The position numbers and the translations under genes were made by a program. The notes below the pieces were generated by a model. It saw only the letters and a program-made list of their open reading frames with translations. It did no database searches and was not told the DNA's origin. A stretch of DNA of 43,670 bases. It comes from a virus. The stretch covers positions 1 through 43,670 of IMG/VR virus record IMGVR_UViG_3300021061_000029, one strand, 5' to 3'. Shown piece after piece: positions 1 through 43,670 of this stretch (within the stretch, counting starts at the first letter, position 1; every line of letters starts with the position of its first letter).

Positions 1-45
1 CGCTCGATCATGGCGCGGATCGAGGCCGCTGGCATCAACGTCTAG
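1..45 (+). CDS. 3' end of the small early gene seen whole at 42847-43077
   Basis: The reading frame opens at base 1 and ends at TAG 43-45. Its 14 codons match the C-terminus of the 76-residue protein at 42847-43077. If the molecule is circular, this is the same gene seen twice. No function is recognised. Confidence 0.7.
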   Translation, partial: RSIMARIEAAGINV

Positions 46-62
46 TCCATCCTCCTCTGTAA

Positions 63-90
63 CCGGCTCTCTCACTCCTGGGGGAGCCGG
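63..90 (+). other. Hairpin between early genes
   Basis: The arms CCGGCTC (63-69) and GAGCCGG (84-90) form a perfect 7-bp stem with a 14-nt loop. No U-run follows, so this is not a standard terminator. It sits in the leader of the next small gene and recurs at 43095-43122. It may mark an RNA processing or stability site; this is inference. Confidence 0.5.
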
Positions 91-134
91 CTCAGAGTGG
101 GATGGATGAGTGGATGGAATGGAGGAAAGGTCTA

Positions 135-308
135 ATGGCTCGACGGAACGCGACCCTTGGAATCGGGAAGTGCGCGACCTGCACGCGCTGCGGTCACAAG
201 AAGCATCAGCACGTCCCGAATCTGGGATGCCTGGCGCACCTTCCCACAAAGCAGGTAGCGGCTCCGAAGCCGGATACCTGCCCCTGCGAAGCGTTCAGCA
301 AGGCCTAG
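135..308 (+). CDS. Small Cys/His-rich protein, 57 aa
   Basis: The start is ATG 135, chosen because GGAGGA at 121-126 lies 8 bases upstream; longer in-frame starts lack such a site. The product has a C-x2-C-x2-C-x-H cluster followed by H-x-H near residues 12-25 and two more cysteines near the end, as in a small zinc-binding fold. It is the first gene of the early run after the 127-bp repeat. At 43162 the second repeat copy leads into a different gene. Function unknown. Confidence 0.6.
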   Translation: MARRNATLGIGKCATCTRCGHKKHQHVPNLGCLAHLPTKQVAAPKPDTCPCEAFSKA

Positions 309-320
309 AAGGAGGATTCT

Positions 321-545
321 GTGAAACTCGTGATTGAAGAATTCTGGGTGGACACCGATGGCTCCGAGCGCCCCAAGGAGCGCGTAGTCATGAAGAACGG
401 CGGCGGATGGACGTCCCGCGAGGAGTGGCGCAAGTCGGTCAAGGAGCGTCATGCCTTCCTGCGCTTCGACGAGCGCGGCTATGCCGTCTTCGCCAAGCCA
501 ACGAATGGCAGCATCACCCGTCAGAACGTTGGCCTGGAAGGCTAG
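321..545 (+). CDS. Hypothetical early protein, 74 aa
   Basis: GTG start at 321 with AAGGAGG 8-9 bases upstream. The product is charged (many K, R, E) with no cysteines and no membrane segment, probably a small soluble cytoplasmic protein. It lies 12 bp after the previous gene and 10 bp before the next, so it is part of one transcript. Family not recognised. Confidence 0.6.
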   Translation: MKLVIEEFWVDTDGSERPKERVVMKNGGGWTSREEWRKSVKERHAFLRFDERGYAVFAKPTNGSITRQNVGLEG

Positions 546-555
546 GAGGTCTGGC

Positions 556-750
556 ATGAAGAAGCATGTCGGCATGAAGAGGGTGGTCGCCGGAGCCACC
601 GCAACAGTGACCCCATGCCCCTTCTGCAACCACCCCTCCGAGATCCACGAAGACCGCAAGGGATGTCAGGCCACGGTAATGGCCGGATTGTTTGGTGAAA
701 CGTTCGAGATCGAGTGCATGTGCGACTCGGGCGACGGCAAAAGCCGCTGA
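556..750 (+). CDS. Small zinc-ribbon-like protein, 64 aa
   Basis: ATG 556 is preceded by AGGAGGT at 544-550; the longer open frame upstream overlaps the previous gene and is ignored. After a short basic N-terminus there is a C-P-F-C-x-H motif (about residues 21-26), then a lone C and a C-x-C pair near residues 54-56, giving a plausible zinc site. One of many Cys-pair proteins in this operon. Function unknown. Confidence 0.6.
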   Translation: MKKHVGMKRVVAGATATVTPCPFCNHPSEIHEDRKGCQATVMAGLFGETFEIECMCDSGDGKSR

Positions 751-776
751 AGTACCAAAACCTGAAAGGACAAGGA

Positions 777-998
777 ATGACGCTGACCACGCTCCCTAGG
801 GGCCTGAACGAAGCCGCCGAAATGCTCATGAAGGGCATAGATCAGGATGGCGCGGCTGGCTTCCTTACGAACGCTCTCGCGGCGGTGTCCTGGTTTGAGC
901 CCGCCACGAAGACGGCAAAGAAGGAAGCCGCCAAATGGTTCCGGCAGGCCGCAAACGCCGCGCCTGTGCTGGAGTACGCAAAGAACGCGCGGAGGTAG
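777..998 (+). CDS. Hypothetical Ala-rich helical protein, 73 aa
   Basis: ATG 777 follows the purine-rich AAGGACAAGG. The product is alanine- and leucine-rich with no cysteines and is predicted by eye to be mostly helical. It ends 2 bp before the next start, consistent with translational coupling. Not recognised. Confidence 0.6.
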   Translation: MTLTTLPRGLNEAAEMLMKGIDQDGAAGFLTNALAAVSWFEPATKTAKKEAAKWFRQAANAAPVLEYAKNARR

Positions 999-1000
999 CC

Positions 1001-1192
1001 ATGAGCAAGTGCCCGCGATGCTTCCATGGGGACCACTGCGGCGGCAAAGGCACATTTCCTGACGGCGTTCCATGCTGCTGCGCCGATTGCCCGCCCGCGA
1101 AGCTCGACGCCCCTCCCTACCCCTTCTGCTGGGACAAGAAGGGGTGCGCCGGGAAGACGTATTGCACGAAAGAGCACGCCTGCAACGACTGA
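1001..1192 (+). CDS. Cysteine-rich protein, 63 aa
   Basis: ATG 1001 with GGAGG at 991-995. It carries an N-terminal C-P-R-C pair, a C-C-C-x2-C cluster near residue 25 and further single cysteines to the C-terminus, about ten in all. The TGA stop overlaps the next ATG (TGATG at 1190-1194), indicating coupled translation. It likely binds one or two zinc ions. Function unknown. Confidence 0.62.
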   Translation: MSKCPRCFHGDHCGGKGTFPDGVPCCCADCPPAKLDAPPYPFCWDKKGCAGKTYCTKEHACND

Positions 1193-1353
1193 TGGATATG
1201 ACAACCGTCTGCCCAAAGTGCGGCCATGCCTGGTGGAAGCACTCCGCTACGTACTTCCAGGCCTGCATCGGGAACGCGCCCAACGGCCGGGCCGACGATG
1301 CCTGTGGGTGCGAATACACAAAAGAACAGGCGGAGCGTGAGGCGGAAGCCTAG
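1192..1353 (+). CDS. Small zinc-ribbon-like protein, 53 aa
   Basis: ATG 1192 overlaps the upstream stop; ATG 1198 is an alternative two codons in. The protein has C-P-K-C-G-H near residue 8, then C and C-G-C further on, an apparent C4-type ribbon, and an acidic tail. Same style as its neighbours; not recognised. Confidence 0.55.
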   Translation: MDMTTVCPKCGHAWWKHSATYFQACIGNAPNGRADDACGCEYTKEQAEREAEA

Positions 1354-1362
1354 AAGTACCAA

Positions 1363-1494
1363 ATGCGCTGCGAATGCTGGTGCGACGATAAGCCCCTTGG
1401 GTCCTGCTACCCGGACCTGTTGATCGGGGATGGCTGGACGGAGCTTCATTGCGTGGACTGCTGCACGAGCCGTGAAGACTGGAGGCCGAGGTGA
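1363..1494 (+). CDS. Cys-rich micro-protein, 43 aa
   Basis: The frame from ATG 1363 to TGA 1494 encodes 43 residues with C-x-C-x-C in the first seven positions and C-x2-C-C near residue 30. The upstream ribosome-binding site is weak. The stop overlaps the GTG of the next gene. The cysteine pattern and operon packing support a real gene. Function unknown. Confidence 0.5.
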   Translation: MRCECWCDDKPLGSCYPDLLIGDGWTELHCVDCCTSREDWRPR

Positions 1495-1661
1495 ATAAGG
1501 CATTGACGCTGACCGAGCTGATATACAAGGCCGCGCTGATCGGTGGGGATTACAAGCTTCTGACCAAAGATGAGGTCAAGCAGTTAGAGGAGTTGGCGAA
1601 GGCCGTCTACGGCTTCGAACTCAAGGATCTAAAGATGGCGATTGCTAAGGGCGTGGAATAG
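1491..1661 (+). CDS. Hypothetical protein, 56 aa
   Basis: GTG 1491 (GTGA overlap with the previous stop) follows GGAGG about 7 bases upstream. The product is an amphipathic helical protein rich in K, L and E without cysteines. No family recognised. Confidence 0.5.
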   Translation: MNKALTLTELIYKAALIGGDYKLLTKDEVKQLEELAKAVYGFELKDLKMAIAKGVE

Positions 1662-1702
1662 GCACAGTTCTGACATTGAGACTTTTGAGAGGAGATAGCG
1701 AT

Positions 1703-1864
1703 ATGGCGATCAAGAAGGCGACCGCGAAAGACTTCATGGACGGCAAGACCAAGCTGGAGGATGCGCGGAAGATGGCGCGTGCGACGAACGCCATCGTCAA
1801 GGCCCTGTTGCCCCTCAGCCCCAAGAAGCGAGCGGCGGCGCTGGTGCTGGCGACTCCCGAATAG
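1703..1864 (+). CDS. Hypothetical Ala/Lys-rich protein, 53 aa
   Basis: ATG 1703 is preferred to the upstream TTG frame because GAGGAGA lies 10 bases ahead. The protein is basic and alanine-rich and could be helical or nucleic-acid associated. Family not recognised. Confidence 0.55.
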   Translation: MAIKKATAKDFMDGKTKLEDARKMARATNAIVKALLPLSPKKRAAALVLATPE

Positions 1865-1888
1865 ACCAACCAAGCATTAGGAGAAAAC

Positions 1889-2212
1889 ATGGCTAAATGC
1901 GCTGGCTGTAAGGAGGAGTTCCCTGTCGGGGTGTGCCAGGGAGATCCCCTTCTCTGTCCCGAATGCGGGCTCAGGACTGCGGCGGCAACGACCGAGATCA
2001 AGGGCAAGAGGTTTATCACGGTCGATGGGCTGCGCTTACTCCGTAGGGCGCTAAACCTTCCGGACCTAAAGCCCTTCCAGGAGTTCGGGGGAGACATCCG
2101 CGAGTACCAGAAGTACATGCGGGAGACTCGCCTGGAAACTTTTAGGGCGTGCCATCCCGGGATGTGGGAGTTCTACGCGAACGACTTGGACGACGGGTCG
2201 GAAGGCATCTAA
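1889..2212 (+). CDS. Zinc-ribbon N-terminus protein, 107 aa
   Basis: ATG 1889 follows AGGAGAA. Residues 4-26 hold C-x2-C and C-x2-C pairs spaced like a rubredoxin-type zinc ribbon, followed by about 80 residues of mixed, partly basic sequence. It may be an adaptor or nucleic-acid-binding protein; this is inference from the ribbon alone. Confidence 0.62.
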   Translation: MAKCAGCKEEFPVGVCQGDPLLCPECGLRTAAATTEIKGKRFITVDGLRLLRRALNLPDLKPFQEFGGDIREYQKYMRETRLETFRACHPGMWEFYANDLDDGSEGI

Positions 2213-2230
2213 CAGGTAAACGAGGACTGC

Positions 2231-2407
2231 ATGAGCGAGATGGAGAGATTGCTGCGGCGGGCGATTGAGAGGATTGCGGAAGCCCGCGCAACCTGCCGAG
2301 ACGTTAACACGATGCTAGTTCAGGACTGCGCGTTGTGCGGGCCTCTAGCCGAGGCAACCAGACTTCTTCTCCAAGCCAAGAAGCTCGACGAGCAAATCCA
2401 GAAATGA
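2231..2407 (+). CDS. Hypothetical helical protein, 58 aa
   Basis: ATG 2231 to TGA 2407. Charged heptad-like helices flank a central C-A-L-C pair (residues 33-36). No strong ribosome-binding site is visible, so the start is less certain. Function unknown. Confidence 0.5.
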   Translation: MSEMERLLRRAIERIAEARATCRDVNTMLVQDCALCGPLAEATRLLLQAKKLDEQIQK

Positions 2408-2433
2408 ACTGATCGAACGTTTGGAGGATGGTT

Positions 2434-2547
2434 ATGAGCCCGACTACCCCGGCGGATCACGACAAGGATGCTTGCCCCGGCGAGCCGGATCTGTGCCTTT
2501 GCGGGTGCGCCAAGTGCGAGACTGGCAACTGCGACTACCAGAAGTAG
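2434..2547 (+). CDS. Cys-rich micro-protein, 37 aa
   Basis: ATG 2434 sits 7 bases after TTGGAGG. Six cysteines fall in the last 24 residues, with spacing C-x6-C-x-C-x-C-x2-C-x4-C. This would suit a small metal site. Not recognised. Confidence 0.5.
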   Translation: MSPTTPADHDKDACPGEPDLCLCGCAKCETGNCDYQK

Positions 2548-2561
2548 ATCGAAGAGAACTT

Positions 2562-2642
2562 ATGACCTTTGAAGAAGCAATCGTCGCGTTCGAGGAGTGG
2601 ATGCAATCGCGGGAGCGCCACTTCTGGGCACCGCTTGCGTGA
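2562..2642 (+). CDS. Possible micro-protein, 26 aa
   Basis: A short frame from ATG 2562 follows GAAGAGA. It encodes an acidic-aromatic peptide. Only the spacing within the packed operon and the ribosome-binding site support it. Confidence 0.3.
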   Translation: MTFEEAIVAFEEWMQSRERHFWAPLA

Positions 2643-2671
2643 ATCTACCGATTGAGGAAAGGAGATTGAGC

Positions 2672-2722
2672 ATGTCCAATCACTGCCACTGCCACGTCTG
2701 CGGCAACGTCGTTGCCCGCTGA
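2672..2722 (+). CDS. Possible His/Cys micro-peptide, 16 aa
   Basis: ATG 2672 is preceded by AAAGGAGA at good distance. The 16-residue peptide carries H-C-H-C-H-x-C, a dense potential metal-binding string. It is very short, so it could be a leader peptide for the next gene rather than a functional product. Confidence 0.3.
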   Translation: MSNHCHCHVCGNVVAR

Positions 2723-2738
2723 ACCGAAGGATTGGTCA

Positions 2739-2900
2739 ATGTATTACCCGCTCAACGTCCTGTTCATGGGGCAAATGCTCTACGTCAAGCTGGACCCCGG
2801 CGTCTATGGTGAGAACGAGCATCGTGTGAGGGAGCAGCTAGAGCAGTTGGAGAAGCGATTTAAGGACATGCTGGCGGAGCGCGACTGGCTGCGCTTCTAA
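2739..2900 (+). CDS. Hypothetical protein, 53 aa
   Basis: ATG 2739 with AAGGA 7 bases upstream is preferred over a TTG at 2712 that overlaps the preceding micro-ORF. It has a hydrophobic first third and an acidic helical second half. No family recognised. Confidence 0.5.
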   Translation: MYYPLNVLFMGQMLYVKLDPGVYGENEHRVREQLEQLEKRFKDMLAERDWLRF

Positions 2901-2936
2901 GGCGCGAGATTGCTATTTCGTCGTTGGGGAGAGGCG

Positions 2937-3161
2937 ATGGAAACCTGGTGTGAGTATTGCGAAGAAGTGCGGATCTACCCGCACGACTGCCCGTATGTGG
3001 CCGGCGTGCGCCACGCCCCGGAGTTGATCGTGAAGGACGATGAGAAGCCGAAGAAGGTTCCGCTTGGGCTGTCTATGGCGGTTATCGCCATGGGCTTGCC
3101 CGCTGGCTGGATCCTGTATCGCGGGTGCTTCTGGTTTTGGGAATGGATGGGGACACGATGA
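2937..3161 (+). CDS. Small membrane protein with N-terminal Cys pair, 74 aa
   Basis: ATG 2937 follows GGGGAGAGG. Residues 5-8 form C-E-Y-C, with another C-P near 17, followed by a basic stretch and one hydrophobic segment near residues 50-70 ending in aromatic residues, probably a single transmembrane helix near the C-terminus. Its stop overlaps the next start (ATGA). Function unknown. Confidence 0.55.
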   Translation: METWCEYCEEVRIYPHDCPYVAGVRHAPELIVKDDEKPKKVPLGLSMAVIAMGLPAGWILYRGCFWFWEWMGTR

Positions 3162-3334
3162 CAAAGAAAGAGATGGAGCTGTGGTATTTGGCCGTCGTTA
3201 AGGCCGCATCCGAAGTGCGACCGGGAGACACGCCCGAGGAGCTTGAAGAGTGGGATTTCTTCTTCCTCTGGTGGGCTAGGGATCTCTGGCTTCAGGCGGG
3301 CCGGCCGATGCGCTCGCCTTGGACGACGGAGTAG
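3158..3334 (+). CDS. Hypothetical acidic/aromatic protein, 58 aa
   Basis: ATG 3158 overlaps the upstream TGA, typical of coupled translation in this operon. The middle is rich in W, F, D and E. No cysteine pairs and no clear membrane span. Not recognised. Confidence 0.5.
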   Translation: MTKKEMELWYLAVVKAASEVRPGDTPEELEEWDFFFLWWARDLWLQAGRPMRSPWTTE

Positions 3335-3355
3335 AGACACCCTTCGGAAAATTCT

Positions 3356-3544
3356 ATGTCTCAGGACTGCTGGTGCGAGGCGAAGGTGAAGGCCCTGGAG
3401 CATCAGGTCCGCCAAGGGATCCTGAAGTCGGACTACTGCAAGACGGAAGCGAAGGAGGGCGACAAGTGGGTGACGATGCACGAGTGGACGGTGAGCGCCG
3501 CCGGGACGAAGCTCTACTGCCGCCCCCGGAAACTTACACGATGA
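3356..3544 (+). CDS. Hypothetical protein, 62 aa
   Basis: ATG 3356 to TGA 3544. It contains C-x-C near residues 5-7 and two further single cysteines, with a charged helical middle. Its stop overlaps the ATG of the coiled-coil gene. Function unknown. Confidence 0.55.
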   Translation: MSQDCWCEAKVKALEHQVRQGILKSDYCKTEAKEGDKWVTMHEWTVSAAGTKLYCRPRKLTR

Positions 3545-4359
3545 ACACGGGTAAGGCCGTCGAGGCTACCTATCGTCTGGAGCACGCCGAGGCGGAGCGC
3601 CTTCGCTGGGAGCGTGCGGCGGTCCAGTGGGAGAAGAAGTTCCACGAAGAGCGTCAGAAGCTTGATTCTGTGTCCCGCGAGCTTGCCGAGGCGAAGGCCA
3701 AGGCGACGGAGTGGAACGCCCGGTGCAACGAGGCTCGGTCCGAGATCGAGCGGCTGAAGGCGGAGCGGGACGAACTGGCGCGCCAGGTCGCGTGCCTGAA
3801 GGTCGACATCGCTGGTCGCTCCAAGATCACGCTGGAGGAGCAGCACAAGAAGGAAGTCGCTCTTCTCCAGCTTGAGTCGATGACCGAAGACAAGCGGATC
3901 CTCTCCCTGAAGTGGAAGGACTCCGCCGAGCTTGCCGATAGCCGCCTGGCCGAGATCGAGCGGCTGAAGAAGTCCCTGCTGGACAAGGAGCAGATGATCG
4001 AGGCGTTCGAGGGGACGCTGAAGGAAGCCTTGAAGCGGGCCTCGGACGCGAATCTCCAGAATGGTGAACTCCGGGCCGCGCTGCTGGAAGCCTCTCGACT
4101 GCTGACCCTCCACGTTCTGAGGGATCTTGAGGACAAGGACGTGAAGGCGTTTATGCCGCGGGCTGAGGCTCTCTGCACCGAAAAGCCGACTGATGGCTGC
4201 CCCCGCTGCTCCCTGACGCACGGGCAGCATCGGCCCGATTGCTCACAAAAGCGATCCTGCGCAAAGTGCGGGAAGGCCACCGAGACGCGCCACCAGGAGA
4301 CGAGCATGGAGGTTTTTCAGGTTTGTGCCGAGTGCGGCACCGAGACGCCGAGGGGGTGA
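3541..4359 (+). CDS. Coiled-coil protein with C-terminal zinc ribbon, 272 aa
   Basis: ATG 3541 overlaps the previous stop (ATGA) and is preferred to the much longer upstream frame, which lies over the preceding gene. Residues about 10-200 are a near continuous coiled coil of E/K/R/L heptads. The last 60 residues hold C-P-R-C, C-A-K-C-G and C-A-E-C-G pairs, i.e. one or two C4 ribbons. It is the largest product of the first early operon. It resembles phage structural-maintenance-like or regulator-binding proteins only in general architecture; function unknown. Confidence 0.65.
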   Translation: MNTGKAVEATYRLEHAEAERLRWERAAVQWEKKFHEERQKLDSVSRELAEAKAKATEWNARCNEARSEIERLKAERDELARQVACLKVDIAGRSKITLEEQHKKEVALLQLESMTEDKRILSLKWKDSAELADSRLAEIERLKKSLLDKEQMIEAFEGTLKEALKRASDANLQNGELRAALLEASRLLTLHVLRDLEDKDVKAFMPRAEALCTEKPTDGCPRCSLTHGQHRPDCSQKRSCAKCGKATETRHQETSMEVFQVCAECGTETPRG

Positions 4360-4362
4360 AGC

Positions 4363-4566
4363 ATGAAAAAGCCGACGCGGGAACTGCTGAAGAAGGCGTG
4401 GATTGCTGGCGTGAAGGCCCAGCGAAAGAAGTACCTCAAGATCGAGGAGATACAGGAGCCGCCATACCACTGGCGGAAGCCCGAGGATTTCAAGTTCGAG
4501 GGGTCGGAGTACGAGGCTGGGATGCTGGCAGCGGCGAAGGTGCTGCTGTCTGGCATGAGCCGCTGA
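4363..4566 (+). CDS. Hypothetical basic protein, 67 aa
   Basis: ATG 4363 lies 3 bp after the upstream stop. The N-terminal third is rich in K and R; the rest is acidic/aromatic. No cysteines. Not recognised. Confidence 0.55.
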   Translation: MKKPTRELLKKAWIAGVKAQRKKYLKIEEIQEPPYHWRKPEDFKFEGSEYEAGMLAAAKVLLSGMSR

Positions 4567-4597
4567 AGGGCTATTCGGAACTTTGAAGGAGAAGGGT

Positions 4598-4771
4598 ATG
4601 AAGCGGATCTGGGATGTCTACGTGGTGTACCACGAGCCTTCGATCACCTGGGAGATGGTCACGAGCGACAAGGACGCGGCGGAGCGAATGGCCGCGAAGT
4701 TGGGCGACGGCTACAAGGTTGCGGAGGGTGGCATCGGCTTCGCCCCGCACGCGGTCCCCCAGGAAGCCTAG
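4598..4771 (+). CDS. Hypothetical protein, 57 aa
   Basis: ATG 4598 follows GAAGGAGAAGGG; a TTG five codons earlier is less likely. It has a beta-rich N-terminus then an Asp/Ala-rich helix and a Gly-containing end, resembling other single-domain phage proteins of this size. No family recognised. Confidence 0.55.
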   Translation: MKRIWDVYVVYHEPSITWEMVTSDKDAAERMAAKLGDGYKVAEGGIGFAPHAVPQEA

Positions 4772-4801
4772 AAGACCTATTCAGACTTTTTAGGAGAGGG
4801 C

Positions 4802-5074
4802 ATGAAACTGATTCGATTCGCGGTGCTTGGCCTGCTGCTGTGTGTGGCGTCTTGCACCGATGCTAGCTGCGCTAAGACGGTCAAGAGCTACGGCAAGGAG
4901 AGTAAGGTCCGTTTGTGGAGCGGCGGCAAGGTCGCTGTCGAATGGACTTCCTCAGGGCGCGTCGAGGATGACCAGAGCGGGAGCGGCTTTTACTTCGTGG
5001 ACAAGGCGACGGGCCGCATGGTGCGCGTGCAGGGCGATGTCTCCGTGGAGGAGATTGAGCCCAGCCACGAATGA
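4802..5074 (+). CDS. Small predicted lipoprotein, 90 aa
   Basis: ATG 4802 has AGGAGAGGG upstream. The N-terminus is a lysine followed by a leucine-rich stretch ending in V-A-S-C, a fitting lipobox with cleavage before Cys18. The mature part is small, charged and beta-like. An early phage lipoprotein at the cell envelope often acts in superinfection exclusion, but nothing here identifies the role. Confidence 0.65.
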   Translation: MKLIRFAVLGLLLCVASCTDASCAKTVKSYGKESKVRLWSGGKVAVEWTSSGRVEDDQSGSGFYFVDKATGRMVRVQGDVSVEEIEPSHE

Positions 5075-5101
5075 GCCATTCCGATCATTGAGGGCGGAAA
5101 C

Positions 5102-5392
5102 ATGAAGTCTTTCGTGGTATGCGAGGGGTGCAAGGCTGACGGCTTCTGGGAGCGCCAGAAAGCGGAGTGCGTCGGCTGCGGGCGTAAGAAGCAGCTCTGC
5201 CCCACCTGCTGGGCGATCTACACGACTTGCTCGCCTGAATGCCAGGCGAAGTGGAGAGAGAAAAACAGGGAGGTCTTCAATGAGCCGCTCAAGCCTGCGG
5301 GCAAGCGCCAGCGCAAGCCAAAAGACGTCGGACAGGGCGACCTCTTCGGAGGTTCGGTGCGCCTGGTGCGGGGCGAAGAAAGCCCCGGATAG
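5102..5392 (+). CDS. Zinc-finger protein, 96 aa
   Basis: ATG 5102. Four cysteine pairs (C-E-G-C, C-V-G-C-G, C-P-T-C, then C-x3-C followed by a basic helix) fall in the first 55 residues, suggesting two zinc sites. The last 37 residues overlap the next gene in another frame. Function unknown. Confidence 0.62.
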   Translation: MKSFVVCEGCKADGFWERQKAECVGCGRKKQLCPTCWAIYTTCSPECQAKWREKNREVFNEPLKPAGKRQRKPKDVGQGDLFGGSVRLVRGEESPG

Positions 5393-5543
5393 GGACGGCT
5401 GGACGGACAGCAAGGGGCGCTGGGCTTGCTCAGCCGGGTGCGTGCTGGTTGCCGTAAAGGACGATCTCCCGGAGCTGAAGTGCGGTAAGTGCGACGATGC
5501 GCTGATCTGCGAGCGTTGCGACGGCTGTAGCTGCGAGTGGTAG
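5280..5543 (+). CDS. Zinc-finger protein, 87 aa, overlapping its neighbour
   Basis: ATG 5280 has GGGAGGT upstream and lies inside the previous gene, with a 113-bp out-of-frame overlap. The Ser/Arg-rich first 25 residues are the overlapped part. They are followed by C-x2-C-G, C-x3-C, C-x2-C and a C-terminal C-x2-C-x2-C-x-C cluster. The unusual overlap or a later start would both fit; the cysteine-rich body is convincing. Confidence 0.55.
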   Translation: MSRSSLRASASASQKTSDRATSSEVRCAWCGAKKAPDRDGWTDSKGRWACSAGCVLVAVKDDLPELKCGKCDDALICERCDGCSCEW

Positions 5544-5555
5544 GAGGCGTAGATC

Positions 5556-5726
5556 GTGAATAAGGCGAAAAACCCTCAGCTATGGGGCCTGACCAGGGAC
5601 GGCACCCTGACGTCCGCGACCTACCACAGTAGGGCTGCGGCGCGTCGGGCCGCTGTCTGGATGAACGGCTACGCCAGAGGTGAGTGCAAGTTCAAGCCGG
5701 TGAAGGTCGAGCTTAGGAAGGTCTGA
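5556..5726 (+). CDS. Hypothetical basic protein, 56 aa
   Basis: GTG 5556 lies about 8 bases after TAGGAGG. The product is rich in R, K and A and contains one cysteine. It could bind nucleic acid. Not recognised. Confidence 0.5.
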   Translation: MNKAKNPQLWGLTRDGTLTSATYHSRAAARRAAVWMNGYARGECKFKPVKVELRKV

Positions 5727-5728
5727 AG

Positions 5729-5923
5729 ATGAGGTACGTGTACGTGGTCGAGTCCCATGTGAACTTTGAAGGGGCGACCGTCCAGGGTGTTTATGACGAC
5801 CTGGACGAGGCGCGGAGAAATGTGGCTTCGCGTGGTGACTGGGAAACGATCACCCGCTGGGATCTGCGCAATCAGCACTCAAAGCCGATGCCCCTCGCGC
5901 CGGGAGGAAAGGTCCAACCATGA
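5729..5923 (+). CDS. Hypothetical protein, 64 aa
   Basis: ATG 5729. It begins with a beta strand (R-Y-V-Y-V-V), followed by a helix with a D-D-L-D-E-A motif and a W-containing strand, a small alpha/beta fold also seen in the 4598 gene. Its stop overlaps the next start. Function unknown. Confidence 0.55.
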   Translation: MRYVYVVESHVNFEGATVQGVYDDLDEARRNVASRGDWETITRWDLRNQHSKPMPLAPGGKVQP

Positions 5924-6084
5924 CGTTGACGACCCACTGCCGCTACTGCCGGAAGGAAGTACCCCACGGCGGCTTCCATCCTAGGCCGAGGCACCAACTT
6001 CCAAGGCCCGTGATTTGCGCGGAATGCAACGCGAAGAAGTGGGAGCGGCCGAGTCGCCGTACCCAAGAAAGGAGCCCAAAGTGA
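5920..6084 (+). CDS. HNH-like/zinc-ribbon micro-protein, 54 aa
   Basis: ATG 5920 overlaps the previous stop (ATGA). It has C-R-Y-C near residue 7 and C-A-E-C-N near residue 33 with basic residues around them, a two-pair zinc ribbon. It superficially resembles the zinc half of an HNH nuclease but lacks a visible H-N-H core. Function unknown. Confidence 0.52.
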   Translation: MTLTTHCRYCRKEVPHGGFHPRPRHQLPRPVICAECNAKKWERPSRRTQERSPK

Positions 6085-6293
6085 AGGTCAAGGCGAAAAG
6101 CACAATTGCGCGGGAGTACAAACGGGTTGGGGACGCCATCATCAAGCTCCGGGAGGACCCCAGCCATGCGCAATGCAACCTGACCTACTTGGACGGAGCG
6201 CGGCAAGCCCTAGCCTGGGCGCTTTCCCACAACGCCATGCAGCCATCCAAGTGCGTGTCGCCGTTGCTCGAGTCGAAGGAAAAGAGCCTATGA
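6081..6293 (+). CDS. Hypothetical helical protein, 70 aa
   Basis: GTG 6081 (GTGA overlap) with AAAGGAG upstream. A basic N-terminus is followed by helices with alanine and leucine. One cysteine. Ends in ATGA overlap with the next gene. No family recognised. Confidence 0.52.
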   Translation: MKVKAKSTIAREYKRVGDAIIKLREDPSHAQCNLTYLDGARQALAWALSHNAMQPSKCVSPLLESKEKSL

Positions 6294-6502
6294 GCTTGGA
6301 TGATATGTGTGGAGAATCGACTCCTACCTTATGCGACTCCTGTAGCGCGAAAGTGCTCGGTGGGCCGCAAAACGGTGTTGGGTGGAAGTTGATGGTGTTC
6401 ACCTGCCGGGTGTGCAAGAGGGACTTTTGCCCCTGCTTAGTGGCGGATGATAGACCTGGCACGGCGTGCGTTGATTGCGGAAGGCGCGAATCCAGCGAGT
6501 GA
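6290..6502 (+). CDS. Zinc-ribbon protein, 70 aa
   Basis: ATG 6290 overlaps the upstream stop. C-D-S-C, C-R-V-C, C-P-C and C-V-D-C-G pairs are spread along the chain, consistent with two zinc ions. Part of the same chain of overlapping genes. Function unknown. Confidence 0.58.
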   Translation: MSLDDMCGESTPTLCDSCSAKVLGGPQNGVGWKLMVFTCRVCKRDFCPCLVADDRPGTACVDCGRRESSE

Positions 6503-6507
6503 GCGCA

Positions 6508-6672
6508 ATGCCTGAGGAGCATGACCACGGATGGCAACCGTGGACTTGGTACTGGGGTCCAGGGGACCTTTGGGCCAGGGAGTGCGACATGGGCGGCTGC
6601 GAATGCAACCTCCCGTGCTGCTGGCAACAGGACGAGTCGAAGCGTAAATCAAACGAAAGGACTCAAGGGTGA
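6508..6672 (+). CDS. Trp/Cys-rich protein, 54 aa
   Basis: ATG 6508 to TGA 6672. The N-terminal half is tryptophan-rich and a C-x4-C-x-C-x3-C-C cluster lies near residues 28-38. Its stop overlaps the GTG of the membrane peptide. Not recognised. Confidence 0.5.
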   Translation: MPEEHDHGWQPWTWYWGPGDLWARECDMGGCECNLPCCWQQDESKRKSNERTQG

Positions 6673-6791
6673 CGTGGCCTCAAGCGATCTTCTACTCGGT
6701 GCTGGCGATCTGCCTCACCCCAGTCGTGTGCCTATTCCTGGTGGGTGCGCTTGGCATTGAGTTCCGCTGGTGGAAAAGGTCCAAGGACTAG
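6669..6791 (+). CDS. Single-span membrane peptide, 40 aa
   Basis: GTG 6669 (GTGA overlap). Residues about 6-30 are strongly hydrophobic, followed by a basic R-W-W-K-R-x-K tail that should stay in the cytoplasm. The size and topology suit a small phage membrane protein or pinholin-like peptide, but its early position argues against a lysis role. Confidence 0.5.
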   Translation: MTWPQAIFYSVLAICLTPVVCLFLVGALGIEFRWWKRSKD

Positions 6792-6809
6792 AATGACTGA
6801 TTGTGCGCA

Positions 6810-7232
6810 ATGGATAGACGCTCGTTTCTGGCTCTACTGGCGGGGTCCTTCACACTCAAGCTACTGCCGATGTCTGGGGTGGCGAAGGAGGTCTTCGCCA
6901 AGCTGCCGCCATTTGACCCGTATAAGGTCCGATGGATGAGCTGGGTTCCGTGGCCCGATCAGCCGTATATCGTGAGCAAGGGCATCATCCACGTCGTCCA
7001 TACTTGCCGCTGCGGGAGGGAGTTCCACGGCATCCACGGCACAGCCGTCGTCCGCGAGGAGGAGCTTGGCAAGCCCTTGGGGATGCTGTCCTTCATGCGG
7101 AAGATGGACGAGGCCAAGGAGAGCGCCAAGGCCAGGGCGATTGAGACGATGCGCGAGATTTGGACGGAGACTCAGGCGAGCGGACTGGTACGGCACGAGG
7201 GATGCCCGCTACAGCCCGAAGTCACAGTTTAG
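6810..7232 (+). CDS. Predicted Tat-exported protein, 140 aa
   Basis: ATG 6810 gives an N-terminus D-R-R-S-F-L followed by a hydrophobic stretch, the form of a twin-arginine signal (R-R-x-F-L). Further on are C-R-C-G and H-x2-H-G near residues 68-77 and a helical C-terminus. This suggests a folded, possibly metal-loaded protein sent across the inner membrane. A Tat signal on a phage early protein is unusual. The mature function is not recognised. An in-frame TTG at 6801 is the alternative start. Confidence 0.6.
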   Translation: MDRRSFLALLAGSFTLKLLPMSGVAKEVFAKLPPFDPYKVRWMSWVPWPDQPYIVSKGIIHVVHTCRCGREFHGIHGTAVVREEELGKPLGMLSFMRKMDEAKESAKARAIETMREIWTETQASGLVRHEGCPLQPEVTV

Positions 7233-7270
7233 GCAAAACGCACAGAGGAGGATGGGGATTGTGGGGAAGA

Positions 7271-7525
7271 ATGCCGATAGAAGAGCAGAAGCAGATGGCT
7301 ATTATCCCGCTCCCTTGCCCTAGGTGCGGAAAGCCATTCCTATTCGACAGCGAGAAGTGGCCCCCTCAGCGCTATTGCTCCAGAGCTTGCTCCCAGTACG
7401 TGCGGACTAAGAAGTGGAGGGAGAAGAAGAAGCGTCAGGCCCCGCCGCAGGGTGGCTCTTCCGGTACTGGCTCCGCCGGCGCTCAAGGGCAACGTGAAGA
7501 TACTTCTGGGTCGTCGAAAGACTGA
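7271..7525 (+). CDS. Zinc-finger protein overlapping the integrase, 84 aa
   Basis: ATG 7271. After a short N-terminus, C-P-R-C-G-K-P-F is followed by Y-C-S-x2-C and a run of basic residues (K-K-W-R-E-K-K-K), the layout of a small FCS/MYM-like finger common in phages. The last 40 residues are low-complexity G/S/Q and lie over the 3' end of the convergent integrase gene (119-bp overlap). Confidence 0.6.
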   Translation: MPIEEQKQMAIIPLPCPRCGKPFLFDSEKWPPQRYCSRACSQYVRTKKWREKKKRQAPPQGGSSGTGSAGAQGQREDTSGSSKD

Positions 7526-8432
7526 TATGCCCTAGTTGCTCCTTGATGTCCATGAGGTCCGCCCCGTGGTTCAGCATGTGGGTTGCGGACGAATGGCGTA
7601 GCGCGTGCGGGTACAGCACCCGGACCCCAGCGTGGCGGCAGAGCTGGCGGACAACGTCGTAGATCGCCGCATCGCTCATCCGCTTCCCCTCAACGGTCAC
7701 GAAAGCGGCCTTCTCCTGCGGGCGCTCCCACTTCGCTAGCGTCCTCGCCCTGACTGGGAGGTAGGCGGTCCAAGCCTGGACGAAGCGCTCTCCCACCAAG
7801 ACGAGGCGATCCCTGCGTCCTTTCCCCATCTTGACCGTGACGAATGGCTCCGCCCCTAGGAAGATCAGTTCCGCGTCGAGGGCGGCTACCTCTCCGCGTC
7901 GGCAGCCGCTTGCGTAAATGAATTCGAGGATCGCCAGGTTGCGCTCCGTGTTCTGCGGGTACGTCTTCGCGGCCCCAAGCAGCTTCCCAAACTCTTCCTC
8001 GGTGAAGAATTCGGGGAGCGGCTCGGGGACCTTGATTGCGGGGGCCATGTCGCAAGGATTCTCGGTGACGAGCCTGATCCGCTTGAGCCACCTGTACCAG
8101 CTGGCCACGGCCGAAAGCCGCAACTGTAGCGTAGCCTCGGACAGTCCTTGAAGGCGTAGGCTCTGGAGGAAGGTTACGAGATCCTTGTACCCAACTTGGC
8201 GAAAGTCGACTCCAGACTCAATGAGGTGGTCAAGGAATAGACCTAGAGAATGGGCGTAGCTGCGGATAGTCTCGGAGCTTTTCCCTACGACTTCCAGCTC
8301 ACCGAGATACCCAGTCGCAAGTTTCCCCGCCTCTCCAAGTTCGGAGAGCGCCCGCGTACCATTCCCTCCCTGGCCCCCATCCTCTCTCCAGAGGAGGGGG
8401 AGGGACCGAAGCATGGGAAGGGTATCCTCCAC
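7407..8432 (-). CDS. Tyrosine recombinase / integrase (Xer-like), 341 aa
   Basis: An N-terminal SAM-like core-binding domain (about residues 35-120) is followed by the catalytic domain. It has the full set: R178 in G-C-R-R-G-E-V, K204 in the beta-hairpin, H276-x2-R279, H302 and nucleophile Y311. Size and sequence are closest in style to XerC/D-type enzymes. It should catalyse site-specific integration, excision or dimer resolution. GTG 8432 is used here; ATG 8414, better placed after GGAGGAT, is equally likely, and the first 30 residues are low-complexity DNA belonging to a palindromic repeat. It is the only leftward gene in this half of the window. Confidence 0.93.
   Translation of the reverse strand: MEDTLPMLRSLPLLWREDGGQGGNGTRALSELGEAGKLATGYLGELEVVGKSSETIRSYAHSLGLFLDHLIESGVDFRQVGYKDLVTFLQSLRLQGLSEATLQLRLSAVASWYRWLKRIRLVTENPCDMAPAIKVPEPLPEFFTEEEFGKLLGAAKTYPQNTERNLAILEFIYASGCRRGEVAALDAELIFLGAEPFVTVKMGKGRRDRLVLVGERFVQAWTAYLPVRARTLAKWERPQEKAAFVTVEGKRMSDAAIYDVVRQLCRHAGVRVLYPHALRHSSATHMLNHGADLMDIKEQLGHISLSTTQKYLHVALERRRSQYRKSHPAAGPDASSSPSTS
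8374..8412. repeat. REP-like palindrome with 17-bp tail, copy A
   Basis: CCCCC-a-TCCTCT (8374-8385) pairs with AGAGGAGGGGG (8390-8400) around a 4-nt loop. The right arm runs into a 17-bp sequence (8396-8412) repeated exactly at 8847-8863. It lies in the 5' end of the integrase frame. Confidence 0.7.
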
Positions 8433-8548
8433 CTCCCCCGGTCGACCACCCGAACTGCGGGTAGTATTTTGTCCGATCCCCCATAGGAGTCCACTAATCT
8501 TTGAATCGGGGGGAACCTGAGTTTTTTATCGGAGAATGAATTTTTTTC

Positions 8549-8578
8549 TTGACGGAACGGGATACGGCAGCGTATATA
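8549..8578 (+). promoter_or_regulatory. Sigma70-like promoter for the small RNA
   Basis: TTGACG (8549-8554), an 18-bp spacer and TATATA (8573-8578). The predicted start near 8585 falls at the first base of the RNA's 5' stem. The GCGTATA around the -10 recurs at 42455 and 42793, suggesting a shared promoter type. Confidence 0.65.
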
Positions 8579-8583
8579 GCTAC

Positions 8584-8695
8584 AGCCGCATCATGAATAC
8601 GAGAGAGAGCGCTGACCCCGTGAGGACGCCCGAGTTTGCCATGATGCGGCTACATCCTGTGCGCTTGGGGCCTCACGGTATCAGCGATCTTTTTT
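8584..8695 (+). ncRNA. Putative structured small RNA with interleaved stems (pseudoknot-like)
   Basis: Arm A (8584-8595) is perfectly complementary to A' (8640-8651), 12 bp. Arm B (8610-8625) pairs with B' (8671-8686), 16 bp with two adjacent mismatches. The order A-B-A'-B' allows either an H-type pseudoknot with linkers of 14, 14 and 19 nt, or two competing hairpins. T6 (8690-8695) follows B', so the B hairpin can act as terminator. A promoter ends just upstream and no coding frame fits. It could be a regulatory RNA, an attenuator leader for 8787 onward, or part of an attachment site next to the integrase. Confidence 0.6.
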
Positions 8696-8720
8696 GGGGA
8701 ACGAGCCTCGCCTAAGCTGC

Positions 8721-8745
8721 TACCATTCGGCGTAGACCAATGGTA
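8721..8745 (+). other. Short hairpin between RNA and next gene
   Basis: TACCATT (8721-8727) and AATGGTA (8739-8745) form a 7-bp stem with an 11-nt loop. The 8696-8786 gap otherwise shows only the ribosome-binding site of the next gene. Confidence 0.4.
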
Positions 8746-8786
8746 AAGGCGCTTATGCTTGGCCGTTCTCCGCAAGGGAGGACGCA

Positions 8787-9245
8787 GTGGGCAAGCAAGA
8801 CAAGCGCGACAATCTCCAACCGCCGGGAAGTGGTCTACCCCTAGGTGGGGGAGGGACCGAAGCGCCTTCCCGGTCTAATCTTCGTGACGTTGAAGTAAAT
8901 CCTCCCTTGGGGGCTGGAGAATCCTTCCCCATTCAATCGGGTTCTCCACGGACCACTCCAGCCCCCCTTTCTAGCGAACTGGCCCTGCGTCCGCGCAGCG
9001 GCATCATGACCGGGGGATGTCCTGGGGACGGTTGGGAGAGGGGTGAGGCGGGGAGCCTGAAGTCGGGGGCTCCCCAATCCTCAGCCTCCCTCCTGGCAGC
9101 GGAGCTAGCGAACCACCGTCGCGCCATGCGTCACGCCAAGGACGCTATCGAGGCCATCATCCTCAAGCTCCACATCGAGGACAGGACGGATTTAGCTGTC
9201 GCCCTCTGCGAACTGACCCACGTCCTGAACGGGGGTGTCCTGTGA
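8787..9245 (+). CDS. Hypothetical protein with repeat-derived N-terminus, 152 aa
   Basis: GTG 8787 follows GGGAGGA at 8776-8782. The first about 95 residues are low-complexity G/P/S/R encoded by three GC-rich palindromes (8823-9075). The last about 55 residues form a normal helical domain (A-A-E-L-A-N-H-R-R..., V-A-L-C-E-L). The gene looks like a small core extended by repeat DNA that stayed in frame. The stop overlaps the next GTG. Function unknown. Confidence 0.55.
   Translation: MGKQDKRDNLQPPGSGLPLGGGGTEAPSRSNLRDVEVNPPLGAGESFPIQSGSPRTTPAPLSSELALRPRSGIMTGGCPGDGWERGEAGSLKSGAPQSSASLLAAELANHRRAMRHAKDAIEAIILKLHIEDRTDLAVALCELTHVLNGGVL
8823..8873. repeat. REP-like palindrome, copy B
   Basis: CCGGGAAG (8823-8830) pairs with CTTCCCGG (8866-8873). 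Inside lies the 17-bp sequence 8847-8863 shared with copy A at 8396-8412. Confidence 0.7.
8909..8966. repeat. GC-rich palindrome C
   Basis: The arms GGGGGCTGGA (8909-8918) and TCCAGCCCCC (8957-8966) match over 10 bp, with a partly paired interior. It is inside the 8787 gene. Confidence 0.65.
9050..9075. repeat. GC-rich palindrome D
   Basis: GGGGAGCC (9050-9057) pairs with GGCTCCCC (9068-9075), with GAGAGGGGTGAGG just upstream. It is the fourth GC-rich hairpin within 700 bp. Confidence 0.6.
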
Positions 9246-9589
9246 CGCCTCTTGACGCCTTTAACTGGGCCTTCGACCGCGTCACGCGGGACCATCAGGC
9301 GATCCATAAGGCGGAGGAGAAGCGGCTTGATCCGCCCTCCGAGGCCCCGCTCATCCAGTGCGGCTACTGCGACGGCCGAGGCTACTTCAAGCAGCAGCAT
9401 TGCGCCGGCCCGGACTGCAACTTCCTCCGCTACTGCCCCTGCAAGTGCCAAGCGTGCGCCTACGTCGAGTGCGACATCTGCGGCGGACACGGGGAGTTCC
9501 CCGAGCCCGACGACTGGAAGGAAGACGCCTACTGGGAAGCGAAATACGATGAGCGTCAGGAGCGGCGCGAGATGGGGGATGCGCCGTGA
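9242..9589 (+). CDS. DnaJ-type zinc-finger protein, 115 aa
   Basis: GTG 9242 overlaps the upstream stop (GTGA). C-x2-C-x-G-x-G (about residues 40-47) and a second C-x2-C-x-G-x-G (about 79-86) flank C-x4-C and C-P-C-x-C, as in the Cys-rich domain of DnaJ, but there is no J domain. It probably binds two zinc ions. It lies directly before the winged-helix and annealase genes, so a role in DNA metabolism is possible but inferred only from position. Confidence 0.68.
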   Translation: MTPLDAFNWAFDRVTRDHQAIHKAEEKRLDPPSEAPLIQCGYCDGRGYFKQQHCAGPDCNFLRYCPCKCQACAYVECDICGGHGEFPEPDDWKEDAYWEAKYDERQERREMGDAP

Positions 9590-9936
9590 AGGAACACAAA
9601 GACATCACGGCGAACTACCACGGAGGGGCGGAGACGTCCGTTGAAGCTCATGCGACGACCCCAGAGGCGACCCGCCAGGCGCTTAGAAGCCAGGTGCTCG
9701 CGCTTGTTGAGGCTTCTGGCCCGTTCGGGCTCACCTGTGACGAAGCTGAAGCAAGAATCGGACTCAGCCACCAAGCCGTAAGCCCTCGGTTTACTGAGCT
9801 GCTGGCGAACAACCAGATTCACTACGGCAAAGAGCGCCGCAAGACCCGCATGGGTAAGTCCGCTCGGGTGTACTTCCACGGCCCCAACCCTGAAGCCCTC
9901 ATGCAGGGCGACCTCTTTTTCGGAGATACGGCATGA
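9586..9936 (+). CDS. Winged-helix DNA-binding protein, 116 aa
   Basis: GTG 9586 (GTGA overlap). Residues about 45-100 read as helix-turn-helix plus wing: G-L-T-C-D-E-A-E, then G-L-S-H-Q-A-V-S-P-R-F-T-E-L as recognition helix, then R-K-T-R-x-G-K-x-A-R-V-Y as wing. Similar proteins occur in phage recombination/replication modules. The 3' end overlaps the annealase start by 4 bp. Confidence 0.68.
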   Translation: MKEHKDITANYHGGAETSVEAHATTPEATRQALRSQVLALVEASGPFGLTCDEAEARIGLSHQAVSPRFTELLANNQIHYGKERRKTRMGKSARVYFHGPNPEALMQGDLFFGDTA

Positions 9937-10988
9937 ATTCGACGCTGACGCTCTCGGAGCAGCCGAAGGGTGAACTTGCGACCCCCGACGCCTACGAGAA
10001 CATCCAGAAGCTCTACACCCTCGTCAAGAACACGATCAATGGAGACCTCAACGAAGAGGAATTCCAGCTCTTCATGCACGACTGCAAGCGCCAAGGGGTC
10101 CACCCCCTTGACCGTTTGATTCACCCAACGATCCGCACGGATCGAAAGACCGGGGTGAGGAAATACACGGCGATTACGTCAATCGACCTCTTCCGGATGA
10201 GGGCGGAGGCGACCGGAGAACTGGCGGGCAACGACGACCCCGTCTTCTCCAGGAAGATTGGAGATGCCGGATTCGAGGCAAAGGTGACGGTGTGGCGCAT
10301 GGTTCAGGGGCAGCGCTGTCCCTTCACGGCGACCGCCCGCTGGAGCGAGTACAAGCCGCCGCCTCCTAACGACTTCATGTGGAACACAAAGCCTCACGTC
10401 ATGCTTGGAAAATGCGCTGAGGCCCTGGCGCTTCGCAAGGCGTTCCCGAAGCAGCTCGGCTCCCTGTACGTCCGCGAAGAGATGGAGCAGGCGGGCGTCC
10501 CTGGGGAGCATCCAGCCCCAGAAGCGCCCGCAAAGGAGCCCTTGGTCGTTGTAGACGCTCCCCAGCCTGAGCCCCCTAAGTCCGACTTCATAGCCGCTGC
10601 TCAGGAGGCCCACGACAAGGCCAAGGCCAACGGCTACCAGCCTGAGCAGCCCGCCATGTCTGGAACTGACCTGACCACCAAGGAAGCGCAGCAGCTACAG
10701 GCCCAGGTAATTGCGCCGGCGAAGTCTGAAAAGAAGATCCCCGCTGACGCCCAAGTGATGCTTGTGGAGGTTCTTGGGTACAACCCTAACCCGAGAGAGG
10801 TTTCCAACGGGTCGAAGACCTACTCCCTCAAGCTCAAGGATCTGGAGAACGGGACTGGGGAGTTCTGGACCTCCACCTTCCACAAGGACTCCTGGGAAAC
10901 CGGGAAGCTCCTGAAGGGCAAGCAGGCGTGGCTCACCTACAAGTACAGCGGCAAGTACATCAACTTCTACGACATCCGGGCGGTGTGA
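9933..10988 (+). CDS. RecT/Bet-family single-strand annealing protein with OB-like C-terminus, 351 aa
   Basis: ATG 9933. Residues about 20-190 follow the RecT/Bet pattern: H-P-L-D-R-L-x-H-P, then Y-T-A-I-T-S-I-D-L-F-R-x-R-A, G-N-D-D-P-V-F, and K-C-A-E-A-L-A-L-R-K-A-F-P near 175-190. The protein anneals complementary single strands in recombination. After an acidic P/Q/A linker (about 195-265), the last 80 residues look like a beta-rich OB fold, which could add ssDNA binding. No paired exonuclease gene is evident nearby. Coupled to 9586 by a 4-bp overlap. Confidence 0.88.
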   Translation: MNSTLTLSEQPKGELATPDAYENIQKLYTLVKNTINGDLNEEEFQLFMHDCKRQGVHPLDRLIHPTIRTDRKTGVRKYTAITSIDLFRMRAEATGELAGNDDPVFSRKIGDAGFEAKVTVWRMVQGQRCPFTATARWSEYKPPPPNDFMWNTKPHVMLGKCAEALALRKAFPKQLGSLYVREEMEQAGVPGEHPAPEAPAKEPLVVVDAPQPEPPKSDFIAAAQEAHDKAKANGYQPEQPAMSGTDLTTKEAQQLQAQVIAPAKSEKKIPADAQVMLVEVLGYNPNPREVSNGSKTYSLKLKDLENGTGEFWTSTFHKDSWETGKLLKGKQAWLTYKYSGKYINFYDIRAV

Positions 10989-11308
10989 TGAAGCAGTACA
11001 AGCTCTTCGAGCCTTGGCAAGTAGCGTGTCGAGAGATCATCGGATTCTTCAAGAGAGGGGGCGCAGGTGGTGACGTTCGGACAGTTCGTGAAGGCCCGCC
11101 GGCTGATGCTGGAAATGACACTGGATCAAGTGGCGCGGAAGATCGGCAGTCACAAGGGCTACGTTTCGGGCTTCGAGAACGGCAGGGTGAGCCCACCGTC
11201 GGCAAAGATGCTCCCGAAGCTGGCGAAGGCCCTAAAGCTGAAGTTGATCCCGCTCATGGTGATGGCCTACGTCGAGAAGGCACCGAAGGAGATCAGAAAA
11301 CTGGTTGA
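10988..11308 (+). CDS. Uncertain ORF overlapping the XRE gene
   Basis: ATG 10988 overlaps the annealase stop (TGATG). The first about 28 residues look protein-like, but from 11067 on the frame lies over the XRE gene and is low-complexity. Either this is a short gene with a spurious tail, or the two frames belong to one product joined by a frameshift. Treated as doubtful. Confidence 0.25.
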   Translation: MKQYKLFEPWQVACREIIGFFKRGGAGGDVRTVREGPPADAGNDTGSSGAEDRQSQGLRFGLRERQGEPTVGKDAPEAGEGPKAEVDPAHGDGLRREGTEGDQKTG

Positions 11309-11324
11309 TCTAAAGCTGCGGTAG
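11067..11324 (+). CDS. XRE/Cro-type helix-turn-helix regulator, 85 aa
   Basis: GTG 11067 follows AGAGGGGG. Residues 4-60 form a classic HTH_3 domain: F-V-K-A-R-R, then L-D-Q-V-A-R-K-I-G, S-H-K-G-Y-V-S-G-F-E-N-G, and L-P-K-L-A-K-A-L-K. It is a candidate lysogeny or early-gene repressor; the TACGC-NN-GCGTA palindromes at the early promoter are possible targets (inference). Confidence 0.85.
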   Translation: MVTFGQFVKARRLMLEMTLDQVARKIGSHKGYVSGFENGRVSPPSAKMLPKLAKALKLKLIPLMVMAYVEKAPKEIRKLVDLKLR

Positions 11325-11345
11325 CGCGAGGTCAAGGGAGAGACG

Positions 11346-11747
11346 GTGGGGATCAGGTGGAGGGATTTACCTCCAGAGTTGCAGGCCAAGCTAGATCCGG
11401 CGTACAGGCCGAAGCCTCTAGCGGATGTCGGGGCCACTAGGACCCCGAAGAAGCCAAGACCCCCATCGTTCCCTTACTGGGTTTGCCCAGGTTGCGGGAA
11501 CTACATCTACCGTCCGGACGGAGAGTATCCGGATAGGTGTGACTGGTGTGTAGACGAGGGGGTTACGGATGGGTCATGTCGTACCTGCGGAGCTGCAAGC
11601 CCTAAGCCTGTACGCGCTAGACGCAAAGCTGTGCGCGAGGTGGGCGGAAGTCTACCCCCTGTGGCAGGAGACGTACAAGGGGGTGGACATTCTGGGGGAG
11701 ATCCGGAAGGCCCACACCTGGGAAGTCTGCAATCCGGACAAGCGTAA
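11346..11747 (+). CDS. Zinc-ribbon protein, 133 aa
   Basis: GTG 11346. The N-terminus is W-R-D-L-P-P-E-L-Q-A-K-L, followed by C-P-G-C-G, C-D-W-C and C-R-T-C-G pairs (about 47-81). The last 50 residues are low-complexity and lie over the next gene (179-bp out-of-frame overlap), so the useful protein may be only the first about 85 residues. Confidence 0.55.
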   Translation: MGIRWRDLPPELQAKLDPAYRPKPLADVGATRTPKKPRPPSFPYWVCPGCGNYIYRPDGEYPDRCDWCVDEGVTDGSCRTCGAASPKPVRARRKAVREVGGSLPPVAGDVQGGGHSGGDPEGPHLGSLQSGQA

Positions 11748-12012
11748 GAGGCTGCGCGTCCCCTTCATCAACAACTGGCTTTCAAGGGCTCAGGAGAGCC
11801 AGCACCGAGCCAGCCAGCAGCAAGGGCTCAAGTACGTCAAACCCTACATCCCGCCCGAGGGAAGCGGTCGGAAGACGTTTAGCTGCGAGCGCTGCAAGGA
11901 CAAGGGAATTGTCCCGACAAAAACAGTCACTCGCTGGGGGGAGACGGTTGACGCCTACGCCCCATGCACTCCCTGCCAGGAAAAGCTCAAGCAAGCGAGG
12001 TACGGACGGTGA
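11569..12012 (+). CDS. Replication-protein-like C-terminal domain protein, 147 aa
   Basis: ATG 11569. Residues 25-80 carry the pattern Y-x-G-V-D-I-x2-E-I-x-K-A-x-T-W, N-P-x-K-R-K, R-V-P-F-I-N-N-W-L-S-R-A-Q. This pattern is seen at the C-termini of phage replication initiator and helicase-loader-like proteins. A C-x2-C and a C-x2-C pair follow. It probably recruits host replication; the N-terminal DNA-binding part typical of such proteins is missing or supplied by 11346. Its stop overlaps the first sugar gene (GTGA). Confidence 0.55.
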   Translation: MGHVVPAELQALSLYALDAKLCARWAEVYPLWQETYKGVDILGEIRKAHTWEVCNPDKRKRLRVPFINNWLSRAQESQHRASQQQGLKYVKPYIPPEGSGRKTFSCERCKDKGIVPTKTVTRWGETVDAYAPCTPCQEKLKQARYGR

Positions 12013-12953
12013 ACTATTGGATCAGCGGCGCTACGGGGTTCTTCGGGACGGCTCTCGCAAAGAAGCTGCTCTCCGAAGGCCATACGGTCACGGCATACGC
12101 GAGGAGCGAACACGGACATGAACGCCTGGAAAAGGCTTGCGCCGGCATCGGGGGCGCTCTGGTCTGCGCGATTGGTGACGTTAGAGATGCGGCGCAGGTG
12201 GCGCGTTCTATGCGGGGGGCTACTTACGTCGTCCACGCGGCGGCGCAAAAGATCGTCCCGTGGGCGGAACGCTGGCCGGAAGAAGCCGTAAAGACAAACG
12301 TCCTCGGCACGATCAACGTCTCGAAGGCGGCGGAGGAGCTTGGCGTAAAAGCCCTTCTCGTCTCGACTGACAAGGCGTGCCTTCCATCGAACACCTACGC
12401 CGCAAGCAAATACCTCGCGGAGCGCTCTTGGATCGGTCCCGCATGCAGATTCGGGAACCTCTGGGGCTCCACGGGAAGCGTGATCTACCACCTCCTAGCC
12501 CAGCGTGAAAGCGGCGTATTCAAGATTACGGACAAGCGCATGACGCGCTACAGCATGACGGCGGAGCAGGCCGCTGATTTCTGCCTCACCGCCCTTTACC
12601 GTGGGCAGCACGGGGAAACGTGGATCCCCAAGATGCCAAGCTACCGCTTGGTGGACCTCTGCTACGCTGTGAGAGACGACGCGAGGATCGTAGAGAGTGG
12701 CATACGGCCTGGCGAGAAGCTCGCGGAAGACCTGATCTCTACGCACGAGTGTTTCAGGGCTGAGGTCCACGACGACCGCTTCATCATTACTTCTAGGGTT
12801 GTCGACCACGAAGCTGTCTGGTCAGTCCGAAGCGACATCAATGAGGACTGGCTAACCGTGGTGGACCTGAGAGAGGGGATCAAATGGCTAACTACTTCCT
12901 GTACGGGGCGGGAGGCCACGGCAGGGTCGTCGCAAGCGTCTGCGAAGCCCTGA
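12009..12953 (+). CDS. UDP-GlcNAc 4,6-dehydratase-like SDR enzyme (PseB/LegB step), 314 aa
   Basis: GTG 12009 overlaps the replication gene. An extended SDR fold: G-A-T-G-F-F-G (7-13) binds NAD(P). The motif S-T-D-K-A-x2-P-x-N-x-Y-A-A-S-K carries D121, K122, Y130 and K134, matching the catalytic set of PseB-type dehydratases. K-T-N-V-L-G-T and I-T-D-K-R-M-T-R-Y are further family signatures. It should convert UDP-GlcNAc (or a GDP form) to the 4-keto-6-deoxy sugar, the first step to bacillosamine, legionaminic or pseudaminic acid. It is slightly short, and its 3' end overlaps the next gene by 70 bp. Confidence 0.88.
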   Translation: MNYWISGATGFFGTALAKKLLSEGHTVTAYARSEHGHERLEKACAGIGGALVCAIGDVRDAAQVARSMRGATYVVHAAAQKIVPWAERWPEEAVKTNVLGTINVSKAAEELGVKALLVSTDKACLPSNTYAASKYLAERSWIGPACRFGNLWGSTGSVIYHLLAQRESGVFKITDKRMTRYSMTAEQAADFCLTALYRGQHGETWIPKMPSYRLVDLCYAVRDDARIVESGIRPGEKLAEDLISTHECFRAEVHDDRFIITSRVVDHEAVWSVRSDINEDWLTVVDLREGIKWLTTSCTGREATAGSSQASAKP

Positions 12954-13429
12954 GCCATTCCTACGTGTTCGGGGACGACAAGGGCGATCCCCTACCAGCA
13001 CCACTAGCCGGATACGTCACCATCGGGAACAACCAAGCCCGCAGGGAGGTGGCGGAGAGGCTTGGAGCGACTGGGAAGCTGTTCGGCCCAGTCCTGGTCC
13101 ACCCCAAGGCCGTGGTATGCCTGTCGATCTTCGGCCACGGGACCGTCGTTATGGCGGGGGCCGTAGTCCAAGCCAACACCCGAGTCGGTAAGCACGCCAT
13201 CATCAACACAAACGCTTCGGTCGACCATGACTGCGAGATCGGGGACTACGCGCATATCGCCCCAGGCGCGGTGCTGTGCGGCGGGGTCAAGGTTGGAGAG
13301 GGTGCGCTGATTGGGGCGGGCGCTGTAATCGTCCCCGGAGTCAAGGTGGGTAAGTGGCGACTCGTCAAGGCCGGCACGGTCGTCAAGGAGGACGTTCCAG
13401 ATGCGGAAGTGGCCTCAGTTAACTCCTGA
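12884..13429 (+). CDS. PglD/NeuD-family sugar acyltransferase (LegH/PglD step), 181 aa
   Basis: ATG 12884. The N-terminus G-A-G-G-H-G-R-V-V is the Rossmann-like sugar-binding part. From about residue 70 on, hexapeptide repeats form a left-handed beta helix. H115 in S-V-D-H-D-C-E-I-G is the expected catalytic base, as in PglD. It should N-acetylate the 4-amino sugar made by the aminotransferase, using acetyl-CoA (another acyl donor is possible). Overlaps both flanking genes, so the five sugar genes are one coupled unit. Confidence 0.9.
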   Translation: MANYFLYGAGGHGRVVASVCEALSHSYVFGDDKGDPLPAPLAGYVTIGNNQARREVAERLGATGKLFGPVLVHPKAVVCLSIFGHGTVVMAGAVVQANTRVGKHAIINTNASVDHDCEIGDYAHIAPGAVLCGGVKVGEGALIGAGAVIVPGVKVGKWRLVKAGTVVKEDVPDAEVASVNS

Positions 13430-14480
13430 GCAGATTGCCGCCGCCAAGCGAGTCCTAGAAAGCGGGGTGCTGAATGGGCAACGCGGTCCAGAGACAGCGG
13501 CCTTCGAGAAGGAATTCGCGGATTGGAATGGGTCCAGACACGCAGTTGCCGTCTCAAACGGAACGGTTGCTCTCGAATGCGCTCTCGCAGCTCTACGGCT
13601 TAAACCGCCTTTTGACGTCGTTGTGCCAGCACGGACGTTTATCGCTACTGGATTGGCCGTCCTTAGAGCAGGCGGCAGACCTGTGTTCGCGGACGTGGAT
13701 GAATCTAGCGGATGCCTTACTGCAACATCAGTCCGGCGTGTACTCACCCGAAGAACTAAAGCTGTCATCGCCGTTCATCTCGGAGGATATCCGTGCGACG
13801 TTGGGGAAGTCTCACGCCTGGGTATCCCCGTCATCGAGGATTGCGCCCAAGCTCAAGGCGCTAGTCGTGCAGGGAAGAAAGTAGGGTCGCTAGGGCTGAT
13901 CGGCTGCTTCTCCTTCTGCAACGACAAGATCATGACCACGGGAGGCGAGGGCGGGATGGTGACGACGGACGACGCCAATCTCGCGGATCGCATCTGGTCA
14001 TGGAAGGAGCATGGTCGCAACAGGAAGCTCTTCGGTAAGCCCTCTGGCGGTCACTACGTCAAGTGCTTCGAGACCCTTGGAACCAACGCCAGGATGACCG
14101 AGATGCAGGCGGCGATTGGCCGAGAGGGGCTCAAGGTGGTGGGCAGGTGGGTTGAGCTTCGTCAGCTCCACTCCTCAATGCTGAATGGGGCGTTAACCTA
14201 CAACCACTCGTTTCTTTGGGGCCACGCCTACTACCGCTACTACTGGACAGCCAAGAGTAGGGCGCAGCGGGACATGATCCTCAAGTCTGGTCAGGTGGGC
14301 GTGGGGAGCTGCCCTGAGATCTACCTAGACAAGATCTTTGATGGCTACCGCCCCAAGAATCGCCTCCCCGTAGCCAAGATGCTCGGGGAGCGCTCTATCG
14401 CCTTCCTCGTAGATCCTGAGCAGACGCCTGCTTCGCTGGCGGCTCAGGCTAAGGCGGTGGGGGACGTGTGTTCTTCCTAG
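13401..14480 (+). CDS. DegT/DnrJ/EryC1 PLP aminotransferase (LegC/PseC step), 359 aa
   Basis: ATG 13401. Family marks: S-N-G-T (52-55) for cofactor phosphate, E-D-C-A-Q (146-150) with D147 contacting the pyridine, and S-F-C-N-D-K-x-M-T-T-G-G-E-G-G with K176 as the Schiff-base lysine. It transfers an amino group, usually from glutamate, to C4 of the keto sugar. The length is normal for the family. Confidence 0.9.
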   Translation: MRKWPQLTPEQIAAAKRVLESGVLNGQRGPETAAFEKEFADWNGSRHAVAVSNGTVALECALAALRLKPPFDVVVPARTFIATGLAVLRAGGRPVFADVDESSGCLTATSVRRVLTRRTKAVIAVHLGGYPCDVGEVSRLGIPVIEDCAQAQGASRAGKKVGSLGLIGCFSFCNDKIMTTGGEGGMVTTDDANLADRIWSWKEHGRNRKLFGKPSGGHYVKCFETLGTNARMTEMQAAIGREGLKVVGRWVELRQLHSSMLNGALTYNHSFLWGHAYYRYYWTAKSRAQRDMILKSGQVGVGSCPEIYLDKIFDGYRPKNRLPVAKMLGERSIAFLVDPEQTPASLAAQAKAVGDVCSS

Positions 14481-15055
14481 GGGTGATTCCAGCTAGGGGA
14501 GGCTCGAAGCGCCTGCCCGGTAAGAACCTGATGCCCCTTCTCGGGAAGCCGCTGATCGCCTGGACCATCGAGGCGGCGAAGAAGTCCAAGCTCGATAGCT
14601 TCATCGTCTCTACTGACAGCCGCGAGATCGCGGACGTAGCTCAGAGGTACGGCGCATGGGTCCCGTTTCTACGCCCCCCCGAGCTTGCTACCGACGGGGC
14701 GAGGACGGTCGACGTCCTCTGTCACGCCGTAAAACGGCTGCACGCGGACTTTAGCATCCTGCCCGACTACGTCGTGACACTTCAGCCGACGACGCCTACG
14801 AGGACCGAGCGGGACATCAACGTCGCCGTAGACTTCCTTGAAGAATGCTCCATGGACAGCTTCGTCACAACACTTGAAGACTTCTCGGCTCCCAACGGCA
14901 ACGTCTACACCACCTGCTACGACATGCTCATGAAGGATCGGCTCATCTGGACGACCTTCGGGGCCATGTGGCCGCAGATTGACTCTGAGTACCCGGATAT
15001 CGACACACTGGAAGACTTCAAGGAAGCGGAGCGCTTGCTATGCAGACGTTCGTGA
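14468..15055 (+). CDS. CMP-nonulosonate synthetase (NeuA/LegF/PseF type), 195 aa
   Basis: GTG 14468, 13-bp overlap with the aminotransferase. I-P-A-R-G-G-S-K-R-L-P-G-K-N (7-20) is the CTP-binding signature. S-T-D-S-x-E-I-A, L-Q-P-T-T-P-T-R and P-D-I-D-T-x-E-D-F follow in the usual order. It activates the nine-carbon sugar to its CMP form. It is about 25-35 residues shorter than typical members, mostly in the central dimerisation part, but all nucleotide-binding motifs are kept. Confidence 0.9.
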   Translation: MFFLGVIPARGGSKRLPGKNLMPLLGKPLIAWTIEAAKKSKLDSFIVSTDSREIADVAQRYGAWVPFLRPPELATDGARTVDVLCHAVKRLHADFSILPDYVVTLQPTTPTRTERDINVAVDFLEECSMDSFVTTLEDFSAPNGNVYTTCYDMLMKDRLIWTTFGAMWPQIDSEYPDIDTLEDFKEAERLLCRRS

Positions 15056-15777
15056 TCGCGGAGGCTGGAATCTCACACTGCGGAAAGCTGGAGAAGGCAT
15101 ACGAGGCTATCGAGGTCGCTGAAGCCGCCGGCGCGGACGCTTGTAAGTTCCAGTACTTTGACGCGAAGAAGCTGGCGGCGGCTAGGGGTAAGCCAGAGCT
15201 TGCCGACTTCCTGAAGCCATATGAACTGCCTCCTAACTGGCTACAGAAGCTCAAGGCTAAGTGCGACGAGGTCGGCGTCGAGTTCATGGCGACTACGTAT
15301 TACGCCGAGGCTATCGCGGACGTGGCTCCGCTGGTCAAGCGGTTCAAGATCGGGCACGCCGAGCGTGACAAGCGAGAGTTCGTCTCAACTCATTTCCCCT
15401 ATGGGAAGGAGATCGTCCTTAGTTCCCCTGGAACGGTTAGCGCGACATACTACAAGGAGTGGCTGGCTAACCCATGCACGGTCACATGGCTGTACGTTAC
15501 AGAAAAGTACCCTACCCCCATTGAAGATGTGGGCCTTGAGTACTTACACGCCTTCCAAGATCTTCCGGGACCTGACGGCTTCTCGGATCATACCCGCAAC
15601 GTACTGATGGGGGCTCTTGCGGTCGCCGCCGGCGCGAAGATCGTAGAGGTCCACTTCGAGCCCTGGAACGTCTCTCACCCGGATAGCTGCGTGTCGCTAT
15701 CCCCGTCGGAGCTGGCGCAGTACATCCAAAATATCAGGACGGCGGAGCTTGCCGTTTACGGAGCCAGTCGAGGATAA
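15040..15777 (+). CDS. N-acetylneuraminate/legionaminate synthase-like, SAF domain absent (NeuB/LegI), 245 aa
   Basis: ATG 15040. The TIM-barrel of NeuB is present: I-A-E-A-G-I-S-H-C-G (6-15), G-A-D-A-C-K-F-Q (31-38), F-S-D-H-T and A-A-G-A-K-I-V-E-V-H-F. It condenses a 6-carbon N-acylamino sugar with phosphoenolpyruvate to give a nonulosonic acid. Usual NeuB proteins have about 340-350 residues with a C-terminal antifreeze-like SAF domain that closes the partner's active site. Here the frame ends after the barrel, so the enzyme is compact or depends on another subunit. The 3' end overlaps the convergent epimerase by 44 bp. Confidence 0.88.
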   Translation: MQTFVIAEAGISHCGKLEKAYEAIEVAEAAGADACKFQYFDAKKLAAARGKPELADFLKPYELPPNWLQKLKAKCDEVGVEFMATTYYAEAIADVAPLVKRFKIGHAERDKREFVSTHFPYGKEIVLSSPGTVSATYYKEWLANPCTVTWLYVTEKYPTPIEDVGLEYLHAFQDLPGPDGFSDHTRNVLMGALAVAAGAKIVEVHFEPWNVSHPDSCVSLSPSELAQYIQNIRTAELAVYGASRG

Positions 15778-16654
15778 CCCCTGCCGCCCTCTCAGCAGCC
15801 CTCCCATCGGCGGGGTAGGGGGGCTTGCGCCCCTTCTGCCTTTTCCCTATAATGACTGATTTCAATCCAATAGTCGGGGCCTCCAGAACAGCGCTTGAGC
15901 TGTTCCCGACAAAGCGCTTCGCCAGCTTCATGAGACCCCAGTAATACTGTGGCTCAAGATGTGACACTAGGTAGTCACCCTTCCTGGGAGCTTTTCCAAT
16001 GGCCTCTTTTACTGCCTCATGGCCTGGGTCTAGATTGGGGAGGAAGTAGACTGTAGATCCTAGGTTCTCCTGGCCTAGGCGAATGGCCTCTCGCTCAACG
16101 CCAACGTCGCCCGCCGTCTCCGGGTGGACGGATACGATCATGACTGGGCTTGAGAGCTTGCCGCCCAACCGCTCCTCCAGTGCCGCTTTTGTGGCGAGAT
16201 CCGGCCTAAATGCCCAGTCGGTACCTATGGCCCCGATTAGATGCGTAGGATTGGCTCCTAGCGCGTCTAGGCGTGCTTTAGCGTCCTCGCTGGACGCCAA
16301 ATGAAGGCTAGAGAGCATGGTGATGGCGTTTCGGATTTGGTCGTCAAAGGCCCCTAACGTTACCTCTCCGCCGTGTAGGTGAACGATAGGCGTCCCTGTC
16401 ACCGTCGCCGCCTGCGCCGCCATCAGGGTCTCATAGCGGTCGCCAAGAAGGACCAGCGCGTCTAGGGGGTAGGTTTCTAGGGTCGCCCGGATGTGGTCGT
16501 AGACGACGGAAGCGGTCTTCGTGGTGTGCCCGGACTCATCAAAGACCGTGACGGCTGCCCCAGAGGTCTTCAGCGCCTCAGCTAGAAGCTGAAGGATCCC
16601 CCAGTCATGCCTCCCAGTCTTCAGTATCCCAAGTCTCTTTTGAGATTCCGCCAT
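15734..16654 (-). CDS. Hydrolysing UDP-sugar 2-epimerase-like (NeuC/LegG), 306 aa
   Basis: ATG 16654. It shows G-D-R-Y-E (71-75), H-L-H-G-G-E-V-T-L-G-A-F-D (92-104), V-S-V-H-P-E-T, L-P-N-L-D-P-G-H and G-N-S-S-S-A-V-L-E-A, the string of motifs of NeuC/WecB-family epimerases. It would release the manno-configured sugar for NeuB. Its presence, instead of a PseG-type hydrolase, favours a legionaminic over a pseudaminic product. The usual R-H-x3-K of the family reads R-N-A-I-T-M (108-113), and the protein is about 60 residues short. It ends the leftward late transcript, separate from the other five enzymes. Confidence 0.87.
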   Translation of the reverse strand: MAESQKRLGILKTGRHDWGILQLLAEALKTSGAAVTVFDESGHTTKTASVVYDHIRATLETYPLDALVLLGDRYETLMAAQAATVTGTPIVHLHGGEVTLGAFDDQIRNAITMLSSLHLASSEDAKARLDALGANPTHLIGAIGTDWAFRPDLATKAALEERLGGKLSSPVMIVSVHPETAGDVGVEREAIRLGQENLGSTVYFLPNLDPGHEAVKEAIGKAPRKGDYLVSHLEPQYYWGLMKLAKRFVGNSSSAVLEAPTIGLKSVIIGKRQKGRKPPYPADGRAAERAAGVILDWLRKRQAPPS

Positions 16655-17177
16655 GAAGGATAACGGGCCTCCCGTCAGCGTGGATTGGTCGCATCCAAGG
16701 CTCGCACCATACGTAGCTCTCGCTGAGGGGCACGATGGTCGGCTTGACGTCCTGTATCGAGGCTAGAAGGGCCTCCTCGTCAAGGGGCCAGTCCCTATCA
16801 GCGAGCAGTTCCTGCCAGCGCTCAAGGGTCTCTACGCTCTTCTTAGAGCTTGAGAAGCTGATGCAGTTTGACCACCAGCGATAGGAGCCTTCCGGCTTAC
16901 AGGCGCGGATATCTCCGCCGGCCCAGCCATCAAGCTCCGCTGGATACTCCAGGACTTCAGAGTCCACGTCGACCCATGATACGGGAGAGCCGACCTTTTC
17001 CATCCAATCTAGGATGATCGTCGGCTTGAAGCGTCTCGCCTCCATGACGTGCCTAGGCTCCCCGCCAATCTCTACGATCCTATGGGGGATGCCGTACCTC
17101 TCAAGCGAGCGCTTAAAGCGTGGGATACAGCGGTGGTACTTCTCCCCCCACGCCATTGAGACGGCAAAGACGGACAC
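16605..17177 (-). CDS. Putative GT-A-type glycosyltransferase, 190 aa
   Basis: ATG 17177. After an N-terminal strand comes S-W-V-D-V-D-S-E-V (67-75), a D-x-D-like metal/nucleotide-sugar site. W-W-S-N-C-I-S-F, D-E-E-A-L-L and I-L-H-G-G follow, in the order seen in small GT-A transferases of the nucleotide-diphospho-sugar fold. It overlaps the epimerase gene by 50 bp, so both are coupled. It might use or prepare the acceptor for the sugar made by the cluster; the donor cannot be told. Confidence 0.6.
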   Translation of the reverse strand: MSVFAVSMAWGEKYHRCIPRFKRSLERYGIPHRIVEIGGEPRHVMEARRFKPTIILDWMEKVGSPVSWVDVDSEVLEYPAELDGWAGGDIRACKPEGSYRWWSNCISFSSSKKSVETLERWQELLADRDWPLDEEALLASIQDVKPTIVPLSESYVWCEPWMRPIHADGRPVILHGGISKETWDTEDWEA

Positions 17178-17179
17178 AG

Positions 17180-17494
17180 CTACTTCTTGGCGTACTTCCT
17201 GATCGCGCCTTTGCCGAAGCTGCCAACGATGTAGGCGAGGAGCCCGCCAAGGCTGTAGAGGAGGCCCTGGTCGACCGGGCCAGGCGGAGTTGGGATCTGC
17301 CCAGGGAGACCCTTGAGGGCTTCGGACACCTTCCCGAAGTCGTCCCCGAGGCGCTTGTCCACAAGCTCCGCCAGTTCGTCAGCGGCAATCTCGCCGGCCA
17401 TCTGAGCGCCACGATCCGCGAAGCCCCTGCCGAACTCCCTAGCCTGGGCGCAGCCGATCAGGCCCAGCAATCCCACACACAGCAAAGCCTTCAC
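17180..17494 (-). CDS. Lipoprotein with C-terminal hydrophobic segment, 104 aa
   Basis: GTG 17494 (GTGA overlap with the upstream gene) gives a lipoprotein signal M-K-A-L-L-C-V-G-L-L-G-L-I-G-C with cleavage before Cys15. A charged helical part and a hydrophobic segment near residues 78-95 with a basic tail follow. The position beside a holin-like gene suggests a lysis/spanin or envelope role, but it is not a standard Rz/Rz1 pair. Confidence 0.6.
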   Translation of the reverse strand: MKALLCVGLLGLIGCAQAREFGRGFADRGAQMAGEIAADELAELVDKRLGDDFGKVSEALKGLPGQIPTPPGPVDQGLLYSLGGLLAYIVGSFGKGAIRKYAKK

Positions 17495-17769
17495 ACCTCT
17501 CTCCTTAACAGCCACTTAACCCCCTCGATAGCCGCCGCCGCAACGCCGACTATGGCGGACACGACTCCCCAAGTCTTCGCTGGGTTGTGGTGCTTCTCTT
17601 CGTGCGCCTTGACGTCCTTGCAGTCCTCTGCCGCGAGCTTTACCAACTCCGTATTCAGGTGGTGAATGTCGGATCCCTTGCGGGCCAGGCGCTCTTCAAC
17701 AGCGTCGATGCGTGAATGGACGCGGTTGAACTTGTCCTCCAGCCATTCCCGGTCATCGTTGCTGAGCAT
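17491..17769 (-). CDS. Holin-like membrane protein, 92 aa
   Basis: ATG 17769 is preferred to TTG 17778 by spacing to GAGGGGG. A charged coiled-coil N-terminus (about 60 residues) is followed by one hydrophobic helix near residues 68-85 and a basic end (L-L-R-R-E-V). This layout resembles small phage holins or haemolysin-XhlA-like proteins, with inner-membrane location. Function inferred. Confidence 0.5.
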   Translation of the reverse strand: MLSNDDREWLEDKFNRVHSRIDAVEERLARKGSDIHHLNTELVKLAAEDCKDVKAHEEKHHNPAKTWGVVSAIVGVAAAAIEGVKWLLRREV

Positions 17770-17808
17770 CTTCGCCAATCCCCCTCACTTCCTACCCCGG
17801 CCCGTGCC

Positions 17809-18039
17809 CTACTCCTCAAAATCCGCGTCCACCTGCGCCACAGCGGCGTCGATGGCGGCGGACTGAGATTCCCTAGCTTGACTCTTGAGAACGCTCTTGA
17901 TGAAGCGGATGACGCAAAGCTCCGCCCAGCGAGCGTTGCTCATTGCTTCCGGCTTTCCTGAGATGGTGGCGGCGAAGGCGGCGGCAATCCGCTGCTTCTG
18001 CTCAGTGGTGGCCCCCGTGATGTCGATTCCGAGGGCCAT
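17809..18039 (-). CDS. Hypothetical helical protein, 76 aa
   Basis: ATG 18039 overlaps the previous gene's stop (TAATG), which rejects the longer upstream frame. Alanine-rich helices, no signal. It lies between tail and lysis-like genes. Not recognised. Confidence 0.55.
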   Translation of the reverse strand: MALGIDITGATTEQKQRIAAAFAATISGKPEAMSNARWAELCVIRFIKSVLKSQARESQSAAIDAAVAQVDADFEE

Positions 18040-18347
18040 TATTTCTTCACCTCTTCGGCCTTGTCGATAGCGTCGTAGTACGCGATCAATTGACGAGTGA
18101 CACGCGGAATGTAGATGACACGCTTGCATGCGGCGGCGAGGAGGTCGTACTGGGTGTCTTCCAGGGCAATCGTGCCGTTCCCCGCTTCGATGGCGTCGAT
18201 GACTTTCTGGGCCTCCCTGATCTGGGAGACGGTCTTGAGTTCCCCGTAGTTGTCGAGGTGAGCTACCAAGGTCTTCTTGAAGGGAAACTCCTTCTCGCCG
18301 TCATCGAGCTTCACGACCACGTCCGCCGGGCAGGTAATCAGTCTCAT
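18039..18347 (-). CDS. Hypothetical protein, 102 aa
   Basis: ATG 18347 with AGGAGAG upstream. A beta-rich start (M-R-L-I-T-C, V-V-V-K-L-D-D-G-E) and helical remainder. It is the first gene after a possible internal promoter. Family not recognised. Confidence 0.6.
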   Translation of the reverse strand: MRLITCPADVVVKLDDGEKEFPFKKTLVAHLDNYGELKTVSQIREAQKVIDAIEAGNGTIALEDTQYDLLAAACKRVIYIPRVTRQLIAYYDAIDKAEEVKK

Positions 18348-18368
18348 TCAGCGTCTCTCCTATGCTGT

Positions 18369-18374
18369 ATTATA
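18369..18374 (-). promoter_or_regulatory. Possible internal promoter -10 (TATAAT)
   Basis: On the minus strand TATAAT lies at 18374-18369, in the only gap among the tail-to-lysis genes, 22 bp before the ATG at 18347. No good -35 box is seen at 16-18 bp. It could give separate expression of the lysis-like, glycosyltransferase and epimerase genes. Confidence 0.35.
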
Positions 18375-18383
18375 GCTAATTCC

Positions 18384-18749
18384 CTATTGCATCACCGTCC
18401 CATAGGTGGTCACTTCCCAGGTGATGTTGGCCGCTATTCCGGTCAGTCTTGGGACGATAGTCCCGCCGCTGGCTACAAGGGTTGCGGTCGCGGAAGAGAG
18501 CGCGGTGTCCCCTTGGGCGGCCATGAGGTTCTGAACGGTCCCGATGAGAGCGGCGCTCCCGCCAACCGCTCTCTTAAAGGCGCAGCCCAACCTCCACACC
18601 TTTCCGCTCGTCCCGCTCTTGGCGACGATGACGCACTCCACGCTGCCTACTTTGTCCTCGGCGATAGAGATGGCGGCGGAGGTAGCGTCTACCGGAGTAG
18701 CGTTGGCTGTAGCCACTACCGCTGCCTTCTGGTCAAAGATCAGGCTCAC
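18384..18749 (-). CDS. Small tail-associated protein, 121 aa
   Basis: ATG 18749 overlaps the tail-fibre stop (ATGA). Rich in A, T, V and S with beta-strand alternation, without signal or cysteine pairs. It is likely a virion-surface or fibre-associated protein by position and composition. Not recognised. Confidence 0.55.
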   Translation of the reverse strand: MSLIFDQKAAVVATANATPVDATSAAISIAEDKVGSVECVIVAKSGTSGKVWRLGCAFKRAVGGSAALIGTVQNLMAAQGDTALSSATATLVASGGTIVPRLTGIAANITWEVTTYGTVMQ

Positions 18750-21700
18750 GCTACCCCCAGGAGAACGGCCACGGCGCTAAAGTCCATGTCGCGTCTCAGG
18801 TATTCTTTCCGCTGATCGTCCGAGAGGAGGGCGTGGACGTCCTGCGGCCCCTTAGAGTATGTAGCCCCACAGTGGCCGCAGACAAAGCGATAGCTCTGCC
18901 AGGTGGTGTTGAGCGTGGCGACGGTCCACTCGTCGTAGCCGCAATCGCCACAGTGGGGACCGGCTGGGCCAAAGGCTGTCACCGTGCCGCCACTACCTCT
19001 CCAAGTGCCCGCCCCAGCGTTTGAGTAGAGGATGCCGCCGCCCGTGGGGTTGGTGGATGGATTGGTGCCAGCGTTGGCGATACCGATAACGCCAATGCCT
19101 CCGCCCATGCTTGGGGTAGCGCCGAAGTAGGTGTTAAAAGACCCCTGCCCGCCAGCGGCCACCCAGAAGGCCAGGGAGGTCGTGTAAGTCGCGTTCGTGC
19201 CCTGGACTGGGGAGCCCACAATGGCAAGCGTCGTTGCTCTCGTCACCGTGCTTGCGCCAGCGAAGGCGTGAGTGCGGTTGCGGATGAGGACGCTGCGCTG
19301 ATCTGTGATCGCCCCCGTCGCGTGGGTCATGATCGCGTCAAGATCGAAGTCAACGTCCAACACTTCCGTGCTGGCCGTCTGTCCAGTATGCGCCGCTCCG
19401 ACAAGAAGCCAGCCAGTGTCAGCGCCGCTCGTGTTGGTCGCCTGCGGGAAATAGTAGTTCGCGTCGCCAGCCGTGGAGGCAGGGTTGACCCCGTTAACGG
19501 CAAACCTGAGCGCGCCGCCACAGCTAATACCGATGGAGTCTTCGGCAACGCTGTAAATCCCTGAATTGGTATCCGTGCCGCTTGGGCAGAGCGCCGGGCT
19601 GCTGACGTTACCGCCAGAAACGCGGATAACCCCTTGGCACGTCGTTGTCGGGACAAGCGTAATCCCTGACGAGGAGATAGAGACCCGGTTGCCGCCACCA
19701 GTGGTGATGTCGAGGACGTTTGACCCGGTCGAGTAGATACCAGTATCGAGGTCCGCTTCGTTCGGGCATAGGCTGGGGCTGGCGGCAGACGTGCTACCGC
19801 TACCCCCGAGTTGCCCGTCGAAGCGCGAGACGCCAGAATCCACCCATAGGGCGTAAGTGTCCGTCAGAGTGACGCCGCTTCCCGTCGGAGCCCCTCCGAT
19901 GTAGAGCGTCGAGGACAGGGAGATGCTCGTCACCGTCCCGGCGTCCGTAATGGTCGGCGCGTTAAGGGCGACCATGTTGAAGCCGGTAGCCGTGGTGATA
20001 TTGGTGGAGCCAGAGATGGACACGTCTGCGTCGATGAGGACTTCGTTCCAGGTGGCTCCAGCCGCGCTTGCGATGGTGCGGGAGCCGTCTACGAGAAAAC
20101 CTCCAGCCGTGGTGCCGCTACCCGTGAGGCGCACGGCTCCAGAGTCAACGGTGATGGTCCTTCCAGCCCCAGCTCCGCCACTGTCGTAGGCTTGGTCGAG
20201 CGTGCCCCCAGACCCGGAAGTGCTGACCCACCCGCCGTCATAGGCGTAGAGGATGTTGTTGGTGGAGTCCCAGACAAGCGGGATCTGCCCCGTGGGGATT
20301 GAGGCTGGAGTTCCTGAAGGGGTCCCAGCGCAGCTCTGGAGATGGAAGAAGCCTTCCGTGGCGTTGGTGGCTAGGGCGGACGTGCCGTGGGCGAAGCGGT
20401 AGTTTCCGCCCGTCGTCAGCCCACCTGTGGCCGCGATTTTCCAGTGAGCATTGGAGTTATCGGCGCTAAAGATGATCCCCGCAGGCGCGTTGGTCCCGAC
20501 GTACATGCAGCCGCTTGAGTCGAAGAAGCGGTCCACTCCGTACTGGGCCAAGTACTCAACCCCGCTTACGGAGCCTAGAGTCTGGTTGTAGACCCCTGAG
20601 AGGTTCCCGATGTTCGCCGCGCTGTAGCGGAAGCGGAAGAGATAGTTCCCCGCGCTAGATGGAACGCCTACCGTCGTAAACCCAGTCGTCGTGGACTGTA
20701 GCTCCGCGTATACCGTCCCATCCGTGTGCGTAAGCCTGACCTGTGGGTTGGAAGCGTCGAGAACGTCCAGACGCCTATCGGGGCCAGTCGTGTTGACGCC
20801 GAGATTTGTGCCATCCCACGTCGGTCCTGTCGTAAGCACGCTTGACGAGTCGGTGACGACCACCCTAGACGCGGTAAGAGCCGTAGTCACGCTGCCGGCG
20901 AAGGTCACGTTCCCGGAGGTGTCGATGACGAAGTAGTCGTTCGTCCCAAGGGCCGTGCTTTTGCTGATCTTGAATTTGTCCGAGTCCGAGTTGTCCACTC
21001 CGATAGCCCAGGAGGTACCCGCCGTCATGATGGCGTAGGCGTCCCCAGAGCCCGCCGTGGAAAGCCCGAGGAAGGAACTTGCGCTTGCGCCGGAGGATGT
21101 ATTCGTCCAGATGATGCCTTTGGAGCCATCAATGCTGGTTAGGCTCTGCATCGTCTGCGATGCGTTCGTGGATGCCGGGTTCAGGTTGAGGATGCCGGAG
21201 GAACTTACGAGAACATCCCAGTAGTTGTTCGCGTCGTAAGAGAGGCGGAGTTGCTTGCCTGCCGTGCTAGTGAGGCGCAGGAAGTTATCCGTGTCATCCC
21301 AGAAGAGGTTCGTATTGTCCTGGCTGACCAAGCCGCTAGCACCGACGAAGAGAACGGATCCCTGCGTTAGCTGTGGGAGGTAGAATCCACTATCCGTCAC
21401 TCGCCAGATTTGGGTTCCGGACTGATACCAGCCGTAGTCGCTTGCGGCGTTCCTGACGAGGCCGTTGTCGCCCTCTCCACTGATGGCCCATCCAAGCGCA
21501 ACCGTCGTAGTGTCGCCCGATGGAAGTTGGATTCTTTTCCCAGAGATAGGGTCTGGCAGTTGGGCCAGCGTGAGGGTAACGCCCCCGGTGGCCGGGTCCG
21601 TGTCCTCCAGAGGCTTAACTAGCTCGTTGTAATCGCACTTTGTATACAGGCTGTCCCTGACACCGTAGTACTTCTCGGGATCTGGACGCCAATAGGAGGC

Positions 21701-21778
21701 AACCAGAGTCTTAGGGGTATCCCCGTCTGGCGCGACCTCCGAGTATTTGCCCTTCTCCTCTTCCGCCATTACTCCCAC
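18746..21778 (-). CDS. Tail fibre/tailspike-like protein, 1010 aa
   Basis: ATG 21778, 10-bp overlap with the upstream gene. It is long, S/T/G-rich and beta-repetitive. At least two repeats of the form S-P-x-L-C-P-x4-D-x3-G-I-Y-S followed by G-G-x2-R (about residues 680-770) are typical of phage tail fibres built as trimers. It should bind the host surface. Oddly, the last 80 residues contain C-G-D-C-G-Y and C-G-H-C-G-A, a C4 zinc ribbon, in place of a recognisable intramolecular chaperone. Confidence 0.8.
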   Translation of the reverse strand: MGVMAEEEKGKYSEVAPDGDTPKTLVASYWRPDPEKYYGVRDSLYTKCDYNELVKPLEDTDPATGGVTLTLAQLPDPISGKRIQLPSGDTTTVALGWAISGEGDNGLVRNAASDYGWYQSGTQIWRVTDSGFYLPQLTQGSVLFVGASGLVSQDNTNLFWDDTDNFLRLTSTAGKQLRLSYDANNYWDVLVSSSGILNLNPASTNASQTMQSLTSIDGSKGIIWTNTSSGASASSFLGLSTAGSGDAYAIMTAGTSWAIGVDNSDSDKFKISKSTALGTNDYFVIDTSGNVTFAGSVTTALTASRVVVTDSSSVLTTGPTWDGTNLGVNTTGPDRRLDVLDASNPQVRLTHTDGTVYAELQSTTTGFTTVGVPSSAGNYLFRFRYSAANIGNLSGVYNQTLGSVSGVEYLAQYGVDRFFDSSGCMYVGTNAPAGIIFSADNSNAHWKIAATGGLTTGGNYRFAHGTSALATNATEGFFHLQSCAGTPSGTPASIPTGQIPLVWDSTNNILYAYDGGWVSTSGSGGTLDQAYDSGGAGAGRTITVDSGAVRLTGSGTTAGGFLVDGSRTIASAAGATWNEVLIDADVSISGSTNITTATGFNMVALNAPTITDAGTVTSISLSSTLYIGGAPTGSGVTLTDTYALWVDSGVSRFDGQLGGSGSTSAASPSLCPNEADLDTGIYSTGSNVLDITTGGGNRVSISSSGITLVPTTTCQGVIRVSGGNVSSPALCPSGTDTNSGIYSVAEDSIGISCGGALRFAVNGVNPASTAGDANYYFPQATNTSGADTGWLLVGAAHTGQTASTEVLDVDFDLDAIMTHATGAITDQRSVLIRNRTHAFAGASTVTRATTLAIVGSPVQGTNATYTTSLAFWVAAGGQGSFNTYFGATPSMGGGIGVIGIANAGTNPSTNPTGGGILYSNAGAGTWRGSGGTVTAFGPAGPHCGDCGYDEWTVATLNTTWQSYRFVCGHCGATYSKGPQDVHALLSDDQRKEYLRRDMDFSAVAVLLGVA

Positions 21779-24700
21779 ACCTCAGCGCGTTCGAGGTCCC
21801 GAAGGATGCTTTCAAGCTGCATCCGCGTCTCTGGATCCACTCGGCCGGCGGCGCTGCGGAAGCGCCTAGCCATGCCTTTCTTGAGGAGCTGGTGCTGCGC
21901 TTTCACGCGCTCTGGATCTTGGATGCTGACGGGGAATCCAGCCGCCCGAGCGATAGCGTGCATGTAGGAGCGGTCGTAGGTGAGCGTCCCGTCCGGGTTT
22001 ATAGGCGGCGTCGCCTTTCCCTGGATGGCAGCACTAATGCGAACGAGGCCGGAAGCCTCAAGAATCTCACTCAGAATCCGCATATGAGGGATCTGCTGGA
22101 AGAGGCTGTCCACGATGGGCTTTTGGGGGATGATCGACTCGATCTTGCCCGTGTCAGGATCGAACTGCCACACCGTCCCGTTGAGCGACACGAACTGATC
22201 CGGTGTCACCATCGGCTTTTCGGTGAAGAGGTCGTAGCCGCCGATGGACTCAACCGCGATCTTGACCAAGGGGTTATTGCGCGGATCCATGAACTGCGGA
22301 ATGCCGCCAACGCCACCTAAGCTAGAGAACTTGGTAGCCTTCTCGAAAGGGTTGATGTTCCTCAAGTCTAGGAAGACGATGTTTCCTTCCTCGTCGCCCC
22401 CGATGGGGAGGTAGTTCCGGAAGCGGTTCGGCAGGCGGTCGTCACCCACCGAATCAATCATCATCTTGGCGAACTGATGCCAGAGGAAGGCTTGCTTGGT
22501 CCGCAGGAAGGGGAGCTGGAAGGCGAGCTGGAAGACGGTCTTCGAGAACGTCCAGAAGGGAATGACCCTGCGGATATACTCCCGCTCGATGGGGTGAAGC
22601 CTCCCGTAATTCCCGAAGAAGCCTTCCATCCGAGAGACGACCTGCTCTGCAATGTTCGCGTAAGGCTGAAGCGCCCTCTTCCTCGCCTGAAGCTCCGATA
22701 GCCTAGCGATATCGGGCAGCTCGTAGACTTTCGAGCCGAAGTTTTCCGCCAGCGTCTTCCCAGTCTGTTGCTCCAGGCGCGTTACCGCGGCCTCCATCTG
22801 AGCCTTGAGGTCCGCGATACGTCCCTCGGCCTTGGACGGGTCGAGATTCGACAGTGCCTTCTCACGGGTAATCTGTGTCTGGAGATTGGCGATCTCCTTC
22901 ATCGTGAGGTCCGCCTGGGACTGGACCGTGCCAGGCATGACCTTGGCGCGGAGTTTGTAGGTCCTGTCGACGTCCCCACGGAGAGCGGCCTGGATGATGT
23001 CGTTCTGGCCCTCGGTGGCCTTGAGGATCTTGCGCGTCTCCGTCAAGGCGTCCAAGGGAAGCCCGAGGACTTCACTCCGAGCCTTCATGAGGATAGCCAC
23101 CGCGTCGGTGGCGGCTTCCTGAGCGACGAGGGCGGCGGCAGTCGTGTTATTGAGCAGGGCTTCACGCTCGGCGATCTCCTTGCTGGCCGTCGTCAGGAAG
23201 ACCTGCCGAGCCCGCGTATCCGTGATCTCGGCCATCTTCTCGGCGGCACGCCTTAGAGGGCGCTGCGCTTCCATCCAGGGCCTAGCAAGGAAGGACGATG
23301 GGCTACCAGCCTCAGCGCCCAACATCGACTGCATGGCTTCGCCAGGGATATCACGGCTGCTCATCGCCGCACGCTTCCCAAGAGGGGAGTGCCCGCCGAA
23401 GAAGAGCATGGCGGCGTTGCCGATCAGGTTGTTCACGTAGTAGCGCGGCATGAAGGTGAGGATCAGGTCGCGCCAGGTATCGAGGACGGAGTCGTAGAAG
23501 CGCCAGAAGCCACGAGGCCCCGTCACCATCTTGTCCATGACGTAGGCGAACTCTTCGGGGACCTGGACGAGGACGTTCTTCGGGTCGTCTAGAGCGGCCT
23601 TGAGATCGGCCTGGAGGAGGTCGACCTGCGCCTCAAGGTCAGCCTTCGTGCGCTTGATCCCCTCGTAGATGGCCAGGCCATCGTCGGCCTGCCCAGCCTT
23701 CTTGAGCGCCTGACGGGCTTCGTTCACCCGCTGAAGGAGCATCGTCTGGGCGTTGACGACGTCGTTCTCTACGTAGCGCTTGAGGAGCGGCGGGACGATG
23801 CGGTAGCCCGGGTCCGCCTTGAGGCCCTTGAGCGGCTTCCCGTAGCGAAGTGTCGATTCGTTCCAGAAGTCGATAGCGGCGCGGAGACGCGCCTGATTCA
23901 TCATGCTCCGCGCTTGCCAGATGTCCGGGTTCTTGACGTAGACGTTCTGGCCCGTGCGGTGCTGGAAGCGGCTCTGCACCCCCGTAGCGTGGCTCTTCGG
24001 GTCTCCGCCTCTGAGTGACTCGAAAAGCTCGTCCAGGGAGCCAAGGATAGTGCGCTCCGTCTGGAAGGGGCGGTAGATGGGGTTGGTCGGTATGCCCCAA
24101 GGGTTCTGCCCAGAGACCCAGGCTTTAGCGGCCTCAAGAGCCTCGTCGCTCATGAGGAGGTCTTCGCCTTGCCTCTTGAAAAGCTCCCCCTTGAAGTGGC
24201 CTTTCTCGTGGAGCTTGAGGGCGACCTGCTGGAGGCGAGCGGTTTCCATCCGCTGCTCATCCATCACGCCCCAGTCGAGGAACTCCCGCTCGTTCGTCTT
24301 GACGTTGTCCCACCAAGCGTTCGCCCGCTCGAGGAGCTTCGGGTCGTCGATGGCTGACATCGGCATGAAGCCGTCGATCAGGTCTTCATGGACGTCTCGG
24401 AGCTTCTTTGGGACCGTTCGGGAGATCATGGCGCGGTAGTCGATCTCAGCACGCTTAACGTGTTCTAGCTGCTTCGCGCCGGCGAGAGCGACCGCCTCGC
24501 GGCCAAGAGGCGTGAGCGCCTTCGCCCGCATGAGATCCCCGATGTAGGGGGTCTTCTCCAAAGCCCGCGCCGTCAGCTCGAAGGGCTTCTTCATCATGCG
24601 GCCCGGGTAGCTCTGGATGCTCTGCCCGAGCCTGGCGATCTGCTGGCCTTCTTTTGCTCCGAGCTTCATGGCGGCCTTGCCGCTCGCCTTGAGCGCGCCG

Positions 24701-25269
24701 CCCGCGAGGTCAAAGACCGTCAGGATGTCGAGCATGACGGAGAATGGATGCTTATAGAGGGCTTCCCCGAAGCCTTGGTCGTAATGCTCAACCATCCCCT
24801 TGAGGACGGTGCGAGTAGTCTTGTCCAGTTCCCTAGTCAGCAGCTCAGGATTCTTGGCGAGGTCGTCGAGCCATTCGTAGTTCTTGACGATCTCGCTGCC
24901 CGCCTTCCAAGCGACCTTGATTGAGGCGGGGAGGGCGACGAAGAAATCCTCAACGTCCCTGGCGAAGTTCTTAAACCAGCCAGAGACAGTCTTCGTATGC
25001 TCGACCTTTGGACGCTCGGGGAAGGGGACCGCCGTAGAGGGGGCGCTATCGTCCACGTCCGGAGCGAGATCCTGCTGCATAGAAGGGATCTGCATGGCGG
25101 GGAGCTTCGGGAGCTGGAGCGTGGGGAGCTGAAGCTGTGGCATCTGGCCGTAGCCAGCATCGCCGCGATTGTCCTGTCCCTGCGGACCCCTCTTCTTGGG
25201 AAGCCCGGTACCAGTGGCCTCGAAAGGCTTTACGCCCCGATACGGACCCTGAGGCAGGAGGGGCGGCAT
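21769..25269 (-). CDS. Large internal virion / ejection-type protein, 1166 aa
   Basis: ATG 25269 overlaps the preceding stop (TAATG). A Pro/Gln-rich N-terminus is followed by long helical stretches and the segment W-R-D-L-I-L-T-F-M-P-R-Y-Y-V-N-N-L-I-G-N (about residues 600-620), a motif common in the large internal proteins of podoviruses. Hydrophobic patches near 930-960 (F-S-K-T-V-F-Q-L-A-F) could insert in membrane. It probably enters the cell with the DNA. No peptidoglycan-hydrolase motif was found by eye. Confidence 0.65.
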   Translation of the reverse strand: MPPLLPQGPYRGVKPFEATGTGLPKKRGPQGQDNRGDAGYGQMPQLQLPTLQLPKLPAMQIPSMQQDLAPDVDDSAPSTAVPFPERPKVEHTKTVSGWFKNFARDVEDFFVALPASIKVAWKAGSEIVKNYEWLDDLAKNPELLTRELDKTTRTVLKGMVEHYDQGFGEALYKHPFSVMLDILTVFDLAGGALKASGKAAMKLGAKEGQQIARLGQSIQSYPGRMMKKPFELTARALEKTPYIGDLMRAKALTPLGREAVALAGAKQLEHVKRAEIDYRAMISRTVPKKLRDVHEDLIDGFMPMSAIDDPKLLERANAWWDNVKTNEREFLDWGVMDEQRMETARLQQVALKLHEKGHFKGELFKRQGEDLLMSDEALEAAKAWVSGQNPWGIPTNPIYRPFQTERTILGSLDELFESLRGGDPKSHATGVQSRFQHRTGQNVYVKNPDIWQARSMMNQARLRAAIDFWNESTLRYGKPLKGLKADPGYRIVPPLLKRYVENDVVNAQTMLLQRVNEARQALKKAGQADDGLAIYEGIKRTKADLEAQVDLLQADLKAALDDPKNVLVQVPEEFAYVMDKMVTGPRGFWRFYDSVLDTWRDLILTFMPRYYVNNLIGNAAMLFFGGHSPLGKRAAMSSRDIPGEAMQSMLGAEAGSPSSFLARPWMEAQRPLRRAAEKMAEITDTRARQVFLTTASKEIAEREALLNNTTAAALVAQEAATDAVAILMKARSEVLGLPLDALTETRKILKATEGQNDIIQAALRGDVDRTYKLRAKVMPGTVQSQADLTMKEIANLQTQITREKALSNLDPSKAEGRIADLKAQMEAAVTRLEQQTGKTLAENFGSKVYELPDIARLSELQARKRALQPYANIAEQVVSRMEGFFGNYGRLHPIEREYIRRVIPFWTFSKTVFQLAFQLPFLRTKQAFLWHQFAKMMIDSVGDDRLPNRFRNYLPIGGDEEGNIVFLDLRNINPFEKATKFSSLGGVGGIPQFMDPRNNPLVKIAVESIGGYDLFTEKPMVTPDQFVSLNGTVWQFDPDTGKIESIIPQKPIVDSLFQQIPHMRILSEILEASGLVRISAAIQGKATPPINPDGTLTYDRSYMHAIARAAGFPVSIQDPERVKAQHQLLKKGMARRFRSAAGRVDPETRMQLESILRDLERAEVWE

Positions 25270-26540
25270 TAGGCGAACTGATCCCCAATCAGACTACCGA
25301 ACATCCGGCTCTGCCGCTGGTCCTTCGGCTGCGTCTGCTGACGCTGCTGAAGCATCCGCTGGAGCGACGGGTCGTCAAGCTGAAGCAGCTTCTTCATGAG
25401 GTCTCTGGAGGCGGCAGACTTCTTGCGGGTGGCCTCGTCCATGGAGGTCCGCTCAGTCTCCGACTCCTGCCCCGCAAGGGAGCGGAGGAGATCCGCCATC
25501 TGGTCCTGCTGCTTGAAGCCGAATTCCCGGTCGAGGTTCGCCTGACGCTGCGCCATCTCCTGAGCGCGGCGCTCCGCTTCCATCTGGGCCATACCCTGCT
25601 GCGCCTGCATCGAGCGGAAGTCCCTCCGCCCCTGCATACGCCCATGAACCTGGGCATCCTGAAGGCCCATCACGCGGCCTTCCAGCATCTCCTCCCGATG
25701 CGCCTGGTCATCGAGGCCAAGGACCATGGCGGCTGAGGTCTGCGGAGGAACCCCGGAGAGGTTCATGAGCGCCATGGCGATGTAGTCCCAAGCGCTTGGC
25801 TGCTTACGCTGCATCCTGGCGTCGTCGAGTGCCCGCTGCGCGTTAGAGAGGGCTTGGTCGATCTCAGGGGTACCCTCGAACTCCTTCTTGAGAGCTAGAG
25901 TCGCCTTCTCGTAGTCGTCCTGCGCGATGCCGTACTGCCTGACGGAATCCTGCACGGCCTCGTTGATGCCAGGAGGAACGAACTGGCCGAAACCCTGCAT
26001 CTGGGCAGCCTGGTCTTCGCCAAGCTCTCCAGCCTTCCACGGGCGATCCTGCGCGTCTAGGCGCTGGAGAAAGGATGGTTCACCCTGGCCCTGAGGGGTA
26101 GGGGCCTGCTGCTGCGGGACGGGGCTGCGACTTGCGCTTTCACGCTCATCCTTCACCGGGAGCCCAAGGACGGGGTTGATAGCGGATTTCGCCTCGTCTC
26201 CAAAGATTGCCCCGATAGCATTACCAGCAAACGAGTCGGCATCGGGGGCTACGCTGCTCATGGCGAGAGGCTTAGGGCCGATCTGCTGAGTCGCTGCGGG
26301 CATCCGAGCCCCAAGCTGCGCCCTCAAATCACCAGGGCCACCCTTGCCCATATCCAAGAGAGCCTTCATCAGGGCTTCTTTTTCGCCCGGGACCGGGGCC
26401 GTTGGCTCCTGTGGCTCAAGATCTGGTGGCCCGCCCTCTGGCAACCTCACTGGAGGCGTAGAAGGCTGTTCCTGCTGCTGTAGGAGCGCGAGGAGAGGGT
26501 TTCGGTTAGGCTGTCTCGCCTGAAACGGATTGCGAGGCAT
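25269..26540 (-). CDS. Gln/Met-rich coiled-coil virion protein, 423 aa
   Basis: ATG 26540. P/Q-rich first third, then helical sequence with M-Q-A-Q-Q-G-M-A-Q-M-E type repeats and high charge. It lies between two other presumed internal proteins, a usual place for T7/P22-like ejection proteins. Function inferred from position and composition. Confidence 0.55.
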   Translation of the reverse strand: MPRNPFQARQPNRNPLLALLQQQEQPSTPPVRLPEGGPPDLEPQEPTAPVPGEKEALMKALLDMGKGGPGDLRAQLGARMPAATQQIGPKPLAMSSVAPDADSFAGNAIGAIFGDEAKSAINPVLGLPVKDERESASRSPVPQQQAPTPQGQGEPSFLQRLDAQDRPWKAGELGEDQAAQMQGFGQFVPPGINEAVQDSVRQYGIAQDDYEKATLALKKEFEGTPEIDQALSNAQRALDDARMQRKQPSAWDYIAMALMNLSGVPPQTSAAMVLGLDDQAHREEMLEGRVMGLQDAQVHGRMQGRRDFRSMQAQQGMAQMEAERRAQEMAQRQANLDREFGFKQQDQMADLLRSLAGQESETERTSMDEATRKKSAASRDLMKKLLQLDDPSLQRMLQQRQQTQPKDQRQSRMFGSLIGDQFA

Positions 26541-26549
26541 CGGAAGCTC

Positions 26550-27035
26550 CTACCAAAAGTTCTGCCGATAGGCGTTCGTGGCCCACTGGGGGGCCTGCGG
26601 CTGAGGAGCCATCGCACCCATAGCCCAAGCGCCAAGGCCAGCGTTGGCAAGCCCAAGGCCGAGATCAAGCGCCATCGCCATCCGCTGTTGCTTGAGCTGC
26701 TTCTTGAAGGCACTCATCCCCTTGCCAGCGAGAGACGCCGCCTCCTGAGCGCCAGCGAGACGCCGCCCCGCCGAGCGGTCGAAGTGGGCGAGATCCCCTT
26801 CGCGGATAGAAGAGTCACCAAGTCCACGGGCGAAGAGAGACTCCTCAAGCTGGCGACGACCCCTCGCGCTATCTTCCTGCGTCTGTGACAGGAAGCGGTT
26901 AGCCTGGTTCCTCTCGTATCGCGCCTGAGCCTTCCCGAGCTTCTTCTGGGTCTTGTAGTTCTTGTGGCCCATCGCGTACTTGCCGGCCGTGCCCAGCAAG
27001 TTCAGCCCCAGCATGGCGATAGCTGGCGATACCAT
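26550..27035 (-). CDS. Internal virion protein-like, 161 aa
   Basis: ATG 27035. Hydrophobic ends (about residues 1-20 and 118-145, Ala/Gly/Met-rich) enclose a basic helical centre (Q-K-K-L-G-K-A-Q-A-R-Y-E-R-N). This layout resembles the small ejection protein of T7-like phages (gp14 type). It probably forms part of the DNA ejection channel. Confidence 0.55.
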   Translation of the reverse strand: MVSPAIAMLGLNLLGTAGKYAMGHKNYKTQKKLGKAQARYERNQANRFLSQTQEDSARGRRQLEESLFARGLGDSSIREGDLAHFDRSAGRRLAGAQEAASLAGKGMSAFKKQLKQQRMAMALDLGLGLANAGLGAWAMGAMAPQPQAPQWATNAYRQNFW

Positions 27036-27047
27036 CTGCTTCCCCTC

Positions 27048-28514
27048 CTACTGACTGCTCTGCGTCTGAAGAGGCTCCGCGTAAGCCTCGATCCTATAGA
27101 GCGTCACGTCCTGCCCAGAGGCGTTGTTCGTCGCCCTTATTCTATGATAATTCGCGGGAGTCGAGTCGGCCTCGAAGCGTTTTACTGGCCCCTCAGTAGA
27201 GACGTTCATGGTCCCGCCTAGAGAGCGGGCCGTCCCGTCCCCATACTGCTCAAGAGACAGTGAGAGAGAGCCTGTATTCTTCGCGTGGACGAAGATAGAG
27301 TGCATCCGCTTCTGGGCGTTCCCGTCCGCGAAGTCGATGTCGGGAGTCTCCCAGTAAAAGTCGATGGCAGAGCCGTCGTCATTCGTTCCGTTCTCGTCCT
27401 CCCAGACCAGGACGCTAGATCCAGCTTTCCCTAGGAGGAGTCTCCCGTCCGGGTGGTTGGCGTAGACCCTGACGGCCTTCCCTGTATTAAGCCCCCAGAC
27501 GCCCCGCTCAACGTCCAAGATCAACTCGCGGTTATTCGTCGTCCCAGACGCGGGGTAGGCGATCCGAATCGTCTTCTTGTAGCGGCCAAGCGCGATAGTC
27601 CCCTTGTTCGGGATGGCGTCGTAGGTAGGCCATACCGGGTCGTCCATGCGGACGGGGTTACGACCATTGATGCCGAAGATCCCCTTCGGGGTTGCCACCA
27701 CCACGAAGTTGTCGTAGGCGAGCATCGCGGTATTGGAGAGCGCGGGGTACGAGAGGATCTTCTTCGTGACGAAGTCAAACGGAGAAGATCCAAAGATGCT
27801 GTAAATCGCCCCTTCCAGGCTGCCCGCGACGTTGCTGATCTTGCTGACCAGCATGAAGTCGCCGGCCGAGCAGATGCCGTTCACCACGTAGCCATCGCCC
27901 TTGTTGAAGCCGATAGACACGCAGTTGTCCGGGTTCGTGGTCGTGTCCCACAGCTCCGGGTTGTTGAGGCCGCTGCCGTTTACGCGGCTGGCGTCCGATG
28001 CCGCCCCTGAGTAGTCATAGCCTGGTCCAGCGATCCAGAGCCGACCCTTGTGGACAGCCGTGTACTTGCCGTTTGGAGGAGGGCTCCCACCCAAGCTCGC
28101 CGTAGCCCCAGAGCCTGTCCACTTGTAGGGACCTCCGCCAGTATTGCAGATGATGAAGAGGTCGTTAAACATGGTCATGCTGACCATGGTGTCGGAGGTA
28201 ATCGTTGGCCCGCTGATCGCGGACCATGTCCCAGAGGTGATGTCGTAGAGAGCCGTTCCGACGCTCGCTAGAATCTTGGTCGTCCCAGCCGAGGTCGTCG
28301 CCCCAAAGAGCCCAGAGCAGAAGTTTCCACTCTGGGTAGAGCCCGTGAACTTGATGTACCCCTTGCGCTTCTTGACGCAGCCGACTTCCGTGGGATCAAA
28401 GTTCTGGGCGTCAGGGGACTGGTTGGCCCCTAGCCGATGAGCCGGGAAGCGCGTCACCAGGCCCCCGTCGAAGCCTTGCGCTGTAAACTGGGCAAATCCT
28501 TCGTCGATAGGCAT
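27048..28514 (-). CDS. Tail hub / head-closure protein, beta-propeller-like, 488 aa
   Basis: ATG 28514. The N-terminus S-P-D-A-Q-N-F-D-P-T-E-V-G-C-V-K-K-R-K-G is a signature of the podovirus tail/stopper proteins that follow the adaptor. The rest is rich in W, G, D and T strands like a propeller. It probably closes the portal-adaptor complex or forms the tail tube. Start and stop overlap its neighbours or nearly so. Confidence 0.65.
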   Translation of the reverse strand: MPIDEGFAQFTAQGFDGGLVTRFPAHRLGANQSPDAQNFDPTEVGCVKKRKGYIKFTGSTQSGNFCSGLFGATTSAGTTKILASVGTALYDITSGTWSAISGPTITSDTMVSMTMFNDLFIICNTGGGPYKWTGSGATASLGGSPPPNGKYTAVHKGRLWIAGPGYDYSGAASDASRVNGSGLNNPELWDTTTNPDNCVSIGFNKGDGYVVNGICSAGDFMLVSKISNVAGSLEGAIYSIFGSSPFDFVTKKILSYPALSNTAMLAYDNFVVVATPKGIFGINGRNPVRMDDPVWPTYDAIPNKGTIALGRYKKTIRIAYPASGTTNNRELILDVERGVWGLNTGKAVRVYANHPDGRLLLGKAGSSVLVWEDENGTNDDGSAIDFYWETPDIDFADGNAQKRMHSIFVHAKNTGSLSLSLEQYGDGTARSLGGTMNVSTEGPVKRFEADSTPANYHRIRATNNASGQDVTLYRIEAYAEPLQTQSSQ

Positions 28515-29371
28515 TAGATGTAGGGGGTGTAGATCGAGAAGTACTCGTCCCGCTGAATACGCCTCATCTCCCTCTTAGCTTCGAGCTTCTTCCCCTCGTA
28601 GAGCCCAAGCTGGATCTGCGCTTCATCCTCACGGCCAAGCTGGAAGAGCGCCTGGGCTATGGCATGGTGCAGAAGCGTCTTGTGCCAGCGCTGGGGGATA
28701 GCGGGCTCCGCCGTATCCGACGAGAGCTGCGGCGGGACGTAGAAGTAGTTCATGATGAGGTCTAGGCGGTATACGGGGAGGGTGGCAGTTCCTGGGTTGT
28801 GGGCCGCAGCCGTCGTTCCGCCCTGACCGCGCACGCAGAGCGTGAGATCGTTGTTGGACGTGTCTTGGCCTTGGTGAAGGATCTGCTCGCTGTCGATCAG
28901 AATCATCCCGCCGTTCGAGTGGAACTTCGTTACGTCTCCAACCTGGATCGTGGTGGCGGAGCTTGATACCGTATTACTGATCGTGGACGTGTTCGACGAA
29001 GTCCCGGGAGGTGGGCCAAGCCAGAGGCAGTTGTCGACGATGGTGTAGGCGACCGGGCGCGTCGAGGTAGCATCCCAGTCGAAGTACCCAGCCCTCTGAA
29101 AATCCTTCGGACTCATGTAGGTCAGAGGATACTCGCCGTTCTGGTACCAGTGGACCGTCTTTGGCTTGATGAAGTCGGACGGGAGGGCGTAGCGGAACTG
29201 CTTGGCCGTGACGTAGTAGCCGTATGGCCTCCAGAGCGGCTCAACCGTCGTGGTCCAGTCCTCTAGCGCGTTGTTGATGTACGTGCCCGCGACTGCGGAG
29301 GTAATCTGCTTCCCGTTGGGGGCGTTCACCCTCCGAAGCAGCTCCGTGCGGAGAGCGGAAAAGGCCGTCAT
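28514..29371 (-). CDS. Head-to-tail adaptor-like protein, 285 aa
   Basis: ATG 29371 (ATGA overlap). The N-terminal helix L-R-T-E-L-L-R-R-V-N-A, then Y-I-N-N-A-L-E-D-W, and the strand-rich Y-A-L-P-S-D-F-I-K-P-K-T match the general plan of P22 gp4/T7 gp11-like adaptors. It joins portal and tail. Assigned from layout and position, not a database match. Confidence 0.6.
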   Translation of the reverse strand: MTAFSALRTELLRRVNAPNGKQITSAVAGTYINNALEDWTTTVEPLWRPYGYYVTAKQFRYALPSDFIKPKTVHWYQNGEYPLTYMSPKDFQRAGYFDWDATSTRPVAYTIVDNCLWLGPPPGTSSNTSTISNTVSSSATTIQVGDVTKFHSNGGMILIDSEQILHQGQDTSNNDLTLCVRGQGGTTAAAHNPGTATLPVYRLDLIMNYFYVPPQLSSDTAEPAIPQRWHKTLLHHAIAQALFQLGREDEAQIQLGLYEGKKLEAKREMRRIQRDEYFSIYTPYI

Positions 29372-30063
29372 GCAACCTCACCCTGCTTGGCGTAAAAACG
29401 GTCAAGCATCTCGAATTCCTTGTGGATGGACGTGGCTTTGAGCGGGAGTTCGCTTTCGATGCCAGAGGCGTCCCGAAGCGTCACCCAGTCAGGACACCAA
29501 AAGGGAAGCTCGTTGAGCGCCCGGTTTACGCGGACCTTGAGGCAGGTGTAGTAGTCCTTCACCTTCTCATAGGTCTCATCTTCGCGCCCTTCTTCCTTCC
29601 TGACCTCTTCGAGCTTCGAGCGCATGTACTCTTCGGAGAAACTGTTATCGCTCCCGACAGTGACGATGCGAGGAGATCCCATAAGCATCGCCATGCCCAT
29701 CGCCCCGATGAGCGAACAGCCACGATGCAGGATCTTGAGGTTCTGGACGTCTTCAGGCAGCTTCTTGGCCGGCTCCCACAGATAGACGTCTGGCTCGTAA
29801 TGCTCCGCCCAGTTCTCGACGCCAATCTTGATGGCGGCTTTGGCATTCGGATGGTCCTTGTAGAGGCGATAGGCGAGGGCGTCGATGAAGAACCAGTACT
29901 CCGCTTTGACCTTCGTGATGGCGGAGTTGATGGCGATACGGAAGCTGTGCGGGTGCGGCTCCGCCAAGTACTTCTCCGCCTTCTTGACCGACGGCCCAGG
30001 GCAGATAATGAAGCAAAGCTCCCTGACGTGCTTGCCGTAGAGCTGGCGGGCGAGGGGATTCAA
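29368..30063 (-). CDS. DUF115/Maf-like putative sugar transferase B, 231 aa
   Basis: ATG 30063. Near residue 20, F-I-I-C-P-G-P-S-V is followed by I-A-I-N-S-A-I, then A-E-Y-W-F-F-I-D, and later M-G-S-P-R-I-V-T-V-G-S-D-N-S-F. This is the G-P-S ... N ... D ... G-x-D order of DUF115/Maf proteins and of GT42-type sialyltransferases, which use CMP-activated nonulosonic acids. It is homologous-looking to its upstream neighbour (30060-30869), so a duplication is likely. Embedded in the head genes with 4-bp overlaps on both sides. Transfer of the phage-made sugar to virion protein is an inference. Confidence 0.6.
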   Translation of the reverse strand: MNPLARQLYGKHVRELCFIICPGPSVKKAEKYLAEPHPHSFRIAINSAITKVKAEYWFFIDALAYRLYKDHPNAKAAIKIGVENWAEHYEPDVYLWEPAKKLPEDVQNLKILHRGCSLIGAMGMAMLMGSPRIVTVGSDNSFSEEYMRSKLEEVRKEEGREDETYEKVKDYYTCLKVRVNRALNELPFWCPDWVTLRDASGIESELPLKATSIHKEFEMLDRFYAKQGEVA

Positions 30064-30869
30064 AGGACGTCCTCCAGCTTCACTTTCGGGACAGGCAAAG
30101 CGCCGTCCGAGGCGTCGAGGATCTCAACTTCACGCTCATACCACTGGGGCTTGTCGGGGCCAAACATGTCCCTCATTCTGGCTCGGGAAACGTATAGAAC
30201 GGCATTCGTCTTCAGCCCCTCAAAGCCCTTGGGCTCGTAGCCGTCGAAGTAGCGGTCAATCGAGAAGTCGCAGCCAACGCAGACGATCCGCTTCGCGCCC
30301 ATGCGGACGAGGAGGTGAAGGGCGGTAGAGAACGTGGATTCATTCCAGTAAATCGGACGGTCTTCCTTGACCTTCCAGCGAAGAGGTTCGCCGGCCGTCT
30401 CAAGGAGATAGGCTGGCTCGTTCTCAAGAGCCTTTGTCACGTTAAGGCCAGCGTTGATGAGCTTCTTCGCGGCGATGGCGTTGGGATGCTGAGAGCAGAG
30501 ATTCCAAGCTACCGCGTCGATAAACGCCCAGTAGTCTGCTTTAACCCGCTCAATAGCCCTGTTGATAGCGATGGTCACTCCAGGCAGCTTTTCGGGGCAG
30601 GAGTTGAGACTAGGGCCGCTGCCCACCAGGAAGGCCGTCTTACCCTCCAGGGTCCCGTAGAGAGAGCGCATGTCGAGGAATGGAGCGTCGGGTCGACGGC
30701 GCTTGACCGCCTTCCACGTCGCTGGATACATCTTGTTGGACCAGACGGTGATCCCCTGGGCTTCCAGATCCTTCATCTGGGCCTTGCTCATCACCCCATC
30801 AGCGATGAGGGCCGTCCCGACGTCCTTCGGTAGGCGCATAAAGGGATGGGCTGAGTTCCCCCAGCCCAC
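30060..30869 (-). CDS. DUF115/Maf-like putative sugar transferase A, 269 aa
   Basis: ATG 30869. After about 70 residues comes F-L-V-G-S-G-P-S-L-N-S, then I-A-I-N-R-A-I, A-D-Y-W-A-F-I-D and, after a variable part, S-T-A-L-H-L-L-V-R-M-G-A-K-R-I-V-C-V-G-C-D-F-S. This matches the DUF115 (MptE-like/Maf) pattern and the G-N-G-P-S-L and G-x-D-F landmarks of GT42 sialyltransferases. Flagellin-modifying Maf proteins transfer pseudaminic or legionaminic acid to Ser/Thr. It lies directly downstream of the coat and surface-protein genes, so their products are natural candidate acceptors. Such proteins also occur in phages without known sugar pathways. Confidence 0.65.
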   Translation of the reverse strand: MGWGNSAHPFMRLPKDVGTALIADGVMSKAQMKDLEAQGITVWSNKMYPATWKAVKRRRPDAPFLDMRSLYGTLEGKTAFLVGSGPSLNSCPEKLPGVTIAINRAIERVKADYWAFIDAVAWNLCSQHPNAIAAKKLINAGLNVTKALENEPAYLLETAGEPLRWKVKEDRPIYWNESTFSTALHLLVRMGAKRIVCVGCDFSIDRYFDGYEPKGFEGLKTNAVLYVSRARMRDMFGPDKPQWYEREVEILDASDGALPVPKVKLEDVL

Positions 30870-30881
30870 CCGGATTCGCGC

Positions 30882-31448
30882 CTACTCGAACTGGATGTAC
30901 GCCTTGCCGCTCGTCGCGGTAGACGTAGCAACCGTCGCGGCCCAGCCGACCTGACGCTCCAAGAAGCGCTCCAGGGCCGTCTGAGTGACCTGAGTGTTCG
31001 CGGCTCCCAGGTCGATGTTGATGGACATGCCGTCCTGCGAAGCGTTGCCGGCGGCGTAGAGGTACTCACCCTTACGCCAATTGAGGCGCGTCCCGTTCGC
31101 CTTCTTCAGGGTCGCCTCGTAGCCAAGCACCTTCACCCAGCCGTACTTCGTGTCACCGAGTACGGACTGGTAGACGCCGCACGCGAACGCCGAGTCCACG
31201 TCGGACACGTCCATGCCGACTTCCCAGATGTTGCCAAGGGTCTGACCGCGATAGGCGATGCCGCCCGCCGCCGCCGTGACCGTCGACTCGTTCTGGTAGA
31301 CGTAGCGGTACTTCTCGCACCCGCGCCCGGACGTGGAGGACTCTTCCTCGCGCACCGTCCCAAGTGCGTAGCGCTGAATGCTGTCTCCGGTCGTGGTGAC
31401 GTCCTCACCAAACGACTGGACAGCGTGACCCATTCTGCCGATAGCCAT
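30882..31448 (-). CDS. Minor head / decoration-type protein, 188 aa
   Basis: ATG 31448. Rich in G, A, T and S with aromatic strand residues, three cysteines, no signal. It follows the coat gene by 28 bp, a common place for decoration or head-fibre proteins. It could be the acceptor for glycosylation by the next two genes. Inferred. Confidence 0.5.
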   Translation of the reverse strand: MAIGRMGHAVQSFGEDVTTTGDSIQRYALGTVREEESSTSGRGCEKYRYVYQNESTVTAAAGGIAYRGQTLGNIWEVGMDVSDVDSAFACGVYQSVLGDTKYGWVKVLGYEATLKKANGTRLNWRKGEYLYAAGNASQDGMSINIDLGAANTQVTQTALERFLERQVGWAATVATSTATSGKAYIQFE

Positions 31449-31476
31449 TTCTTCAGTCTCCTTTCTTCGCCCACCG

Positions 31477-32427
31477 TTAGGAGGGCTTGATCTTCGACAG
31501 CACCGACATCATCCGGCGGTTCGTGCAGAGCAAGTTGCCCGTGAACGTGAGCCGCTGGACATGGATGTCCTGGTTGATCGGCGTCGGCAGCTTCGTCACC
31601 GTCATGTTGTCGTCCTCGTGGACGTACAGGAACAGGTGCTTGCTGTTGAGCAGGAACATCCAGTTATCGTTCGCGCTCGACCCGGTCCCGGGAGAGTGCG
31701 AGTCGAAGAAGATCGGCACGCCGTTGAAGAGCAGGTACTTGAAGCCACCGGAGCCCGTCGCCCCCTCGCCGTAGCGCTGGTTCGAGGTGAGGAGCGCCCA
31801 GTACTTCTTGTACATGGCCTTGTTCGTCACCAGGATGTCAGGCATATCCGAGCCAATCGTGGCGTCGAGGTAAGCCTGCTCCAGGCGCGAAAGCGACAGG
31901 TTGGTCGACGTCGCGTCCACGTCCGCCGCCCAGTTCGAGAAGTCCGTCGGGCTGATGTTGTGGTGCGTGGTGGACGTCGAGCCAAGGTTCCGGAGACCCG
32001 TGAGACCCGTCGCGCTGTCGCCGTTCGTCGAGAAGAGATCGGTCGACAGCATGTCGGCCATCTTGAGGTGCGCGTTCCGGGTCTTCGACTCGATCAGGGA
32101 CACCTTGGCCGAATCGCCGCTGTTGAGCAGCATTTCGTGCCGGCTCAGGATGACGTGGACGTAGTACAGCTTCCACGCCGCCTTGAGAGCCGTGTCCGTG
32201 TCGGTCGGGTTGACGTTCAGGTTGTCATAGCGGGTGTACGAGCCACCCGCGCTGATCTTCTGATACATCAAGTCGACCTGGATGTCAGCGCCACCCCGAC
32301 GCATGACCTGATCCGTCTCCTTGAGGTGGTAGAACAGAGGAGCATCCCCGTAGATGTTGTCCTCCGCGAACTCCTCAAGCAGATTGGTCGTCGTGGAGAC
32401 GACCTGATCGCTAAAAGGGAGAGCCAT
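31477..32427 (-). CDS. Major capsid protein, 316 aa
   Basis: ATG 32427 with AGGAAAGG upstream. The gene sits directly after the scaffold, and the product has the size and composition of an HK97-fold coat: a long helix region (L-E-E-F-A-E-D-N-I-Y-G, L-S-R-H-E-M-L-L-N), a D-L-F-S-T-N-G-D segment and a C-terminal R-L-T-F-T-G-N-L strand. Its T/S-rich surface loops could be glycosylated. Confidence 0.75.
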   Translation of the reverse strand: MALPFSDQVVSTTTNLLEEFAEDNIYGDAPLFYHLKETDQVMRRGGADIQVDLMYQKISAGGSYTRYDNLNVNPTDTDTALKAAWKLYYVHVILSRHEMLLNSGDSAKVSLIESKTRNAHLKMADMLSTDLFSTNGDSATGLTGLRNLGSTSTTHHNISPTDFSNWAADVDATSTNLSLSRLEQAYLDATIGSDMPDILVTNKAMYKKYWALLTSNQRYGEGATGSGGFKYLLFNGVPIFFDSHSPGTGSSANDNWMFLLNSKHLFLYVHEDDNMTVTKLPTPINQDIHVQRLTFTGNLLCTNRRMMSVLSKIKPS

Positions 32428-32430
32428 CGT

Positions 32431-33243
32431 TTAACCTTTCCTGGCGTTCTTCTGCCAGAAGCTCATCGCCGTTTCAGTTCGGTCAGCCGGGCGCATCTTG
32501 GAAGTCGGACCTTTCTTAGGGGGAGCGGCCTGGGCTGTCGGAGAAACCGTCCCGAGAGAACGTGCCTTTCTCCCGTTCTGGATCTCCTTCTCCTTGATCT
32601 GCTGGCCCTGCTGAAGGGCCTGCGCCTGGAGAGCCGCGGCCTTCTTCTCCTTGAAGAGGTGGGCGTACGCCGTATCAAGGATCTCTTCGTAGGACCATCC
32701 GGCGTTTTTCAGCTTTTCGGTCCTGTCCGTGACCCACTGAGTGATGTACTCCTCGTCCTCATCCGAGAGGTCCGGGTGCTGGTTGCGGAACGTCTCTACC
32801 GCCCGTTCCTGCTTGATCTCTTCCATCTGGGCGGAAAGGCTCTCAACTTGATCGAGTCGAGGGTCATTCTGAACCGCGCCCTGAACGGCCTGTTGCGGCG
32901 TCTGCCCGGCGGCATAACGTCTCCGCACCTCCATCCAGAGCTGAGGGTCATTCCTGACAAACTCAAGCAGTTCTTCACCAGCGGTCCTCTTCGTCTGAAA
33001 CTCAGAGAGTTGCTGACGGGACCGCGTGAATTCGCCGTGCAGACGCTTGAGGTCTTCGACCCCCCGCGTCTTCCAGCTCTGCTCGTCGTACTCGGTATCT
33101 CCGATCTTCACCTTCCAAGGCTGCGAGACCGGAGCGCCTTCCGCCACGTTGCCCTGCGTAGCGGGAACCTCTGGCGCGGGAGCCTGTCCCCCCTGTGGGA
33201 CCTCACCCGCCGTCTCGTTCCCCTCCCCGCTGGCATCCAACAT
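32431..33243 (-). CDS. Capsid scaffold protein, 270 aa
   Basis: ATG 33243 with AAAGAGGGG upstream. Strongly acidic and Gln-rich, highly charged and helical, with a basic C-terminal end (K-K-G-P-T-S-K-M-R-P, then R-K-G) that in scaffolds contacts the coat. It is encoded just before the coat gene, as usual. It should be lost during maturation. Confidence 0.72.
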   Translation of the reverse strand: MLDASGEGNETAGEVPQGGQAPAPEVPATQGNVAEGAPVSQPWKVKIGDTEYDEQSWKTRGVEDLKRLHGEFTRSRQQLSEFQTKRTAGEELLEFVRNDPQLWMEVRRRYAAGQTPQQAVQGAVQNDPRLDQVESLSAQMEEIKQERAVETFRNQHPDLSDEDEEYITQWVTDRTEKLKNAGWSYEEILDTAYAHLFKEKKAAALQAQALQQGQQIKEKEIQNGRKARSLGTVSPTAQAAPPKKGPTSKMRPADRTETAMSFWQKNARKG

Positions 33244-33285
33244 CCGCTTCCCCTCTTTCCAAGGCCCGTTGCCTGGCTGACCTTT

Positions 33286-33311
33286 GGGAGGCTCTTCAAA
33301 GGGGGCCTCCC
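33286..33311. other. Hairpin in the leader of the scaffold-coat genes
   Basis: GGGAGGC (33286-33292) pairs with GCCTCCC (33305-33311) around 12 nt. No U-run on either strand. It lies between the 66-aa gene and the scaffold start and may adjust RNA stability. Confidence 0.4.
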
Positions 33312-33328
33312 ACGCCCTCTTCTATGCG

Positions 33329-33529
33329 CTAGTGAAGTTGCTTGATCGCGTGGAGGATTCGGCTTCCGTTCGGACTATGGCGCTTGTTGTCATTCGCCAT
33401 AGGCTTGCCGCCGAGCCGCCCTCCTCGATCCCTGAGTTCAGCGATCCCGCCTGGGTTGGTCTTCTTGAGCGTGGAGAGAAGACCCTTCACGTCGAGGTCG
33501 CCTTCGCCCGCGCGATACTTCTTGCTCAT
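33329..33529 (-). CDS. Hypothetical protein, 66 aa
   Basis: ATG 33529 overlaps the previous stop (ATGA). A small basic, Gly/Arg/Lys-rich protein without cysteines. Probably a minor virion or DNA-associated protein; not recognised. Confidence 0.55.
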   Translation of the reverse strand: MSKKYRAGEGDLDVKGLLSTLKKTNPGGIAELRDRGGRLGGKPMANDNKRHSPNGSRILHAIKQLH

Positions 33530-33993
33530 GCCGCACCTTCCTCGTAGACCGAGAAGCTGACGTCGCCTTCGCCACCCTGCCTGGATCTCTGAGCGATGCG
33601 CCTCCGGGCGTCAGCGAAGTAGTTCGGACTCTCTCCTTCCATGGCCTTCGCCTGCTGTTTCGCGGCCTGGTTGGAGTTGTAGATTGACCGTGCCGTTCCA
33701 GCCGCTCCGCCAGCGAGAGAGGCCCCCAGCGCCGCGCCGCCGGCCGTCCCAAGCCCCGGGAGGAGCAAGGTTCCAAGAATCGCGCCGAGCGCGGTCGCGC
33801 TCCCAACGATGATCGGGTCCTTGTAGCGGCGGTAGCCCTCGTAATACTGGTCCTTCGCCCGCTGGCCCCACTCGCTCGTAGAGTCGAGGCCCTTCTTGAC
33901 ATGCTGGACGGAGGACTGAACCCCCTGCTTCACCTTGTCTAGAGCCCCGCTGAAGAAGTTCTTAGCCCTTTTCCTGTATCGCTTGAGTCCCAT
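33526..33993 (-). CDS. Gly-zipper virion protein, 155 aa
   Basis: ATG 33993. A basic N-terminus (K-R-Y-R-K-R-A-K) leads to a hydrophobic glycine-rich stretch at about residues 64-103 (T-A-L-G-A-I-L-G-T-L-L-L-P-G-L-G) that could form a membrane-inserting zipper, then a charged tail. Plausible ejection or membrane-active virion component. Confidence 0.55.
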   Translation of the reverse strand: MGLKRYRKRAKNFFSGALDKVKQGVQSSVQHVKKGLDSTSEWGQRAKDQYYEGYRRYKDPIIVGSATALGAILGTLLLPGLGTAGGAALGASLAGGAAGTARSIYNSNQAAKQQAKAMEGESPNYFADARRRIAQRSRQGGEGDVSFSVYEEGAA

Positions 33994-34020
33994 GGCTGTT
34001 TCCCCCTCCGGCCAGAGCCG

Positions 34021-34194
34021 TTAGTCCCTCGCGGCAGGACCGCCCGGGAAGCTCTTCCCGTGCGGCTTGCCACGGGAGCCCGAAAGCGTGGGCGAGGCGA
34101 TGCCCTTGGGCAGCCCCTTGCACGCGCCCTGCTTGGGAGGAATGCCCTTGCCGCCGCTGCACGACGGGACCCGGAACTTCTTGCTGTCCTTCAT
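34021..34194 (-). CDS. Basic Gly/Lys/Pro-rich protein, 57 aa
   Basis: ATG 34194 follows TAGGAGAAGG and ends at TAA 34021. Very basic and low in hydrophobics (K-D-S-K-K-F-R-V-P-S-C, then G-K-P-H-G-K). It sits between the portal and the gly-zipper protein. It may be a small DNA- or head-bound protein. Function unknown. Confidence 0.55.
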   Translation of the reverse strand: MKDSKKFRVPSCSGGKGIPPKQGACKGLPKGIASPTLSGSRGKPHGKSFPGGPAARD

Positions 34195-34203
34195 GACCTT
34201 CTC

Positions 34204-36114
34204 CTATGCCGCTTCTTGTTCGGGCGGCGGCTCACCCACAAGCTCTTCGGCACTGCCGGGTACCTGAACACCTTCAGGAGCGACTCCCTGCTGCGCCATC
34301 ATCATCGCCATCTGTTGCTGCTGCATCCGAGCCATGACCTGCTCCCACTTCGGCCACGCGGCCGACTTGAGAAGCTCTTGCTGGTCGATAGCCCCACGGT
34401 CAAAGAGGGTGATCGCCTGCTGGAACCTCGCCGTCTTAGAGACCGGGAGGGTCGAACCCGCTCCGATGCGGATGTCAAACTCCGCGTCGGGCGGAATATG
34501 GTTGCTTGTCTCGTCAAAGATAGGCTGCTGCGCGGGCTCCCCAGTCTCGGGGTCAATAACGGGCTGCCCGTCCTCACCAGGGGGAACAGGCTGCATGCCC
34601 ACTGGCTGATTGATTGAGAAGAACTGGGCCGGCTGCTGAAGCGTCTGGGCTTCCTGGTCGCCCCCGACGATGCGGAAGATCCGCATTCCCGTGTAGTGCT
34701 TCTGGATGAATTTCAGGAAGATGTGTCCAGCTCGTCTAAGAGACGACTCCATGAGCCGGACCTTGAGTCGGAGACGGGTGTTGGCGGATTCGGCCAGGAT
34801 TTCGAGGGCGACACCGGCCTCCACGCCTGTCGGGTTTTTTCCCTGGACGATATCCACGTTCCCGAGGATCGTGTCAAAGTCAGCCTTGTCTCTATCGTTG
34901 ACGCTGAAGAGGCCCCCGAGGTCCATCTGGGGCGAAAGAATGCCCACAGCCGCCGGGCCACCCTCCGCAGGAATGACAAGATTAGGCTTGGCCTTGATCG
35001 TCTCATGGTCGACCCCCGCCGAAGGATCAACCACCATCATCGGCATCGCGCAGTGACGAAGGATGTCGAGGATCATGCCGCGACGACGGTTGATCTCGTA
35101 CTGAAGACTCTCGACGTGCTGCACTTCTCCGGTCGCCCAGATGGTCCAGGGGACCGGGTAGTCAACGAAATGGACGAAGGGGGGAGTGTCGAATTCCGAC
35201 TCCTCGTCCTCAAGAAGAACTTTGTTGGCGATGACGGTCTTTCGCCACACGCCCGTCATGGGATCGCGCTTCCAAGACTCCATGACGGTCGCGGACTGCG
35301 GCGGAGCGTTTTCCGTGTTCGATTGGGAACCCGATGGGTAGGAGTACGTCTGCCCCGTAGTAGCGCGGACCTCAACGGGCTCACCGCGCCCCTTCACCTT
35401 CTGGGGCATATGGGGACGGTTGACAAGGATCGTCCCGTCTTCGACCCCAGCCTTGACCATGTCGGCCTTTTCTGGGTAGGTCGCCTTGATCCACGAGAGC
35501 GGCATCTGCTCGACGTGGTACATCTCCGTCGCGTCGTCGATGCTGGTGGCTTCAGGGTTGAAGAACATGTTCGTCGGGTCGATGTTCTTCACCACGATGT
35601 CCCCCAGGCCCTGCCTGGCCGAGGGATCCCACATGACCTTCCAGAAGCCGTTTCCGAAGATGAGCGCGTTGAGCATCGTCTTCGGGAGGAGTACGTCGCA
35701 GTTGCAGTACTCCCAGAGCCACTCGATGACTTTCCCGATGACTTGGGCGATAGAGTCGTCCTCTGGCTCACGCGGGATGACGGCGATCTGCGGCCTGTTG
35801 TCGGTGATGATGGGAAGAATCGAGTTGATGGCCGAGAAGACCATGTTGATGGTCGGGGTCGACTGCCACTCCTCGTAAGTGGCGCTATCCCAGTGCTGGT
35901 CGCCGTAGAGCATGGCGTAGCGGCGCTGATCCGCCGGGCGGCACATGATCCACTTGTGATTGCGACACTCCTGGTAGCGCTTCCACCTGGAGCGGACGAT
36001 CTCCTGCACGTCCTTGGGCTGGTCCGCGAACGTCTCCGAAGCGGCGTTGTGGACGTCGTTGTTCGGATCGCCCTTGCTGGCGTACATCGCGGGACTATCG
36101 ACTCTGTCAGCCAT
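34204..36114 (-). CDS. Portal protein, P22 gp1-like, 636 aa
   Basis: ATG 36114 overlaps the upstream zinc protein. The N-terminal part has R-R-Y-A-M-L-Y-G-D-Q-H-W and I-N-M-V-F-S-A-I-N-S-I-L-P-I-I-T-D-N-R-P-Q-I, typical of the P22-type portal family; the middle and C-terminal half are helical, ending in M/Q-rich helices (M-A-R-M-Q-Q-Q-Q-M). Twelve copies form the DNA entry ring. Length is within the family range. Confidence 0.88.
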   Translation of the reverse strand: MADRVDSPAMYASKGDPNNDVHNAASETFADQPKDVQEIVRSRWKRYQECRNHKWIMCRPADQRRYAMLYGDQHWDSATYEEWQSTPTINMVFSAINSILPIITDNRPQIAVIPREPEDDSIAQVIGKVIEWLWEYCNCDVLLPKTMLNALIFGNGFWKVMWDPSARQGLGDIVVKNIDPTNMFFNPEATSIDDATEMYHVEQMPLSWIKATYPEKADMVKAGVEDGTILVNRPHMPQKVKGRGEPVEVRATTGQTYSYPSGSQSNTENAPPQSATVMESWKRDPMTGVWRKTVIANKVLLEDEESEFDTPPFVHFVDYPVPWTIWATGEVQHVESLQYEINRRRGMILDILRHCAMPMMVVDPSAGVDHETIKAKPNLVIPAEGGPAAVGILSPQMDLGGLFSVNDRDKADFDTILGNVDIVQGKNPTGVEAGVALEILAESANTRLRLKVRLMESSLRRAGHIFLKFIQKHYTGMRIFRIVGGDQEAQTLQQPAQFFSINQPVGMQPVPPGEDGQPVIDPETGEPAQQPIFDETSNHIPPDAEFDIRIGAGSTLPVSKTARFQQAITLFDRGAIDQQELLKSAAWPKWEQVMARMQQQQMAMMMAQQGVAPEGVQVPGSAEELVGEPPPEQEAA

Positions 36115-36464
36115 TACTCACCGTGGTTATTCCGGTCGTCTCCAAGGCGCTCAAGCGGGAAGGGGTCCCGCCTGCACGGGCCGGGGGGCGGCAGGTGCGG
36201 ATAGCGACGGGAGAAGTCCGCGAAAGCGGCGTCCACGTCCCTTGTCGTTTCTAGGCGCTGCCCTTTCCTGAAGAGCGGCTTGAATTGACCCTTCGTCTTG
36301 TCGGACATGGCGCGGTCGCGCACAAAGGCGTCGAGGTTGAAGCTCATCCCGAGCTTCGCCCAGCCCTTCTTGCAGACGCCGCACTTAATCCGCTTGGGGA
36401 TCTTCGACATCGGAGCGACCCGCTCCGTCTGATGCTCGCCATGGAAGAAGGAATAGATCGGCAT
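36114..36464 (-). CDS. FmdB-like zinc-ribbon protein, 116 aa
   Basis: ATG 36464 with GAGGTGGGA upstream; a GTG four codons earlier is less likely. It begins M-P-I-Y-S-F-F-H-G-E-H-Q-T-E-R, and contains C-G-V-C-K-K-G near residue 28, like the FmdB/Zn-ribbon proteins often found between terminase and portal. Role in packaging unclear. Confidence 0.65.
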   Translation of the reverse strand: MPIYSFFHGEHQTERVAPMSKIPKRIKCGVCKKGWAKLGMSFNLDAFVRDRAMSDKTKGQFKPLFRKGQRLETTRDVDAAFADFSRRYPHLPPPGPCRRDPFPLERLGDDRNNHGE

Positions 36465-36466
36465 GG

Positions 36467-38329
36467 CTATTCCCACCTCGGCCTAAAGGACCAAGCGTCA
36501 CGGGTAGCCTTGGGTTTGGCGAGCGCCGCCGCGTGAGACTCCATCTGAGCCGTGAGCTGCTTTTCGAGGGCTGTGGGCTCAGGGAGTGTGCCGCCAAGCA
36601 CGACGGGTCCATCCGTCTTGAGCGCCGCCTTGTTCTGACTCTTGACCTTGTAGCGCCCCTGGACGACTTCTGAGACCAAGGCGTACTCAACCGAGTCCGT
36701 CCCGTGGTCGTAACCAGGCGCGGGCTCGTCGCCGGCATTCCGGTCGACTTCCTTGCCCTTCTGGTCCATGACGCGGACGCGGTCGTCATCTCCAACCACC
36801 GTGTAGCGCTTCCACTTGCGGCTCTCGAAGTCCCCGAGAATCCCAGGGCAGGCGCGGGAGATCCGAAGAAGCGGCTTCCCCTCCTCGTCCCGCGCCAGGA
36901 GAAGCTCGTTGAGCGTGTCGATGCGGAAGCGAATCCAGCTAACGCCCGTCGAGAAGCGCTTGCGGGCCTTAAAGAGGTTGCGAAGCCCACACTGCTGAAG
37001 CTCGATGCTCTGCTGCTTGCCGGATGGGTCGTACCACCAGCGTTTAACGCGGTGAAAGAGCTTGCAGCGAGCCTTCATGTCCTCGACGTGCTTCTTCATC
37101 GAGCGAGGCTCGCCCTGCCAGTAGTACTCGTCCACGATATGCCAGGTATCTCCAACGCGGGCGAGGAAGCTGACCACGAAGGGATCGTTCACTCCGAAGT
37201 CAATACCAGCGATGATTTCCGCGTCGGCGGGCACGTTCGCCGCCGTGTAGTCGCTACGATGCGTATCGCGGTCGAATGAGCGGTAGACCAGGCCCTCAAA
37301 GCCGCAGACTTCGCCGTACAGCTCGCGCCGAGCGATGACAGGGTCCTTGAGCATGTACTTTTGCTCAAGGGTCTTGATGAGGTCTTCCTTCAGGTGCGTG
37401 TTGTCGAACGTGGCGCATTGGATGACCGCGATTGAAGTATCTGGCTTCACCCCAATGGTGTCGCAGTAGAGGTCGGTCGGCTCGTGATCGTTCAGGATGA
37501 GCTTGTTGTCGACGCGCCGATACTTGTGGTCGTGGTAGAAGTTACGGCAGCGACCGCATCGTGCGGCGCGGGAGATGATCTCGGTGTAAGTCCAGTGAGA
37601 CTTAGTGCTGGGCGAGGTCGTGATGATGATGACCCCGTCATTTTCCATGACGCGGCCGAGGACGATGTCGTAGACCTCGGGCTTCATGTTCATGGCTTCG
37701 TCAAGCCACGCCCAGGCGGGAGCCGCGCCGCGCAGACGGTCAGGGTGTTCGCCGGAGTGGAACTCCACGATGTACGCCTTCGCGGGCATTCCCTTGAAGG
37801 GCATCATCTGGCAGTTCGGGGGGCCGTCGTCGGAAGCCCTCTTGTAGCGGAGAAGCGCACCGCCGGCCGCGTTGATGAAGAGACGGCGAGGGACGCGGCC
37901 CATGTTGACCGTGGGAGTGACGATGTAGCCGAGGTTCGGCAGCTTCTTCGACTCGTAGATGAGCTTCAAGCACTCAAAAGCGCCCGCGAAGCTCTTTCCG
38001 CTACGGATACCCGCCAAGAAGAGGACGATCTTCGCCCCATTCCTGATGGCCTCACCGAAGACCTGCTGCTTGGGGTGCGGATCGTAGGAGATCCGGAGGG
38101 ATGGATTCTTCGGGGCGCAGTTCTTGTAGCGCCTCGGCTGGTCGATTTCCTCGTCCGGAACAGGGACTCCGACGAGCTTTTCGCTCGCGGAGAGCGGCTT
38201 CGTGCGAGGACGCCCTACGGGACGCTTGAACGAGACTTCAAGCCCGGTCTTTTTCTTGTAGGTGCGGCGAGGCTTGGGTTCCGGGGTAGCCGGTGGAGAG
38301 GAGAGAGTCTCCCCACCGGCCTTGGCCAC
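36467..38329 (-). CDS. terL: Terminase large subunit, 620 aa
   Basis: GTG 38329 with GGAGA upstream; the frame stays open further upstream but offers no start codon. Walker A G-I-R-S-G-K-S (107-113), Walker B with D-E (210-211) in A-W-L-D-E-A, coupling motif T-T-S-P-S-T (near 237) and the nuclease start I-A-G-I-D-F-G (D377). It packages DNA into the prohead and cuts it. A C-G-R-C inside the linker (near 258) hints at a zinc site. The N-terminal 65 residues are an extra basic/Pro-rich tail. Confidence 0.93.
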   Translation of the reverse strand: MAKAGGETLSSPPATPEPKPRRTYKKKTGLEVSFKRPVGRPRTKPLSASEKLVGVPVPDEEIDQPRRYKNCAPKNPSLRISYDPHPKQQVFGEAIRNGAKIVLFLAGIRSGKSFAGAFECLKLIYESKKLPNLGYIVTPTVNMGRVPRRLFINAAGGALLRYKRASDDGPPNCQMMPFKGMPAKAYIVEFHSGEHPDRLRGAAPAWAWLDEAMNMKPEVYDIVLGRVMENDGVIIITTSPSTKSHWTYTEIISRAARCGRCRNFYHDHKYRRVDNKLILNDHEPTDLYCDTIGVKPDTSIAVIQCATFDNTHLKEDLIKTLEQKYMLKDPVIARRELYGEVCGFEGLVYRSFDRDTHRSDYTAANVPADAEIIAGIDFGVNDPFVVSFLARVGDTWHIVDEYYWQGEPRSMKKHVEDMKARCKLFHRVKRWWYDPSGKQQSIELQQCGLRNLFKARKRFSTGVSWIRFRIDTLNELLLARDEEGKPLLRISRACPGILGDFESRKWKRYTVVGDDDRVRVMDQKGKEVDRNAGDEPAPGYDHGTDSVEYALVSEVVQGRYKVKSQNKAALKTDGPVVLGGTLPEPTALEKQLTAQMESHAAALAKPKATRDAWSFRPRWE

Positions 38330-38426
38330 AGTCTCCGGATTGCTAGGGGACGCTGGTTTCCCCGCAACCGGGCTGGTTTCCGGCTTCGCTTCTTCCCCCC
38401 GCTTCTCTACGCCGTCTGGGATCTAG

Positions 38427-38672
38427 CTACCGCTCACCTCCAGCGTCTCTCTTCTCTCTCTCTGCTTTCGTCGTATGAGATTCGATGATGACTTCCTTGA
38501 AGTCCTTCTCCTTGGGAGCGTTGCCGTGCTTGATTATACCCTTCATGCGGGCGAGTAATTCAAGGGCCTTGAGCCTATCGGCGTCCTTCTCCGCGCCCGT
38601 AGCGATGGAGATGACGTAATCCTCGATCTCCTCGACGGACATCGTGCGGAGCTTGTCCGTATCGAGCTTCAC
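38427..38672 (-). CDS. Putative small terminase-like protein, 81 aa
   Basis: ATG 38672. A short helical protein (M-S-V-E-E-I-E-D-Y-V, then L-K-A-L-E-L-L-A-R-M-K-G-I) with a basic tail, encoded directly before the large subunit. Position and the L-E-L-L-A-R-M-K-G motif, common in small-terminase-type proteins, support this weakly. Confidence 0.45.
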   Translation of the reverse strand: MKLDTDKLRTMSVEEIEDYVISIATGAEKDADRLKALELLARMKGIIKHGNAPKEKDFKEVIIESHTTKAEREKRDAGGER

Positions 38673-38932
38673 TTCTTCCCCTCAGCCGCGAGATACTGAT
38701 CCCGCGTGAGAGAGAGACCACCAAGATAAGCCGCCGCCAACGCCTTCTCTTCCTCGGCGAGCTTTGCCGCCGCCGAGATCGCCGCGTTTCGCTTCTTCTC
38801 GTTGTCCTTCGCCTGGTACACCGGGAGCCAGCGATTAACGCCGATGCGCCCGAAGTGATAAGCGAAGAACCCCAGCGGGGCTCCGAGGATGAAGCCCACG
38901 ATGAGCGCTACGCCCACTAGGATCAAGGTCAC
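38669..38932 (-). CDS. N-terminally anchored membrane protein, 87 aa
   Basis: GTG 38932 overlaps the previous stop. Residues 2-25 are a clear transmembrane helix (L-I-L-V-G-V-A-L-I-V-G-F-I-L-G). The rest is charged and helical with a basic end. Packed between the zinc protein and the small-terminase candidate. Function unknown. Confidence 0.6.
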   Translation of the reverse strand: MTLILVGVALIVGFILGAPLGFFAYHFGRIGVNRWLPVYQAKDNEKKRNAAISAAAKLAEEEKALAAAYLGGLSLTRDQYLAAEGKK

Positions 38933-39279
38933 TTCAGGGCTTCCTCTTTCACGTCCAGACAGAGGCGGTCGATGTCGCGCTGGTCCTGCTCGTCCGTGAG
39001 GACCATGTTCGCAATCTTGCCTTCACGATTCTCGAAGTAGCCGTAGTCGACCATGAGCTGCATCAGCCGGCGCTCAAGGGCAGCGCCCTGCGGGGCGACT
39101 TCAAGCTCCTTCTTGCCGGGATCCATCGAGCAGATGTACGCCCGATTGCAGCGTACGCACTCGAAGTACTTAAAGTCCTTCGCGCCGATCACGCCGCCAT
39201 AGGCGCAGGTGACGGAGATTGGGCGGTCAAAGAAGACGCGGCTGCCGCACTCGCACTTATGCTTGTGGCCTTGGCTCAT
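38929..39279 (-). CDS. Zinc-ribbon protein, 116 aa
   Basis: ATG 39279 forms TAATG with the upstream stop, so the longer upstream frame is rejected. C-E-C-G, C-A-Y-G and C-V-R-C-N in the first 50 residues form a zinc ribbon; the C-terminal half is acidic and helical. Not recognised. Confidence 0.6.
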   Translation of the reverse strand: MSQGHKHKCECGSRVFFDRPISVTCAYGGVIGAKDFKYFECVRCNRAYICSMDPGKKELEVAPQGAALERRLMQLMVDYGYFENREGKIANMVLTDEQDQRDIDRLCLDVKEEALK

Positions 39280-39935
39280 TACTTCGTCTCCTTCGGCGCG
39301 GCCATGTTCACCTTGCCGCTCTTGACGAGTTCCTGATCGCGCTTCTCGGCTTCGTCGATGGCGACGAGCTGCTCTTCGCTCATCTTCTCCTTGGCGACCT
39401 TCTCCATGTAGCGCCAATCCGCGAGCTTGTAGCCCTTGATGATCGGCATCATGTAGACGCGGCCATTGGGAGCCTTCCGCTCCTCTAGCCTCGCCTTGGC
39501 GATGGGGAGACCAGAGGTCGGATGGATGTCTTCCTCGTCGAGGTAGGAATCCTTCTGCCAGAGAATCCCGCAGCCAGGAATACCCTTACCGTTCGGGCGC
39601 TCGCAAGAGAAGGCGTGTTCGGAGTCGACGACGCGCCTGGCGTGCCCGCAGGAGCAGACGAAGACAAAGCCAGAAGGCACGTCGACCGGGCCATTGGATT
39701 TCCCGACGTCAGCGGCGACGCGACGCATGCCGAGGCCCTTCTGAGCGGCGGTGTGATCCCACGCGCCGTCAAGAGACTCGAACTGCGCGGGCTGATTGGG
39801 ACTCACCCAGTTGGTCGTGTCCGCGAAGACAGCCGACTGACTGGGCGTGGCGAGAATCGCCATGATCTTGTCCCACTGCGGGACCTGGATTTCGATGTCT
39901 CGGTCGCCCACCCGGATAGACTGCGGCTTGGCCAT
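39279..39935 (-). CDS. Hypothetical protein with Cys motifs, 218 aa
   Basis: ATG 39935 with TAGGGGGA upstream. Around residues 93-123, C-S-C-G-H, C-E-R and C-G form a possible zinc site within an otherwise ordinary alpha/beta sequence. It is the first gene of the packaging/head transcript after the terminator. No family recognised. Confidence 0.6.
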   Translation of the reverse strand: MAKPQSIRVGDRDIEIQVPQWDKIMAILATPSQSAVFADTTNWVSPNQPAQFESLDGAWDHTAAQKGLGMRRVAADVGKSNGPVDVPSGFVFVCSCGHARRVVDSEHAFSCERPNGKGIPGCGILWQKDSYLDEEDIHPTSGLPIAKARLEERKAPNGRVYMMPIIKGYKLADWRYMEKVAKEKMSEEQLVAIDEAEKRDQELVKSGKVNMAAPKETK

Positions 39936-39976
39936 CTGATTCCCCCTAATAGACTCTCTCCCGTGGAGTCACTAGG

Positions 39977-39982
39977 AGTATA
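39977..39982 (-). promoter_or_regulatory. Possible late promoter -10 (TATACT)
   Basis: TATACT on the minus strand lies 42 bp before the ATG at 39935 and just after the terminator at 40008-40037. No consensus -35 is present, so it might need an activator. This is the natural place for the head-tail promoter. Confidence 0.35.
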
Positions 39983-40007
39983 ACGGTTTCTCATCCTCCT
40001 CTTGCCG

Positions 40008-40037
40008 GAAAAAGAAAACCCCCGATTTCTCGGGGGT
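40008..40037 (-). terminator. Rho-independent terminator
   Basis: The 8-bp stem ACCCCCGA (40018-40025) / TCGGGGGT (40030-40037) with a 4-nt loop is followed on the minus strand by TTTTCTTTTT (40017-40008). It ends the leftward control/lipoprotein transcript before the head genes. Confidence 0.9.
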
Positions 40038-40070
40038 CCTTACGAGCAGGTTGTGGCTTGGAGAGTGAGG

Positions 40071-40283
40071 TTACTCGCTCTGGCCCTTTCGGGCAAGTGT
40101 CATGGCGTCAGCTAGTACGTACGCAGCCTTAGCGTAGACCGCCGCGCTCTCCTTTGAGATGAATATGGCTGTACCCGAGTCAGCGGACCATAGGCGTGGA
40201 AGTTGTTCGTGCGCCCCAATAGTTCTCTGGGAGCTTAGAAGCCCGACCAGCGCGGCCTTAGCGAAATCGTCTCTCTGATCCAT
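40071..40283 (-). CDS. Hypothetical protein, 70 aa
   Basis: ATG 40283 with GGGAGGA upstream. A helical, alanine-rich soluble protein without cysteines; last gene before the terminator. Not recognised. Confidence 0.55.
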   Translation of the reverse strand: MDQRDDFAKAALVGLLSSQRTIGAHEQLPRLWSADSGTAIFISKESAAVYAKAAYVLADAMTLARKGQSE

Positions 40284-40295
40284 CCCAATCCTCCC

Positions 40296-40679
40296 TTATT
40301 TCAGCTTGGCCTTGAGAGCTTCGTGGAAGCCAGATTCCGTCATGCTAGTAACGAGGTTCGTGGGCATGCGCCGGCGCGAGATCGCTCCTACGCGCCAAGA
40401 GGAGCCTTCGGGCTCGAAATACACGCATGAGATCGTCCCGTGAGACAGAAAGCTGGGAGGGAAGGCGGCATACAGCTCCTTGGACTGAGTGACTTCCTCG
40501 ATGCCTTCCGCGCCGCTTTCCCTCAGCACGTCCTTGCTCTTAGCCCAGAGCGTCTCAAAGGAAGCCTTGTAGACCTCCTCCGTGCCTCGTGCGCTCACTC
40601 TACGATCCTCCCTGAGCCCTTCCATGCTACGGCAACCCAAGATCGACAGCGGGAAGATGACCAGCGCCAGCGTCTTCAT
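40296..40679 (-). CDS. Predicted lipoprotein, 127 aa
   Basis: ATG 40679 with GGGAGAGG upstream replaces a longer frame. The N-terminus M-K-T-L-A-L-V-I-F-P-L-S-I-L-G-C is a full lipoprotein signal, cleaved before Cys16. The mature protein is mixed alpha/beta, 110 residues. Expressed from the control transcript, it could be a lysogenic-conversion or superinfection-exclusion protein; this is inference. Confidence 0.65.
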   Translation of the reverse strand: MKTLALVIFPLSILGCRSMEGLREDRRVSARGTEEVYKASFETLWAKSKDVLRESGAEGIEEVTQSKELYAAFPPSFLSHGTISCVYFEPEGSSWRVGAISRRRMPTNLVTSMTESGFHEALKAKLK

Positions 40680-40759
40680 AAGCCTCTCCCTTAACCGCGT
40701 AACCTCAAGAATAAGCCGCATCTGATATACCACACTCTTGCCCCGCAGGGCCCACGGCT

Positions 40760-40921
40760 TCATGGGTCCTCATAGAGACGCTGTAGCAGGCCAGGGAAAT
40801 ACCTTTTTGCGTACTTGGTGATCGACTTGATGTACCTAGACTTTGAGCGTCTAGGGCGACTAAGCCTACGCAGTATTCCTATCGTAGAGCTTGCTGCCCA
40901 GTTACTTCTGAGGGCCTTCAC
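40760..40921 (-). CDS. Small basic protein, 53 aa
   Basis: GTG 40921 follows a strong GTAGGAGGT at good distance, which decides the start over the longer frame from 40966. Very rich in R, K and S (R-R-L-S-R-P-R-R-S-K-S-R-Y). Likely nucleic-acid binding. Function unknown. Confidence 0.5.
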   Translation of the reverse strand: MKALRSNWAASSTIGILRRLSRPRRSKSRYIKSITKYAKRYFPGLLQRLYEDP

Positions 40922-40935
40922 TGCAAACCCACCTC

Positions 40936-41259
40936 CTACGCAAACGGATTCATAAGACCTGTCCACGCGGCATTATGTGTCGTTCTATCGTGGATGTACT
41001 GGTAGCACTCCATAAAGCCACGGCGATAGGCGCTGATGAGCTGCTCTTGCAACTCCTTATGGAATCGCCTAGACTGCCTACGAAGCTCTCCCAGTTTCTC
41101 CCTAGCTTGGGTTGACAACCAATCCTCGGCGTACTGCCGAGATAGCTTTAAGAAGTCTTCGCAGCCTTTAAGCCTTTCAGCGGCCTCACCCGTCTTTTGG
41201 TCAGGCGCTTGGGAATCAAGTTTAGCGTTGCCGATTCCGCCAGTTCTCGCGCTATCCAT
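40936..41259 (-). CDS. Hypothetical helical protein, 107 aa
   Basis: ATG 41259 has GGGAGAGGG upstream. A charged helical protein (L-R-R-Q-S-R-R-F-H-K-E-L-Q-E-Q). Its 5' 112 bp lie out of frame over the 3' end of the previous gene. Not recognised. Confidence 0.5.
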   Translation of the reverse strand: MDSARTGGIGNAKLDSQAPDQKTGEAAERLKGCEDFLKLSRQYAEDWLSTQAREKLGELRRQSRRFHKELQEQLISAYRRGFMECYQYIHDRTTHNAAWTGLMNPFA

Positions 41260-41468
41260 TGGTCCCTCTCCCTATCAAGCTCATCATTCTTTGACTCAAG
41301 AAAGCCCTCAAAAAGGCCGAGCCCGTACGCCCAGGTGAGCAGGGCCTTTAACTTCTCTTCGCTTGGATCCGCCTGATAATCCTTCCCCGCTAGATAGATG
41401 CGTCTGAGATTGTTATTCTCATCGATGGCATTCCAATTGGCAACCCAAACATCCTTAAGCTCGATCAC
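41148..41468 (-). CDS. Hypothetical protein, 106 aa
   Basis: ATG 41468 overlaps the stop of the HTH gene (ATGA). Helical and acidic, with a basic K-R-L-T-K-R-R-V-R-P tail. No family recognised; possible partner of the HTH protein by coupling. Confidence 0.55.
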   Translation of the reverse strand: MIELKDVWVANWNAIDENNNLRRIYLAGKDYQADPSEEKLKALLTWAYGLGLFEGFLESKNDELDRERDQWIARELAESATLNLIPKRLTKRRVRPLKGLKAAKTS

Positions 41469-41668
41469 TTCTTACCTCCAAATCCGTTCCCCTCTAACCA
41501 ACCGATAAGGATGTCCCATCGCACCCAGATGGATTTGCCCCACTTGACCTTGACGCCCTCTGGTAGCTGTGGAGCGTAGCGGTCCAAGCGCTTACGTAGG
41601 CCGTTAGCGGTCAGGCCAAGCCGCTGCGCAGCGACCTTGAGTGGGGTTAACTCGTGCGTCTCTCTCAT
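41465..41668 (-). CDS. AlpA/Xis-like helix-turn-helix protein, 67 aa
   Basis: ATG 41668. T-P-L-K-V-A-A-Q-R-L-G-L-T-A-N-G-L-R-K-R (8-27) reads as the HTH of small MerR/AlpA-type DNA-binders, with K-W-G-K-S-I-W-V-R-W as wing. It could be an excisionase or a control protein. The predicted transcript start lies only about 6 bases upstream, so the mRNA may be nearly leaderless. Confidence 0.62.
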   Translation of the reverse strand: MRETHELTPLKVAAQRLGLTANGLRKRLDRYAPQLPEGVKVKWGKSIWVRWDILIGWLEGNGFGGKK

Positions 41669-41680
41669 GAGTGGTATAGA

Positions 41681-41709
41681 AGACTACACCAGCGTATCTA
41701 CCGTGTCAA
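41681..41709 (-). promoter_or_regulatory. Sigma70-like promoter for the HTH/lipoprotein transcript
   Basis: On the minus strand a perfect TTGACA (41709-41704), a 17-bp spacer and TAGTCT (41686-41681) precede ATG 41668. Confidence 0.6.
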
Positions 41710-41733
41710 GGAATCTGTTACGAATCTCTGGAA

Positions 41734-41892
41734 CTACTTACCCCTTCTCTTACCCACCACCCAGCAGCCTATCACCAATAGACAGGCTAGGAGGAGCAGT
41801 GTCCCTAGCCCTATCTTAATCCCAGGCCCCCGGGGTACATCATGCCTACTCTCACTCCTACCCCCCACTGGATCCGTCTGTCTCAGCACCAT
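41734..41892 (-). CDS. Single-span membrane protein, 52 aa
   Basis: ATG 41892 follows TAGGTGATGG; stop TAG at 41736-41734. A polar N-terminus of about 24 residues, then I-K-I-G-L-G-T-L-L-L-L-A-C-L-L-V-I-G-C-W as a clear transmembrane helix and a basic K-R-R-G-K tail. Found by reading a stretch otherwise without genes. Possibly an envelope-acting early protein. Confidence 0.5.
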   Translation of the reverse strand: MVLRQTDPVGGRSESRHDVPRGPGIKIGLGTLLLLACLLVIGCWVVGKRRGK

Positions 41893-42023
41893 CCATCACC
41901 TAGCTTACCGAGGGTTATTCTACCCGTCACCAGGTCTCCGTTTATCCTCAGACTTCGTCGCCTGCGGCTCCTAGCTTTGCAGCGTCCAGTCTACTTGATG
42001 CTTAGAATCAGATTCTTGCGTGA

Positions 42024-42049
42024 GACGTGTAGACCAGTATCTACACGTC
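42024..42049. promoter_or_regulatory. 10-bp perfect inverted repeat (operator-like)
   Basis: GACGTGTAGA (42024-42033) and TCTACACGTC (42040-42049) are separated by 6 bases. It lies in the control region between divergent transcripts, without a T-run, and suits a dimeric repressor site. Confidence 0.55.
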
Positions 42050-42078
42050 GATCAAAACGGGGGAGATGGGGGTCTGTA

Positions 42079-42110
42079 ATCTAGAGTCTATGATCTAGAT
42101 CTATATCTAG
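42079..42110. repeat. Three ATCTAG repeats, iteron-like
   Basis: ATCTAG occurs at 42079-42084, 42093-42098 and 42105-42110 (spacing 14 and 12 bp) in an A+T-rich stretch that also contains the palindrome GATCTAGATC (42092-42101). Could be part of a replication origin or a regulator site. Confidence 0.45.
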
Positions 42111-42700
42111 TAGTAAGATGTAAGAACTCGATACATCAGATCTCATCAAGACGTATATTCAATCAACACGATCAGCAATCATCAACAGCAAGCAGCGTCA
42201 TCATGGATGCTTCAGTAAGGCATCTTCATCTATATGCATCGAATGAATACGGTTGCGCGGACGCTTGCGCGGGGGGATTGTCAAGGGGGGTAGAGATACG
42301 GTAGCGTCGACAGCCGAATTGTCAAGTCCTAAGCATAAACATGGGTGAAATTGTATAGAAATTAGCCATGTCTAAGATAAGGGTTAATAACATGTTGAAA
42401 GATTGTGGAAAGACGATGTAACACCTTGGCGTAGAGGTGGTTGATAAAAGACTGCGTATAAGTCGATTTGACGCGTTCATTTCGAGCTAGACGTATTCTG
42501 GGCCTAATCCGCTTGATGCGCGCGCTGGCGGGCAAGCAGACGCTTCCTTTGCCTATGCGGAAGCCCTTTAAGCGGGTCGGGCCGCCAGCTTAGCTGCTTA
42601 CCGTAGCGGCGGCGGTTGCGTAGCCTGATGATGCTTGGCCATTGTCTCCCTCGGGTGATAGCTATACAGAAAGAAGCCGGTAAAAGCCATACCTGGAAGA
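42111..42700. other. Intergenic control region
   Basis: No convincing gene is seen in the 954 bp between 41893 and 42846. This part holds A+T-rich DNA up to 42240, the direct repeat ATTGTCAAG (42277-42285 and 42318-42326, each carrying a minus-strand TTGACA), and a TATAAG at 42457-42462 within GCGTATA. A G+C-rich block at 42524-42599 has three pairable arm sets, two of them interleaved. It probably contains origin and divergent promoter functions. Confidence 0.5.
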
Positions 42701-42711
42701 TTTTTCCTAGC

Positions 42712-42723
42712 TACGCAAGCGTA
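42712..42723. promoter_or_regulatory. Operator-like palindrome 1 (TACGC-AA-GCGTA)
   Basis: A 12-bp palindrome with 5-bp half sites, 73 bp upstream of the matching site at 42785-42796. Confidence 0.55.
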
Positions 42724-42770
42724 TGCAAGACATGAGCTTGCAAGAATCTGCATCGAAAAATGATCGAGAT

Positions 42771-42800
42771 TTGAAACTATTGACTACGCTTGCGTATAAT
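42771..42800 (+). promoter_or_regulatory. Early rightward promoter
   Basis: TTGAAA (42771-42776), 18 bp, and a perfect TATAAT (42795-42800). It drives the early operon beginning at 42847. An operator-like palindrome lies across its spacer and -10. Confidence 0.72.
42785..42796. promoter_or_regulatory. Operator-like palindrome 2 (TACGC-TT-GCGTA)
   Basis: Same half sites as 42712-42723, placed between -35 and -10 of the early promoter, where bound repressor would block RNA polymerase. The two sites are seven helical turns apart, which suits looping or cooperative binding. Confidence 0.6.
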
Positions 42801-42846
42801 AGGCGTGCTGCGCAACGGTAGCGTAGCCTGGAACGGAGGATGGAAG

Positions 42847-43077
42847 ATGAGCCACAAGACGAGACCCGCGTACCTGAAGGCTGTCGCCCGCGAAACCAAG
42901 TCGCCCGCCTTCTCTCATGAAGAGTGGGCTGAGATCTACTACGCCGTGGCCCGGAAGGCCAGCGACCTAGAGAACGGCTACTACGGCTCCTCCGACAGCG
43001 AAACCAACGTCGAAGAGTGGGCCGCGCAACTCCGCTCGATCATGGCGCGGATCGAGGCCGCTGGCATCAACGTCTAG
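42847..43077 (+). CDS. First gene of the early operon, 76 aa
   Basis: ATG 42847 with GGAGGA at 42835-42840; a TTG-started longer frame overlaps the promoter and is rejected. A soluble, charged helical protein (E-E-W-A-E-I-Y-Y-A-V-A-R-K-A) with no cysteines. Its C-terminal 14 codons are repeated at 1-45. Function unknown. Confidence 0.65.
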   Translation: MSHKTRPAYLKAVARETKSPAFSHEEWAEIYYAVARKASDLENGYYGSSDSETNVEEWAAQLRSIMARIEAAGINV

Positions 43078-43159
43078 TCCATCCTCCTCTGTAACCGGCT
43101 CTCTCACTCCTGGGGGAGCCGGCTCAGAGTGGGATGGATGAGTGGATGGAATGGAGGAA
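43033..43159. repeat. 127-bp direct repeat, copy 2
   Basis: Identical to 1-127. Downstream, this copy leads to CTATGAAAAAGG and a different gene set than copy 1. Confidence 0.97.
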
Positions 43160-43161
43160 CT

Positions 43162-43365
43162 ATGAAAAAGGTGCTGAGCTTCCCCGCGATTGCCTTCGAG
43201 ATCATGCCCAAGGCCACGGATCTATGCATCATGCGGACGCACGTCCTGATGGGCGGAGAGTCGTACCGCATGACCCGCAAGGACGCTGCCGCCTACATCA
43301 AGGCGCTTCGGTCGAACCTGAAGAAGCTCCACGCGGAGCGCGAAGCCGCCGTCTTCGGCGGGTAG
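43162..43365 (+). CDS. Hypothetical protein on the alternative branch, 67 aa
   Basis: ATG 43162 uses the ribosome-binding site in the 127-bp repeat. An alpha/beta-looking sequence with a basic helical end (A-L-R-S-N-L-K-K-L-H-A-E-R). No relation to the 135-308 product that follows copy 1. Not recognised. Confidence 0.6.
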   Translation: MKKVLSFPAIAFEIMPKATDLCIMRTHVLMGGESYRMTRKDAAAYIKALRSNLKKLHAEREAAVFGG

Positions 43366-43374
43366 GGGGAGGCC

Positions 43375-43569
43375 ATGAACGACGCTGAATTGATCGCGGC
43401 TGCCGCCATCGTCAATGCTTGGACGGTGGAAGTCACGGAAGCGAACCGCCAGCGCGAACGCCAGGGGAACGCGCTGGCCTACGACGGGCTCCCGCCCGAG
43501 GCGTGGAAGTACATCGAAGCACTGAAGGCCGGGCTGTCCCTGCGCGGAACGGTTCCGACGAGCGCATAA
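43375..43569 (+). CDS. Hypothetical helical protein, 64 aa
   Basis: ATG 43375 with GGGGAGG upstream. Alanine-rich helices, soluble. Same operon style. Not recognised. Confidence 0.58.
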   Translation: MNDAELIAAAAIVNAWTVEVTEANRQRERQGNALAYDGLPPEAWKYIEALKAGLSLRGTVPTSA

Positions 43570-43579
43570 GGAGGATTCT

Positions 43580-43670
43580 ATGGCTATGAAGATCCCGCCC
43601 CCTCCGCCGAAGCGGAAGGACATGGAGACCCTGGTTAAGGTCTGGGAAAAGGTCCCGGTCGGAACCCGCG
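43580..43670 (+). CDS. Partial gene at the window end
   Basis: ATG 43580 follows AAGGAGGATTCT, the same ribosome-binding sequence as before the gene at 321. It begins with a run of prolines and lysines (P-P-P-P-P-K-R-K) and is cut by the end of the window after 30 codons. Confidence 0.45.
   Translation, partial: MAMKIPPPPPKRKDMETLVKVWEKVPVGTR

Follow-up and report, generated by a model that had tools for sequence, protein, structure and literature searches.

The stretch of viral DNA analysed here (the window; 43,670 nt, 43.7 kb, IMG/VR virus record IMGVR_UViG_3300021061_000029) contains two adjacent minus-strand genes, P1 and P2, embedded in the head operon. P1 (30060-30869) encodes 269 aa from a GTG codon, with an ATG at 30839 as the alternative and, by homology, more likely start; its product is a one-domain PF01973-type protein with a Maf/GT42-like fold. 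P2 (29368-30063) starts with TTG and encodes 231 aa. An earlier note on this DNA had described two adjacent proteins encoded within 29368-30869 as paralogue-like; both reading frames are present, and they are true paralogues, sharing 31% identity over 217 aa in BLASTP (E=6e-17). The motifs to which it had drawn attention are present as well, namely G-S-G-P-S-L and A-D-Y-W-A-F-I-D in P1, C-P-G-P-S-V and A-E-Y-W-F-F-I-D in P2, and a late G-x-D segment in the pair (V-G-C-D/V-G-S-D).

The head operon is arranged in the order terminase, portal, scaffold-like gene, major head protein, 188-aa gene, P1, P2 and SU10 adaptor, where the first three names derive from gene order and reading of the ORFs. 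The major head (capsid) protein (31477-32427, minus) matches PHROG 9953 (E=3.8e-47) and has Mx8/Mx9-type relatives. Next to it lies the gene for a conserved small head protein of 188 aa (30882-31448, minus), homologues of which stand right 3' of the capsid gene in the relatives G2-G6 described below, and the pair is bounded downstream by the SU10-type adaptor gene (28514-29371, minus; PF24175, 6.8e-18). The placement of P1 and P2 directly 3' of the capsid and 188-aa genes agrees with the earlier note, while the decoration-like label that it gave to the latter is positional only. The P1 stop and P2 start codons overlap by 4 nt (TTGA), as do the P2 stop and adaptor start codons (ATGA); therefore, P1 and P2 are translationally coupled and are translated as members of the head operon. 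These overlaps and the operon position indicate that the two genes, for whose products we infer transferase activity, are expressed with the structural genes.

P1 matches PF01973 with E=1e-6 (29.1 bits) and P2 with E=0.18 (12 bits), in both cases under the curated cut-off of 34.6, and all 11 proteins of the aligned set match this family at E<=1. PHROG 4603, named alpha-2,3-sialyltransferase, is weakly matched by P1 (5.6e-5) and P2 (0.0097), and Pfam scans of the two proteins gave no GT42 match. Sequence searches of the PDB with P1, P2 or a P1/P2 profile alone returned essentially noise; with the homologue of the far relative G6 added, the profile reached MptE at 3.6e-5, and the G6 protein itself matched Maf 5mu5 best (2.5e-4), followed by MptE (5e-3). 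A scan of bacterial genomes with P2 patterns found no relative, and a genome search with PF06002 gave no match anywhere, its positive controls being equally silent.

AlphaFold models were good for P2 (pLDDT 92, pTM 0.89) and fair for P1 (pLDDT 73, pTM 0.77). The P1 model matched Maf 5mu5 at 2.8e-5, the MptE HPPK 8sd5 at 3.4e-5, CstII at about 5e-3 (with a probability of 0.95-0.99 for the best chains) and ST8SiaIII at 0.012. The P2 model matched MptE at 5e-4, Maf at 4e-3 (best TMq 0.56) and ST8SiaIII at 0.03. Maf 5mu5 and MptE 8sd5 are thus the best fold matches of both models, placing P1 and P2 in the PF01973 superfamily fold. Maf and CstII were matched besides MptE, and the outcome that the earlier note had named as contrary to its reading, a match to MptE only, did not occur. 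As judged from these models, the fold alone does not separate a transferase from a pyrophosphokinase.

The catalytic residues of MptE lie in its DLDGD and HAHGD stretches, and those of the Methanocaldococcus jannaschii enzyme are absent at the aligned positions of P1 and P2. The active-site residues of CstII are Arg129, Ser132 and His188. Arg114 and Ser117 of P2 align with Arg129 and Ser132 at identical spacing; the P2 proteins of the window, G2 and G4 have this Arg/Ser pair, and those of G3 and G5 have Asn/Ser. At the same positions P1 proteins have Asn or Ala with Thr (Asn/Thr in the window). The MAFFT-level alignment of P1 with CstII was judged reliable only in the GxGPS and late-strand regions, and no counterpart of His188 was placed. 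The lack of the two MptE stretches, the CstII-like spacing of Arg and Ser in P2 and the genomic context together favour a transferase over an MptE-type enzyme. The architecture of a Maf flagellin glycosyltransferase, which requires three domains, was considered and rejected for these one-domain proteins. In Maf, PF01973 is the central, CstII-like domain, flanked by N- and C-terminal domains (PMC11339370). The Maf/GT42 assignment made earlier therefore stands at the level of fold, while the family names were too strong for single-domain proteins whose likeness to GT42 sequences is at motif level.

Viral scans returned a contig of the same species (G1) and four other phages (G2-G5), each containing both genes; a far relative (G6) was compared as well. 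Homologues of both P1 and P2, with 37-48% identity, occupy the same place in all four of the related phages, and the pair between the capsid/188-aa genes and the adaptor gene is therefore kept in five phages. In G6, the capsid protein of which is 31% identical, a single PF01973 gene (109.6 bits) lies right 3' of the capsid gene and the 188-aa homologue. In the phylogenetic tree the five P1 proteins form one clade (95/93) and the five P2 proteins another (100/99), and thus the duplication is older than these phages. Chance is excluded as the origin of the arrangement, since both genes are kept in place in four other phages and fall into two well-supported orthologue clades. Among the ten proteins there is little or no variation at the GxGxS, Asn and Asp positions of the motifs.

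A complete gene set leading from UDP-GlcNAc to a CMP-nonulosonate (Leg/Pse/Neu), with six enzyme types, is encoded at 11964-16654, 14 kb away from P1 and P2. It comprises a PseB/LegB/FnlA-like UDP-sugar 4,6-dehydratase (11964-12953, plus; TIGR03589 PseB 196 bits, cut-off 408; PF02719 1.3e-55), a NeuD/PglD-type sugar acetyltransferase (12884-13429, plus; TIGR03570 161.0 bits, cut-off 160.8), a PseC/LegC-like aminotransferase (13401-14480, plus; TIGR03588 181 bits and TIGR04181 144 bits, both under cut-off), a NeuA/PseF-like CMP-nonulosonate synthetase (14468-15055, plus; PF02348 2e-26; TIGR03584 133 bits), a NeuB-type nonulosonate synthase (15040-15777, plus; PF03102 5.1e-35; TIGR03569 4.3e-41) and a NeuC-like hydrolysing UDP-sugar 2-epimerase (15734-16654, minus; TIGR03568 198 bits, cut-off 236). 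The full pathway announced in the earlier note is thus present as enzyme types, but all of its genes except NeuD score below the NCBIfam equivalog cut-offs, and for this reason the exact nonulosonate is not fixed. A legionaminic-type product, as opposed to a pseudaminic-type one, is suggested by the NeuC- and NeuD-type genes and by a NeuB that resembles NnaB more than PseI; as a counter-signal, Pse models give the best scores for the dehydratase, the aminotransferase and the cytidylyltransferase. Of the six genes, only the NeuC-like one is on the minus strand; it overlaps NeuB by 44 bp, 3' end to 3' end. The window NeuB is short (245 aa). In it, as in the NeuB proteins of G4 and G5, the NeuB domain alone was matched, with no antifreeze-like C-terminal domain among the Pfam matches.

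A possible GT-A-type glycosyltransferase with a DxD-like VDVDSE motif is encoded at 16605-17177 (minus), overlapping the NeuC gene. It is 29% identical (E=7e-26) to the product of a DxD-bearing gene of G2 (L004:10774-11328), which lies between P1 and P2 there, and has no Pfam, PHROG or NCBIfam family match, its enzyme class being assigned by motif only.

The contigs of three relatives (G3, G4 and G5) extend far enough to show NeuB, and each of them contains the gene 5' of the terminase genes, accompanied by a methyltransferase and, in G4 and G5, by a CMP-sugar synthetase. These NeuB proteins share 51-59% identity among themselves and just 25-27% with that of the window, which is encoded at another genome site inside the six-gene pathway. 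Two unrelated sugar modules are thus combined with one conserved transferase pair. In G4 and G5 the methyltransferase gene stands between NeuA and NeuB, which hints at methylated nonulosonic acids. The 33 kb contig of G6 contains no NeuB or CMP-synthetase gene beside its head-cluster PF01973 gene. Ten named phages with a homologous capsid protein contained no PF01973, NeuB or CMP-synthetase gene (0/10), and of 50,697 phage records searched by tblastn, no more than 3 contained NeuB.

Beyond this phage group, the linkage recurs. A scan of viral contigs for NeuB found 58, and PF01973 genes were present in 19 of the 50 NeuB-bearing contigs outside the group, usually within 4 kb of NeuB; five short fragments were left out of the count. 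Co-occurrence in other phages, which the earlier note had proposed as a check, was thus observed. Among 13 groups, set by eye from coordinates and identities, PF01973 lies within 4 kb of NeuB in 10 (combined p=0.0018, given presence on the contig). A CMP-synthetase is encoded in 16 of the 20 PF01973-bearing virus records tested, and the PF01973 frame overlaps NeuA or NeuB in G15, G23, G30, G38 and G51. G15 carries a tandem PF01973 pair, the second gene of which overlaps NeuA by 4 nt; its correspondence with P1/P2 in the tree has weak support and long branches. In G28 and its near twin G27, which have a different, SU10-type capsid, the gene order is capsid, PF01973/methyltransferase fusion, small ORF, NeuB and SU10 adaptor. 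The fusion (L153 1839-3305 in G28) is another hint at methylated nonulosonic acids. The physical linkage of PF01973-type genes to NeuB/NeuA in other phages and the fold matches to Maf and CstII support the transferase half of the initial proposal. The uncultured viral contigs L154 (G24), L148 (G23), L149 (G30), L150 (G34) and L151 (G38) contain large glycan-biosynthesis clusters, in which one or two NeuB genes accompany NeuA, PF01973 and further glycosyltransferases.

As MptE-like proteins are no rarity among uncultured phages, the linkage is read from the short distances, the overlaps of reading frames and the examples of G15 and G28 rather than from a background rate of co-occurrence. A fold search of viral proteins gave 23 matches at E<=0.001, several of them named MptE-like and one a methyltransferase-domain protein in UniProt. 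Since such proteins occur in uncultured Caudovirales, the result of tblastn searches with P1, P2 and the G6, G15, G28 and G30 homologues, which had no match in the 50,697 phage records, was not used as a background rate.

Taken together, P1 and P2 are probably single-domain Maf/GT42-like transferases that modify virion proteins with a CMP-activated nonulosonic acid. As donor class, CMP-nonulosonate is well supported by the genomic context. Points that weigh against this reading are the Pfam scores of P1 and P2 below the cut-off, a fold match to MptE as good as that to Maf, the G6 contig lacking NeuB and CMP-synthetase, the PF01973 genes that belong to glycan instead of head clusters, and the 14 kb between the sugar genes and P1/P2. 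Judged solely from the position of the genes, the most plausible acceptor is the virion rather than the host surface, and this is strengthened by the independent phage G28, in which PF01973 and NeuB lie between the capsid and adaptor genes. Phages related and unrelated to this one pair such genes with genes for sialic-acid-like sugars, so their virions are probably self-decorated with sugars of this kind. In the proposed mechanism, the pathway at 11964-16654 would supply the CMP-nonulosonic acid, and P1 and P2 would act in the cytoplasm on newly made head proteins, before or during assembly, by analogy with Maf1 and with the CstII-like PF01973 domain of Maf. Maf1 glycosylates flagellin in the cytoplasm, before its export (PMC4065374). 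Attachment would probably be O-linked to Ser/Thr of the major capsid protein and/or the 188-aa protein encoded just upstream, yielding a glycosylated virion, and the two copies could each have an acceptor of their own or attach two sugars in succession. The paralogy, the fold, the position kept among relatives, the coupling to head genes and the tie of the family to NeuB/NeuA are observed, whereas catalytic activity, the use of CMP-nonulosonate as donor, the virion as acceptor, O-linkage and this division of labour are all points that we infer. Near the C-terminus of the 188-aa protein is a Ser/Thr cluster that the five close phages have in common, and together with the capsid protein it is a candidate acceptor. 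A large tail-fibre-like protein (18746-21778, minus), which is Ser/Thr-rich (23%) and ends in a CxxC-CxxC zinc-ribbon-like motif, is another possible one.

The main rival explanation is that, while infecting the cell, the phage uses P1 and P2 to transfer the nonulosonate to a glycan of the host surface (LPS, capsule, S-layer or flagellin) and so changes the receptor, blocking superinfection or aiding release. Lipooligosaccharide is the substrate of GT42 enzymes such as CstII, PHROG 4603 is named for a sialyltransferase, and in many NeuB contigs the PF01973 gene belongs to a glycan cluster with other glycosyltransferases, outside head clusters. Coupling to late head genes, directly 3' of the capsid genes in three phage groups, speaks against such a role, which appears unlikely, although it is more credible than the other alternatives. 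The same coupling would also suit a non-enzymatic function, in which proteins of transferase fold were recruited as minor head or assembly factors; the sequences are divergent, and the equivalent of CstII Arg129 is lost in P1 and kept in only some P2 proteins. However, the near invariance of the GxGxS, Asn and Asp positions and the linkage to sugar genes in unrelated phages make this improbable.

An MptE/TPK-like pyrophosphokinase acting on a pterin or other small molecule is more improbable still. MptE is the top or second fold match, as good as Maf, the profile including G6 reaches it, and phage homologues bear its name in UniProt; but the catalytic stretches are missing, and an enzyme of this type has no reason to track NeuB/NeuA or to adjoin head genes. 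Glycosylation of phage DNA rather than protein, for which precedents among phage glycosyltransferases are cited in PMC12619734, can be given the least credence, as P1 and P2 lie in the head operon and not with DNA metabolism, an unsystematic look noticed no base-modifying gene, and the fold belongs to transferases whose acceptors are glycans or proteins.

As virion-modifying transferases, P1 and P2 would combine features of several known systems. They share with Maf the fold of the central domain, the tie of the gene to a CMP-nonulosonate pathway and, on the model of Maf1 (PMC4065374), an expected transfer in the cytoplasm to a structural protein, but Maf proteins have 632-666 aa and three domains, compared with 231-269 aa and one domain here, and P1 and P2 form a tandem pair in a phage head operon without flagellin. 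With the GT42 enzymes CstI and CstII they share the fold and the GxGPS and Asn motifs, the Arg/Ser pair of the window P2 being aligned with that of CstII; they differ in the Asn/Thr of P1 and, as far as the Pfam scans show, in the lack of a family match at sequence level, and CstII uses an oligosaccharide. The likeness to MptE, a 6-hydroxymethylpterin diphosphokinase, lies in the fold and the GxGPS strand, whereas the DLDGD and HAHGD stretches are lacking and the context is one of sugar and head genes, not folate-like pathways. Uncultured Caudovirales proteins listed as MptE-like or uncharacterized share the fold, but no function is assigned to them.

A few mycobacteriophages are known to have glycosylated virions. 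In Che8, Corndog and Myrna, the capsid and tail proteins are modified by glycosyltransferases that the phages encode (PMC12363180; Freeman 2023, cited in PMC12619734); the accessible portions of these sources describe no nonulosonate pathway or Maf-type enzyme there, whereas the phage studied here brings its own sugar pathway. The searchable literature, which includes few subscription journals and preprints, contained no report of nonulosonates or of Maf-type or GT42-like transferases on phage virions. The evidence is evenly balanced on the wider proposal of a recurrent module in uncultured phages, in which one-domain Maf/GT42-like transferases of the head cluster, as the conserved core, are combined with exchangeable CMP-nonulosonate pathways to give particles with sialic-acid-like sugars. 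In some cases these sugars are perhaps methylated, the methyltransferase being fused or adjacent. If the proposal is true, phages coat themselves with a class of sugar displayed by bacteria and animal cells, and a single phage supplies all the enzymes needed to make an activated nine-carbon acidic sugar and, in its head operon, those that place it. This would bear on phage adsorption, particle stability and recognition, and would assign a function to a class of phage proteins that currently go by the names MptE-like or uncharacterized.

The ends of the window share a 127-bp repeat (1-127 is identical to 43033-43159), and the 18 kb contig G1 connects window positions 749 and 43670 through about 139 bases of other sequence. 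The window ends (1-748 and 43033-43670) therefore look like an edge left by the assembly of a genome that is circular or permuted. By reading of its sequence, the protein encoded at 7407-8432 (minus) is tyrosine-recombinase-like, with a 74% identical homologue in G5, and the phage may be temperate or use an Xer-like enzyme.
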